From assembly GCA_937961455.1 (NCBI GenBank), contig CALGNN010000091.1:1-41474 (forward strand): DNA of 41,474 bases. Direction: 5' to 3'. The position numbers and the translations under genes were made by a program. Positions 1-41,474 of the stretch are shown here, one piece after another. The first letter of the stretch is position 1, and every line of letters begins with the position of its first letter. The notes beneath the pieces were generated by a model, which had not been told where the DNA came from, made no database searches, and saw only the letters and a list, made by a program, of their open reading frames with translations. Source of the stretch: an uncultured Saprospiraceae bacterium (lineage in GTDB: Bacteria > Bacteroidota > Bacteroidia > Chitinophagales > Saprospiraceae).

Positions 1-914
1 TCAAAGAATTGATCCAGTTTTGGAAGAATGATAATCTCAGTTCTTCTATTGATGCTTTTCCCGTACTCAGACTCATTATCCATTTTTGGGATATATTCTG
101 ATCTTCCTCCAGCAGTCATTCTGGAAGGATCTACATTGTATTTTCTTTGTAAAACTCTAGCTACAGAAGTTGCTCTCTTTACAGAAAGATCCCAGTTGTC
201 TTGAATACAAGAAGTAGCAATTGGATCATCATCTGTGTGACCTTCGATTAAGATGTCCATTTCTCTATGATCATTTACAACAGATGCAATTTTACCTAAA
301 ACCACTTCTGCTGAAGGCTTCACATTGGCACTTCCTGAATTGAATAATAATTTATCAGACAATGAAACATACACAACTCCTTTCTTCACTTCAATATTAA
401 CATCTTGATCATTGATATCAGCCAATGATCTTTTTAGATTCATGATCAACACAAGATTGGTTGAATCCTTTCTTTGGATAGACTTAGTCATCTCATTAAT
501 ATAAGAGCTCTGCCTATTTACCGTTTCTAAAGATTTCTTAATACTTGCAGCACCTTCTTTACTAACAATAGATAGATCAGAAAGTCTGTCTAATAAATTG
601 GTGTTGGTCTGCTTTAAGTAATCTAGTTCGGCTTGAAGATCTTTGTATCGTTGATCTCTCTCTCCAATGGTATTTTCTCTTTCGTCTATACGTTCTTGTA
701 GGTATTTAATTCTTTCAGAATTTTCACTTTCTTGTTTTTGCAAAGCCAATTTATCTTCTTCGCATTTTTTTCGGTATGCGTCAAATTCCAATGCAGTATT
801 ATTGTAGTCTTTCTGCAATTGCTCACGCTCTAATTGTAAAGCCTCAAAGTTTTTCTTACTCACACATGAAGAAGCTAAGAGGATGGTAAAAAACATTAAA
901 AAATATTTGGACAT
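1..914 (-). CDS. OmpA-family coiled-coil lipoprotein, 3' end cut by window edge
   Basis: The reading frame opens at ATG 914-912 and is still open at position 1, so only the last residues are missing. The N-terminus is a lipoprotein signal (MSKYFLMFFTILLASSC, acceptor Cys at residue 17). Next comes about 110 charged, heptad-like residues rich in E, K, Q and L, which should form a coiled coil. The C-terminal half is an OmpA/MotB peptidoglycan-binding domain: LLFNSGSANVKPSAEVVLGK, then IEGHTDDDP, then DLSVKRATSVARVL and INRRTEIII. Such proteins tether the outer membrane to peptidoglycan. A perfect TAnnTTTG element lies 17 bases upstream, so the gene can be transcribed alone. The family call is secure; the specific role of this member is not visible. 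Confidence 0.9.
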   Translation of the reverse strand, partial: MSKYFLMFFTILLASSCVSKKNFEALQLEREQLQKDYNNTALEFDAYRKKCEEDKLALQKQESENSERIKYLQERIDERENTIGERDQRYKDLQAELDYLKQTNTNLLDRLSDLSIVSKEGAASIKKSLETVNRQSSYINEMTKSIQRKDSTNLVLIMNLKRSLADINDQDVNIEVKKGVVYVSLSDKLLFNSGSANVKPSAEVVLGKIASVVNDHREMDILIEGHTDDDPIATSCIQDNWDLSVKRATSVARVLQRKYNVDPSRMTAGGRSEYIPKMDNESEYGKSINRRTEIIILPKLDQFF

Positions 915-930
915 ATGAATTGATTTTTGA

Positions 931-938
931 CAAAGTTA
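931..938 (-). promoter_or_regulatory. -7 promoter element TAACTTTG for the OmpA lipoprotein gene
   Basis: On the minus strand TAACTTTG is an exact match to the Bacteroidota -7 consensus TAnnTTTG. It ends 17 bases before the ATG at 914, implying a leader of about 10 bases. A T-rich stretch (GTTTTAG) lies about 20-25 bases upstream at the -33 position. It is the only such match in this intergenic gap. Confidence 0.5.
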
Positions 939-991
939 AAATCTTATCGTTATTCTAAAACTTAATTAAGATTTCAATAACAAAAAATGTA

Positions 992-1606
992 CTAGATTTT
1001 CCATCCGGTGAATCCAAACGGTACTCGATTGTTTTTTGAAATCACAAAACGCTTGTTTGAACTCCATCGAATACTAGCTTCTGGTTGAATACTTATCTTG
1101 TTTTTAATGAGCGCTTTGACATCAATAGCAGCATCGGTTTGAAAAGTAAATACCACATGTGAAGCGTAAAATAAATGATAGGCATACCATTTTCCCTTAA
1201 GCATCTTCCACTTAGCCTTATCTTTCTTTTTGAGTTCTAATATTTTTGGCATTAAGGTAAAATTATCCATATGTACAAAGTCTCTAGCGCTTACTTGTTC
1301 AATGGAAAAATCTACAGAGCTTACCTTTTGTAAGCCCCCAGATATTTCAACGCCGAATTCTTTAAGACTAGCTGAGGCTTTTAAACTAAGTGTTCTATTA
1401 ACGGTCTCATTTATTAAATTAGACGTTCTCAATTGTGTTTCCCAAGAACGCTTAGGTAACTCCAAAACATTTTCTAAATGACCGAATGAAGTAAATGCTT
1501 TTCGTTTTTTTTCTAATACCAGTCCCGGTTGATAATTATCATTGGGTGTTGATAAAAGCCTGATACCATAATTTCCTAAGAAGGCTTTGAAGGGATTATT
1601 TGCCAT
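992..1606 (-). CDS. Candidate gasdermin-like pore-forming protein lacking a C-terminal inhibitory tail
   Basis: The product has 204 residues, no signal peptide, no cysteine and no obvious hydrophobic transmembrane helix, so it is probably cytoplasmic. I read it as gasdermin-like from the order of short motifs that I remember from bacterial gasdermins. An N-terminal FKAFLGNYGIRLLSTP is followed by a Pro-Leu turn and FGHLENVL. Then come an amphipathic region around SLKEFGVEISGGLQKV, a VDFSIEQVSARDF strand, and YHLFYASHVVFTF. The C-terminal strand ends in VPFGFTGWKI, which recalls the PLVFGFQ..L strand of bacterial gasdermins. Known bacterial gasdermins continue about 40-60 residues beyond this point, including the autoinhibitory peptide, and carry an acylated N-terminal Cys; both are absent here. 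The gene follows an EamA transporter by 19 bases, and no protease gene is adjacent. Without an alignment this remains a hypothesis; the fallback call is a conserved hypothetical beta-rich protein. Confidence 0.45.
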   Translation of the reverse strand: MANNPFKAFLGNYGIRLLSTPNDNYQPGLVLEKKRKAFTSFGHLENVLELPKRSWETQLRTSNLINETVNRTLSLKASASLKEFGVEISGGLQKVSSVDFSIEQVSARDFVHMDNFTLMPKILELKKKDKAKWKMLKGKWYAYHLFYASHVVFTFQTDAAIDVKALIKNKISIQPEASIRWSSNKRFVISKNNRVPFGFTGWKI

Positions 1607-1625
1607 GATTATGAATGATTTTAAA

Positions 1626-2477
1626 TTAAGATACAGTTTTCAATCTGGTAATAAAATAACTACTTAATATTATAATTAAGCCTCCTATAATCATATTTAG
1701 ATCTAGCATTTCTCCTAAGAGTAGATATCCAAAAGCAATGGCGCTCACCACTTCTAGATACATAATAGAAGAGGCTGTGCTAGCTTTTAAATATTTTAGT
1801 CCATAGAAAAATAAACTGAAGACTACGATTCCTATTACAAAAGCATAACCAAGAGCAAAGCCAAAATCTTTCAATGCTCCCAAAGGAGCGTTGGTCCAGA
1901 AGATGGGAAGAAAAACCAATACCCCCGCAAAATTTTGATAAAACAGCATTTCATTCCTATGATAATTATCAGCTTCTGACTTAAATAAGACTACCGTTAT
2001 GGCATATCCAAATGAAGCAATTACCGCAGACACCATCCCAATAAAGTCTCGATCTTCAAAACTGAAACTCTTATTCGAATATGCAATAGCAAGTCCAATG
2101 AATGCCAAAAGCATTAAAGCAATCTGTTTTTTCGATACACGCTCTTTTAAAAAAAAGATGCCCAGAATTGTAGCAAAAATAGGCCAGGTATAAAATAAAA
2201 TAACCGCATTACCAATAGAAGTATAGATGAATGCAATTAAATATAAATACATACGACCAGCATTGATAAAGGAACTTAAAAGCATCTTTGGATAATTACC
2301 ATGAAAGCAATTAAGCCTGTTATAAAGTAGCCATATTATTAATAAGAAGGCTGGAAAGGCTGCGCGCAACCAAGCAATTGAACCTGGAGATAATGATTCG
2401 ATTTCTTTAATAAACAAACCACTGCTACCAGCAATACATGCTGCTAAAATCAGGGCATAGAATGCCTTTTGCTTCAT
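1626..2477 (-). CDS. EamA/DMT-superfamily transporter
   Basis: The 283-residue protein is almost entirely hydrophobic and resolves into about ten transmembrane helices in two similar halves, the normal size and layout of EamA (RhaT-like) drug/metabolite transporters. Typical signatures are SSGLFIKEIESLSPGSIAWL at the start of the first half, FFLKERVSKKQ at the end of the first EamA repeat, and YLLLGEMLDLNMIIGG near the C-terminus. These proteins export or exchange small metabolites across the inner membrane; the substrate cannot be read from sequence. A TAnnTTTG element 37 bases upstream suggests that transcription starts here and continues into the gasdermin-like gene 19 bases downstream. 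Confidence 0.9.
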   Translation of the reverse strand: MKQKAFYALILAACIAGSSGLFIKEIESLSPGSIAWLRAAFPAFLLIIWLLYNRLNCFHGNYPKMLLSSFINAGRMYLYLIAFIYTSIGNAVILFYTWPIFATILGIFFLKERVSKKQIALMLLAFIGLAIAYSNKSFSFEDRDFIGMVSAVIASFGYAITVVLFKSEADNYHRNEMLFYQNFAGVLVFLPIFWTNAPLGALKDFGFALGYAFVIGIVVFSLFFYGLKYLKASTASSIMYLEVVSAIAFGYLLLGEMLDLNMIIGGLIIILSSYFITRLKTVS

Positions 2478-2514
2478 GGTTTAATTTATTTTATAATAGC
2501 TAGGGTACTGTGGA

Positions 2515-2522
2515 CAAAGATA
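2515..2522 (-). promoter_or_regulatory. -7 promoter element TATCTTTG ahead of the EamA and gasdermin-like genes
   Basis: On the minus strand TATCTTTG matches TAnnTTTG exactly and sits in the 77-base gap between the M50/TPR gene and the EamA gene, 37 bases from the EamA start codon. No clear TTTG -33 element is seen at the usual spacing, which lowers confidence. Confidence 0.4.
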
Positions 2523-2554
2523 TCAATTAGATGATCTGAATTGCATTTCTATTT

Positions 2555-3733
2555 TTAAAAATCTCTTTCCTTGAGGGTGGCTAATTTATAATCGATTCCA
2601 TGGTAATCTGAGCCATACTCACGTGCAAACTTATAATGAATAACTGCATTGGCTGAATCATTTATTGATTCATAGTATCTAGCAAGCTCCAGATGTGCTT
2701 CATGGTATTTTTCATCGAGACTTAAACAGGCTAATAAATTTTCTTTGACTTGATCATTTGAACCCATCTTTTGTAAAAGCAATGCTCTGGTCAAAAAATT
2801 TAATGGAAGCTTTTTGTCAATGTTATAGGCACTAGTTAAGTCCTCCTCCGTCTCTGCAAGTTTATCTTCCTTGAGCAGCGAATAAGCACGCGCATTTAAT
2901 GTTATGGCATCCGAAAAATTCATATACAAATACTTGCTAAAACAAACGATGGCTTTATCGTGCCGTGAAATTTTTTGAAATAAGAATCCCAACTCTTTAT
3001 AATCTAATAAATTTAGCGGAGTCGTCTGATCAATCTCCTGATAGAGATCGATTGCTTCTTGATAATTTTTTTCCTTTTTATAAATATTTAATAGTGCGTG
3101 ATTGATAGGAACGACCAATTTTGGATCTTGGTCCCTTAAAGCTTCAAGTTGAATTTTTGCATCTTCAAATTTTTCTTCTTCCATTAAACGCATGGCATCT
3201 TTGTAAGGCTGAGGAAATTTATCATAAGCTAGCGTTGCCATTAAATTATATCCATCATTATAACAGAAGCTTCCATCATCTAATAAAATTGGATTTTTTT
3301 GTGGAATGATATTATAAAAAAAGTCAATGACGCTACTTAATATGTATATACCCAAAAGAGTTTTAATGGCATTATTAAAATCAAAGCTTATAATGATCCA
3401 CAAAAAAAACAAGCCAAGTAAAAAACTTGCCAAGGGTCCCATTAAGATGCTAATAACCCTTTCACGTGTATTCGCAATACCCGCATGCTTGCACAAGCCC
3501 GAATACCAAGCGAATAAATTAATTTCTAAATAAATACTTAATCTTCCGAAGTTTAATTGTAAAGTATTTTCTTTATTTCCGTAGCTCCCTACATATACTT
3601 CTACCGGTTTGTCGGTATACAATAAAGCGGGAATCGCATGGCCCAATTCATGAACAAGCGTAGTCATGGAACGCGCCATCGCAATCAAAGCAATACCTAA
3701 TAAGGCATAGACGATACCTAGTACAACACCCAT
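2555..3733 (-). CDS. Membrane M50-type metalloprotease domain fused to TPR repeats
   Basis: The 392-residue protein starts with a transmembrane segment that runs into the zinc site HELGH (His28, Glu29, His32). Two more membrane segments follow (around MGPLASFLLGLFF), then an Asp-containing IPQKNPILLDDGS segment that resembles the third-ligand motif of M50 site-2 proteases. From about residue 175 to the end it is soluble and made of consecutive TPR-type helix pairs, for example LLDYKELGFLFQKISRHDKA and YHEAHLELARYYES. M50 proteases cut transmembrane helices inside the membrane; the TPR part probably selects a partner. The ATG directly follows the TAA of the thioredoxin-like gene with no gap, which implies translational coupling. 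The protease call rests on the zinc motifs; activity is inferred. Confidence 0.8.
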   Translation of the reverse strand: MGVVLGIVYALLGIALIAMARSMTTLVHELGHAIPALLYTDKPVEVYVGSYGNKENTLQLNFGRLSIYLEINLFAWYSGLCKHAGIANTRERVISILMGPLASFLLGLFFLWIIISFDFNNAIKTLLGIYILSSVIDFFYNIIPQKNPILLDDGSFCYNDGYNLMATLAYDKFPQPYKDAMRLMEEEKFEDAKIQLEALRDQDPKLVVPINHALLNIYKKEKNYQEAIDLYQEIDQTTPLNLLDYKELGFLFQKISRHDKAIVCFSKYLYMNFSDAITLNARAYSLLKEDKLAETEEDLTSAYNIDKKLPLNFLTRALLLQKMGSNDQVKENLLACLSLDEKYHEAHLELARYYESINDSANAVIHYKFAREYGSDYHGIDYKLATLKERDF

Positions 3734-4291
3734 TTATGATTTCCACTTGATATTGCAACCCATGCTTGGATGCTGAACATCAGAGATTATTTGATCGGAT
3801 AATAATCCGTCTAAAGCATTTCTTAAATCTGCACCATTATTTTCTTTTCCATTACCTGGACTAGAAGCATCCATTCTTCCTCTATAGGCCAAGTCCATAT
3901 TCTTATCAAAGACATAGAAGTCTGGTGTGCAGGCCGCGTCATATGCTTTGGCTACTTCTTGTGATTCATCATATAAATAAGGAAAAGGGTAGCCTACCGC
4001 TTCTGCATGAACTTTCATTTTATCAGGTCCATCTTGCGGATAATTATTTACATCATTAGAACTTATAGCGATAAAACTCACGCCTTTTTCTTTATAGCTG
4101 TTTGCTAAAGCTACTAACTCCTCATTGATGTGGATAACATAGGGGCAATGATTACAAATAAACATCACGACTGTTGCTTTTTCAGATCGTAAGGCTTCTA
4201 ATGATAAGTTTTTACCAGATACAGTATCTGGTAAATCAAAGGCCGGAGCTTTTGTTCCTAAGGCCAACATGTTTGATTCTTTTAATGCCAT
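3734..4291 (-). CDS. Thioredoxin-fold (AhpC/TSA-like) redoxin
   Basis: A 185-residue thioredoxin-fold protein of the family often called 'thioredoxin family protein/peroxiredoxin'. The active site is C46-N-H-C49 within VVMFICNHCPYVIH. Other fold landmarks are GTKAPAFDLPD at the N-terminus, VSFIAISSND after the second strand, the cis-Pro region ACTPDFYVFD, and a C-terminal GCNIKWKS tail. No signal peptide is seen, so it is likely cytoplasmic; it would reduce peroxides or disulfides. It lies 12 bases after the M15 peptidase gene and abuts the M50/TPR gene, so the three look co-transcribed. Met8 (position 4270) is an alternative start, but the longer form keeps the full N-terminal strand. Confidence 0.9.
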   Translation of the reverse strand: MALKESNMLALGTKAPAFDLPDTVSGKNLSLEALRSEKATVVMFICNHCPYVIHINEELVALANSYKEKGVSFIAISSNDVNNYPQDGPDKMKVHAEAVGYPFPYLYDESQEVAKAYDAACTPDFYVFDKNMDLAYRGRMDASSPGNGKENNGADLRNALDGLLSDQIISDVQHPSMGCNIKWKS

Positions 4292-4303
4292 TGTAGATTT
4301 TAT

Positions 4304-5191
4304 TTAATTTAAACAAGCTTCGTTGATACCCAAGACATAATTTTGAACAACATCAATCTTGCCCGCTACTTGAGCGCCTTTGAAGCCTTTGATTAACTCA
4401 TTATGTAAAAAGGCTTTGGTATGTGCGGTGAATTTTTTTGACAATGGCATATAAGACCAATGCCATTTTTCCTCTTCATAACCAGTCCTGCCATGGTCCT
4501 TAGTAGTATAAGGTTGACACCACCCATATTCATGCGCATGCGCTAAAAGCCAATTATATAATTTAAGCCCTTCTCCTTTTTCAAACCAAGAATTTTCTAA
4601 ATGGTTCAAATCTATATCTGTTCCCCAGTGATGTCTAGAAGTCCCAGGCATAGAACTGTACAACAATATTTTTAAAGCACGCTCTTTGGAATCAGGAACC
4701 GTCTCAGCTAAATTGGTTTTATCTTCTACCAAGCGTTTTCCCGTCCACTTGGCTTCCCATATCGATTTTTGATTCATGAAGTTTCTAGCCGCAGATACAA
4801 TCTTTAAAGTAATACCATCTTTTAATGCAGCTTCCCTCATGAGCAAAAAAGATTCATAAGCTTCTTTTCTTAAATACCTTCCAGCACGATCAGCATATTT
4901 CTCATCAATTTTTATAAAATCTTTGTGCTCTGATGGATTAAATTTTCCCATAAGGTAATTGATGTCAACAGCTTCTTTTACATTGACCTTTGGCTTATCA
5001 ATTTTTGTAAAAGTTTGGCCATCTAATTTTTTATCCTTGGGTGCTTCATTTGTTTTAGGTATGATTTTTTGCGGTTTTTCAGAAGCATTACTTTGCTTCA
5101 TTTCTTTTTTTTGATTACAAGAAAACATAAGTAAGCAAATAAGGAAGCTAGCAAACTTATTGCAACAAATAAATCTAGATTTCATAGACAT
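4304..5191 (-). CDS. M15-family D,D-carboxypeptidase/dipeptidase lipoprotein (VanY-like)
   Basis: The C-terminal 170 residues form a VanY/M15B peptidase. Zinc ligands are visible in SRHHWGTDIDLN (His and Asp) and in EKWHWSYM (last His), with the supporting SAARNFMNQKSIWEAKW region before them. M15B enzymes trim D-Ala ends of peptidoglycan stem peptides. The N-terminus is a lipoprotein signal (FASFLICLLMFSC) followed by a low-complexity K/E/P linker, so it acts in the periplasm on a lipid anchor. I start at MSMKSRF (5191) because the twelve residues before it (from 5227) would place a Trp/Cys stretch ahead of the signal's positive charges; 5185 is also possible. It heads the run with the redoxin and M50/TPR genes. 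Confidence 0.87.
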   Translation of the reverse strand: MSMKSRFICCNKFASFLICLLMFSCNQKKEMKQSNASEKPQKIIPKTNEAPKDKKLDGQTFTKIDKPKVNVKEAVDINYLMGKFNPSEHKDFIKIDEKYADRAGRYLRKEAYESFLLMREAALKDGITLKIVSAARNFMNQKSIWEAKWTGKRLVEDKTNLAETVPDSKERALKILLYSSMPGTSRHHWGTDIDLNHLENSWFEKGEGLKLYNWLLAHAHEYGWCQPYTTKDHGRTGYEEEKWHWSYMPLSKKFTAHTKAFLHNELIKGFKGAQVAGKIDVVQNYVLGINEACLN

Positions 5192-5295
5192 TTTTATACA
5201 GAATATATAGCACCAACGAAGTGCCATTTAAATTCGTCTACAAAATACTAAAATGGACCCAACTCAGATAGAGTATAAGATTCTTCTCACAAGGA

Positions 5296-5303
5296 TAATT
5301 TTG
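5296..5303 (+). promoter_or_regulatory. -7 promoter element TAATTTTG for HMG-CoA reductase
   Basis: TAATTTTG is an exact TAnnTTTG match, 40 bases before the first ATG of the HMG-CoA reductase gene, in the divergent gap shared with the M15 peptidase gene. No good -33 TTTG is seen about 20 bases upstream. Confidence 0.4.
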
Positions 5304-5343
5304 AAGTGTCAAATTTCAAAAAGGCTTAAGTCAAGTAAATTTT

Positions 5344-6636
5344 ATGTTTCTTAGTATTCAAAATCATAAGATAATGCCAACATCAACTGATAAAGTAAAG
5401 CAGTTTTATTCTGCTATTAAAAATATTCACCCACTCATAGAAAGCATAAAGCACAAGCAAGCTGGTTTAATTCCAGAAGATAGAATACCCATTGGAGGAC
5501 AGGATGCTGAAGCAACTTTACATAGACTTAATTATTTAAAGGAAAGAGGCATCACTTTGCCTTATTTAACGGATGAACAAAAATTTGGTGATTCTGCCTC
5601 GCTTCATGGAAATATAGAAAACTTTGTAGGGTTCACACAAATGCCCGTGGGTGTTGCTGGTCCTGTGCATATACTTGGATCGGAAGCTGTTGGAGATTAC
5701 TATGTGCCCTTAGCTACAACTGAAGGCGCACTAGTCGCCTCTTATGATAGAGGTGCCAGAGCTACAAGAGCTGCTGGAGGGATCACAAGTGTTTGTCTTG
5801 CCGAAGGTGTTCAAAGAAGCCCAGTGTTTAAATTTAAAAATGTTGCTTACATGGGCGAGTTTATTTCTTGGGTCTTGCAGCAAAGAGATAAGTTCCCCGA
5901 TTTAGTAGCCGAACGCAGTAGTCATGCAGAGCTTCAAGATGTTACATTTACTATAGAAGGAAATCATTTGATTCTAACCTTTGAATATACAACAGGTGAT
6001 GCCTCAGGACAAAATATGGTGACATTATGCACCGATCAGATTTGCAAGTACCTCATTGCTAATGCTCCGGTAAAACCAGTTTTCTGGTTTATCGAAGGGA
6101 ATTATTCTGGAGATAAAAAAGCTACCTCTCTTTCATTTTCACATGTCAGAGGAAAAAAGGTTGTCGCCGAAGCCGAATTGCCAAAAGAAATAGTGACGAA
6201 CATTTTAAAAACTACACCAGAAGCCATGGCTGAATATTGGCGATCATCTACAATGGGTGTTGTCCAAACAGGAGCCATCGGAGCACAAGGACACGTTGCC
6301 AATGGATTATGTGCTTTATTTATTGCGACGGGACAAGATGTTGCATGTGTTGCTGAAGCTGCGATTGGCATAACTAGAATGGAACACACCGCTAATGATT
6401 CGCTTTATGTCGCTGTCACGCTTCCTAATTTGATCGTAGGTACTGTCGGAGGAGGAACATGGCTTCCTTGGCAAAAGGAGGGACTGAAAATGTTGGGATG
6501 CGAAGGAAATGGAAAAGCTAGAAAATTTGCGGAAATCTGTGCTGCTATCTCATTGTGTGGAGAAATTTCTATTGCAGCAGCATTATCAGCAGGACATTTT
6601 GCCATGGCACACGCAAAATTTGGCAGAAAAAAATAA
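5344..6636 (+). CDS. hmgA: Class I 3-hydroxy-3-methylglutaryl-CoA reductase
   Basis: This enzyme reduces HMG-CoA to mevalonate, the committed step of the mevalonate route to isoprenoids. Class I features are clear: ENFVGFTQMPVGVAGP, TTEGALVASYDRGARA with catalytic Glu127, GDASGQNMVT in the cofactor fold, GDKKAT with catalytic Lys259, TGQDVACVAEA with Asp332, and SAGHFAMAH with catalytic His418. At 430 residues it is the catalytic domain alone, as in archaea and other bacteria, with no membrane anchor. Two starts are possible: ATG 5344 or ATG 5374 (MPTSTDK); the first ten residues look non-conserved. The isoprenoid-related cluster begins 750 bases downstream on the same strand. The family call is certain. 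Confidence 0.96.
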   Translation: MFLSIQNHKIMPTSTDKVKQFYSAIKNIHPLIESIKHKQAGLIPEDRIPIGGQDAEATLHRLNYLKERGITLPYLTDEQKFGDSASLHGNIENFVGFTQMPVGVAGPVHILGSEAVGDYYVPLATTEGALVASYDRGARATRAAGGITSVCLAEGVQRSPVFKFKNVAYMGEFISWVLQQRDKFPDLVAERSSHAELQDVTFTIEGNHLILTFEYTTGDASGQNMVTLCTDQICKYLIANAPVKPVFWFIEGNYSGDKKATSLSFSHVRGKKVVAEAELPKEIVTNILKTTPEAMAEYWRSSTMGVVQTGAIGAQGHVANGLCALFIATGQDVACVAEAAIGITRMEHTANDSLYVAVTLPNLIVGTVGGGTWLPWQKEGLKMLGCEGNGKARKFAEICAAISLCGEISIAAALSAGHFAMAHAKFGRKK

Positions 6637-6785
6637 TTTATACCAAAAAGCCTTATTAAAGCTTAAAAATAATTCACATTAAATAATAATAGATGTGATT
6701 TAATTAATAATTGGGCAATATGTGCTGATTATAACTTGTAGATTTATCCTATTAATAGGGGCGACCTTCAAAGTATCATATACTT

Positions 6786-7346
6786 ATGAGCACATACAAG
6801 ATTATATTATTGTCAATCACCTTAACTGCGATTAGCCTTTTTTCAGCAAATGCGCAAGGCAAAGGAAGCTTTGATATTGGTGTTGATTATGGAATGAATA
6901 GCTTATACAAACAAGGATATCAAACACTACGATATAAGTCTTTTTTTAGTGGATCCGGTTTGCAAGTTTTTACTTTGTCGAATGGTGTATTAAATGTTTC
7001 ATGTAAATATGCAATCGCAGACAAGTGGCATTTGGGTGTAGATTTTGCGCATGAAAAAATCTTCTTTGAACAGGCTCCTGACGTATTTTATATTTATGGA
7101 GGTGTAAAGCAAATTAATGCTTATACCATAGGCACTAAAATCAACTTCACTTATATAGATTATCCTTTTTTCAAAATGTATTCAGGTATTGCTATTGCAT
7201 ACTCGAATCTTCCTATTATGAGGCATAATATTTCAGCCCATTTAACAGGATGTGGATTTAGAATCGGTAGAAAGCTTGCGATACAAGCAGAAATAGGACA
7301 TGGCTATAGAGGTAAATTTAATACAGGCCTAAATTTTCAATTTTAA
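6786..7346 (+). CDS. Small outer-membrane beta-barrel protein, unknown role
   Basis: The 186-residue product has a clean signal peptide (MSTYKIILLSITLTAISLFSANAQ). The mature part shows alternating hydrophobic strands (VLNVSCKYAIADKWHLGVDF, AYTIGTKINFTYID, LAIQAEIGHGYRG) and ends in an aromatic residue (LNFQF), as expected for an eight-stranded outer-membrane barrel. I cannot assign a substrate or partner. It lies 149 bases after HMG-CoA reductase and 44 bases before the lipid cluster on the same strand, so it may belong to that transcript, but it is not as tightly packed as the genes that follow. Confidence 0.7.
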   Translation: MSTYKIILLSITLTAISLFSANAQGKGSFDIGVDYGMNSLYKQGYQTLRYKSFFSGSGLQVFTLSNGVLNVSCKYAIADKWHLGVDFAHEKIFFEQAPDVFYIYGGVKQINAYTIGTKINFTYIDYPFFKMYSGIAIAYSNLPIMRHNISAHLTGCGFRIGRKLAIQAEIGHGYRGKFNTGLNFQF

Positions 7347-7390
7347 ATATATTATGACCTTATTAAGAATTTAATATATAAATAAATAAA

Positions 7391-7756
7391 ATGAAGATTC
7401 TAACGGTTTATTTAGCTTATTTATGGGTAGGTTTTCTACATGCATTTTTTATTGGAGCTAGCTTTTATATGTGTTTTGGAAAAAAGCTTATACAATGGAA
7501 ATTTTGGCAAGTAGCCCTATTATTTTTTCCAATGTTATTATTTTTTGAAGTTTATTGGATTCCAATGTTCAATTATTTAGAATTAGAATTATTTATTCAA
7601 TCCTCTGAAGTTCATGAATATTTTGGAATCGATGGCAAAACCAATTTAATTAATACTTTAAGACCAAGACTTTTTAATTGGATATTTCTAATAATTCAAG
7701 CCACATTCGCAGTGTGGGTAGGTAAAAAATTATTTAATAGAAATCTAAGAAAATGA
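7391..7756 (+). CDS. Small three-helix membrane protein heading the lipid cluster
   Basis: A 121-residue protein with three strongly hydrophobic segments: residues about 5-27, 37-56 and 93-112. A short polar loop with LRPRLFNW precedes the last helix. I do not recognise a family. Its stop overlaps the start of the UbiA-family gene by four bases (ATGA), which indicates translational coupling, so it is very likely a functional part of that pathway, perhaps a membrane scaffold or subunit. That role is inference. No TAnnTTTG element is visible directly upstream. Confidence 0.7.
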   Translation: MKILTVYLAYLWVGFLHAFFIGASFYMCFGKKLIQWKFWQVALLFFPMLLFFEVYWIPMFNYLELELFIQSSEVHEYFGIDGKTNLINTLRPRLFNWIFLIIQATFAVWVGKKLFNRNLRK

Positions 7757-8676
7757 GTGAAATAAATAATGCATCATTTTTAAGACGTTTTTGGATTTAT
7801 CAGAAAGAACGATTTCCTTTTATACAACATGGGGTATTAATCCTCGTCTTTAGTTTTTCAGCAATTTCATATGCAAGGATCAGTGCTGGAAAACTTGGCT
7901 TTATCGATTGGAAAGTATTCCTACCTGGTGCATTCATTACATTCACCTTGTTTTTAATGCTTCGAATATTTGATGAATTTAAAGATGAGGAAGAGGATAA
8001 AGTACATCGTAGCCATTTACCTGTGCCAAGAGGATTAATAAAACTTAGTGAGTTAAAAATCGTAGGGATTGTAGTTGTAGTATTGCAAATAATAGTTCAA
8101 TTAATCTTCTTTCCGAAGATGCTCATACTTTATGCCTTTGTAATGATTTACATGAGCTTAATGGCGGTGGAATTTTTTATACCTAAATGGTTGGTGGGCC
8201 ATCATTTTTGGTATGTGGTATCACACATGGTTATTATTCCATTTGTAGATATTTTTGCAAGCGGACTTGATTGGTTTATTCTTGGAGAAGATGCGCCCTT
8301 TAATTTGGTTTTCTTTTTTGCAGTATCTTTTATGAATGGTATTGTATTGGAGTTTGGAAGAAAAATTAGAACTCCAGAAAATGAAGAAATTAATACCTAC
8401 AGCACAAAACTTGGAATGGACAAAGCTACTTGGTACTTTTTAATTTCTTTGCTTGTCACTTGGGTCTTTGCTATCGTCGCCGCCTACTATGCAGGATATG
8501 GAATGATCATTTTTATCATTCTTACTTTCTTTCTTATAGCTTGTAGCATTCCAGCCATTTTATTTTTGCAAAATAAAAAAGCAAAATTAGCTAAGGGAAT
8601 TGAAATTGCTTCTGGGGTTTGGACCTTAGCTATGTATTTAATTTTAGGTGCAGGTCCAATGTTGTTTCAAGGATAA
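7753..8676 (+). CDS. UbiA-superfamily prenyltransferase-like membrane protein
   Basis: The 307-residue polytopic protein has about nine membrane helices. The first acidic motif is RIFDEFKDEEED (residues 71-82) followed by PVPRGLI, the pattern of a UbiA subfamily that uses FDExKDxExD in place of NDxxDxxxD. At the second motif position, where classical members have DxxxD, it carries RKIRTPENEE (residues 203-212) followed by NTYSTKLG. Classical UbiA enzymes move a prenyl chain from a diphosphate to an acceptor using Mg bound by both Asp motifs. The altered second site leaves room for a different donor or acceptor. It is coupled to the small membrane protein and followed nine bases later by the dikinase. 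The superfamily call is good; the substrate is unknown. Confidence 0.85.
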   Translation: MSEINNASFLRRFWIYQKERFPFIQHGVLILVFSFSAISYARISAGKLGFIDWKVFLPGAFITFTLFLMLRIFDEFKDEEEDKVHRSHLPVPRGLIKLSELKIVGIVVVVLQIIVQLIFFPKMLILYAFVMIYMSLMAVEFFIPKWLVGHHFWYVVSHMVIIPFVDIFASGLDWFILGEDAPFNLVFFFAVSFMNGIVLEFGRKIRTPENEEINTYSTKLGMDKATWYFLISLLVTWVFAIVAAYYAGYGMIIFIILTFFLIACSIPAILFLQNKKAKLAKGIEIASGVWTLAMYLILGAGPMLFQG

Positions 8677-8685
8677 ATTAATATT

Positions 8686-11271
8686 ATGAGCCACTTAGAA
8701 AATCCAATTTTACAAAAAGAATCCATAGGCGGGAAAGCTGCTAATCTCATTGAATTAGAAAAGCTTGGACTTGAGGTACCTGCATTCACCGTTATTACTG
8801 CTTCACGATTGAAACAAGATAAATCTCCAAACTTTTGGAAACTTCTTGCAGAAGAAACATTAGTGAAAGAAAACTTTGAGGAGGGTGAATTAAGATTTGC
8901 AGTGCGATCTTCAGGAGTTGCTGAAGATGGGATGGATCATTCTTTTGCTGGTCAATTTGAAACAAAACTGAATGTTAGACCCGAAGAAATGGCTGAAGCC
9001 ATAAAGGAAGTATTTGAATCCGCTAATAACGAAAGAGTATTAGAGTATAGGAAAGAAAGAGGCATAAAAGGAGATAATGATGTAGCTATAGTTATTCAAA
9101 AAATGCTTGATCCAGATGTTGCTGGTGTGGCTTTTGGTATTCACCCAGTTACAGGGAGCACAACACATCAAGTTATTTCTTCTGTTTATGGACTGGGAGA
9201 GGGATTAGTTTCTGGTATGTACAATGCAGACACTTTTGTAATATCAGATGATGGAGCAATTGAAAAAGAAATTGTAAAAAAAGATGCTAAGTTGGTTTTT
9301 AATACCCAGACCAACAGTGGTAATATTGAAATGGCTGTGCCACTTGATCAACAAGAAGAGTCTAGTCTATCTGATCCTCAACTAAAAGAAATTCAGCATG
9401 TCCTTAAAAAATTAGAAAGCCATTTTAATCACCCACAGGATATCGAGTTTGCTTTTGAAAATGGCAATTTATTTCTTTTGCAAACACGTCCCATTACAAC
9501 CACAAATATTAAAGCAGTTATTCCAAACGAAGGCGATTATATTATATGGGATAATAGCAATATTGTAGAAAGCTACCCGGGACACTCTTTACCTCTTGGC
9601 TTTTCTTTCATTAGAAAAATGTACGAAGCAGTTTACATTCAGTTTGCCTCTATTATGGGGGTAAGTAAAAAAGAGATAGAAGATAATGCATCTGTTTTTG
9701 CAAATATGCTAGGGATATTAAAAGGTCGAGTTTATTACAATTTATTAAGTTGGTATAGAGCCTTGGCTATGCTTCCTGGATATGCACTCAATGCTGAATT
9801 TATGGAGCGTATGATGGGTGTTAAACAACGTTTTGAATTAGAAGATCTTCCGGTGAGAAGTAAATTTAAAGAGCGAATAAGAGTATTAAATATGGTCAGA
9901 ATTATGATCATCAATTTAGTAGGACTTCCCAAGATGACAAGAAATTTTCAAAGAGATTTTAATGGTGTCATGACAGAATATAATGCCATAAATTTTGAAG
10001 AAAAAAACAGTTGGGAATTAATGCGTTTGTATAAGAGATACGAACAAACCTTATTAAAAAAATGGAAGGCTCCTTTGGTTAATGATTTTTATGCTATGAT
10101 TTACTTTGGGGTTTTACAAAAATTGGTCACCAAGTATAAATTAGATGATTCTGGAACACTTCACAATAATTTACTTTGTGGTGCAAGAGATATTGTTTCC
10201 ACCGACCCTATTAAAAGGTGTCTGAATTTATCTGAAAATATATTAGACAATCAAAAATTAAAAGATCAATTCATTTCATTGGATGCAGACCAACTTTATC
10301 AAGCTTATTTAGACGGTTTATTTCCTGAAAATATTAATCAACAAATAAAAGAATATATCCACAAATGGGGACATAGATGTGTAGGCGAATTAAAATTAGA
10401 AACCATTACCTACAGACAAAACCCTGCAGCTTTTATTGATATTATTAAGACCTATGTCACTCAAGGAATACGAAGCAAAGAAAATAATGTGGATTTAGAA
10501 ATGAGGGCTTCGGCAGAGGCTCAAGTAAAAGAAAAATTAAAAGGAAAATTTTTAAAGAAGCGCCTATTTAATTGGGTATTAAAAAAGACCAGACATCTGG
10601 TGAGTAATAGAGAAAATTTGAGATATGAAAGAACTAGAGGTTATGGTACTGTTAGAGATATATTTTCCGCACTAGGGCATAATTTTAAAAACTTAGATGC
10701 CATAGAATCCGATCGAGATATATTTTATTTAACCCAAGAAGAAATTTTTGATTATATCCAAGGCACCAGCATTACGGATGATTTAAAAGCCCTAATCAGT
10801 CTTAGAAAAATGGAGTATGCTTCTTTTGATACTGCTCCTAAACCTGCAGAAAGAATTAAGACAGATGGTGTCGTATATAAAGTAAATGATTTGACAAGCC
10901 ACCACGAATCAGAAGATCATATAGATGAAGCAGATGATAGTGTTATCAAAGGATTGGGTTGTTGTCCAGGGCTTGTTCGTAAACGGGTAATGGTCATTCA
11001 TGATCCTTCAGAGATCAATAGCTTAAATGGTGATATCCTTGTGACAGTAAGTACAGATCCAGGCTGGGTTACTTTATTCCCAACCGCCTCTGGAATATTG
11101 GTAGAAAAAGGAAGTTTACTCAGCCACTCCGCAATCGTTTCTAGAGAAATGGGAATTCCCTGTGTCGTTGGAATTAATGGCCTTATAGGTAAATTAAAGA
11201 CAGGTGATGTGGTCGAGATGAATGGAAGTACAGGTATAGTAAAACTTATAGAAAACGCTACATTAAACTAA
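8686..11271 (+). CDS. PEP-synthase/rifampicin-phosphotransferase-like dikinase
   Basis: The 861-residue enzyme has three parts. An N-terminal ATP-grasp domain (about 1-270) starts with IGGKAANLIELEKLGLEVPA and contains FAVRSSGVAEDG, GEGLVSG and IEFAFENGNLFLLQTRPITT. A central helical region (about 290-730) has no similarity that I recognise to the PEP/pyruvate barrel. A C-terminal swivelling phosphohistidine domain contains LLSHSAIVSREMGIPCVVG with catalytic His at about residue 814. This order and size match rifampicin phosphotransferase, in which ATP's beta-phosphate goes via His to a small molecule, rather than true PEP synthase. Sitting between UbiA-like and DUF3419 genes, it probably phosphorylates a lipid or prenol intermediate; that is inference. 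Confidence 0.85.
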   Translation: MSHLENPILQKESIGGKAANLIELEKLGLEVPAFTVITASRLKQDKSPNFWKLLAEETLVKENFEEGELRFAVRSSGVAEDGMDHSFAGQFETKLNVRPEEMAEAIKEVFESANNERVLEYRKERGIKGDNDVAIVIQKMLDPDVAGVAFGIHPVTGSTTHQVISSVYGLGEGLVSGMYNADTFVISDDGAIEKEIVKKDAKLVFNTQTNSGNIEMAVPLDQQEESSLSDPQLKEIQHVLKKLESHFNHPQDIEFAFENGNLFLLQTRPITTTNIKAVIPNEGDYIIWDNSNIVESYPGHSLPLGFSFIRKMYEAVYIQFASIMGVSKKEIEDNASVFANMLGILKGRVYYNLLSWYRALAMLPGYALNAEFMERMMGVKQRFELEDLPVRSKFKERIRVLNMVRIMIINLVGLPKMTRNFQRDFNGVMTEYNAINFEEKNSWELMRLYKRYEQTLLKKWKAPLVNDFYAMIYFGVLQKLVTKYKLDDSGTLHNNLLCGARDIVSTDPIKRCLNLSENILDNQKLKDQFISLDADQLYQAYLDGLFPENINQQIKEYIHKWGHRCVGELKLETITYRQNPAAFIDIIKTYVTQGIRSKENNVDLEMRASAEAQVKEKLKGKFLKKRLFNWVLKKTRHLVSNRENLRYERTRGYGTVRDIFSALGHNFKNLDAIESDRDIFYLTQEEIFDYIQGTSITDDLKALISLRKMEYASFDTAPKPAERIKTDGVVYKVNDLTSHHESEDHIDEADDSVIKGLGCCPGLVRKRVMVIHDPSEINSLNGDILVTVSTDPGWVTLFPTASGILVEKGSLLSHSAIVSREMGIPCVVGINGLIGKLKTGDVVEMNGSTGIVKLIENATLN

Positions 11272-11275
11272 TATT

Positions 11276-12361
11276 ATGGCCATTACAGATAAAGCAAAGT
11301 TTGATTTTGTCCGATACGCAAATGTTTGGGAAGATGCTACAGTATTAGCTAAAGCATTACAAATTCAAAAGGGAGAAAAACTTTTATCTATTGCATCTGC
11401 AGGAGATAATTGTTTTTACTTGCTAAAAGACGAACCTGAGATTGCAGTTGCAGTTGATTTAAGCGAAGTCCAATTATATTTAGTTGAATTAAAAAAATCA
11501 GCTATTAGAACTTTAGAATATGAGGACGTTTTAGGTTTTTTGGGCTTTAGAGAAAACCATAAAAGAATTAATTTATACCAAAAGATAAAATCTGAAATCC
11601 CTTCAGAAGCAAGAGCTTATTGGGATACAAAAGAAGATGTCATTAAGGAAGGATTATTGCATGACGGTAAATTTGAAAAGTATTTTCAGACCTTCAGTAA
11701 TAAAGTATTACCCTACATTCATAGCAAGGAAAAAACAAAAGAACTTTTTAAGATTAAAAGTGCCGAAGCTCAAAAAGAATTCTATGATAAAAAATGGAAT
11801 ACTTGGAGGTGGAGATTACTATTTAAAGTTTTTTTTAGTAAAAGAATTATGGGATGGCTCGGCCGAGATCCTGAATTTTTAAAACAAGTAGAAATTAATG
11901 TGGGGAATTTTATTTTTAATCAAGCGGAAAAACAATTAAGTAGTGAGAAAGCTCATAGCAATCATATGCTTCGTTACAACTTAACTTCTTCTTTTGATGA
12001 TCTCCTTCCAGAGTATTTACAAAAAGAACATTATGCTACAATTAAAAACCATATCGACAATGTCCATTGCTTTAAAGGTTATGCACAAGAAGCTAGTGCA
12101 AAGTATGGTAATTTTGACGTCATGAACTTGTCAAATATTTTTGAATATATGGATCAAAAAATATTTAAAGAAAGTGGACAAGCATTTATTGATATCGCAA
12201 ATCCAGGAGCAAGAATAGCTTATTGGAATTTAATGGTACCCAGACGTCTTTCTAAAGAATTTAATCAATTAACATTTTTAGAATCCTTAAGTAATGATTT
12301 AATGAGAGAGGATAAAGGTTTCTACTACAGTCAATTTGTTGTTGAAAAATTAACTGAATAA
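11276..12361 (+). CDS. DUF3419 protein, BtaA-like 3-amino-3-carboxypropyltransferase
   Basis: The 361-residue soluble protein opens with FVRYANVWEDATVLAKAL and an AdoMet-site-like SIASAGDN (residues 38-45), then VAVDLSEVQLYLVELK. These are hallmarks of DUF3419, whose characterised member BtaA moves the 3-amino-3-carboxypropyl group of AdoMet onto diacylglycerol to make the homoserine head of betaine lipids. Later segments include FFSKRIMGWLGRDPEFL and a C-terminal MNLSNIFEYMD. No BtaB-like N-methyltransferase is present in the cluster, so the head group, if made, would stay unmethylated or be modified otherwise. The start is four bases after the dikinase stop and the next start is one base after this stop. 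Confidence 0.85.
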   Translation: MAITDKAKFDFVRYANVWEDATVLAKALQIQKGEKLLSIASAGDNCFYLLKDEPEIAVAVDLSEVQLYLVELKKSAIRTLEYEDVLGFLGFRENHKRINLYQKIKSEIPSEARAYWDTKEDVIKEGLLHDGKFEKYFQTFSNKVLPYIHSKEKTKELFKIKSAEAQKEFYDKKWNTWRWRLLFKVFFSKRIMGWLGRDPEFLKQVEINVGNFIFNQAEKQLSSEKAHSNHMLRYNLTSSFDDLLPEYLQKEHYATIKNHIDNVHCFKGYAQEASAKYGNFDVMNLSNIFEYMDQKIFKESGQAFIDIANPGARIAYWNLMVPRRLSKEFNQLTFLESLSNDLMREDKGFYYSQFVVEKLTE

Positions 12362-12362
12362 C

Positions 12363-13064
12363 ATGAATTATAAATATCTGATTATTCTCGCTAGTGCGTT
12401 CTTATTGCTATTTATTATATCTGAGTTTATTTATAGAGTATTTCATGTTAAGACTGAATACACGAGAAAATTCGTCCATATAGGTACGGGTTTATTAACC
12501 ATGTTTTTTCCAATTTTATTAAGCTCGCATTGGGAGGTATTAATTTTATGCAGCTCCTTTATGTTTATTTTATTATTGAGTTTTAAATTCAAATTTTTGC
12601 AATCAGTTAATGCGATTAAAAGGAAATCTTTTGGAAGCCTTTGCTACCCTATCGCAGTTTATTTTTCATATTTGGCTTTTAGTATTGTAAAAGCAAGAGG
12701 TGTTTCGACCCTATCTCCATTATTGTTTTATTACTTACCTATTTTAATTATGGCATTCTGTGATCCTATTGCAGCTTTAGTTGGGAAAAAATATCCTATA
12801 AGAAAATATAAGGTGGGTTCAGGCACAAAATCTATAGGCGGAAGCAGCAGCTTTTTAATTGCAGCGATTGTGCTTACCCTGTCATTAATGTTTTCTTTTC
12901 AGAGTGAATTTTCTTTTTGGCTTGTATTAATAACTGCCTTATTGACGTCTATAAGTACCATGATTGTAGAAGCGATTTCTCCAAATGGCCTTGACAATTT
13001 TACCATTCCTGCTACAGCCATTGCCAGTTTGTTGCTAGTGAATTTTTATTTATTTATACAATAA
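12363..13064 (+). CDS. Phytol/dolichol-kinase-like CTP-transferase family membrane protein
   Basis: The 233-residue protein has about seven membrane helices and the motifs of the polyprenol-kinase/phosphatidate-cytidylyltransferase superfamily: TRKFVHIGTGL after helix 1, FCDPIAALVGKKY in the middle, SGTKSIGGSSSF, and a C-terminal EAISPNGLDNFTIP that fits the usual acidic motif ahead of the last helices. Relatives such as plant VTE5 and yeast Sec59 use CTP to phosphorylate phytol or dolichol; others form CDP-lipids. In this cluster it would activate a prenol or diglyceride. It is separated from the DUF3419 gene by one base. The superfamily is clear; kinase versus cytidylyltransferase is not. 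Confidence 0.82.
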   Translation: MNYKYLIILASAFLLLFIISEFIYRVFHVKTEYTRKFVHIGTGLLTMFFPILLSSHWEVLILCSSFMFILLLSFKFKFLQSVNAIKRKSFGSLCYPIAVYFSYLAFSIVKARGVSTLSPLLFYYLPILIMAFCDPIAALVGKKYPIRKYKVGSGTKSIGGSSSFLIAAIVLTLSLMFSFQSEFSFWLVLITALLTSISTMIVEAISPNGLDNFTIPATAIASLLLVNFYLFIQ

Positions 13065-13073
13065 ATATATTTT

Positions 13074-14063
13074 ATGCACACACTTATATCTGAAGATTTC
13101 GAAGTTTTTAAAAAACACTATATAAGTCTTTCTGAAGGATTGTATCAGAAAGAAGTGACTATTGAAGAGCCATATCGAGGAAAGGATAAATTGTATTTTA
13201 TTCAATTGGATGATGAAGAAGTAGTGATTGCCACAATGATCTATTTTCCAAACACCTCAATGAAAGTTGATGACATAAAAGCTACTTGCTTTGGGTATTT
13301 TGAAGCACGCAATCATCCTGAAGGAGTTAAAGAAATGTTTAAGGCATTGAAATCACAAATAAACGATAATGAAATATTGTTTGGTCCAATGAATGGTTCT
13401 ACTTGGGATAATTATCGAATAGCGATTAACCTTTTTCAGCCGTCCTTTCCTATGGATGTTTCCAATCCAGCATATTATCCAAAGCTATTAGCTCATGCCG
13501 AATTAGAAGTGGCGAAAAGCTATGCTTCACATATAGATAAAAAGTTTGTCTACGATAAAGAGAAAATTCAAATGAAGCATGATCAATTGAAAGCTCAAGG
13601 TGCAAGAATTAGGAATATTAATTTAGACGATTTTGACCAAGAGCTTGATAAGGTTTACGATTTATGTATGTCGAGTTTTACAAACAGTTTTTTGTTTTCT
13701 ACAATTGAAAGAAAAGAATTTAAGTCGCGCTACTTGGCAATGAAGCCTTATTTGCAAGCTGATTATATATGGTTTGTAGTAGACGATAGCGATGATTTGA
13801 AAGGGATGATGTTTGCCTTATCATATCCAGGACCGAATAATACAAAGGCATATATGGCCAAAACCTTGGCAAGAGTACCAGATAAAAGATATGCAGGTAT
13901 AGGGAGTGTTTTATCGGCCCTATTAATGGAAAAAGCGCAAGAAGATGGATGTAGTTTTGGAGTGCATGCTTTCATGGAAGATAAAAATGTATCAAATGTT
14001 TTATCAGGAAGATTTTCAGGTGAGCCAGCTAAAATGTATCATTTGTATAAGTATCAGAAATAA
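13074..14063 (+). CDS. GNAT-fold N-acyltransferase (YghO-like)
   Basis: The 329-residue protein resembles the YghO-type GNAT proteins. An N-terminal half contains FGPMNGSTWDNYRIAI and SNPAYYPKLLAHAELEVAKS, equivalent to the FGPxNxSxND...NPPYY pattern of that family. A C-terminal GNAT core contains FVVDDSDDLKGMMFALSYPG and the acyl-CoA-binding segment ARVPDKRYAGIGSVLSALLM. It ends HLYKYQK. Such enzymes transfer acyl groups to amines. The DUF3419 step would create an amino group, so an N-acylation of the head group is a reasonable guess. The stop overlaps the next gene's start (TAATG), implying coupling. Confidence 0.78.
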   Translation: MHTLISEDFEVFKKHYISLSEGLYQKEVTIEEPYRGKDKLYFIQLDDEEVVIATMIYFPNTSMKVDDIKATCFGYFEARNHPEGVKEMFKALKSQINDNEILFGPMNGSTWDNYRIAINLFQPSFPMDVSNPAYYPKLLAHAELEVAKSYASHIDKKFVYDKEKIQMKHDQLKAQGARIRNINLDDFDQELDKVYDLCMSSFTNSFLFSTIERKEFKSRYLAMKPYLQADYIWFVVDDSDDLKGMMFALSYPGPNNTKAYMAKTLARVPDKRYAGIGSVLSALLMEKAQEDGCSFGVHAFMEDKNVSNVLSGRFSGEPAKMYHLYKYQK

Positions 14064-14629
14064 TGAAAAAGCTTTTTAAAATCATAGGGGTATTGTTAAT
14101 AATTGAAGCGCTTTTTTTGCTTTTTGCTCCTTACAAATTTCATGATAATCTTTCGATGCGCGCGATTGCATATGAGATTGAGATAGATAGAAATAAAGAA
14201 TACATTTTTGAGTACCTAGGCAATTCAAAAAATGCGAGTGAATGGTCTGAGTTTGTGGATCATATTACACCACTTAATTCGACAATGGTCCCAGACGGTG
14301 ATATCCATTCCATGCGAAGATGTTTTAAGAATAAAAATGAAAAAGGAATAAAATGGGATGAGGAAATACTGGAAGTTATCCCAAATCAAAAGAGGAAGTT
14401 AAGTTGCTTTAACTTGGAAGGCTTTTTTATGGAAACGGACAATATTAGAACGGAGCAATTGTATGAAGAAATAGACCCTAATAAAACTTTATTGACTTTT
14501 TCTGTTTATTTCGAAGGCCAAAAATCAATTTGGGAAACGCTAAAAATTAGATCTGCTTCATGGTACATTAAATACATTTTTAAGAAAAATATGGAAAACA
14601 TTAAGATGTATTGTGAAAAGCAAAAATGA
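14063..14629 (+). CDS. Membrane-anchored SRPBCC (START/polyketide-cyclase-like) protein
   Basis: The 188-residue protein has one N-terminal membrane helix (residues about 4-22, KKLFKIIGVLLIIEALFLLF) and a soluble SRPBCC-like domain: YEIEIDRNKEYIFEYLGN, WSEFVDHITPL, WDEEILEVIPNQKRKLSC, then a long C-terminal amphipathic helix. This fold makes a deep hydrophobic pocket and is used for lipid binding, cyclisation or transfer. A lipid-chaperone role within the cluster would fit, but there are no catalytic residues that I can point to. It overlaps the GNAT gene by one base and its stop is one base before the ligase ATG. Confidence 0.75.
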   Translation: MKKLFKIIGVLLIIEALFLLFAPYKFHDNLSMRAIAYEIEIDRNKEYIFEYLGNSKNASEWSEFVDHITPLNSTMVPDGDIHSMRRCFKNKNEKGIKWDEEILEVIPNQKRKLSCFNLEGFFMETDNIRTEQLYEEIDPNKTLLTFSVYFEGQKSIWETLKIRSASWYIKYIFKKNMENIKMYCEKQK

Positions 14630-14630
14630 A

Positions 14631-16127
14631 ATGAGCATGGACTTCAATATATATAGCGTTTTTGAAGATGCTGCAAAAAAGTATGGTGATCGTATTGCCA
14701 TCATAGAAGACGGGAAAAAAATTAATTACAATAATTTAGAAATTGCTGTAAATAAGACGACGCAATATTTTTATGATAAAGGCATAAGAAAAGGAGATCG
14801 AGTATTGGTTTTTGTGCCAATGGGAATTGAGTTATATCGAATTGTTTTAGCACTTTTTAAAATGGGAGCTACAGCTGTTTTTTTGGACGAGTGGGTCAGT
14901 GTAAAAAGATTAAAAGTTTGTTGTCGATTGGCTAATTGCAAAGGATTTATAGGAATAAGAAAGGCGAGACTCATGGGCTGGTTTATTAAAGAGCTCAGAC
15001 AAGTTCCGGTAAAGCTGCATGATAAGACTTATGATACATACAATCAGAAAACACAATCAGAGGAGACTAAGGGAGAACTGCCAGCATTAATTACATTCAC
15101 AACAGGAAGCACAGGTACTCCTAAAGCTGCGTTGCGAACCCATGCTTTTTTAAAAGAACAATTTGATGCACTTATTGAAGAAATAAATCCACAGGCTGGA
15201 GATGTAGATATGACGACACTGCCCATAGTTTTACTCATCAATCTAGGAGCTGGAGCAACATCCATCATTGCAAAATTTAATCAGAAGAAACCAGAGCTGC
15301 TTAAAGCTTCAACCATAGTTGAACAGATCCAAAATAATAAAGTTAACCGCATTACCGCCTCACCTTTCTTTTTAAGAAAATTAGCAGATCATGTTTTAAA
15401 GCACGATATAAAATTGCCAAGTCTCAAATATGCATTTACGGGGGGAGCGCCGGTTTTCCCAAAAGAGGCAAGCATTTTTAATCAAGCTTTAGCCAATACA
15501 GAAACACTAGTTGCTTATGGTTCGACCGAGGCTGAGCCTATCAGTTTAATAACGGCCAAAGAAGTGGCAGAGCAAAAAAAGTCTAATGGACTTTTAAAAG
15601 GATTGGCCGTTGGGGCTCCTTATCATAAAACAAGAACCAAAATAATTGCTTGGACAGATCATGCCTTAAACGAATTGCATCCCTTAGAGCAAGGAGCTGT
15701 TGGAGAAATTGTTGTTGCTGGACCTCATGTTTTAAAACAATATTTTAATAACCCAGAAGCATTAAAGCGAAATAAAATTATTGTAGATGATACAATGTGG
15801 CATCGAACTGGGGATAGTGGTTTTTTTGATGAGGAAGGGAAATTGTTTTTAACAGGTAGATGTAAGACCTTATTTAAATATAACGATCAACTAGTTTGTC
15901 CATTTTTAATTGAAGATTTTATTTTAAATCTGGATCATGTTACAATGGGTACCATTCTAAAAAAAGATTCAGGTATTGAATTTGTCTTAGAAGGAAAAGA
16001 TGCTGATAAACAACAAATAGAAAAAGAATTAAGAAACTTAAAATTCGATCCATTCACGGTTAGATGGATGGATCGAATTCCAAGAGATCCTAGGCATAAT
16101 TCCAAAATCGATTATGCACAATTATAA
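14631..16127 (+). CDS. OleC-like AMP-dependent synthetase (ANL superfamily)
   Basis: The P-loop is FTTGSTGTPKAALRTH, the A5-type motif AYGSTEAEPIS, the hinge region WHRTGDSGFFDEEGKLFLTG, and the C-terminal Lys motif DPRHNSKIDYAQL. The MTTLPIVLLINLGAG segment and the RHNSKI ending resemble OleC, the beta-lactone synthetase of long-chain olefin biosynthesis, more than ordinary acyl-CoA ligases. OleA, OleB and OleD partners are absent from the window. The enzyme would adenylate a carboxylate, either a fatty acid or a hydroxy acid. I start at ATG 14631, one base after the preceding TGA; the frame extends to GTG 14613, but that would overlap. It closes the cluster and converges with a TonB receptor gene three bases away. 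Confidence 0.85.
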   Translation: MSMDFNIYSVFEDAAKKYGDRIAIIEDGKKINYNNLEIAVNKTTQYFYDKGIRKGDRVLVFVPMGIELYRIVLALFKMGATAVFLDEWVSVKRLKVCCRLANCKGFIGIRKARLMGWFIKELRQVPVKLHDKTYDTYNQKTQSEETKGELPALITFTTGSTGTPKAALRTHAFLKEQFDALIEEINPQAGDVDMTTLPIVLLINLGAGATSIIAKFNQKKPELLKASTIVEQIQNNKVNRITASPFFLRKLADHVLKHDIKLPSLKYAFTGGAPVFPKEASIFNQALANTETLVAYGSTEAEPISLITAKEVAEQKKSNGLLKGLAVGAPYHKTRTKIIAWTDHALNELHPLEQGAVGEIVVAGPHVLKQYFNNPEALKRNKIIVDDTMWHRTGDSGFFDEEGKLFLTGRCKTLFKYNDQLVCPFLIEDFILNLDHVTMGTILKKDSGIEFVLEGKDADKQQIEKELRNLKFDPFTVRWMDRIPRDPRHNSKIDYAQL

Positions 16128-16130
16128 TTT

Positions 16131-18515
16131 TTAAAATTGAATACGATATAAGAAGTCAGGAAAGAAACCACTTTGTAATTTTTTATTTAGCTCTTGATTA
16201 GTTCTATCATAATCTATTGAAAATACATTTTCCCGATTAGTAATATTTTGAAAATCCATGAATAATTGCTGAGAAATCTTACGTTTCTTACTATTCAATT
16301 TGAAACCAACTTTTACATCAAGTCTAAAGTAGTCATCATATTGTTGAGAGAATGCTTGGCTTTCATCGCGCACCTCAAAATTATTAGCAATTGAGGCTTC
16401 AAGATTAATTGGAGTATAATATCTGCCTCCAGCATTAGTCAATTTTCCATCAATAGTAATGGCATTATTAGCTCCTATTTTAAATTCTTTTCCGCCCAAG
16501 ACATTCAATACAAATCTATTATTGAAAGGCGTATTTCGCTCTATTCCATCACTGCCTGTATATTTTGAATCAAATAAAGAAGCCGTTAACAAACTATGAA
16601 ACCCTTTGCTGAAAAATTTTTCAAGCGTTAGTTCAATCCCTTGATTATATCCAGTTCCATCATTTGTTAAATGGGTCTTTCCTGCAGGGAAGCCAAAGTC
16701 AGCTCCAAGATTTAAAAGCGAAAATGAACTTGGAGAAACATCAATGGCAGCTCTATCAATATCTTGATAATAAGCCTCGATTTTGGCTCTCCAGTTTTCG
16801 GCAAAAGCATAATCATAAGCAAGGACGAAATGTTGACTTCTAAAAAATTGAAGGTCTTTATTTCTCAAAAGTCTGTTACCAAATTCATCACTGCTCTCTG
16901 CTAATACAATGGGTAAGGCTTGACTCTGACTGTGCAGGCCATAACCAAATGTCAGCTTTTGTTTGTCATTAATATTATATGCAAGAGATCCCCTTGGTTC
17001 GATGGCAAATTGCTCATTGATTTCATTATACAATCCATGTAAACCTAAATTGACCTGCCATTTTTTGTTAAACTTATGTTGAAATTGAATGAAGGGCTGA
17101 AATTCTAGTACTCTTTCTTCAAATTCATAAACCTGCACTAATTCATTAATTCCATCACCATTCGTATCAGGCCCAAAACTGGCATCATTATTTGATAAAT
17201 CATAGGCTTTAGACTCGACCAAGATTCCAGTTCTAAATGAATTTTTAGCGTTGATTTTTCTGTTATAAAATGAACTAAGAGATATATTTACAATGGCGTC
17301 TTTCCCTTCAGCAATACGTGCTTTTTGCTCTTCAGCCGTATCGATATAATAATATCTATCTAATTGAAAATCATTATAAGCATACGAACTGGCTAGGACG
17401 GTTCTTAAGTAACTCTTCTCACCAATAATTTTGTTGTGCTTCAATCCTACTACCCCAAATCTTGAATTTGCATAGAGGTCCTCGCTTTGATCTGAAAACA
17501 AATCATCTGATCCAATCTCCTCTCCTATAAAATCAATGGAGCTTCTGCCACCAATACCGAATAGAGAAAATTTTCCTGCTTTGCCATTTGGGCTGTCTAT
17601 TTTAAAAGACAAATCCGTATAGCTAGGAACAGCGTTAGTTTGAGGAGGAGATATTAAAACAATAAAACTATTTCTTAGGGCAACTAGATAGGATCCTCCC
17701 TTCTTACCCAATGGTCCTTCTGCCATGGCTTCTATACCTGAAAATGCAGCCATTTGAAATGTAAATTCATGCTTGTCTCTGTTTCCTGTTCTCATACTCA
17801 AGTCAAAAACTCCAGAGGAAGCATTGCCATACTCTGCAGAAAAAGCACCCGTCAAAAAATCTGAATTTTTTAGAATGTTTGGATTCATGGCACTAACAGG
17901 GCCACCAGTACTGCCAAGTGTTGAAAAGTGATTGGGATTTGGAATAGGAATTCCTTCAAGTCGCCAAAGTAAACCAGATGGTGAATTGCCTCGAATGACA
18001 ATATCATTTCTGCTATCATCCGCAGTTGCTACTCCTGCAAAATTGCCAGCTAATCTTGCAATATCACTTCGTCCTCCTGCGTATCTATTGACTTCTTCTA
18101 AACTGAAGGTTCTTCCTGAGATGGTAGTGTACTCGTTAATTGCCCGATCTTTTGGCACAGTTGCTCTGACGACTACCTCATCCAAGACTTCAATAGACTC
18201 CACCATGCTCAGATTCAAAAAAACTTCTTTTCCTCTGGTTAATTCAACATTGGGTAAGGTGATGGTTTCGTAGCCGAGATAACTTATTCTAAATACTTGT
18301 CTACCAACAGGAATTTCTTCAAGGCTAAAGTAGCCGTCGAAGTCAGAAACAGCGCCTTTGGTTTCATTTTCGCTCAGCCATTCTATGCTTGCGCCAATTA
18401 TGGGAACTTCAGACTGTTTATCTATTATTTGACCTTTTACAGTTTGAGTTGAAGATTGCGCTTGCACTTGAATGAAGAGGATGCAACACAATACAATTGA
18501 AAATAAATGTTTCAC
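16131..18515 (-). CDS. TonB-dependent outer-membrane receptor with regulatory-like N-domain
   Basis: The 794-residue protein has a signal peptide ending in VQAQ. A carboxypeptidase-D regulatory-like beta-sandwich covers about residues 22-108 (TVKGQIIDKQSEVPIIGASI, SDFDGYFSLEEIPVG, ISYLGYETI). The plug lies around 115-240 (NDIVIRGNSPSGLLWRLEGI, AFSAEYGNASSGVFDLSMRT), followed by a 22-strand-type barrel ending in FLYRIQF. Such receptors import large or scarce ligands, energised by TonB. No SusD partner follows, so a glycan role is less likely. The LytTR/LytS pair lies just upstream on the same strand (108-base gap) and could control it; this is a positional inference. Confidence 0.92.
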   Translation of the reverse strand: MKHLFSIVLCCILFIQVQAQSSTQTVKGQIIDKQSEVPIIGASIEWLSENETKGAVSDFDGYFSLEEIPVGRQVFRISYLGYETITLPNVELTRGKEVFLNLSMVESIEVLDEVVVRATVPKDRAINEYTTISGRTFSLEEVNRYAGGRSDIARLAGNFAGVATADDSRNDIVIRGNSPSGLLWRLEGIPIPNPNHFSTLGSTGGPVSAMNPNILKNSDFLTGAFSAEYGNASSGVFDLSMRTGNRDKHEFTFQMAAFSGIEAMAEGPLGKKGGSYLVALRNSFIVLISPPQTNAVPSYTDLSFKIDSPNGKAGKFSLFGIGGRSSIDFIGEEIGSDDLFSDQSEDLYANSRFGVVGLKHNKIIGEKSYLRTVLASSYAYNDFQLDRYYYIDTAEEQKARIAEGKDAIVNISLSSFYNRKINAKNSFRTGILVESKAYDLSNNDASFGPDTNGDGINELVQVYEFEERVLEFQPFIQFQHKFNKKWQVNLGLHGLYNEINEQFAIEPRGSLAYNINDKQKLTFGYGLHSQSQALPIVLAESSDEFGNRLLRNKDLQFFRSQHFVLAYDYAFAENWRAKIEAYYQDIDRAAIDVSPSSFSLLNLGADFGFPAGKTHLTNDGTGYNQGIELTLEKFFSKGFHSLLTASLFDSKYTGSDGIERNTPFNNRFVLNVLGGKEFKIGANNAITIDGKLTNAGGRYYTPINLEASIANNFEVRDESQAFSQQYDDYFRLDVKVGFKLNSKKRKISQQLFMDFQNITNRENVFSIDYDRTNQELNKKLQSGFFPDFLYRIQF

Positions 18516-18623
18516 TTTTTAATTTGGTTTGATTATGCTGGCAATATCAATACACCAGTCTAATTATTAAATGAGATTCGGATGAATGGTAATTTTCGTA
18601 TGATGAAATGCACAAACAAAAGT

Positions 18624-19388
18624 TTATTGGTTAACCCAATTTTTAAAATGAGATACTCTATTCCTTGAAACTAAAAATTTAATATCCTTTCCCTTATTAA
18701 TATCAATGGACAATCTATTATTAAAATAAGGTTGAATTTTTTCTATCGAACCGATTGAAATAATTTGATGTCGATTAATTCTAAAGAATAATTTTTCATC
18801 TATCGCTTTTTCTATGGACTCTAAAGTCATATCTACGATATAGCGTTTATTATTTTGGGTCTTTAAAAAAGAAACTCCATCTTCTGAATAAAAGAAATTG
18901 ATATCTTCTATTTGAACGATCGTCATTGAATTTCCTTCTTTAACAATAAATCGTTCTTTTCTTTTGTCTTGAGTTAATTGATTAACTAAATTTTGTAATA
19001 CTTGAGAATCAATATTATTTTTTGAAGACAATTGATGGAGTGATTTAAATTTTTCAATGGCTGCAACTAAATCGATTTCAACCAATGGCTTTAATAAATA
19101 ATCAATGCTATTGACTTTAAAAGCTTTAATAGCATACTGATCGTAAGCTGTAGTAAATATTACAGGAGATACTATTTTAGTTTGTTGAAAAATTTCAAAG
19201 CTCAAACCATCAGCTAATTGGATATCCATAAATATAAGATCTGGAGCATCATTATTATTAAACCAATGAATACTATCTTCAACAGACTCAAGTGTTTCGA
19301 GAATATTAAATTCTGGAAAATGTTTTTTAACTAAAATTTCAAGCTGCTCAGAAGCTCTTATTTCATCTTCAATAATTAGAACATTCAT
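18624..19388 (-). CDS. LytTR-family response regulator
   Basis: The 254-residue protein has an N-terminal receiver domain with acidic pocket Glu7/Asp8, phosphoacceptor Asp55 (DLIFMDIQLADG) and the conserved Lys of SIDYLLKPL. A LytTR DNA-binding domain covers about residues 145-254 (MTIVQIEDINFFYSEDGVSF, FFRINRHQIISIGSIEKIQP, FLVSRNRVSHFKNWV). It follows the sensor kinase by five bases, so the two form one two-component unit of the LytS/LytR type common in Bacteroidota. LytTR regulators bind pairs of short repeats; none could be picked out with confidence here. Confidence 0.93.
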   Translation of the reverse strand: MNVLIIEDEIRASEQLEILVKKHFPEFNILETLESVEDSIHWFNNNDAPDLIFMDIQLADGLSFEIFQQTKIVSPVIFTTAYDQYAIKAFKVNSIDYLLKPLVEIDLVAAIEKFKSLHQLSSKNNIDSQVLQNLVNQLTQDKRKERFIVKEGNSMTIVQIEDINFFYSEDGVSFLKTQNNKRYIVDMTLESIEKAIDEKLFFRINRHQIISIGSIEKIQPYFNNRLSIDINKGKDIKFLVSRNRVSHFKNWVNQ

Positions 19389-19393
19389 TGGAA

Positions 19394-20458
19394 TTAATTT
19401 AGTAGGGGAAGGCTGACAATAAATTGGGTTTCGGATTCTATAATTTTGGTCAAATTGGCATTTGTTAAAAGTCTATACCTTTCTTTAATATTATCCAAAC
19501 CGACCTTAGTAGAATGTAAGACATTCGATTTCTTTTGTAAATTATTAACCACACGAATACTTTGGCTTTCTTGGTCAATTTCAATTTTAATATGGAGCGG
19601 TCTTTTTGAAGAGATAATATTGTGTTTTACGGCGTTTTCAATAAGTAGTTGAATACTTAAAGGAATTATTTTAAAGCCTAAATACTTTTTATCGATTTGA
19701 ACGTCAATAAATAAATTGTCCATAAACCGCTTCTTTTGAATTTTCACATAAGCATCAACAAAGGCCAATTCTTCTTTTAAGCTAATGGTGCTTTCTGTCC
19801 GACTGTCCAATATGTATCGGTACACTTTTGATAATTCATTAATAAATCCCTTTGCATTGTATTTACTCTCATGATCAATAATATGATTCAACGTATTAAG
19901 ACTATTAAATAAGAAATGTGGGTTTACCTGATTTCGTAATCCATCTAATTGGGATTGAATATGGGTGACTTTAGCCAACTCCTGTTCTTGAATAACTTTT
20001 TTTAATTGATGATGGTACCACAGCGTTTCATAAATAGTAAGGATAAAAAGGGTCGCAAACAAAGAAGCAAAAAAGACTTGTATGATGGGAGGGTGATAAA
20101 GCCGATTGGAATTAAGCAAATCATGGACATGAGTTAAACAAAATCCAAGAATAAAACTTAAAAGAATTACAGCAATGAAACAAGATAGAATCGATAAAAT
20201 GATTCTTTTTTTGATCATATTAAATTCAGGGTATTTTTTTCGATACCAAATCATAATGGTTTCGCTTACCTGCCAATAGCAAAAAGTATAAATACCACAT
20301 TCCAGCCACTCAAGATAAAATTGATCAAAAGGATTAATTCGTGCATTAAAAAAAGCAAGCGGAATGAAAAAACCTAAGACAAAAATCCCAATTATTTTAA
20401 ACCAAAAATCATTGAAACCGATAAACTCGTCATACGTTTTATGGTTTTTATAAATCAT
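19394..20458 (-). CDS. LytS-type sensor histidine kinase
   Basis: The 354-residue protein has four membrane helices in the first 145 residues. A coiled linker follows, then the His_kinase domain with phosphoacceptor His181 in NQVNPHFLFNSLNTLNHIID. A HATPase module follows with IQLLIENAVKHNI (N box) and KVGLDNIKERYRLLT (G box). No periplasmic or PAS sensor domain is visible, so the membrane part must sense the signal. A near match to TAnnTTTG (GAACTTTG) lies about 20 bases upstream of the ATG on the minus strand. It pairs with the LytTR regulator directly downstream. Confidence 0.92.
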   Translation of the reverse strand: MIYKNHKTYDEFIGFNDFWFKIIGIFVLGFFIPLAFFNARINPFDQFYLEWLECGIYTFCYWQVSETIMIWYRKKYPEFNMIKKRIILSILSCFIAVILLSFILGFCLTHVHDLLNSNRLYHPPIIQVFFASLFATLFILTIYETLWYHHQLKKVIQEQELAKVTHIQSQLDGLRNQVNPHFLFNSLNTLNHIIDHESKYNAKGFINELSKVYRYILDSRTESTISLKEELAFVDAYVKIQKKRFMDNLFIDVQIDKKYLGFKIIPLSIQLLIENAVKHNIISSKRPLHIKIEIDQESQSIRVVNNLQKKSNVLHSTKVGLDNIKERYRLLTNANLTKIIESETQFIVSLPLLN

Positions 20459-20569
20459 GGATCGATAATGGTTTAGTCAAAGTTCTCTAAAATAATCCTG
20501 TTTATTTTTATTTGGAAAATGAAATGACAAAAACTCAACTTGAATGGTCAATATCTAGCTATGAACGGT

Positions 20570-22006
20570 TTACGCTTGAGCCTTTGAGTCAGCAATTTCC
20601 TTATAGGTGTTATAGTCAAGCATTTTTTCTTCCTTGATTAATGGACCGATGTTCTCTGGCAACATCTCCATGAAACTATCATCTCCTTTTGCAATTTTTT
20701 CTAAAACCATATAAGGAAAAATTTGAAGATTGGATTTCATAAATTCTGTAATTTCCACCACATGTTCTGACTCAAGCAAATATTTATATAAGAAGTTTAT
20801 TCCTTTTGGCACTGGAAGGTTTTTTGCCTTCATCAAAGATTGGCCATCCTCTTGTAAGACAGGATAAACATAGATTTTAATATTTCGTGTAAATAATTCT
20901 CCAAATGCAACTAAAAGCCTTCCATCAAGATTTTGATAGTACTTTTCGTTAATGATTTGTAATAATTCTTGTGCTCCGATGACCAAGCCCAGCTTAGCTA
21001 TTTTATAATCTGATAAATAGTTTATTAAATTCTGATGGTTGATACAACTAGAAATAATTAATTTTTTTCCACAAGCATTTAATAATCGCGCTCTTTCAAG
21101 AAAATCTTTGTAATCAATTTTCCCATCTTCATCCAAGAGTCGCTGGATGGTGAGCTCAGCCAGAATACTTGCTTTTTCAGGGATCACCTCAATCTCATCT
21201 TTAAATTGTTTAAAAGAAGAATCAAATACATCCATACTCACTAAAGTAGGAGGCTTATAATTACCTCTTACGACCATCACAGATTTGCGATAGAGAAATT
21301 CGCTAGGGTGAAGTGACCTACCTGTTTCGTCAAACATACTTACTTCGGTCAAGCCATATTGTACTAGCATTAAAGACAAAAGTCTGTCATCCATGCTTTT
21401 TAAATCTGGTCCCTTGGTTCGAATCATATCAATCTCCATCCGACCCTTTAGATTATCATGCAAACACTGAATAAAAAACTCAGGACAATCTGTATGGAAA
21501 TAACAGGCAAATAATAAATTCACACCTAGAATACCAACTGCTGTTTGTTGCAACTGATTATCATTATCCTTCATTTTTGCATGAATGATAACCTCATTGG
21601 GTTCTCCATTTGGATCGATCTGAAATCTGACACCCATCCAGCCATTTCCTTTTATGGTACGCGCATAATTGATAGCAGCTACGGTATCAGCAAAAACAAA
21701 AAATCTTGTATCAGGTTTTTCATTTTGAAGACGCTCTTCCATCAATGCATATTCATGGTCAAGCATTTTGTACAAGCGAGATTCACACACATATCTTCCA
21801 CTAGCTTCCTCTCCATAGATACTATCAGAATAAGTTTTGTCATAGGCAGACATGGTTTTGGCAATGGTTCCAGCAGCGGCACCCACTTTAAAAAAATGTC
21901 TTGCTACTTCTTGCCCTGCGCCTATTTCAGCAAAAGTGCCATAGATTTTATCATTAAGATTTATTTCTAAGGCTTTCTGATCAGTATCGTAAATGTATCT
22001 TTCCAT
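20570..22006 (-). CDS. Conserved 478-residue cytoplasmic protein of unknown function
   Basis: I recognise this as a widely distributed family found in Bacteroidota, cyanobacteria and proteobacteria that has no assigned function and is sometimes mislabelled as a TonB-dependent receptor. The N-terminal signature is YGTFAEIGAGQEVARHFF, then AAGTIAKTMSAYD and SDSIYGEEASGRYV. The middle contains FADTVAAINYARTIKGNGWM, GILGVNLLFACYF and a C-terminal MLPENIGPLIKEEKML. There is no signal peptide or membrane helix, so it is cytoplasmic and cannot be a receptor. The even hydrophobic spacing suggests an enzyme with a Rossmann-like core (the LNACGKKLIISSCINHQNLI stretch), but no catalytic motif can be named. 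It is monocistronic, divergent from truA. Confidence 0.85.
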   Translation of the reverse strand: MERYIYDTDQKALEINLNDKIYGTFAEIGAGQEVARHFFKVGAAAGTIAKTMSAYDKTYSDSIYGEEASGRYVCESRLYKMLDHEYALMEERLQNEKPDTRFFVFADTVAAINYARTIKGNGWMGVRFQIDPNGEPNEVIIHAKMKDNDNQLQQTAVGILGVNLLFACYFHTDCPEFFIQCLHDNLKGRMEIDMIRTKGPDLKSMDDRLLSLMLVQYGLTEVSMFDETGRSLHPSEFLYRKSVMVVRGNYKPPTLVSMDVFDSSFKQFKDEIEVIPEKASILAELTIQRLLDEDGKIDYKDFLERARLLNACGKKLIISSCINHQNLINYLSDYKIAKLGLVIGAQELLQIINEKYYQNLDGRLLVAFGELFTRNIKIYVYPVLQEDGQSLMKAKNLPVPKGINFLYKYLLESEHVVEITEFMKSNLQIFPYMVLEKIAKGDDSFMEMLPENIGPLIKEEKMLDYNTYKEIADSKAQA

Positions 22007-22095
22007 GTTTCACTAAACGCTAATAATAAATATGTGTAATATTATAATCCCAAAAACTTCAATTTGTTAACACAAATAAAAAAATAAAAATTCGA

Positions 22096-22875
22096 TTGCG
22101 CTACTTTTTTCACATAGCTTATAATGGGGGAAATTTTCATGGTTGGCAAAGACAAACAAATAGTCCCTCTGTCCAACAATGGCTCGAAGATAATCTTTCT
22201 AAAATTTTTAATCAGAAAATCGTTTGTTTGGGTTGTGGTCGAACAGATGCTGGTGTACATGCAAGCCAATATTTTTTTCATATTGACATTAAACAGCACT
22301 GGGATTTTGACATCATTTACAAGTTGAATAAAATGCTTGGTAAGGATGTTTATATAATAGAGCTCATTAAAATTGATGAATCTTATCATGCACAATTTGA
22401 TGCTAAGCAAAGGAGCTATAGTTATTTTATCCACAGAAAAAAAGACCCCTTTTTGCATGATGTAAGTGCGGAGTATGAGCTCCAAGATGCAATGATTCCA
22501 AAAATGGAAGAAGCCTTACAACTCTTACTCAAATATCAAGACTATAAATACTTCTGTAAGCAGCCAGAATTATATGATAACACATTGTGCAATATTAATG
22601 CGGTAACATTTCGAAAAAGTGCAGACTTAGATAAAATCAGAATAGATATTACATCAAATAGATTCTTAAGGAGAATGGTTCGTTTGATAGTCGGTAATCT
22701 CGTTGAAATGGGCAAAGGCAAACTTAGCATTGAAACTTTCGAGTCTTACTTGAACTTAGAATCTCCACCTGAATACTTTCATGCGGCTTATCCACAAGGA
22801 CTCTATTTGTCAAAGGTGAAATATGATTTCTTGGAACGCGAAGAAAACAAAAGTTTATATCCGTTTAAAATTTAG
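22096..22875 (+). CDS. truA: tRNA pseudouridine(38-40) synthase TruA, TTG start
   Basis: TruA isomerises uridines 38-40 in the tRNA anticodon stem. The 259-residue frame starts MRYFFHIAYNGGNFHGWQ and carries the catalytic-Asp motif GCGRTDAGVHA, followed by FDAKQRSYSYFIH, FLRRMVRLIVGNLVEMG and the C-terminal PPEYFHAAYPQGLYL. The first codon is TTG at 22096: alignment to the usual MR(Y/F)F opening puts the start exactly there, and no in-frame ATG or GTG lies between it and the upstream stop (TAA at 22045). The end overlaps the convergent lipocalin-like gene by four bases. The assignment is secure. Confidence 0.96.
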   Translation: MRYFFHIAYNGGNFHGWQRQTNSPSVQQWLEDNLSKIFNQKIVCLGCGRTDAGVHASQYFFHIDIKQHWDFDIIYKLNKMLGKDVYIIELIKIDESYHAQFDAKQRSYSYFIHRKKDPFLHDVSAEYELQDAMIPKMEEALQLLLKYQDYKYFCKQPELYDNTLCNINAVTFRKSADLDKIRIDITSNRFLRRMVRLIVGNLVEMGKGKLSIETFESYLNLESPPEYFHAAYPQGLYLSKVKYDFLEREENKSLYPFKI

Positions 22876-23255
22876 TCCTTTTTAAGTAAAACCACATTTT
22901 CCATCTCTCCTCCTCGATTCATTTGAATTTCAAGCGTGTCTGACACTAGTTTTAATAACAATACTTTTTTCTCCGATTCATTTTTTTCAAAAGTATGAAG
23001 ATAGGTTCCGCTCACCCAATATCGACCGATTTCAGATTCGGGTCCGTAGTCTATTTCGTAATTACCATCTGATTTAAAAGTCATATCCATTTGATTCGAT
23101 CTTGACTTACCTGTTGATTCTATGGTCCATTCATCAACAGTCCAAGATCCTTTTAATAATGTTTCGTCAAATGGACTGGTTTCATTTTCGCAACTATTGA
23201 TAAGACACAAAAGGAATGATATGGTAATTAACTTGAGTAAGCTGGTAAGATTCAT
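22872..23255 (-). CDS. Lipocalin-like lipoprotein
   Basis: The 127-residue lipoprotein has signal FLLCLINSC (acceptor Cys at residue 22). The mature part begins LLKGSWTVDEWTIES, the typical G-x-W opening of Bacteroidota lipocalin-like lipoproteins, and continues with beta strands (DMTFKSDGNYEIDY, WVSGTYLHTF, VLLLKLVSDTLEIQM). These small barrels may bind hydrophobic ligands; no ligand can be inferred. It overlaps the end of truA by four bases in convergent orientation. Confidence 0.75.
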   Translation of the reverse strand: MNLTSLLKLITISFLLCLINSCENETSPFDETLLKGSWTVDEWTIESTGKSRSNQMDMTFKSDGNYEIDYGPESEIGRYWVSGTYLHTFEKNESEKKVLLLKLVSDTLEIQMNRGGEMENVVLLKKD

Positions 23256-23316
23256 TTATCCTGTTTTCTTAAAGATAATAAAATAGACAAAGGGACTTTT
23301 TACAATAAGTATCACT

Positions 23317-24234
23317 TTAGTTGTCTAAGCTTGAAATCCAATCAATGAGTTTGTCGGGCCAAGTAGCTAAATGACCCTGCCCAACTGCTAAAGAATATCC
23401 GTGTCCACCATAAGGATAAATATGCATTTCCGAATAAACTTTATGCTTTTGCAATGCTTGATAAAATAGGATACTATTCATCACTGGGACTGATTGATCA
23501 TCTCCTGAATGGACGAGAAAAGTGGGAGGGGTATTTTCATCTACATGCTGGTCTGTCGAATAATATTCGATCAAGACTTCATCATCCCCAATGATTTTAT
23601 TTCTTGAACCACTATGCACATAAGGTGCTTTCATACTTATTACGGGATATACTAAAATCATAAAATCTGGTCGGCCGCTTACATTATCAGATTTAGCTAA
23701 GGAGGAGAGATCTTCATCATAGTGTGTGCCTAAAGTAGAAGCGAGATGACCACCAGCAGAAAAACCCATGATACCAATTTCGTTTTTATTAATATTCCAT
23801 TTTTCTGCATTTTGTCGGACGAGACGCATCGCTCTTTGCACATCTTGCAAGGGTGCTTTATGTGGAGTAATGATAGATTTTGAAATGGGTAAACGATACT
23901 TTAAAACAAAAGCTGCAATGCCTTTTGAGTTTAGCCATTTTGCAATATCAATACCTTCCCAATCATAAGCCAAGCCTTCATATCCTCCGCCTGGACAAAT
24001 AATAATAGCTTTACCTGTTGCAGTTCTTTTTGTTGGTAGAAAAATATCAAGCATAGGCTCTTGAACATTTGTGATCCATAAAATATCACCATGCTCAGCT
24101 TTTTCTTTTTCAGCAGATGCTTTTTGATTGGGTATTTGGTTTGGCCAAATTTGAATACTGCTTTCTTGTCCAAAACAATTTGACACAACAAGTAAAAAGC
24201 TAATACTAATGATTAAATGCATTTTCATTTTCAA
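23317..24234 (-). CDS. Secreted alpha/beta-hydrolase esterase
   Basis: The 305-residue protein starts MKMKMHLIISISFLLVVSNC with a signal ending FGQ. It has an alpha/beta-hydrolase core with oxyanion loop CPGGGYEGLAYDWEG, nucleophile Ser159 in GFSAGGHLAS, acid Asp245/246 in VHSGDDQSVP, and His278 in YPYGGHGYSL. This set is typical of the BD-FAE/acetyl-xylan-esterase-like group (family CE-type esterases), which remove acetyl or feruloyl groups from polysaccharides. Secretion fits a scavenging role. Met3 or Met5 could equally be the start. No carbohydrate-utilisation genes lie beside it. Confidence 0.88.
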   Translation of the reverse strand: MKMKMHLIISISFLLVVSNCFGQESSIQIWPNQIPNQKASAEKEKAEHGDILWITNVQEPMLDIFLPTKRTATGKAIIICPGGGYEGLAYDWEGIDIAKWLNSKGIAAFVLKYRLPISKSIITPHKAPLQDVQRAMRLVRQNAEKWNINKNEIGIMGFSAGGHLASTLGTHYDEDLSSLAKSDNVSGRPDFMILVYPVISMKAPYVHSGSRNKIIGDDEVLIEYYSTDQHVDENTPPTFLVHSGDDQSVPVMNSILFYQALQKHKVYSEMHIYPYGGHGYSLAVGQGHLATWPDKLIDWISSLDN

Positions 24235-24263
24235 AATTTTTAATTACAACGATAAGCCTGTGT

Positions 24264-24548
24264 TTAGCTTGATAAAAAGAAGTAAATAGCTAAAATAAAA
24301 ATAGCATTTATAATGGGAGTGCAAATGAGCAGCTTATCAAAAAAAGTACGTTTTGAATTAATTTGATCTTTTCCTCTAATGGCAATAAAGGATGCATACA
24401 AGCCATATAGGATTAAAACTGAAAATAAACCTGCAATAAAAAATAAAGTAAAAGTAGATGCTAGTAATGCAGGTAGAATAAAAAAAACGAGGATAACTAG
24501 TAAAAAAGTGATAATAAGATTTAAGACAAAGATGCTTCTGTTTGCCAT
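24264..24548 (-). CDS. Small three-helix membrane protein, unknown
   Basis: The 94-residue protein shows three hydrophobic stretches (residues about 5-30, 32-55 and 74-93) separated by a short basic loop, GKDQINSKRTFFDK. I do not recognise a family. It lies 29 bases upstream of the esterase gene on the same strand and may be co-transcribed. A plus-strand frame overlaps it but is lysine-rich and antisense, so I prefer this one. Confidence 0.55.
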   Translation of the reverse strand: MANRSIFVLNLIITFLLVILVFFILPALLASTFTLFFIAGLFSVLILYGLYASFIAIRGKDQINSKRTFFDKLLICTPIINAIFILAIYFFLSS

Positions 24549-24856
24549 GGTTCTTGTTATTGTCCTCTATGAAGTAAAAGATTACTCATTTAATATAAAC
24601 AAAAATCGAAAGTAAATATCAAAAGGCAATTTCAGATAGAAATAATTTTATCTCCAATAAAAATTTGATTCCTTTCTAACTTATTTATTTGGGACAGATT
24701 GAGAAGGTATTTTTTCTAATATTATTTATTAAAATAAATGCAATTCACCCATTTGGGGGGTGCTTACTACCGTTTTGTGTAGTGACAAAAATTCTATTTA
24801 CCTCTACATTGCAAACCATAAGTCCACATTATTTAATTGTGAATAAAACTAATTTG
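24549..24856. other. 308-base divergent intergenic region with inverted repeats
   Basis: No gene is supported here. A plus-strand frame runs from 24689 into the protease, but its first 56 codons do not resemble a signal peptide. The region holds two short inverted repeats at 24746-24762 (CACCC-N7-GGGTG) and 24766-24783 (ACTAC-N8-GTAGT), and a weak -7-like TACATTGC at 24805-24812. It probably carries the promoter of the secreted protease. Confidence 0.4.
24746..24783. promoter_or_regulatory. Pair of short inverted repeats upstream of the secreted protease
   Basis: CACCC (24746-24750) pairs with GGGTG (24758-24762), and ACTAC (24766-24770) with GTAGT (24779-24783). The TAC/ACC and GGT/GTA half-sites recall NarL/LuxR-type response-regulator operators and resemble the perfect palindrome at 28634-28653. 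Function is inferred. Confidence 0.25.
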
Positions 24857-26491
24857 ATGAAAAGAATTTCATACGTTATTTTTTTCCTTAGTGTTTTTTC
24901 TTCCGTTCCTTTCTATGCTCAATTGAGCGAAGGAGGTTTACCATACAGCATAATTGAAAATAAAAAAAATGTAATCCCAGCTGTTGAAATGGAACCCATC
25001 CCTATAGAGAAAATAAAGAAAGAAGATGAGGAAAGTAAGTTTGACAATGTGCCATGGCGATTTGCATGGCCATTTAAAGTCCAGATAAATATGGAAACCC
25101 ATGGTATTTGGACAAGCAATAAAGATGGATCACGATTATGGCAGCTAAGAATTTTATGTCCTGATGCACAATCCATCAATCTATTGTATGACGACTTTTA
25201 TATTCCGGAGGGTGGCAAGTTTTATATCTATGCCGCAGACCAATCTCAAATTATCGGTGCCTATACTTCAAAAAATAATAGGCCATCAAGAAAGTTTGGA
25301 ACAGAACTCGTTTTTGATGATGAAATTATTCTTGAATATTATGAGCCTAAAAATCTAAGTGAAGAAGTAAGTATATCAATTGCTCAAATCTCACATGGAT
25401 ACAGATCTGAACTTTGGGCACAGGATGCTAATCGAGGTTTAGGTGACTCTGGTGCATGCCAAGTAAATGTAAATTGTTCTCCTGAAGGTGACAACTGGCA
25501 GGAGTACAAAACAAGTGTAGCAAAGATTGTAGTGAATGGCAATGAATGGTGTACAGGATCATTAATGAATAATACTTCAAATGATGGTACACCTTATTTC
25601 CTAACGGCAGATCATTGTAACGCGGGTTTAGATGCTGTTACTAATCCAGATGCTTCTACTTGGGTGTTTTATTGGAATTATGAATATGCAGGATGTGCCA
25701 ATTCAGGTTCAGTACCTACTCAAACAACTTCAGGAGGAACCATGGTTGCCAATGATGATGCTTCAGATTTTGCATTGCTGCTTTTAGCTGAAAACCCAGC
25801 AACAAATTTTGGTGTAATTTATAATGGCTTCAATGGTACCAATAACGTTGGTGTTGGGGGTGTAGGAATACATCATCCCTCAGGAGATGCCAAAAAGATT
25901 GCTACGCATACCATAGCTCCAGGAACCCTAAACGGTTTAAGTGGGGGTTTTACTGGAGATTATTGGAATATAAGCTGGGCTGCTACTAACAATGGCCATT
26001 CTGTAACTGAGGGAGGATCTTCGGGTTCGCCTTTATACGATAATAATGCTAGAGTAATTGGTCAATTATATGGGGGATCAGCAGTCAATTGTAGTGATCC
26101 AGCTAATGATCCTGGATACTATGGGAAACTTTCCTATTCCTGGTTTAATAATGGAGCATCGATTCCACAAAGGAGACTTCATGATTGGTTGAATCCTGGA
26201 GGTAGTGGTACTGTTACAGAGTGGGGTCCTCTTGGATTAAGTTGTTCGGGATCTGTTGTATTAAATGGCACGCTTAACGGTGATTACTATTCTGCAGGGA
26301 CCATTCAAACAGATGGAAATGTACCGAATGGTAATATGGTCCAACTATTAGCACCCGGAGTGGTAACCCTAGAATTAGGATTCGATGTATTATCTGGCGG
26401 TGGCTTAAATATCGCCTTTGGAGATTGTTCTTCTTTAACAGCTCCCATTGATGAAACAGAAAATATCCTAATAGAAGAAGACAAAAATTAA
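24857..26491 (+). CDS. Secreted trypsin-fold (lysyl-endopeptidase-like) serine protease
   Basis: Starting at ATG 24857 gives 544 residues with a good signal peptide (MKRISYVIFFLSVFSSVPFY). A propeptide-like beta domain (about 65-185; PEGGKFYIYAADQSQIIGAY) precedes the S1 domain. The triad is His253 (YFLTADHCNAG), Asp304 (DDASDFALLLL) and Ser389 (EGGSSGSPLYDNNARVIGQL), the pattern of Lys-C-type S1 proteases. The last 85 residues form a short beta domain with no recognisable type IX secretion sorting signal. It degrades extracellular protein. The longer frame to 24689 is rejected because it would bury the signal. The S74-domain gene follows after 51 bases. Confidence 0.9.
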   Translation: MKRISYVIFFLSVFSSVPFYAQLSEGGLPYSIIENKKNVIPAVEMEPIPIEKIKKEDEESKFDNVPWRFAWPFKVQINMETHGIWTSNKDGSRLWQLRILCPDAQSINLLYDDFYIPEGGKFYIYAADQSQIIGAYTSKNNRPSRKFGTELVFDDEIILEYYEPKNLSEEVSISIAQISHGYRSELWAQDANRGLGDSGACQVNVNCSPEGDNWQEYKTSVAKIVVNGNEWCTGSLMNNTSNDGTPYFLTADHCNAGLDAVTNPDASTWVFYWNYEYAGCANSGSVPTQTTSGGTMVANDDASDFALLLLAENPATNFGVIYNGFNGTNNVGVGGVGIHHPSGDAKKIATHTIAPGTLNGLSGGFTGDYWNISWAATNNGHSVTEGGSSGSPLYDNNARVIGQLYGGSAVNCSDPANDPGYYGKLSYSWFNNGASIPQRRLHDWLNPGGSGTVTEWGPLGLSCSGSVVLNGTLNGDYYSAGTIQTDGNVPNGNMVQLLAPGVVTLELGFDVLSGGGLNIAFGDCSSLTAPIDETENILIEEDKN

Positions 26492-26542
26492 AACAATAAA
26501 TCATTAAAAAAATATTCAGAAATGAATTTAAAATATAAAACA

Positions 26543-27454
26543 ATGAAAAATTTATTTGCAATTATATTCTGCCTTTCAGTAGTCTTTAATGCAGAAGCTC
26601 AATTATCTGTAGATATGGCGACGGGTAATACCTTTGTTGAAAAAACATTAAGAGTAACTACAAATACTTTGACAACCAACGATTACGGTTTTAGTATGGG
26701 AGGCAATGCTATTTTTGCTATAGATGCTGTTAACGTGGTAGGAGGTAGAATGACAGTTCTTGAAAATGGTTTAGTAGGTTTGGGAACAGCAACGCCTATT
26801 ACCAAACTTCATGTTGAAGGTGACAACTACATCAGTGGGTCTAGATATATTTATGGAAGCCAGGATTACACACTTAATACTACCAAAATGTTGTTCGAGT
26901 ATTCTCAAGCATTTCCAGGGTGGGGCTTGTCTTATGAGGTTGATGGAATATGGGAAAGGATGAACTTCCAAAGTCCTTTTCAAGCTGTATTGTCTATTGG
27001 TTTGAATGAAGGAAAAGTTGGAATTTTAACTACTAATTTAACTCATGCGCTTAACATCGCTGGTGATATTGGAATGACTGGAACGATATACGGTGTTTCC
27101 GACAGAAGAGTGAAAAAAGATTTTTTACCAATCGATAAAGCATTAGATAAAATCACTCAGTTGAATCCAGTTAGCTATCATTTTAAAACGGATGAAAATC
27201 CTGAAATGAAATTATCTGAGAAAAGACAAATGGGATTAATTGCACAAGAAGTCTTAGAAATATTTCCAGATCTCGTTAGTGTTCCTGATGCAGAAGATGA
27301 AATGTTGGCTTTGAATTACATCGAATTAATTCCTGTATTGATCAAGTCTGTGCAAGAGTTGAATGAACAATTGCTCGATAAAGAAGAAGAATTAAAAGAA
27401 AAAGATATTCAAATAGAAAATATTTTAAAGCGTCTTGAAGCGCTTGAAAAATAA
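26543..27454 (+). CDS. Secreted protein with S74 intramolecular chaperone (tail-fibre) domain
   Basis: The 303-residue protein begins MKNLFAIIFCLSVVFNAEAQ (signal) and has a beta-rich middle with GLVGLGTATPITKLHVEGDN, typical of Bacteroidota surface proteins. The C-terminal 110 residues are a Peptidase_S74 domain: SDRRVKKDFLPIDKALDKI with the Ser-Asp autocleavage pair, MGLIAQEVLEIFPDLVS, and LNYIELIPVLIKSVQELNEQ leading into a coiled coil. In phage tail fibres this domain trimerises the fibre and then cuts itself off. I prefer ATG 26543 over ATG 26522 because it gives a shorter, cleaner signal. It is followed by a strong terminator. Confidence 0.88.
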   Translation: MKNLFAIIFCLSVVFNAEAQLSVDMATGNTFVEKTLRVTTNTLTTNDYGFSMGGNAIFAIDAVNVVGGRMTVLENGLVGLGTATPITKLHVEGDNYISGSRYIYGSQDYTLNTTKMLFEYSQAFPGWGLSYEVDGIWERMNFQSPFQAVLSIGLNEGKVGILTTNLTHALNIAGDIGMTGTIYGVSDRRVKKDFLPIDKALDKITQLNPVSYHFKTDENPEMKLSEKRQMGLIAQEVLEIFPDLVSVPDAEDEMLALNYIELIPVLIKSVQELNEQLLDKEEELKEKDIQIENILKRLEALEK

Positions 27455-27475
27455 AGGAAGCGATTTTTTAAAGAA

Positions 27476-27507
27476 AAAGGGGAGGGATTAATTTATCCTT
27501 CCCCTTT
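27476..27507. terminator. Bidirectional intrinsic terminator between convergent genes
   Basis: AAAGGGGAGGGAT (27476-27488) pairs with ATCCTTCCCCTTT (27495-27507) through 13 base pairs with one G-T wobble and a six-base loop. Runs of T follow on both strands, stronger on the minus strand. It lies between the S74 gene and the convergent small exported-protein gene. Confidence 0.8.
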
Positions 27508-27529
27508 GGATTTAATTGAAAATTCATTT

Positions 27530-27928
27530 TTAATAAAATTTATATTTATTCATGACTTGATCTGCGTCTATTAAATAAATCAATAGTATGTCTAAAAGTA
27601 TTTCCTTATTCTTGGGCGCATCGTAAATAATAAATTGCTCATAGGCTATGTTTAAACTTGCAGAAAAGCCATCCTCAAAACTTCCACCTACTTCTACGGC
27701 ATCACCATTTTTTTGTTCCAGAATTATTTGATGAAAAATGGACCAATTAATCGTATCCATTAAACTAATGATTTCTTCTTTTGTAGCTTTCTTTGAAATG
27801 ATCGTTTCCTTTTCAGCATTTTCAATGGTCCAAAGTTTCATGGTGTAAGGTTTTACACCATTCGAACGTTCAGCACATGTCATTGCACAAAAAAAGAAAT
27901 AGCAGAAAAAAATATAAAGCGGCTTCAT
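27530..27928 (-). CDS. Small exported protein, unknown function
   Basis: The 132-residue product has a hydrophobic N-terminus (MKPLYIFFCYFFFCAMTCAE), which looks like a signal peptide or an imperfect lipoprotein signal with Cys18. The rest mixes strands and helices (YTMKLWTIENAEKETIISKK, ISLMDTINWSIFHQIILEQ, LDILLIYLIDADQVMNKY). I do not recognise a family. A near match to the -7 element (TATATTTA, minus strand, 27961-27968) lies 32 bases upstream of the ATG. The terminator at 27476-27507 follows. Confidence 0.6.
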   Translation of the reverse strand: MKPLYIFFCYFFFCAMTCAERSNGVKPYTMKLWTIENAEKETIISKKATKEEIISLMDTINWSIFHQIILEQKNGDAVEVGGSFEDGFSASLNIAYEQFIIYDAPKNKEILLDILLIYLIDADQVMNKYKFY

Positions 27929-28013
27929 TTTAATTCTTTATGGAGTCATAATCCAATAAATAAATATAGGAAGATCGTATAAAGATTTTAAAATGCTAAT
28001 GAAGAATAAAATT

Positions 28014-28048
28014 AAAAAGGGATTGCAATCATGAAACAATCCCTTTTT
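28014..28048 (-). terminator. Intrinsic terminator for the gene at 28059-28589
   Basis: AAAAAGGGATTG (28014-28025) and CAATCCCTTTTT (28037-28048) form a perfect 12-base-pair stem with an 11-base loop. It lies 10 bases past the stop codon of the minus-strand gene, and the T run reads correctly on the minus strand. Confidence 0.8.
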
Positions 28049-28058
28049 ATATGTTGTG

Positions 28059-28589
28059 CTATCTGGAACTTATCTCTATGTTTAAGTCGTATGAACCACT
28101 TAAAACATTTTCTGCTCCTGCTACTCCTATCAAAATGCTATAAGGGTTCCTTATAGACATAAATTCTACTGATTGCGCCTTTGCCCTTGTTTGGTAATTT
28201 GGAGTTCCAGCGTAAATTGGATAGGATGCTTCGCAAGCTCCGACAACTTGAATATCTGGTGGGGTCATTCTATCTTCCACTCCCATGCGCATTGCATAGA
28301 GGTTGATTCTTTTATTGTTATTTGGTTTAACAGTAATGGTCATTTGGGATTGTGCAGGGAGGTCTACTCTATAAAAAACATGGTTTCCTTTAAACTCATT
28401 AAATCTTGTCGCAGGAAAACAAGCAACTTGACTGCTGGACGCCCATGTTAATGGAATGGTTTGACCTTCTGATAAATCAGCATCAAGATTTAATACTTGA
28501 TCTACAACCAAGTCATGAACTTTAAGGTCTTGCGCCGTCATTTGCCAAGAACTTATGGTGAGAATGATAAATAGTCTTATAGTTTTCAT
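28059..28589 (-). CDS. Secreted beta-rich protein, unknown function
   Basis: The 176-residue protein has a signal peptide (MKTIRLFIILTISSWQMTAQ) and a predicted beta-sandwich body (VFYRVDLPAQSQMTITVKPN, GSYDLNIEISSR), reminiscent of bacterial pre-peptidase C-terminal-like domains. It has two Cys, in SQVACFPATRF and VVGACEASYP, that could bond. The frame extends to 28619, but a perfect TATATTTG promoter element falls inside that extension, so ATG 28589 is the better start. It is divergent from the Nramp-like gene, with a palindrome between them. Confidence 0.65.
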   Translation of the reverse strand: MKTIRLFIILTISSWQMTAQDLKVHDLVVDQVLNLDADLSEGQTIPLTWASSSQVACFPATRFNEFKGNHVFYRVDLPAQSQMTITVKPNNNKRINLYAMRMGVEDRMTPPDIQVVGACEASYPIYAGTPNYQTRAKAQSVEFMSIRNPYSILIGVAGAENVLSGSYDLNIEISSR

Positions 28590-28605
28590 AGGCTTTATTT
28601 TGATA

Positions 28606-28613
28606 CAAATATA
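28606..28613 (-). promoter_or_regulatory. -7 promoter element TATATTTG that decides the start of the 28589 gene
   Basis: TATATTTG on the minus strand matches TAnnTTTG exactly and lies 16 bases upstream of ATG 28589. Its position inside the longer reading frame argues against the start at 28619. The palindrome at 28634-28653 is centred about 34 bases upstream of it. Confidence 0.5.
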
Positions 28614-28633
28614 TTTCATGAAGAATCATTTTG

Positions 28634-28653
28634 TACTACCCACAGGGGTAGTA
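28634..28653. promoter_or_regulatory. Perfect palindromic operator candidate between divergent genes
   Basis: TACTACCC (28634-28641) and GGGTAGTA (28646-28653) form a perfect 8-base inverted repeat around ACAG. The TACCC-N4-GGGTA core is of the NarL/LuxR response-regulator type. Relative to a start inferred from TATATTTG, its centre falls near -41, the usual place for a transcription activator. It is too far from either gene's end to be a terminator. Confidence 0.45.
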
Positions 28654-28704
28654 TTTAAATTTCAGAAATTTAACTTACCTTATTCTTAATTAGACTTTAA
28701 TACT

Positions 28705-29979
28705 ATGAATACAAGTAATGGTGAACTTTCATTGTTCAAGAAAATAATAGCTGGAATATTGGCTTTTGGCCCGGGTATTTTTGCTATTGGTTATACCATA
28801 GGCACAGGTAGTGTGACTTCAATGATTGTTGCAGGTAGTCAGTACGGCATGCAATTATTATGGGTACTGTTGTTGAGTTGTTTTTTCTCAGGCGTATTAA
28901 TCTTTGTATATGGCAACTATTCTCTTATTTCTGGAGAAACGGCATTACATGGATTTAAAAAACACATTAAAGGTGGGAAAATATTGGCCATATTAATCAT
29001 ACTGGGAATAACCTTTGGTCAATGGAATTCCCTCATGGGAATATTAGGTATTTCATCTAATATCATTTATGAGTTGCTGGCTCTTAACATCCCGAGCCTC
29101 GCCGATTATCAATATGCTACAGTTTTGATGACAGCCATAGTTATTATTTCAATCTTTTACGGGATTATGTTAATAGGTAAATACAGCTTCTTTGAAAAAA
29201 TCCTTGTAATATTTGTTTCGATAATGGGTCTTTCCTTTATCATTTCATTATTCTTTGTTCATCCGCTTCCCTCAGAAGTAGTAAAAGGATTATGGCCAAG
29301 AATACCACAAGAACCTGGAGGAAATATGATGGTAGCAGCTTTTGTTGGTACTACAATGGCTGCAGCTACTTTTTTATCAAGACCTTTATTTATTAAAGGG
29401 AAAGGATGGAATGAGAATAATCTAAAGGAGCAGAAAAAAGATGCCATTATTGCTGCAACATTGGTTTTCATAATAAGTGGTGCTATTATGGCAGTGGCGC
29501 ATGGAGCACTTTTTACAGAAGGCAAAACCGTTACGCATGTTTTGGATATGTCTAACACCTTAGAACCGATAGCCGGTAAATTAGCTGTTACCATATTCTT
29601 TTTTGGAACCCTGAGTGCAGGACTGTCTTCTATTTTTCCTTGTTTATTAATTGCACCCTTGCTATTAGCGGATTACCAATCAGGGGAGTTAGATACCAAT
29701 TCAAGACAATTTAGAATTATCACTTTTATAGCCTGTTTAGTTGCTTTGATTGTTCCAATATTTGGAGCTAATCCTATTGAAATGCAAATTTTATCACAAG
29801 TATTTAATGTGTTTGTTTTGCCAGCTGTGATTATTGGAATCATCCTAATGATCCGAAAGAAGGATATTATGAAAGGCTACAAAACCAATTTATTTATATA
29901 TATAAGTCTTTTTGGAGCACTCTTCTTTTCTTTAGTAATTTCTTACAATGGAATTTTGGGAATCATGGAGTACTTTTAA
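28705..29979 (+). CDS. Nramp-related transporter with altered metal-site motifs
   Basis: The 424-residue membrane protein has about eleven helices and begins in the Nramp manner with FGPGIFAIGYTIGTGSVTS. Canonical Nramp has DPGN on helix 1, where Asp and Asn bind the metal; here that position reads GTGS (residues 33-36). The helix 6 MPH motif is also missing, replaced by VGTTMAAATFLSRPL. It is therefore an Nramp-superfamily member that probably does not bind Mn or Fe in the standard way. Related divergent groups move Mg or other substrates. The candidate operator at 28634-28653 lies in its upstream region. The superfamily call is from overall pattern; the substrate is unknown. Confidence 0.75.
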   Translation: MNTSNGELSLFKKIIAGILAFGPGIFAIGYTIGTGSVTSMIVAGSQYGMQLLWVLLLSCFFSGVLIFVYGNYSLISGETALHGFKKHIKGGKILAILIILGITFGQWNSLMGILGISSNIIYELLALNIPSLADYQYATVLMTAIVIISIFYGIMLIGKYSFFEKILVIFVSIMGLSFIISLFFVHPLPSEVVKGLWPRIPQEPGGNMMVAAFVGTTMAAATFLSRPLFIKGKGWNENNLKEQKKDAIIAATLVFIISGAIMAVAHGALFTEGKTVTHVLDMSNTLEPIAGKLAVTIFFFGTLSAGLSSIFPCLLIAPLLLADYQSGELDTNSRQFRIITFIACLVALIVPIFGANPIEMQILSQVFNVFVLPAVIIGIILMIRKKDIMKGYKTNLFIYISLFGALFFSLVISYNGILGIMEYF

Positions 29980-29992
29980 TGATAGACTGAAC

Positions 29993-31183
29993 TTAGGATT
30001 TAGCTGGGAGTGAAATAGTAAAGGTCGATCCCTTTCCTAATTCTGAAGATACATCAATTGCACCATGATGTTTTTCTACTACTTTATTTACGATAGACAT
30101 ACCCAAGCCAGTACCTTCGTAATCTGAAGAAGCATGAAACCGATTAAATGGAATAAAAATTTGGTCTGCTTTATCACCATCGAATCCGATACCATTATCT
30201 TTTACTATAATGACATTGTTTGAAGCTTCACGCCTTTGAATAATCTCTATTTTTGGAATGTGAGACTGATTTTTAGGCTGGTATTTGATAGCATTAGATA
30301 TTAAATTTTGGAAAACCAGTCTTAAGGATTCTTCGTTTCCGTAAATAGGAAAAAGCTTAGAAGTATCTAAATCTATATTAGACGTGATGATATCGTAATT
30401 AAAAGATTCAATTAAATTACTAATGAGTTTTTCAAAGTCTACCTCTTCTAAGGTATATTCTGCAATATTTGATTTAGAATATACCAATAAATCATCAATG
30501 AGGTTTTTCATGTTTTCTGTGCTTGATGTGATGAAAGAAAATAATTCAGATTCATTTTCATCCAAATTTTTTAATTTCATTTGCAGCAACTTTGAAAAGC
30601 CTTCAATATTTCTCAAAGGAGCTTTTAAATCATGACTCATCATATTTGAGAAAAGCAAATTTTGTTCATTCTTATCTTCAAGCTTTTTTATCAACTCATC
30701 TTTTTCTTCTGTTATTTCTTTGAGCTTATTGTGAAAACGCATCATCAATAAACTAGAAGGAATCAGACCGTAAAAAAAGAAGTAATTTTCAAAAAGTTCA
30801 TTTCCAGCTATGTAGTTGCAAAGAAGGAATAATAGGCAAGAACAGCATAGAAGAAATATTTTTAATGAAAATTGTTTAAGTAAAAGTGCACCAATAATTG
30901 GAGCTACTAATAAGATAAAATAACAAACAATAATATCCTCTAAAAGGTAAGCGTGGTAAAATCCAATAATGTAAAATACCATGGCTAGAAAAACGATAGC
31001 CGTATCGTATAGATTTTTCTTCAATAAGAACCTAGAGCATAATACTCCAGTTAGCAATATGATACTTGAAATGGCGTAATCATAGTTTTGAACGAACAAG
31101 CATATAAGAATATCTATCAACAAGACTACTTCAAACATTCTAATGAATAATCTTATGCTTTTCTGTAAAGGTCTATTTTCCAC
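29993..31183 (-). CDS. Orphan membrane sensor histidine kinase
   Basis: The 396-residue protein has five to six membrane helices within the first 150 residues, a short coiled coil (EEKDELIKKLEDKNEQ), and a HisKA domain with phosphoacceptor His184 (MMSHDLKAPLRNIEGFS). The HATPase_c domain has LVFQNLISNAIKYQ, IIVKDNGIGFDGD and EGTGLGMSIVNKVVEKHHG boxes. No receiver or response regulator gene is next to it, so its partner lies elsewhere. The sensor part carries no known domain. It converges with the Nramp-like gene 13 bases away. Confidence 0.92.
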   Translation of the reverse strand: MENRPLQKSIRLFIRMFEVVLLIDILICLFVQNYDYAISSIILLTGVLCSRFLLKKNLYDTAIVFLAMVFYIIGFYHAYLLEDIIVCYFILLVAPIIGALLLKQFSLKIFLLCCSCLLFLLCNYIAGNELFENYFFFYGLIPSSLLMMRFHNKLKEITEEKDELIKKLEDKNEQNLLFSNMMSHDLKAPLRNIEGFSKLLQMKLKNLDENESELFSFITSSTENMKNLIDDLLVYSKSNIAEYTLEEVDFEKLISNLIESFNYDIITSNIDLDTSKLFPIYGNEESLRLVFQNLISNAIKYQPKNQSHIPKIEIIQRREASNNVIIVKDNGIGFDGDKADQIFIPFNRFHASSDYEGTGLGMSIVNKVVEKHHGAIDVSSELGKGSTFTISLPAKS

Positions 31184-31434
31184 TATACAACTAATAAATT
31201 CTGATTAAACAAAGCTTCATTTTTAAATCAAAACAGAGCTACAATATGTGGAATCCAAATTTTCCGTATAGGGTTCGTAGTATTTATGAAAAATTATAAA
31301 ACTTCTTTGAAATCATTTGTCTAAAAATTGATGACATTACAATGTCCATAACATGGCAATATGCACAAACAGGTTATTAGATTAAATTGAATTAAGCTAT
31401 TTTCAGTGTTCTTAGCAAACTAAAAAATTAAAAA

Positions 31435-32535
31435 ATGAAATCGATAATTGCACTTTGTATGATCCTAATAAGCAGCAGCTTAATAGGTCAGAGAAGAGAA
31501 CCTTTAGACATTACCATAAGTTTCGAAGATTATGATCCGCCTTCTACTTTGGTAGTTGAAGAAAATCCAACCAGCAGTGCTAAGATGCCTTTTATAGATA
31601 TTCATAGCCACCATTGGCGTATGGCTGAAATGGACATTGATTATTTAATGAAACAGATGGATTCTCTAAATATGGGTATCGTAGTTAACCTGAGTGGAAG
31701 AGGAGGAAAGAAACTAAAGGATATCATGGCCAATGTAAAAAAATCAGGCCACGAAAATCGTATAGTGGTTTTCACCAATATTGAGCTAAGAAGTATTGAT
31801 GAAGAAGATTGGTTAGAAAGTACGCTTGATCAGCTTGAGTTTGATTATCAACAAGGAGCAAAAGGTCTCAAAATATATAAGTCCCAAGGAATGACCAATG
31901 AAGATTCTAAAGGAAATCGCATACGAATTGATGATCCGCGTATTTCAGCAGTGTTCGAAAAATGTGCGGAATATGATTGGCCTGTATTAATTCATTCCGC
32001 AGATCCGGCTTCCTTTTGGGAGCCTCATGATGCATCCAATGAAAGATGGCTAGAATTAAAATTGCGTCCTAATAGAAAAAGAGAAGCCGATGATCCTGCT
32101 CCCTTTGAACAGATCATAGCAGAACAACACAACATCTTTAAAAAGCATCCTAATACCAATTTTATTGCTGCACATTTTGGATGGTATGCCAATAACCTAG
32201 CTCATCTAGGAACACTCCTTGATGAAATGCCGAATATGTATATCGAATTAGGAGCTGTTATTGCAGAATTGGGAAGACAACCAAGAGCAGCCAATGCCTT
32301 TTTTGAAAAATATCAAGATCGAATTCTCTTTGGCAAAGACTCTTATAAGCCAGCAGAGTACGCAACCTATTTTAGAGTCTTAGAAACGGCTGATGAGTAT
32401 TTCCCCTATTATAAAAGATACCATGCTTTTTGGAAAATGTATGGCTTGGATTTACCAGACGAAATCTTAGAAAAAGTATATTACAAAAATGCATTAAAGT
32501 TGGTTAAAGGATTAGACGCATCTTTGTTTGAATAA
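31435..32535 (+). CDS. Secreted amidohydrolase-family (Amidohydro_2) protein
   Basis: The 366-residue protein has a signal peptide (KSIIALCMILISSSLIGQ) and a metal-dependent TIM-barrel hydrolase body. Metal-site motifs are MPFIDIHSHHWR, WPVLIHSADPASFWEP, NFIAAHFGWYANNL and ILFGKDSYKPAEY (final Asp). It resembles the PF04909 group, whose members include decarboxylases and lactonases; the precise reaction is not readable. Exported members are common in Bacteroidota. The upstream 251-base gap holds no gene and only a weak CCGTA/CGTAG motif at 31261-31285. Confidence 0.88.
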   Translation: MKSIIALCMILISSSLIGQRREPLDITISFEDYDPPSTLVVEENPTSSAKMPFIDIHSHHWRMAEMDIDYLMKQMDSLNMGIVVNLSGRGGKKLKDIMANVKKSGHENRIVVFTNIELRSIDEEDWLESTLDQLEFDYQQGAKGLKIYKSQGMTNEDSKGNRIRIDDPRISAVFEKCAEYDWPVLIHSADPASFWEPHDASNERWLELKLRPNRKREADDPAPFEQIIAEQHNIFKKHPNTNFIAAHFGWYANNLAHLGTLLDEMPNMYIELGAVIAELGRQPRAANAFFEKYQDRILFGKDSYKPAEYATYFRVLETADEYFPYYKRYHAFWKMYGLDLPDEILEKVYYKNALKLVKGLDASLFE

Positions 32536-32615
32536 ATTTTGGTTATCATTAAAACCGAAATTGGAGCTAGATTAATACATAAGCGTCTTTGAAAATCTCA
32601 TCATTAACTTTTCCT

Positions 32616-33809
32616 ATGGTCCAACGCAATAGAATAATAAGCATATCCAATATTATCGGATTTTATATTGTCATTTTTTTATTGTTAGCCTGTGAGCCTG
32701 TGCTTAAAAGTGGAGAAAATTCCAAATCAGCTACTATTGATCTAGAAAAGAATAATACAATCCTTTTACCAAAGTCTGAAGCTATTTTGTTAGATGATCA
32801 TTTATTAAAAGAAATAGCCATAAAAAACAACTTTGAGTGGTTTGACTATTTTTCTTTATTTAAAGTAAATGGTTTTAGACATTATGATTCAAATAGTTTT
32901 GTGAGATTTTCAAAAAATAGAAAATATAGACTTGTTTATGATTTAGTTAAAAAGGAAAATAAAGTCTATAATGAACAATGGGATCTTTTGGCAAACTATA
33001 AAGTAGAAGCTCACAATCCGGAATTTTATATTATCACCCTACCTTTAGAAGAAGAAGCTGGAATTATTTTATTTGATGGATTAAAAGGCATTAAAAAATT
33101 CGGTGTCGATAAGTCCAAAGATTATGAGATTCCATTTAATGAATTTTATCCACGCTTGAGTAATATTTATTCTGACAAGAATCAATTTGAAATTTTGGAG
33201 ACTTGTAATGAGCTTGCTCACAAAGGAATTAGAAAGCAATATGCTTTTGATGATGGAGCTTTAATTGATTCAATTGGTGAAGACTGTGGTAATATATACA
33301 ATGGATATATAGATGATTTGAATCTCCTTATTAGAGGAAATAGAGATAGTATACAAATTTATTCTTCGGTTGATGAAAATTTCAATTTTTATCTGCCACA
33401 TCGATACCACCCTGAAAGCTTTAAAATTTTTGAACAAGCTAAATCATATACTACTGGTCTCGTCACACCAGAGGCTTTATATTTTTATATCGTAAATAAG
33501 GATGGACTTTCCTTTAAAAGCTACATTCATAAATATGATGAAAATCAATACTCCACTTCCCCCTTTGCTTTCGATAAGGTAATTGGTTATACAAATTTTA
33601 GTTTAAGCACATTGGACGATAGTACTCAAAAATTAACGGATAGCTCTATATCTTTTTACAATATTAATTCGAACAAGTCCTATAAAATAGCACACAAAAA
33701 TAATGAAGGAATACTGTCCTGCACGATTAAGGAGGAACAATTAATTTGTATGGATTTAAATAAAGTTTATTCCATGCCAATAGCTGAATTGAGCGAGAAA
33801 TTCAAATAA
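32616..33809 (+). CDS. Lipoprotein with probable beta-propeller, unknown role
   Basis: From ATG 32616 the product has 397 residues and a lipoprotein signal ending FLLLAC. The body has repeated strand patterns (YRLVYDLVKKENKVYNEQWD, LNLLIRGNRDSIQIYSSVDE, SYKIAHKNNEGILSC) like the 6-bladed beta-propeller lipoproteins of Bacteroidota (DUF4221-like), but I cannot confirm the domain. The frame opens at TTG 32589, but the ATG start gives a proper signal, with basic residues before the hydrophobic core. It follows the amidohydrolase by 80 bases and converges with the second TonB receptor gene four bases away. Confidence 0.65.
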   Translation: MVQRNRIISISNIIGFYIVIFLLLACEPVLKSGENSKSATIDLEKNNTILLPKSEAILLDDHLLKEIAIKNNFEWFDYFSLFKVNGFRHYDSNSFVRFSKNRKYRLVYDLVKKENKVYNEQWDLLANYKVEAHNPEFYIITLPLEEEAGIILFDGLKGIKKFGVDKSKDYEIPFNEFYPRLSNIYSDKNQFEILETCNELAHKGIRKQYAFDDGALIDSIGEDCGNIYNGYIDDLNLLIRGNRDSIQIYSSVDENFNFYLPHRYHPESFKIFEQAKSYTTGLVTPEALYFYIVNKDGLSFKSYIHKYDENQYSTSPFAFDKVIGYTNFSLSTLDDSTQKLTDSSISFYNINSNKSYKIAHKNNEGILSCTIKEEQLICMDLNKVYSMPIAELSEKFK

Positions 33810-33813
33810 TAAA

Positions 33814-36444
33814 TTACCAACTATAGTTAAAAGAAAGATTAAAAGTTCGACTTAGTAAAGCGGACTCAGATCCAATAACAGCATTCCTATTGTCATTTTG
33901 ATCATTCCCGTCAAATGCAATTGAAAATGTTTGTTGACGGTATTTTACATTTTCTCTGTCCAATAAATTTAATACAGAAAGTCCAATGCTGGCATTACTG
34001 TTTTTAAAAGGAATATTATATGCAAGGCCTACATCAATTCTTGAATAATAATCTAATTGCGTATACAAGCTTTCAGGATTTGTACTTTCTCTATCTACTA
34101 AAGTTTCCAATCCTTCTAAATCTAGATAAGGTTTTCCAGATCCATAAACATAATTAGCAGAAAAAATAAATTGTTTTAGTTGCAAACTGTTGGTCCAATT
34201 TAATTCATGCCTTTGGTCATTTTCGTTTGGAAATAGGCTATTATTAAAGATATCAGGAAAAAAATTGTCTGCTTTACTTAAGGTATAACTGACTAAACTG
34301 TTATAATTTTTTGAGGTGTAACTAATGCCAAGATCCATACCTTTTACTTTAGTATCTCCACGGTACAGTTTAAAATCATCGATTTTTGGCGCACTGTTTA
34401 TATCTCCTTCAAAGCCTAAAAGTCTACTAGCAAATTCAATGCTTCCCGTAATATCTTTCTTATAAAGTTCGATATCAAAATTCCACTTATCTATGTTTTT
34501 ATTAAATCCAAACATGTAGTTGTTTGAATAAATAGGAGGTATGCCTGAGCTATTATCATTGATCCCTAAGTTGTTTGCGAGACGATATAGCTCAATGGAA
34601 TTTCCATCATTACGCCTGTAATTGATCAATCTTAAATATTGTACATTTCGACCAATTGATGCTTTTAAATAAATACTTTCCGTTGGTTTATATCTAATGT
34701 AAGCTTGTGGAGAAAGACTATAATTTGTCTTGTTTTTAAACATGTAATTATTCACTCGTGTTCCAAGTTCAAAAAACCAATTGTTCTTATCAAACTTATA
34801 AGAGCTAAATAAACTTATTCTCTGTGCATTATCATTTTCAATATTATCATTACTTCCACGATTAATTAATTGCGAAACATTAAAGGAATTATATTCTAAC
34901 CCAAGTTGGAATGTAGAATTTAAAATTACTTTGCTTAGCATAGCTTTAACACCCCTTTCTTTAATTCTATTTTCCAATGTCACATCCCTATTTAATTCAT
35001 TGTTGTTATTTTGATTTTTAAAAAAACTTTCTACGTCGTTATTGTGATTATATTCACTTGACAATGCTATGAATTTAAAGTTTAGTGATTTTGAAAAAGG
35101 TGTTTCGAATATAATGGAAGCGGTTTGGTTTGACCAATTTCTTGTTTCGAGATAGTTTTCTTTTAATTGATTTTCTTCACCATTTTTTTTAGTCTTAAAA
35201 TCATTTTCGTACGCTAATAAAAAATCATCATTACTATTAAAATAATTAGCCGATATCGAGCTATTGTTTTTAAATCGATATTGTATTTGTGCATTGAGGT
35301 CGTAGAAATTAAAAGTGGGTTTTACCCTATCTATAGCCTTTCTTTGAAGATTGTCGCTTAAAAAATTAAATACCTGATCCATTTCAGGATCATTAATAAT
35401 AGATTCTAAGTCAAGTAAACTTCTTCTTCCAGCAAATTGAATTTGAAAACTAGAATCGACAGGCAGTTTAAAATTAATACTTGGAGCAATTAAATTAAAG
35501 TCAATGATTCCAGTAGTTTTTTCTTCCAATTTGTGACTTTCCATTTTCAACATGCCAGCAGCGAATCCTGCGTATTCGATAGGTAGAATGTTTTTATATA
35601 GTCTTACTTGGTCGATATAATTTTTATTTATGTTGCTAAAGATGCCATAATAATGACTGCTATTATAAATTGGCATTTCATCAAGTATAATTAAAGTTTG
35701 CTCTGAGTTTGAATTTCTAATTTTAATAGAACTTTCATCATCTCTGGTAGCTGATACTCCGCTCATCATTTGAATGCTTCGGAATAAATCACTTGAGGAT
35801 AATCCTGCATTGTTTTCACTCAATGATTCTTTTTTAAATTGATATGACCCATCCTTTTTATTGAGAACGGTAGGATTAACATGCGAAATTACGATCGTTT
35901 CAAATTCAAGTTCTGCTAGCTTAAGGTGAATCTTTGATTGGTCTATCAGTTGTTTTACACTAATCTTTTTTTCTTCGTATCCTAAATAGGAAATGATGAC
36001 ATTTTTTTGAAGATCGGCTTCGTCAATCATTAATTCATATTCACCTTTGTCGTTGGTATAACAACCTTTTTTGAAATCCTCTAGATAAATAGTTGCTGAT
36101 ATTAAAGCAAGGCTATTTTCTTGATCAAAAATGGTCCCGCTTAAGATGATGGGTTTACTGACGGGTGCAGAATTACTCGTTTCTTTTCTGAGTAAAACTT
36201 TCGTGGAATTAAATATTTTATATTCAATAGGAAGATCCTCAAAAATCAGATCGAGCTGCTTTTCAAGATTTTTATCAATCTCAAGCTCATTCACATATTG
36301 CGTTTCTAGCAATTCAGTTGGATAGGCAAATTCAACATTGTGAGTGGCAGAAATTTCTTCAATGATGGATGTTAAAGACTGTTGTGCAAAAATATTTGCA
36401 GCAATGAAAAAGAAAGGAAAAATAACAATAAGCTCTCTCAACAT
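33814..36444 (-). CDS. STN-domain TonB-dependent receptor of an ECF-sigma/FecR system
   Basis: The 876-residue protein has a signal ending NIFAQ and then an STN-type signalling domain (about 22-90; SLTSIIEEISATHNVEFAYP, LPIEYKIFNSTKVLLRK). A carboxypeptidase-regulatory-like domain follows (about 98-180; TNDKGEYELMID, VIISYLGYEEKKI), then a plug (ESSIKIRNSNSEQTLIILDE, MPIYNSSHYYGIFS) and a barrel ending LSFNYSW. STN domains contact FecR-type anti-sigma factors, so this receptor should signal ligand binding to its sigma factor. It is the last gene of the operon, seven bases after FecR. The ligand is unknown. Confidence 0.92.
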   Translation of the reverse strand: MLRELIVIFPFFFIAANIFAQQSLTSIIEEISATHNVEFAYPTELLETQYVNELEIDKNLEKQLDLIFEDLPIEYKIFNSTKVLLRKETSNSAPVSKPIILSGTIFDQENSLALISATIYLEDFKKGCYTNDKGEYELMIDEADLQKNVIISYLGYEEKKISVKQLIDQSKIHLKLAELEFETIVISHVNPTVLNKKDGSYQFKKESLSENNAGLSSSDLFRSIQMMSGVSATRDDESSIKIRNSNSEQTLIILDEMPIYNSSHYYGIFSNINKNYIDQVRLYKNILPIEYAGFAAGMLKMESHKLEEKTTGIIDFNLIAPSINFKLPVDSSFQIQFAGRRSLLDLESIINDPEMDQVFNFLSDNLQRKAIDRVKPTFNFYDLNAQIQYRFKNNSSISANYFNSNDDFLLAYENDFKTKKNGEENQLKENYLETRNWSNQTASIIFETPFSKSLNFKFIALSSEYNHNNDVESFFKNQNNNNELNRDVTLENRIKERGVKAMLSKVILNSTFQLGLEYNSFNVSQLINRGSNDNIENDNAQRISLFSSYKFDKNNWFFELGTRVNNYMFKNKTNYSLSPQAYIRYKPTESIYLKASIGRNVQYLRLINYRRNDGNSIELYRLANNLGINDNSSGIPPIYSNNYMFGFNKNIDKWNFDIELYKKDITGSIEFASRLLGFEGDINSAPKIDDFKLYRGDTKVKGMDLGISYTSKNYNSLVSYTLSKADNFFPDIFNNSLFPNENDQRHELNWTNSLQLKQFIFSANYVYGSGKPYLDLEGLETLVDRESTNPESLYTQLDYYSRIDVGLAYNIPFKNSNASIGLSVLNLLDRENVKYRQQTFSIAFDGNDQNDNRNAVIGSESALLSRTFNLSFNYSW

Positions 36445-36451
36445 AAATTGA

Positions 36452-37429
36452 TTACTCCGTCAAATGAACAACTCCGTCTTTTAATTCGCAATTAAGTTTT
36501 AGGGGCCAGCAAATCATGTATAAAGCATCATCTAAATTCTTTGTTTCAAAGCTTCCTGTGTATGCAGTGGATTTTATTTCTTCTGCTACATTAATTTCTA
36601 CATCATAGTGACGTTGAAATTCTTTCATGACTTTTTCCAAAGGCGTTTTTTCAAAATGATGCACGCCACTAATCCACTCATTATCTTTTTCACCTCCATA
36701 CATTCTTTTAAGTCTTCCGTCATCTCCTAAATAACATTTTTGTCCTGCTTCTAAAAAGACCGTCCAGAGTTTATCAGCGCTTTCTACTTTTACTTTACCT
36801 GTGTGACAACTTACCTCAAAACCTTCAGGCCGCGAGTGTATATTAAATGAAGTTCCCAACACTTCTATTGTACCATGTGTCGTAATTACTTTAAACGGCT
36901 TGCCTTTTTCAACACTAAAAAATGCCTCTCCCTCTAAAGATATCGTTCTTGCTTCTTTGTAGTTTTTGCTATCAAAGCTCACATTACTCAATGCATTTAT
37001 GTTGATCGTAGAGCCATCAGGTAAGGAGATATTTTCTACCTCTGCTATCTGTGTATCAAAAGAACTAGCGCCAGAATCACTAGTGCTTAAATAAATGAGT
37101 AACAAAAAGCTTGCTGCAAGAGGCACCAAATATTTAATGATCTTCGCTGAGCTAAAATTGGATTTCTTTTCTTGAGAGGGGAGAAGTACTTTAGTTTCTT
37201 TATCAATAGAAGCCCATAGCTTTTCTTTTCTTTCATTTGGATAAGCTGTTTTTTCAAAAGCCATACTTTGAACCAATCGTATCGCTTCGGAAATATTTTC
37301 TTTATACTTTTCTTGATTTTGTAAATCAAGCCATTTTTCATTTTGAAATTGAAATGATGATTGTACCCATTTGACAAAATCGTCATCAAAGGCGAAATCT
37401 TCAATTGTATAATGTAAATATTTATCCAT
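36452..37429 (-). CDS. FecR-family anti-sigma factor
   Basis: The 325-residue protein has a cytoplasmic N-terminal region (about 1-105), one membrane helix (about 108-124; YLVPLAASFLLLIYLS), and a periplasmic FecR domain (SLPDGSTININALSNVSFDS, EGEAFFSVEKGKPFKVITTH, IEVLGTSFNIHS). The C-terminal domain is DUF4974 (FEKTPLEKVMKEFQRHYDVE, YTGSFETKNLDDALYMI). It relays the receptor's signal to the ECF sigma factor two genes upstream. The start is two bases after the zincin-like lipoprotein gene stop, which itself separates it from the sigma gene. Confidence 0.94.
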   Translation of the reverse strand: MDKYLHYTIEDFAFDDDFVKWVQSSFQFQNEKWLDLQNQEKYKENISEAIRLVQSMAFEKTAYPNERKEKLWASIDKETKVLLPSQEKKSNFSSAKIIKYLVPLAASFLLLIYLSTSDSGASSFDTQIAEVENISLPDGSTININALSNVSFDSKNYKEARTISLEGEAFFSVEKGKPFKVITTHGTIEVLGTSFNIHSRPEGFEVSCHTGKVKVESADKLWTVFLEAGQKCYLGDDGRLKRMYGGEKDNEWISGVHHFEKTPLEKVMKEFQRHYDVEINVAEEIKSTAYTGSFETKNLDDALYMICWPLKLNCELKDGVVHLTE

Positions 37430-37431
37430 GT

Positions 37432-37890
37432 TTAATTATTAAATAATTCATCAAAATACCTATCTCTTTCCGTTAGGCTAAAATCAATATTACATACTTG
37501 TGAAGAGCTATGCATAATACTTGTGCAATAGCCATTTGAATCTTTTTGATCATTATGTTCTCTCTTTAACACACAGTGACCCAATTCGTGAAAGACAATA
37601 AACAATCTTTCATCTTCAGTTGCATTGTCCCAATAATTGCGATCCAATAAAATGACATTAGGATCATCTTCTTTATGCTGGCATTGGCCAACAATGGCTC
37701 CTTCTATATCTTCAATAAAAGCATGAATACCGACATCTGACAAGTTTACATCCAAACCCCTTTCTAGCGCTGCTGCTTCAAATTGATCGATATAAATTTG
37801 TAATTCGTTGTCTATTTGGACCATGGCTTCCTTTTCACATGCGAGGCTTAGAAAAAATAAGATCAAACAGTACATTGTAAAACGCTCCAT
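37432..37890 (-). CDS. Zincin-like metallopeptidase lipoprotein inside the sigma/FecR operon
   Basis: The 152-residue lipoprotein has signal CLILFFLSLAC (Cys18) and a compact zinc-protease-like domain. The active-site motif is HELGHCVLKREH (His101, Glu102, His105, His112), followed by a Met-turn-like CTSIMHSSS with Met126. This layout is close to metzincins, with the third His one residue further along than in HExxHxxGxxH. The size is small for a stand-alone protease. It is 48 bases after the sigma gene and two bases before fecR. It may process a periplasmic component of the signalling chain, which is inference. Confidence 0.8.
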   Translation of the reverse strand: MERFTMYCLILFFLSLACEKEAMVQIDNELQIYIDQFEAAALERGLDVNLSDVGIHAFIEDIEGAIVGQCQHKEDDPNVILLDRNYWDNATEDERLFIVFHELGHCVLKREHNDQKDSNGYCTSIMHSSSQVCNIDFSLTERDRYFDELFNN

Positions 37891-37938
37891 AATTGAGGTA
37901 TTTACTTATATAAGAACATATGTTTGATTTTGTACTCA

Positions 37939-38481
37939 TTATTTTTTCATTTGTTTTCGTAGTCTTTTAATGGCAGAACTCAACAGATTTCTCAATGATT
38001 GATAACTTATATCCATTAATTCACAAATGGTTTCGTTGTCCATTTGTTGATAGTATTTATGGTAAATAACTTCTTTCTGTCTTGGACTAAGGTTTTCAAA
38101 TTCATTCTTTAATCTTAGTGCTTGTTCATTATCAGTATCTGTACGTATTAAGATTTCTTCAATTGATAAACTTGCTTGAAAGTTATCATCTGAAAAATCT
38201 TCCTTCAATTCTGTCTTCTTATTTTTTTTAATATTTCGAATGATATTATTTCTAAAAGAAGCAAGCAAGTATTTTTTTATGGAATCTGTTTCTGCAAGAT
38301 TTGCTCGGTTTTTCCAAATATTGATAAACAACTCTTGAATGGTATCCTCTATCAAAGATAAATCAGGAGTAAACCTATGACCATAGTTGATTAGCATATC
38401 TACTTGATCACGATAGATTTGCTCAAAGGCCAATCTATCCCCACTCTTAAATGCAAGCCACAACCGAGAATCTTCCATCAT
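37939..38481 (-). CDS. ECF RNA polymerase sigma factor
   Basis: The 180-residue sigma-70-family factor has region 2 (LAFEQIYRDQVDMLINYGHR, IEDTIQELFINIWKNR) and region 4 (FENLSPRQKEVIYHKYYQQM, ETICELMDISYQSLRNLLSS). It lacks regions 1 and 3, as ECF factors do. It heads the operon with the zincin-like lipoprotein, FecR and STN receptor and probably directs its transcription. A perfect TAGCTTTG element lies 28 bases upstream, so basal expression uses the housekeeping promoter type. It is divergent from the repeat lipoprotein at 38574. Confidence 0.94.
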   Translation of the reverse strand: MMEDSRLWLAFKSGDRLAFEQIYRDQVDMLINYGHRFTPDLSLIEDTIQELFINIWKNRANLAETDSIKKYLLASFRNNIIRNIKKNKKTELKEDFSDDNFQASLSIEEILIRTDTDNEQALRLKNEFENLSPRQKEVIYHKYYQQMDNETICELMDISYQSLRNLLSSAIKRLRKQMKK

Positions 38482-38509
38482 AATGTTAAAATATTCTTAA
38501 GAATGAGTA

Positions 38510-38517
38510 CAAAGCTA
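38510..38517 (-). promoter_or_regulatory. -7 promoter element TAGCTTTG for the sigma/FecR operon
   Basis: TAGCTTTG on the minus strand matches TAnnTTTG exactly, 28 bases from the sigma factor ATG. A TTTTG lies about 26 bases further upstream, slightly longer than the usual spacing. Confidence 0.45.
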
Positions 38518-38573
38518 AAAGTTCCTTCTTCTGTTTATGTAATCAAAATGTAAAATTAAAAATTTAGAAAATT

Positions 38574-39233
38574 ATGTTGAGAATTCTTTTTAATGCAATA
38601 TCCATCACTTTGCTAGGCGTCGTGATGTTCAGTTCTTGTGGTCTTGAAGAAAGTGTCATTGATGTTGACAATTATGTAAGCGAAAGTTCTGACGAAATAG
38701 CCAGAAAATGCATGACAGGAAAAACGGCTTGTTTTGAGTTGGTGTTTCCAGTGACACTTAATTTCCCGGATGGCACTTCAGTAGAAGCAGATAGTCACCA
38801 AAGTTTAAAAACAGCTATCAAAACTTGGAGAGAAAATAATCCTGATGCTACTGAAAAACCAGAATTAGCCTTTCCAATAGATATTTTAAATGAAGAAGGA
38901 GAATTAATCTCTGTACAAAATGCAGAAGAATTAGCTGCTTTAAAAGCAACCTGTGAAAGAAGATTTCCAAAGTTTCAAAAGTGGATTTCAAATGAATGTT
39001 TCCAACTGGTATATCCAATTTCTATAGAATTCCCAGATGGAAGTATTGTAGCTTCTGATGATGCAGATGCATTAAAAGACTTATTGCAGGATTGGTTTAT
39101 TAATAATGATCCTTCTCCAGATAACAGACCAAAATTAGTCTATCCTTTTGAGGTGACCTTAGAAGATGGAACGGTTCAAACCATTACGAGCAGAGATGAT
39201 CTTAAAGCACTTAAAAAGTCATGCAGAGATTAA
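38574..39233 (+). CDS. Repeat lipoprotein with Cys-bounded P-DG units
   Basis: The 219-residue lipoprotein has lipobox VMFSSC (Cys22). The mature part consists of two 75-residue units, each bounded by cysteines: Cys53-Cys127 and Cys142-Cys217. Each unit is two half-repeats of about 37 residues with a shared core (CFELVFPVTLNFPDGTS; PELAFPIDILNEEGE; CFQLVYPISIEFPDGS; PKLVYPFEVTLEDGTVQ), each followed by a helix (EELAALKATC, RDDLKALKKSC). The fold is likely alternating beta hairpin and helix, closed by disulfides. I know no function. It is divergent from one ECF sigma gene, and a relative precedes the second sigma gene at 41328. A terminator follows. Confidence 0.75.
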   Translation: MLRILFNAISITLLGVVMFSSCGLEESVIDVDNYVSESSDEIARKCMTGKTACFELVFPVTLNFPDGTSVEADSHQSLKTAIKTWRENNPDATEKPELAFPIDILNEEGELISVQNAEELAALKATCERRFPKFQKWISNECFQLVYPISIEFPDGSIVASDDADALKDLLQDWFINNDPSPDNRPKLVYPFEVTLEDGTVQTITSRDDLKALKKSCRD

Positions 39234-39257
39234 TCTATAAAGATTAAATGAAACCAA

Positions 39258-39288
39258 AAAAGGGACGACTAATATAGTCGCCCCTTTT
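39258..39288. terminator. Bidirectional intrinsic terminator between convergent genes
   Basis: AAAAGGGACGACTA (39258-39271) pairs with TAGTCGCCCCTTTT (39275-39288), 14 positions with one A-C mismatch and a three-base loop. A and T runs flank both sides, so it can stop transcription from the repeat lipoprotein gene and from the convergent membrane gene. Confidence 0.8.
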
Positions 39289-39310
39289 GTCTTATATATC
39301 AAAGTAATAA

Positions 39311-40762
39311 TTATAGTCTATAAGTAAGTCCAGCGCTTAAGTACAAGCTGGAAGGGAGGAAAGTTTCTCCGATTCTTGTATCCAAATTAGAAATACTTCT
39401 ACTTCCTTGAATGGTAGTTTTTATTAAAATCTTTGATCTTAGTTGATATTCCAATTCAATATTTCCCAATACACTTACACGATTAGAAAGTGTAAAGTCA
39501 TCTTCTTTTATCCTACTAGGCCAGACGCTTGTTTCTCCTTGCAAAAGATTTAATGTTACCCCTTTTGCATTTCCAAAAAAAGCATATTCTATTCCAGCTC
39601 CTGTCTTAAGATTTAAACGCTTATTTGACCGCCAGTTTCTACTTAGATATAAAGGTACGGACCATTGCTGGTAGTTATTATGATGTATTAGATTTCTATA
39701 TATTTGAGCAGAAGCATCAAGATTCATAGATTGTTGACCAACTTGGTTGCCTGTATCTGGATTCACTAATGTGACCACTCTGTCAACAGCGACAGTGGTG
39801 TCTTTTACTCCAGAAAATTCTAATCGACTATTTCTATTAGCAAATGACAATCCACTGCTAATTTCCCACTTATCATTTAGTAAAAAACTTAAATTAAAGT
39901 GCGTACCATGACTCACTAAAGCCTTTTCAGATTGTGCTTTATGTTGTCCAATCATTTGACCTTCAAAACCTGGATTCCAAAAGATAACTCCTGAAGAAAG
40001 GCCAAAAGACCATTTGGGGTGAAAGGCTTCTTTTTTGATAAATGGACCAGCACCGGATAAACCAAGGTGCTTATTTTTAGTTGGTATGAAATGCAATAAA
40101 GTACTAATAGGTGAAGCTGACTTAATATTTGAAATTTCTTTATTTAATGTGTTTTTTTCAACTAAATCTTGATTGGATTGATTTTCATTAAACTTACTTA
40201 TTCCACTGACTGACTCATTGGCTTCCTTTATATTAAACTTATCAATGGGACTTTGAGCAATACGGTTTGTGCTATAATTTTTATTAATTTTTATTGTCTG
40301 TGTACTAATGCTGTTAGGTAAGAATGTCTTGGCTTCTTTCTTTTTAATGTTGGTTTTTGTCTGTGAAGACAAGCTATTTTTTCGATCCGTTTGAGCCAAG
40401 GATGTTTGTTCTTTTTGTGACTCTTCTAATTGTAAAATTTTAGTTTTTTTCGATGGAGAATCAGTATTTTCTTGAATATTTTTTTCAGCTATTGTGCTGT
40501 GATTTTGATTCAGTACTTCTGTGGATTTTTTGGATGAATTATTTTTATTAAAGTAACATTGGTTAATTAAGCAGGCACTTATAAGCAAACCAAAGAGCAA
40601 AAAAGCAAATGATCGAATTCTTCTCCAGAAGGCTTTTTTTGAGGATGCTTCTAAAAGATCCAATTTGGTTTGGATACCAGATTCAACTTTATCCCAGGAT
40701 AAATTTTCAGGAAGCAGATTTTGCTCGTCTCTGAGAAAATTTTTGTAATTATTTTTATCCAT
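39311..40762 (-). CDS. One-pass membrane protein with C-terminal beta-barrel-like domain, sigma-linked
   Basis: The 483-residue protein has a soluble N-terminus of about 50 residues (LPENLSWDKVESGIQTKLDL), one membrane helix (about 52-67; FAFLLFGLLISACLIN) and a long low-complexity S/T/N/K-rich segment to about residue 235. The C-terminal part is shaped like an outer-membrane beta-barrel (WSFGLSSGVIFWNPGF, WEISSGLSFANRNSRLEF, YLSAGLTYRL ending). The start overlaps the ECF sigma gene by eight bases. The N-terminus is where an anti-sigma domain would sit, so it may be a sigma regulator spanning inner membrane, periplasm and outer membrane. No known anti-sigma motif is visible; that role is inferred from coupling. 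Confidence 0.7.
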   Translation of the reverse strand: MDKNNYKNFLRDEQNLLPENLSWDKVESGIQTKLDLLEASSKKAFWRRIRSFAFLLFGLLISACLINQCYFNKNNSSKKSTEVLNQNHSTIAEKNIQENTDSPSKKTKILQLEESQKEQTSLAQTDRKNSLSSQTKTNIKKKEAKTFLPNSISTQTIKINKNYSTNRIAQSPIDKFNIKEANESVSGISKFNENQSNQDLVEKNTLNKEISNIKSASPISTLLHFIPTKNKHLGLSGAGPFIKKEAFHPKWSFGLSSGVIFWNPGFEGQMIGQHKAQSEKALVSHGTHFNLSFLLNDKWEISSGLSFANRNSRLEFSGVKDTTVAVDRVVTLVNPDTGNQVGQQSMNLDASAQIYRNLIHHNNYQQWSVPLYLSRNWRSNKRLNLKTGAGIEYAFFGNAKGVTLNLLQGETSVWPSRIKEDDFTLSNRVSVLGNIELEYQLRSKILIKTTIQGSRSISNLDTRIGETFLPSSLYLSAGLTYRL

Positions 40763-41309
40763 AGCTAATTGCCTTTAATTGTTCTTTATAATGTTTTCTT
40801 AGCCACTTAAGCGCTCTTGATAATTGAGATCTTGAGGTTTGTTCATTAATGTTTAGAATGGAAGATATTTCACCGTGCGCATATCCATCTACATGATAAA
40901 GCAAAAAAATGGTGCGATATCCTGTGGGCATTTTATTCAATACTTTTTTAAATACTGCTTTATTAATTTGATCAAACGCTAACTGCTGCTCTTCTTCGTA
41001 ATGTTCAATCTCTGGATGCAGTGTAATTAAAAAAGAATGTTTTTTATTTTTCTTAATGTGATTTATCGTCTGATTGATAGTTATTCGACTAATCCACGTT
41101 TTGAAACTAGCCTTCTTTTCATTAAACTTTTCAATGCTATTAAAGATGTGCGCAAATACTTCTTGCATGACATCTTTTCGTTCTTCTACATTCTGGATGT
41201 ATTGTTTGACAATTGAATATACGTAAGGAGCACAAGCCTCGTAGCATTGCTGGAAAGCTTTGCGATCCTTACGTACACATAATTTTATGATAGATTGATC
41301 TAACATCAA
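40755..41309 (-). CDS. ECF RNA polymerase sigma factor
   Basis: The 184-residue factor contains region 2 (AFQQCYEACAPYVYSIVKQY, RKDVMQEVFAHIFNSIEKF, FKTWISRITINQTINHIKK) and region 4 (VLNKMPTGYRTIFLLYHVDG, HGEISSILNINEQTSRSQLS, RALKWLRKHYKEQ). It starts 18 bases after the repeat-lipoprotein stop and overlaps the start of the membrane/barrel gene by eight bases, so all three are one operon. It is not closely similar to the sigma factor at 37939. The partner anti-sigma factor is probably the overlapping gene. Confidence 0.93.
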   Translation of the reverse strand: MMLDQSIIKLCVRKDRKAFQQCYEACAPYVYSIVKQYIQNVEERKDVMQEVFAHIFNSIEKFNEKKASFKTWISRITINQTINHIKKNKKHSFLITLHPEIEHYEEEQQLAFDQINKAVFKKVLNKMPTGYRTIFLLYHVDGYAHGEISSILNINEQTSRSQLSRALKWLRKHYKEQLKAISYG

Positions 41310-41327
41310 TATCTAATCAATTAGGGT

Positions 41328-41474
41328 TTATTGACAAGTTTCTAATACTTGAAATAAATCTTCTACATTGTTAATTTCTACAGTTGATCCATCAGCTACT
41401 AATGTCACACTTACAGGTAATTCCATATCAATAGGGAATACATCTGGGTTAGACATCGAAGTTTCAAGTTCTTC
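41328..41474 (-). CDS. C-terminal end of a second repeat lipoprotein (partial)
   Basis: Only the last 48 residues lie in the window; the frame is open at 41474. They read DVFPIDMELPVSVTLVADGS, then TVEINNVEDLFQVLETCQ and the stop. This matches the half-repeat of the lipoprotein at 38574-39233 (FPI/FPV core, strand, DG turn, then a helix ending in Cys), so both proteins belong to one family. It lies 18 bases upstream of the second ECF sigma gene and is probably co-transcribed with it. Confidence 0.7.
   Translation of the reverse strand, partial: EELETSMSNPDVFPIDMELPVSVTLVADGSTVEINNVEDLFQVLETCQ

Follow-up and report, generated by a model that had tools for sequence, protein, structure and literature searches.

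Among the systems described so far, betaine lipid synthesis by BtaA and BtaB is linked to the locus reported here by the DUF3419 domain, the Pfam family to which BtaA also belongs. The ebo cluster with UbiA-297 is likewise a conserved operon with a UbiA-like enzyme, found in Flavobacteria and other Bacteroidota according to the excerpts of PMC9235831. Archaeal-type lipid genes of FCB bacteria, as far as the excerpts of PMC7852524 go, have in common with our loci a UbiA-family enzyme and the CDS/CarS-like and CDP-alcohol phosphotransferase steps. Here we describe, from a window of 41,474 nucleotides (the whole stretch of DNA analysed, from an uncultured Saprospiraceae bacterium), a widespread bacterial gene set, apparently not described before, which probably builds a nitrogen-containing membrane lipid. 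In the open-licence literature we found no paper on such an operon or pathway, either for DUF3419 or for the gene set, which agrees with the initial annotation, whose author knew of no described pathway with these genes; also, the excerpts of the elb ether-lipid paper (PMC11868695) gave no match to the terms tried for the operon.

Gene order and extent of the unit

The features of the locus are listed below in the order of the window.

5344..6636, plus strand: HMG-CoA reductase (HMGR)-like protein of class I type, conserved first gene (PF00368, 374 bits; TIGR00533, 307 bits)
6786..7346, plus strand: outer-membrane beta-barrel-like ORF between HMGR and gene A, not conserved with the unit (OMP_b-brl, 14.7 bits, sub-threshold)
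7391..7756, plus strand: gene A, membrane protein of 121 aa, a local addition (no Pfam or NCBIfam match)
7753..8676, plus strand: gene B, UbiA-family prenyltransferase-like membrane enzyme (PF01040, 40.5 bits, cut-off 34.2)
8686..11271, plus strand: gene C, ATP-grasp/phosphohistidine dikinase-like protein of the PEP synthase/RPH/PigC superfamily (PPDK_N and PEP-utilizers)
11276..12361, plus strand: gene D, DUF3419, BtaA-related, proposed 3-amino-3-carboxypropyl transferase using SAM (PF11899, 217.9 bits, cut-off 28.2)
12363..13064, plus strand: gene E, membrane protein similar to lipid-alcohol kinases that use CTP (weak PF01148 matches in 5 of 26 homologues)
13074..14063, plus strand: gene F, tandem GNAT N-acyltransferase-like protein (weak GNAT match, 13.6 bits; tandem GNAT fold in the model)
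14063..14629, plus strand: gene G, SRPBCC/START-like protein, optional member (PF10604 Polyketide_cyc2, 18.7 bits, cut-off 27.4)
14613..16127, plus strand: gene H, acyl-AMP ligase, a FadD/OleC relative (PF00501, 155 bits)

The initial annotation had proposed a cluster of the eight genes A to H, and this cluster is real: all eight ORFs lie on the plus strand at the positions it gave, and the order of B to F and H recurs across 80 homologous loci. It had also described every junction as an overlap or gap of one to nine bases, which holds for six of them (A/B −4, B/C +9, C/D +4, D/E +1, E/F +9 and F/G −1); the G/H junction fits with the in-frame ATG at 14631 (+1), but not with the GTG at 14613 (−17), and the ATG may be the true start of gene H. 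In the 80 loci, counted for each pair over the testable cases, B stands directly before C in 61/61, C precedes D in 70/72, D precedes E in 67/68, E precedes F in 67/72 and F precedes H in 69/69. All seven core genes are present in 39 of the 44 sufficiently long loci, and the genes diverge in a correlated manner (distance correlations of 0.79–0.95 among seven genes in 31 loci). The gene order is thus conserved beyond chance, and the set is found widely (the tool counts 332 homologues of D). Since the order is kept in many Bacteroidota, it is not unique to this genome; uniqueness is what the initial annotation had named as evidence against its proposal.

The borders had to be redrawn. The HMGR gene, omitted by the initial annotation, is the conserved first gene and is immediately followed by B in 48 of the 55 loci where this could be tested, therefore the unit begins at HMGR and not at gene A, the small membrane protein previously seen as the leader, which has no significant match in the 80 loci (best E 0.20). 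No significant match was found there for the barrel ORF either (best E 0.089). The recurrent order in Bacteroidota is HMGR–UbiA–PPDK–DUF3419–CTP-kinase-like–GNAT–(SRPBCC)–AMP ligase, with a gene G ORF in 16 of the 63 loci that hold both F and H ORFs. A scan for promoter motifs gave a lone TAnnTTTG, presumably a promoter motif, 48 bases 5' of the HMGR start and without a good partner.

Searching 395 genomes (cluster-type HMGR at E ≤ 1e-150, D at E ≤ 1e-60), we found the B-type UbiA in eight, cluster-type HMGR in those eight and one more, and D in those eight and four more. The co-occurrence of DUF3419 with this UbiA subfamily and the dikinase, which had been suggested as a check, is borne out by the conserved order in the 80 loci and by the presence of D in all of the UbiA genomes (8/395).

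The encoded enzymes and the HMGR-like first gene

Gene B keeps the first acidic motif, DExxDxxxD, in 55/55 sequences (56 aligned), and the second Mg-diphosphate motif is replaced by GRK...E with one invariant Glu in 56/56; as this second motif is atypical for UbiA, B may not use prenyl diphosphate. Gene C has the swivel histidine, His814, in 74/74 sequences and reaches the cut-off with none of the NCBIfam models shown (the highest score being that with PRK06241.2-2, 737 versus 883 bits); an identity as rifampin phosphotransferase is rejected (270 bits versus a cut-off of 999). The model of gene D has a methyltransferase-like fold with weak matches (best TM 0.30), no PDB sequence match was found, and by analogy with BtaA its likely activity is aminocarboxypropyl transfer from SAM. 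Gene E itself has no Pfam match, and among its homologues, which share conserved RK..H and DP.A..G motifs, the matches to CTP_transf_1 (PF01148) reach 1.1e-4 at best. For gene F, 33 of 57 homologues match PF00583, and its model (pLDDT 93.6) finds tandem-GNAT structures in the PDB. Gene H retains the P-loop Lys171 in 71/72 and the A10 Lys498 in 67/68 aligned sequences; membership in OleABCD is rejected, the olefin beta-lactone synthetase models giving 195 and 190 bits versus cut-offs of 900 and 850.

Judging from its residues, the HMGR-like protein probably acts as a thioester reductase whose acyl pocket is altered. The catalytic Glu, Lys, Asp and His are kept in every aligned cluster HMGR without a gap there (53–54 of 54), as are the equivalents of Arg590 and Lys692. 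According to the excerpts of PMC9500038, Ser684 and Lys735 contact HMG in known HMGRs, and both are kept in the five solved class I sequences shown; in the cluster HMGRs the Ser684 equivalent is Glu in 53/53, and none of 54 has Lys at the Lys735 equivalent. All four proteins tested with TIGR00533, the NADPH-HMGR equivalog, stay below its cut-off (307, 316, 313 and 357 versus 441.8 bits). Non-cluster HMGR sites were compared by profile search in 33 comparison loci, with five of the left-out class typed separately. The same two pocket changes are seen in HMGR-like proteins that stand alone, away from the cluster (L110, L120, L124), and are therefore not cluster-specific; no recurrent lipid genes were found in the neighbourhoods of stand-alone HMGR-like genes (L166–L171).

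As pathway markers we searched two enzymes, mevalonate diphosphate decarboxylase (MDD) and IspG. On these two markers, 12 of the 27 cluster genomes examined have the cluster HMGR and IspG, the MEP marker, without MDD; MDD is present in 9/27 (one genome being counted twice, as G215/G457), and 5/27 have no HMGR at all, one of them (L096) with an otherwise ordinary cluster including E. Thus in many hosts the cluster HMGR probably does not feed a canonical mevalonate pathway. As HMGR homologues occur in genomes without MDD, the presence of HMGR alone should not be taken for a mevalonate pathway in this phylum. The joint absence of HMGR and E in one clade (L072, L092, L098) might suggest that the two act together; we give this little weight, because another member of that clade, L067, carries a divergent HMGR-like gene roughly 1 kb away from B on the opposite strand, and L035, L077 and L096 lack HMGR and keep E.

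Proposed product and alternative readings

The lipid theme that had been suggested, with head groups and N-acylation, agrees with the gene families, and the genes form one unit. The proposed sequence of an aminocarboxypropyl head followed by N-acylation gains support from a DUF3419–GNAT fusion of 637 aa, free of stops, which was seen in only one locus, L067, and in a MAG. The head-group theme is strengthened by genes for a CTP transferase (CDS-like), a CDP-alcohol phosphotransferase (CDP-OH_P_transf) and a PS decarboxylase that join the cluster in relatives; the first two are inserted in 10 of the 80 loci. In a further relative, L153, another HMGR-like gene lies beside CarS-like and CDP-OH_P_transf genes, which also favours this reading. 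In two variant clusters, L147 and L148, the place of HMGR is taken by a NAD_binding_4 reductase, and the PS decarboxylase is present as well; both lack gene H, their genomes lack HMGR, and in one of the two gene E is replaced by DAGK. As H is retained where HMGR is absent, it need not serve the reductase. No result points to a prenol as the activated alcohol, one of the two substrates that the initial annotation had considered.

From the genes we infer a pathway for an N-acylated aminolipid made by a dedicated operon, a reading to which we give even chances. B and C would prepare a hydrophobic alcohol acceptor, onto which D would move the 3-amino-3-carboxypropyl group of SAM; H would activate an acyl group, which F would attach to the amine so introduced. 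Reduction of an acyl thioester, giving a primary alcohol, would be the task of the HMGR-like enzyme or, in other lineages, of the NAD_binding_4 reductase, the carboxyl concerned being either the aminocarboxypropyl carboxylate or a fatty acid, and E (or DAGK) would phosphorylate this alcohol. In some lineages, the CTP transferase, CDP-alcohol phosphotransferase and PS decarboxylase may add an optional phospho-headgroup. There is a small chance that the product is phospholipid-like with a backbone derived from SAM rather than from glycerol or serine: D would set a homoserine unit on a lipid alcohol and F would N-acylate it, the HMGR-like enzyme or the NAD_binding_4 reductase would reduce its carboxylate, as a thioester, to a primary alcohol for E or DAGK to phosphorylate, and the CDS-like, CDP-alcohol phosphotransferase and PS decarboxylase proteins would add a head group, with the Glu replacing Ser684 perhaps reading the nitrogen. 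If true, diacylglycerol and sphingoids would be joined by a third diradyl backbone, and HMG-CoA reductase would have been re-used outside the mevalonate pathway. Genomes of Dyadobacter fermentans and Rhabdobacter roseus (L045, L081) carry the operon, and the excerpts of PMC11356934 list an unidentified aminolipid (AL) among the major polar lipids of both species. Some of the 'unidentified aminolipids' described in carriers may be the product of the operon; as AL is also reported for other bacteria, this is only a lead.

Leucine breakdown could supply the hosts with HMG-CoA. The operon HMGR could truly make mevalonate, to be exported or built into the product as such and not via isoprenoids, in line with the retained catalytic residues and Arg590/Lys692 equivalents; given the altered Ser684 and Lys735 positions, the missed equivalog cut-off and the two variant clusters with a NAD_binding_4 reductase in genomes without HMGR, we consider this improbable. 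Ordinary isoprenoid support, with HMGR raising the prenyl diphosphate supply and UbiA making a prenylated lipid or quinone-like molecule, would account for UbiA and HMGR being neighbours and would suit the window's own genome, which has MDD and no IspG match. However, the 12 genomes described above with cluster HMGR and IspG but without MDD speak, on the markers searched, against isoprenoid supply as the role of HMGR, which we rejected, and five HMGRs tested from MVA-type genomes belong to a separate class (TIGR00532, above cut-off), which makes this reading very unlikely.

We give the lowest probability to an ether lipid pathway of archaeal type in bacteria, in which GGGP synthase (PcrB) would be followed by B as the DGGGP synthase. 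The idea works in FCB bacteria according to the excerpts of PMC7852524, the weak PDB match of B is a DGGGP synthase (E 0.092), PcrB is present in the window's genome, and the CarS-like gene of L153 adjoins an HMGR-like gene. Yet among the 12 genomes of the sample that carry a cluster-type D, five have no PcrB match over the cut-off, including four of the eight with B, and for this reason we rejected the pathway as the main reading; also, the operons yielded neither PcrB nor G1P dehydrogenase, and D, F and H would be left without a role. A secreted small molecule, i.e. a prenylated amino-acid natural product with C as a PigC-type ligase, would match the patchy presence of the genes (D in 12/395 genomes) and the similarity of C to the PigC and RedH models. 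These scores are far below the cut-offs (300 versus 1300 bits for PigC; 287 bits for RedH), so that an identity of C as prodigiosin ligase PigC is rejected; moreover, the cluster is accompanied in relatives by genes of the CDS-like, CDP-alcohol phosphotransferase and PS decarboxylase families, and in the family tables of the loci none of the families recurring inside the operon is a transporter or a peptide synthetase. We therefore hold a secreted product to be unlikely.

Comparison with known systems

The proposed N-acylated aminolipid operon differs from the betaine lipid system in having no BtaB-like methyltransferase: none occurs among the ten window ORFs from 5344 to 16127 or in the recurrent families of the 80 loci. 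In other DUF3419 neighbourhoods the next gene is a methyltransferase-like ORF of about 210 aa in 13 of the 18 listed (Pfam-checked in two), and gene D, when aligned with DUF3419 proteins that are paired with a methyltransferase, shares only 21–23% identity with them. For both reasons, the missing partner and the low identity, a betaine lipid product is rejected. From the ebo cluster the operon is set apart by its partners, as none of EboA-E (TatD-like, dehydroquinate synthase-like, TIM barrel), as named in the excerpts of PMC9235831, is found in it, and identity with ebo is rejected on this ground. Compared with the archaeal-type lipid genes in the excerpts of PMC7852524, there is no GGGP synthase in the operon, and the enzyme is missing from several carrier genomes. 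Gene C shares with the RPH/PigC/PEP synthase superfamily the two domains and the swivel histidine, but stays below the cut-offs of all the NCBIfam models shown. The cluster HMGR resembles class I HMG-CoA reductase in whole-domain homology and conserved catalytic residues, and differs from it as an orphan in MEP genomes, with Ser684 changed to Glu, Lys735 lost and a score below the equivalog cut-off; in this operon, a relative of HMG-CoA reductase, the target of statins, seems to have taken on a new function.

Cluster composition and conserved gene order

All eight ORFs described in the initial annotation are present in the window, and their families are upheld by Pfam and NCBIfam, with E, F and G weak when taken singly: a 121-aa membrane protein (A), a UbiA-like protein (B), a PPDK-type dikinase-like protein (C), a DUF3419 protein (D), a CTP-kinase-like membrane protein (E), a GNAT protein (F), an SRPBCC protein (G) and an AMP ligase (H). 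The seven junctions from A to H measure -4, +9, +4, +1, +9, -1 and -17 bases (the last, G/H, is +1 if ATG is the start of H). D is the sole DUF3419 gene of the assembly (4.6 Mb, 96% complete), and C and H show hardly any variation in their catalytic motifs. In B (window 7753-8676), residues 200-212 hold an invariant GRK...E in place of the second UbiA acidic motif (56/56 sequences). The window also contains:

16131-18515, TonB-dependent receptor-like gene
18624-20458, (-) strand, LytTR response regulator paired with a His_kinase, downstream of the TonB-dependent receptor-like gene
26522-27454, (+) strand, Peptidase_S74 (endosialidase chaperone) protein, preceded by a Trypsin_2 protein
33814-37429, (-) strand, FecR protein with a TonB plug / FecR_C protein next to it, arranged as in sigma/anti-sigma uptake loci

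When D was searched in 60 related genomes, 15 gave a match, the close ones being the window's genome and G022, G017 and G037 (47-54% identity for these three). Both G017 and G037 show the order HMG-CoA reductase-like gene (HMGR), UbiA, PPDK, DUF3419, E, GNAT, AMP ligase, with SRPBCC between E and GNAT in G037 and only 1-2 bases separating HMGR from UbiA; the contig of G022 stops within C, and no E, F or H follows D. Genome contigs were also scanned with four D sequences, and the best 80 of 332 relatives, many truncated by contig ends, were taken as loci; 79 come from Bacteroidota by record name, the remaining one being named only 'bacterium'. Counted by tblastn, C is present in 76 of the 80 loci, E and F in 72 each, H in 69, B in 64, HMGR in 52 and G in 15. 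Where testable, neighbouring pairs were retained in 48/55 (HMGR to B), 61/61 (B to C), 70/72 (C to D), 67/68 (D to E), 67/72 (E to F) and 69/69 loci (F to H), and all seven genes occur in 39 of the 44 loci whose sequence extends 1.5 kb or more before B and 4.5 kb or more after D. Pairwise distances of the seven genes correlate at 0.79-0.95 across 31 loci. The gene order, whose restriction to this genome would have refuted the initial annotation by its own criterion, recurs in G017, G037 and many of the 80 loci. The proposed leading role of A did not hold up, its best match across the 80 loci having an E value of only 0.20; the best for the barrel ORF (6786-7346), between HMGR (5344-6636) and A, was 0.089.

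Of 395 genomes in an independent sample from the phylum, 8 have a B-type UbiA (E <= 1e-30). These 8 also have cluster-type HMGR (E <= 1e-150), which G083 carries as well, standing alone, and D (E <= 1e-60), which is present in addition in G197, G412, G189 and G250. By these counts the operon is rare and patchy, not universal, in the sample. HMGR and B are at most 50 bases apart in 7 of the 8 genomes; in the window they are separated by the barrel ORF and A.

Isoprenoid supply and the HMGR pocket

Pathway markers were searched in 27 cluster-related genomes (26 distinct, as G457 = G215), the search being confined to IspG (MEP route), mevalonate diphosphate decarboxylase (MDD, mevalonate route) and HMGR. 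IspG was found in 20, MDD in 9 and some HMGR in 22. Twelve genomes (G037, G074, G326, G334, G314, G263, G451-G454, G456, G458) combine the cluster HMGR with IspG and lack MDD, which, on these three markers, argues against the cluster HMGR serving isoprenoid supply. G461, with IspG but without MDD, carries a different HMGR that is not part of its cluster; G459 and G460 have both IspG and MDD; G250, G197, G412, G189 and G462 have IspG only, with neither MDD nor HMGR. HMGRs of mevalonate-type genomes pass TIGR00532, the degradative-class model (5/5 tested), and cluster-type HMGRs prefer TIGR00533 yet score below its cut-off (4/4 tested). MDD is absent from 25 of 28 tested genomes with a class-I-like HMGR, some cluster genomes among them. 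A second class-I-like subfamily (L110, L120, L124, L166-L171; frames of ~440-600 aa) stands alone, is common in Bacteroidota genomes without MDD and has no recurring neighbours in the neighbourhoods viewed.

Sites were compared in 54 HMGR ORFs from 83 loci, including the divergent opposite-strand copy in L067. Equivalents of Glu559, Lys691, Asp767 and His866 of known class I HMGR are conserved wherever aligned; the Ser684 equivalent is Glu in 53/53, and Lys735 is present in none of the 54. According to PMC9500038, Ser684 is one of the polar contacts with bound statin and Lys735 forms a salt bridge to its HMG carboxylate. Five solved class I HMGR sequences, unlike those of the cluster, retain this Ser and Lys. 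The stand-alone proteins of L110, L120 and L124 carry both changes too, which counts against a cluster-specific meaning.

Fusions, variant clusters and a putative pathway

In L067, D and F form a single 637-aa ORF with no stop, in which Pfam recognises DUF3419, and in L149 (9073-10935, (-) strand) a PEMT-type phospholipid methyltransferase domain is fused to DUF3419, flanked by DAGK and GNAT genes. Because of the D-F fusion and the GNAT gene adjoining the second fusion, we suggest that F acylates the amine placed by D. The F model, a confident one (pLDDT 93.6), is a tandem GNAT matching MAB_4324 (TM 0.61) and MshD (0.58), as well as FemX and NMT; the D model is confident (96.9), and its PDB matches are weak, to methyltransferases.

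The variant clusters L147 (G197) and L148 (G412), from genomes with no HMGR match, contain a NAD_binding_4 reductase in place of HMGR, together with a PS decarboxylase; H is missing from both, and in L147 DAGK takes the place of E. Genes for a CTP transferase (PF01148) and a CDP-alcohol phosphotransferase (PF01066) lie within the operon, at two different positions, in 10 of the 80 loci (best 80 of 332), five of the ten being from Sphingobacterium. In G022, of the window's family, another HMGR-like gene adjoins CDP-OH_P_transf and CarS-like genes, the latter at 28.4 bits against a cut-off of 22 (L153:5133-8119).

Arguing from established family chemistry, D would take the aminocarboxypropyl group from SAM and place it on a lipid hydroxyl, F would acylate the amine of that group and H would activate the acyl donor for F. 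The reductase would convert a thioester to an alcohol (which carboxyl is reduced is a guess), E or DAGK would phosphorylate an alcohol, and the CDS-like and CDP-alcohol enzymes would afterwards work on a lipid phosphate; that B and C make the acceptor is likewise a guess. This order of steps is the best account of the accessory genes. We found no description of the gene set in the open-licence full-text literature, subscription papers and preprints being outside its scope. The individual gene families are known; so far as we have seen, it is their combination and this use of HMGR that are new.
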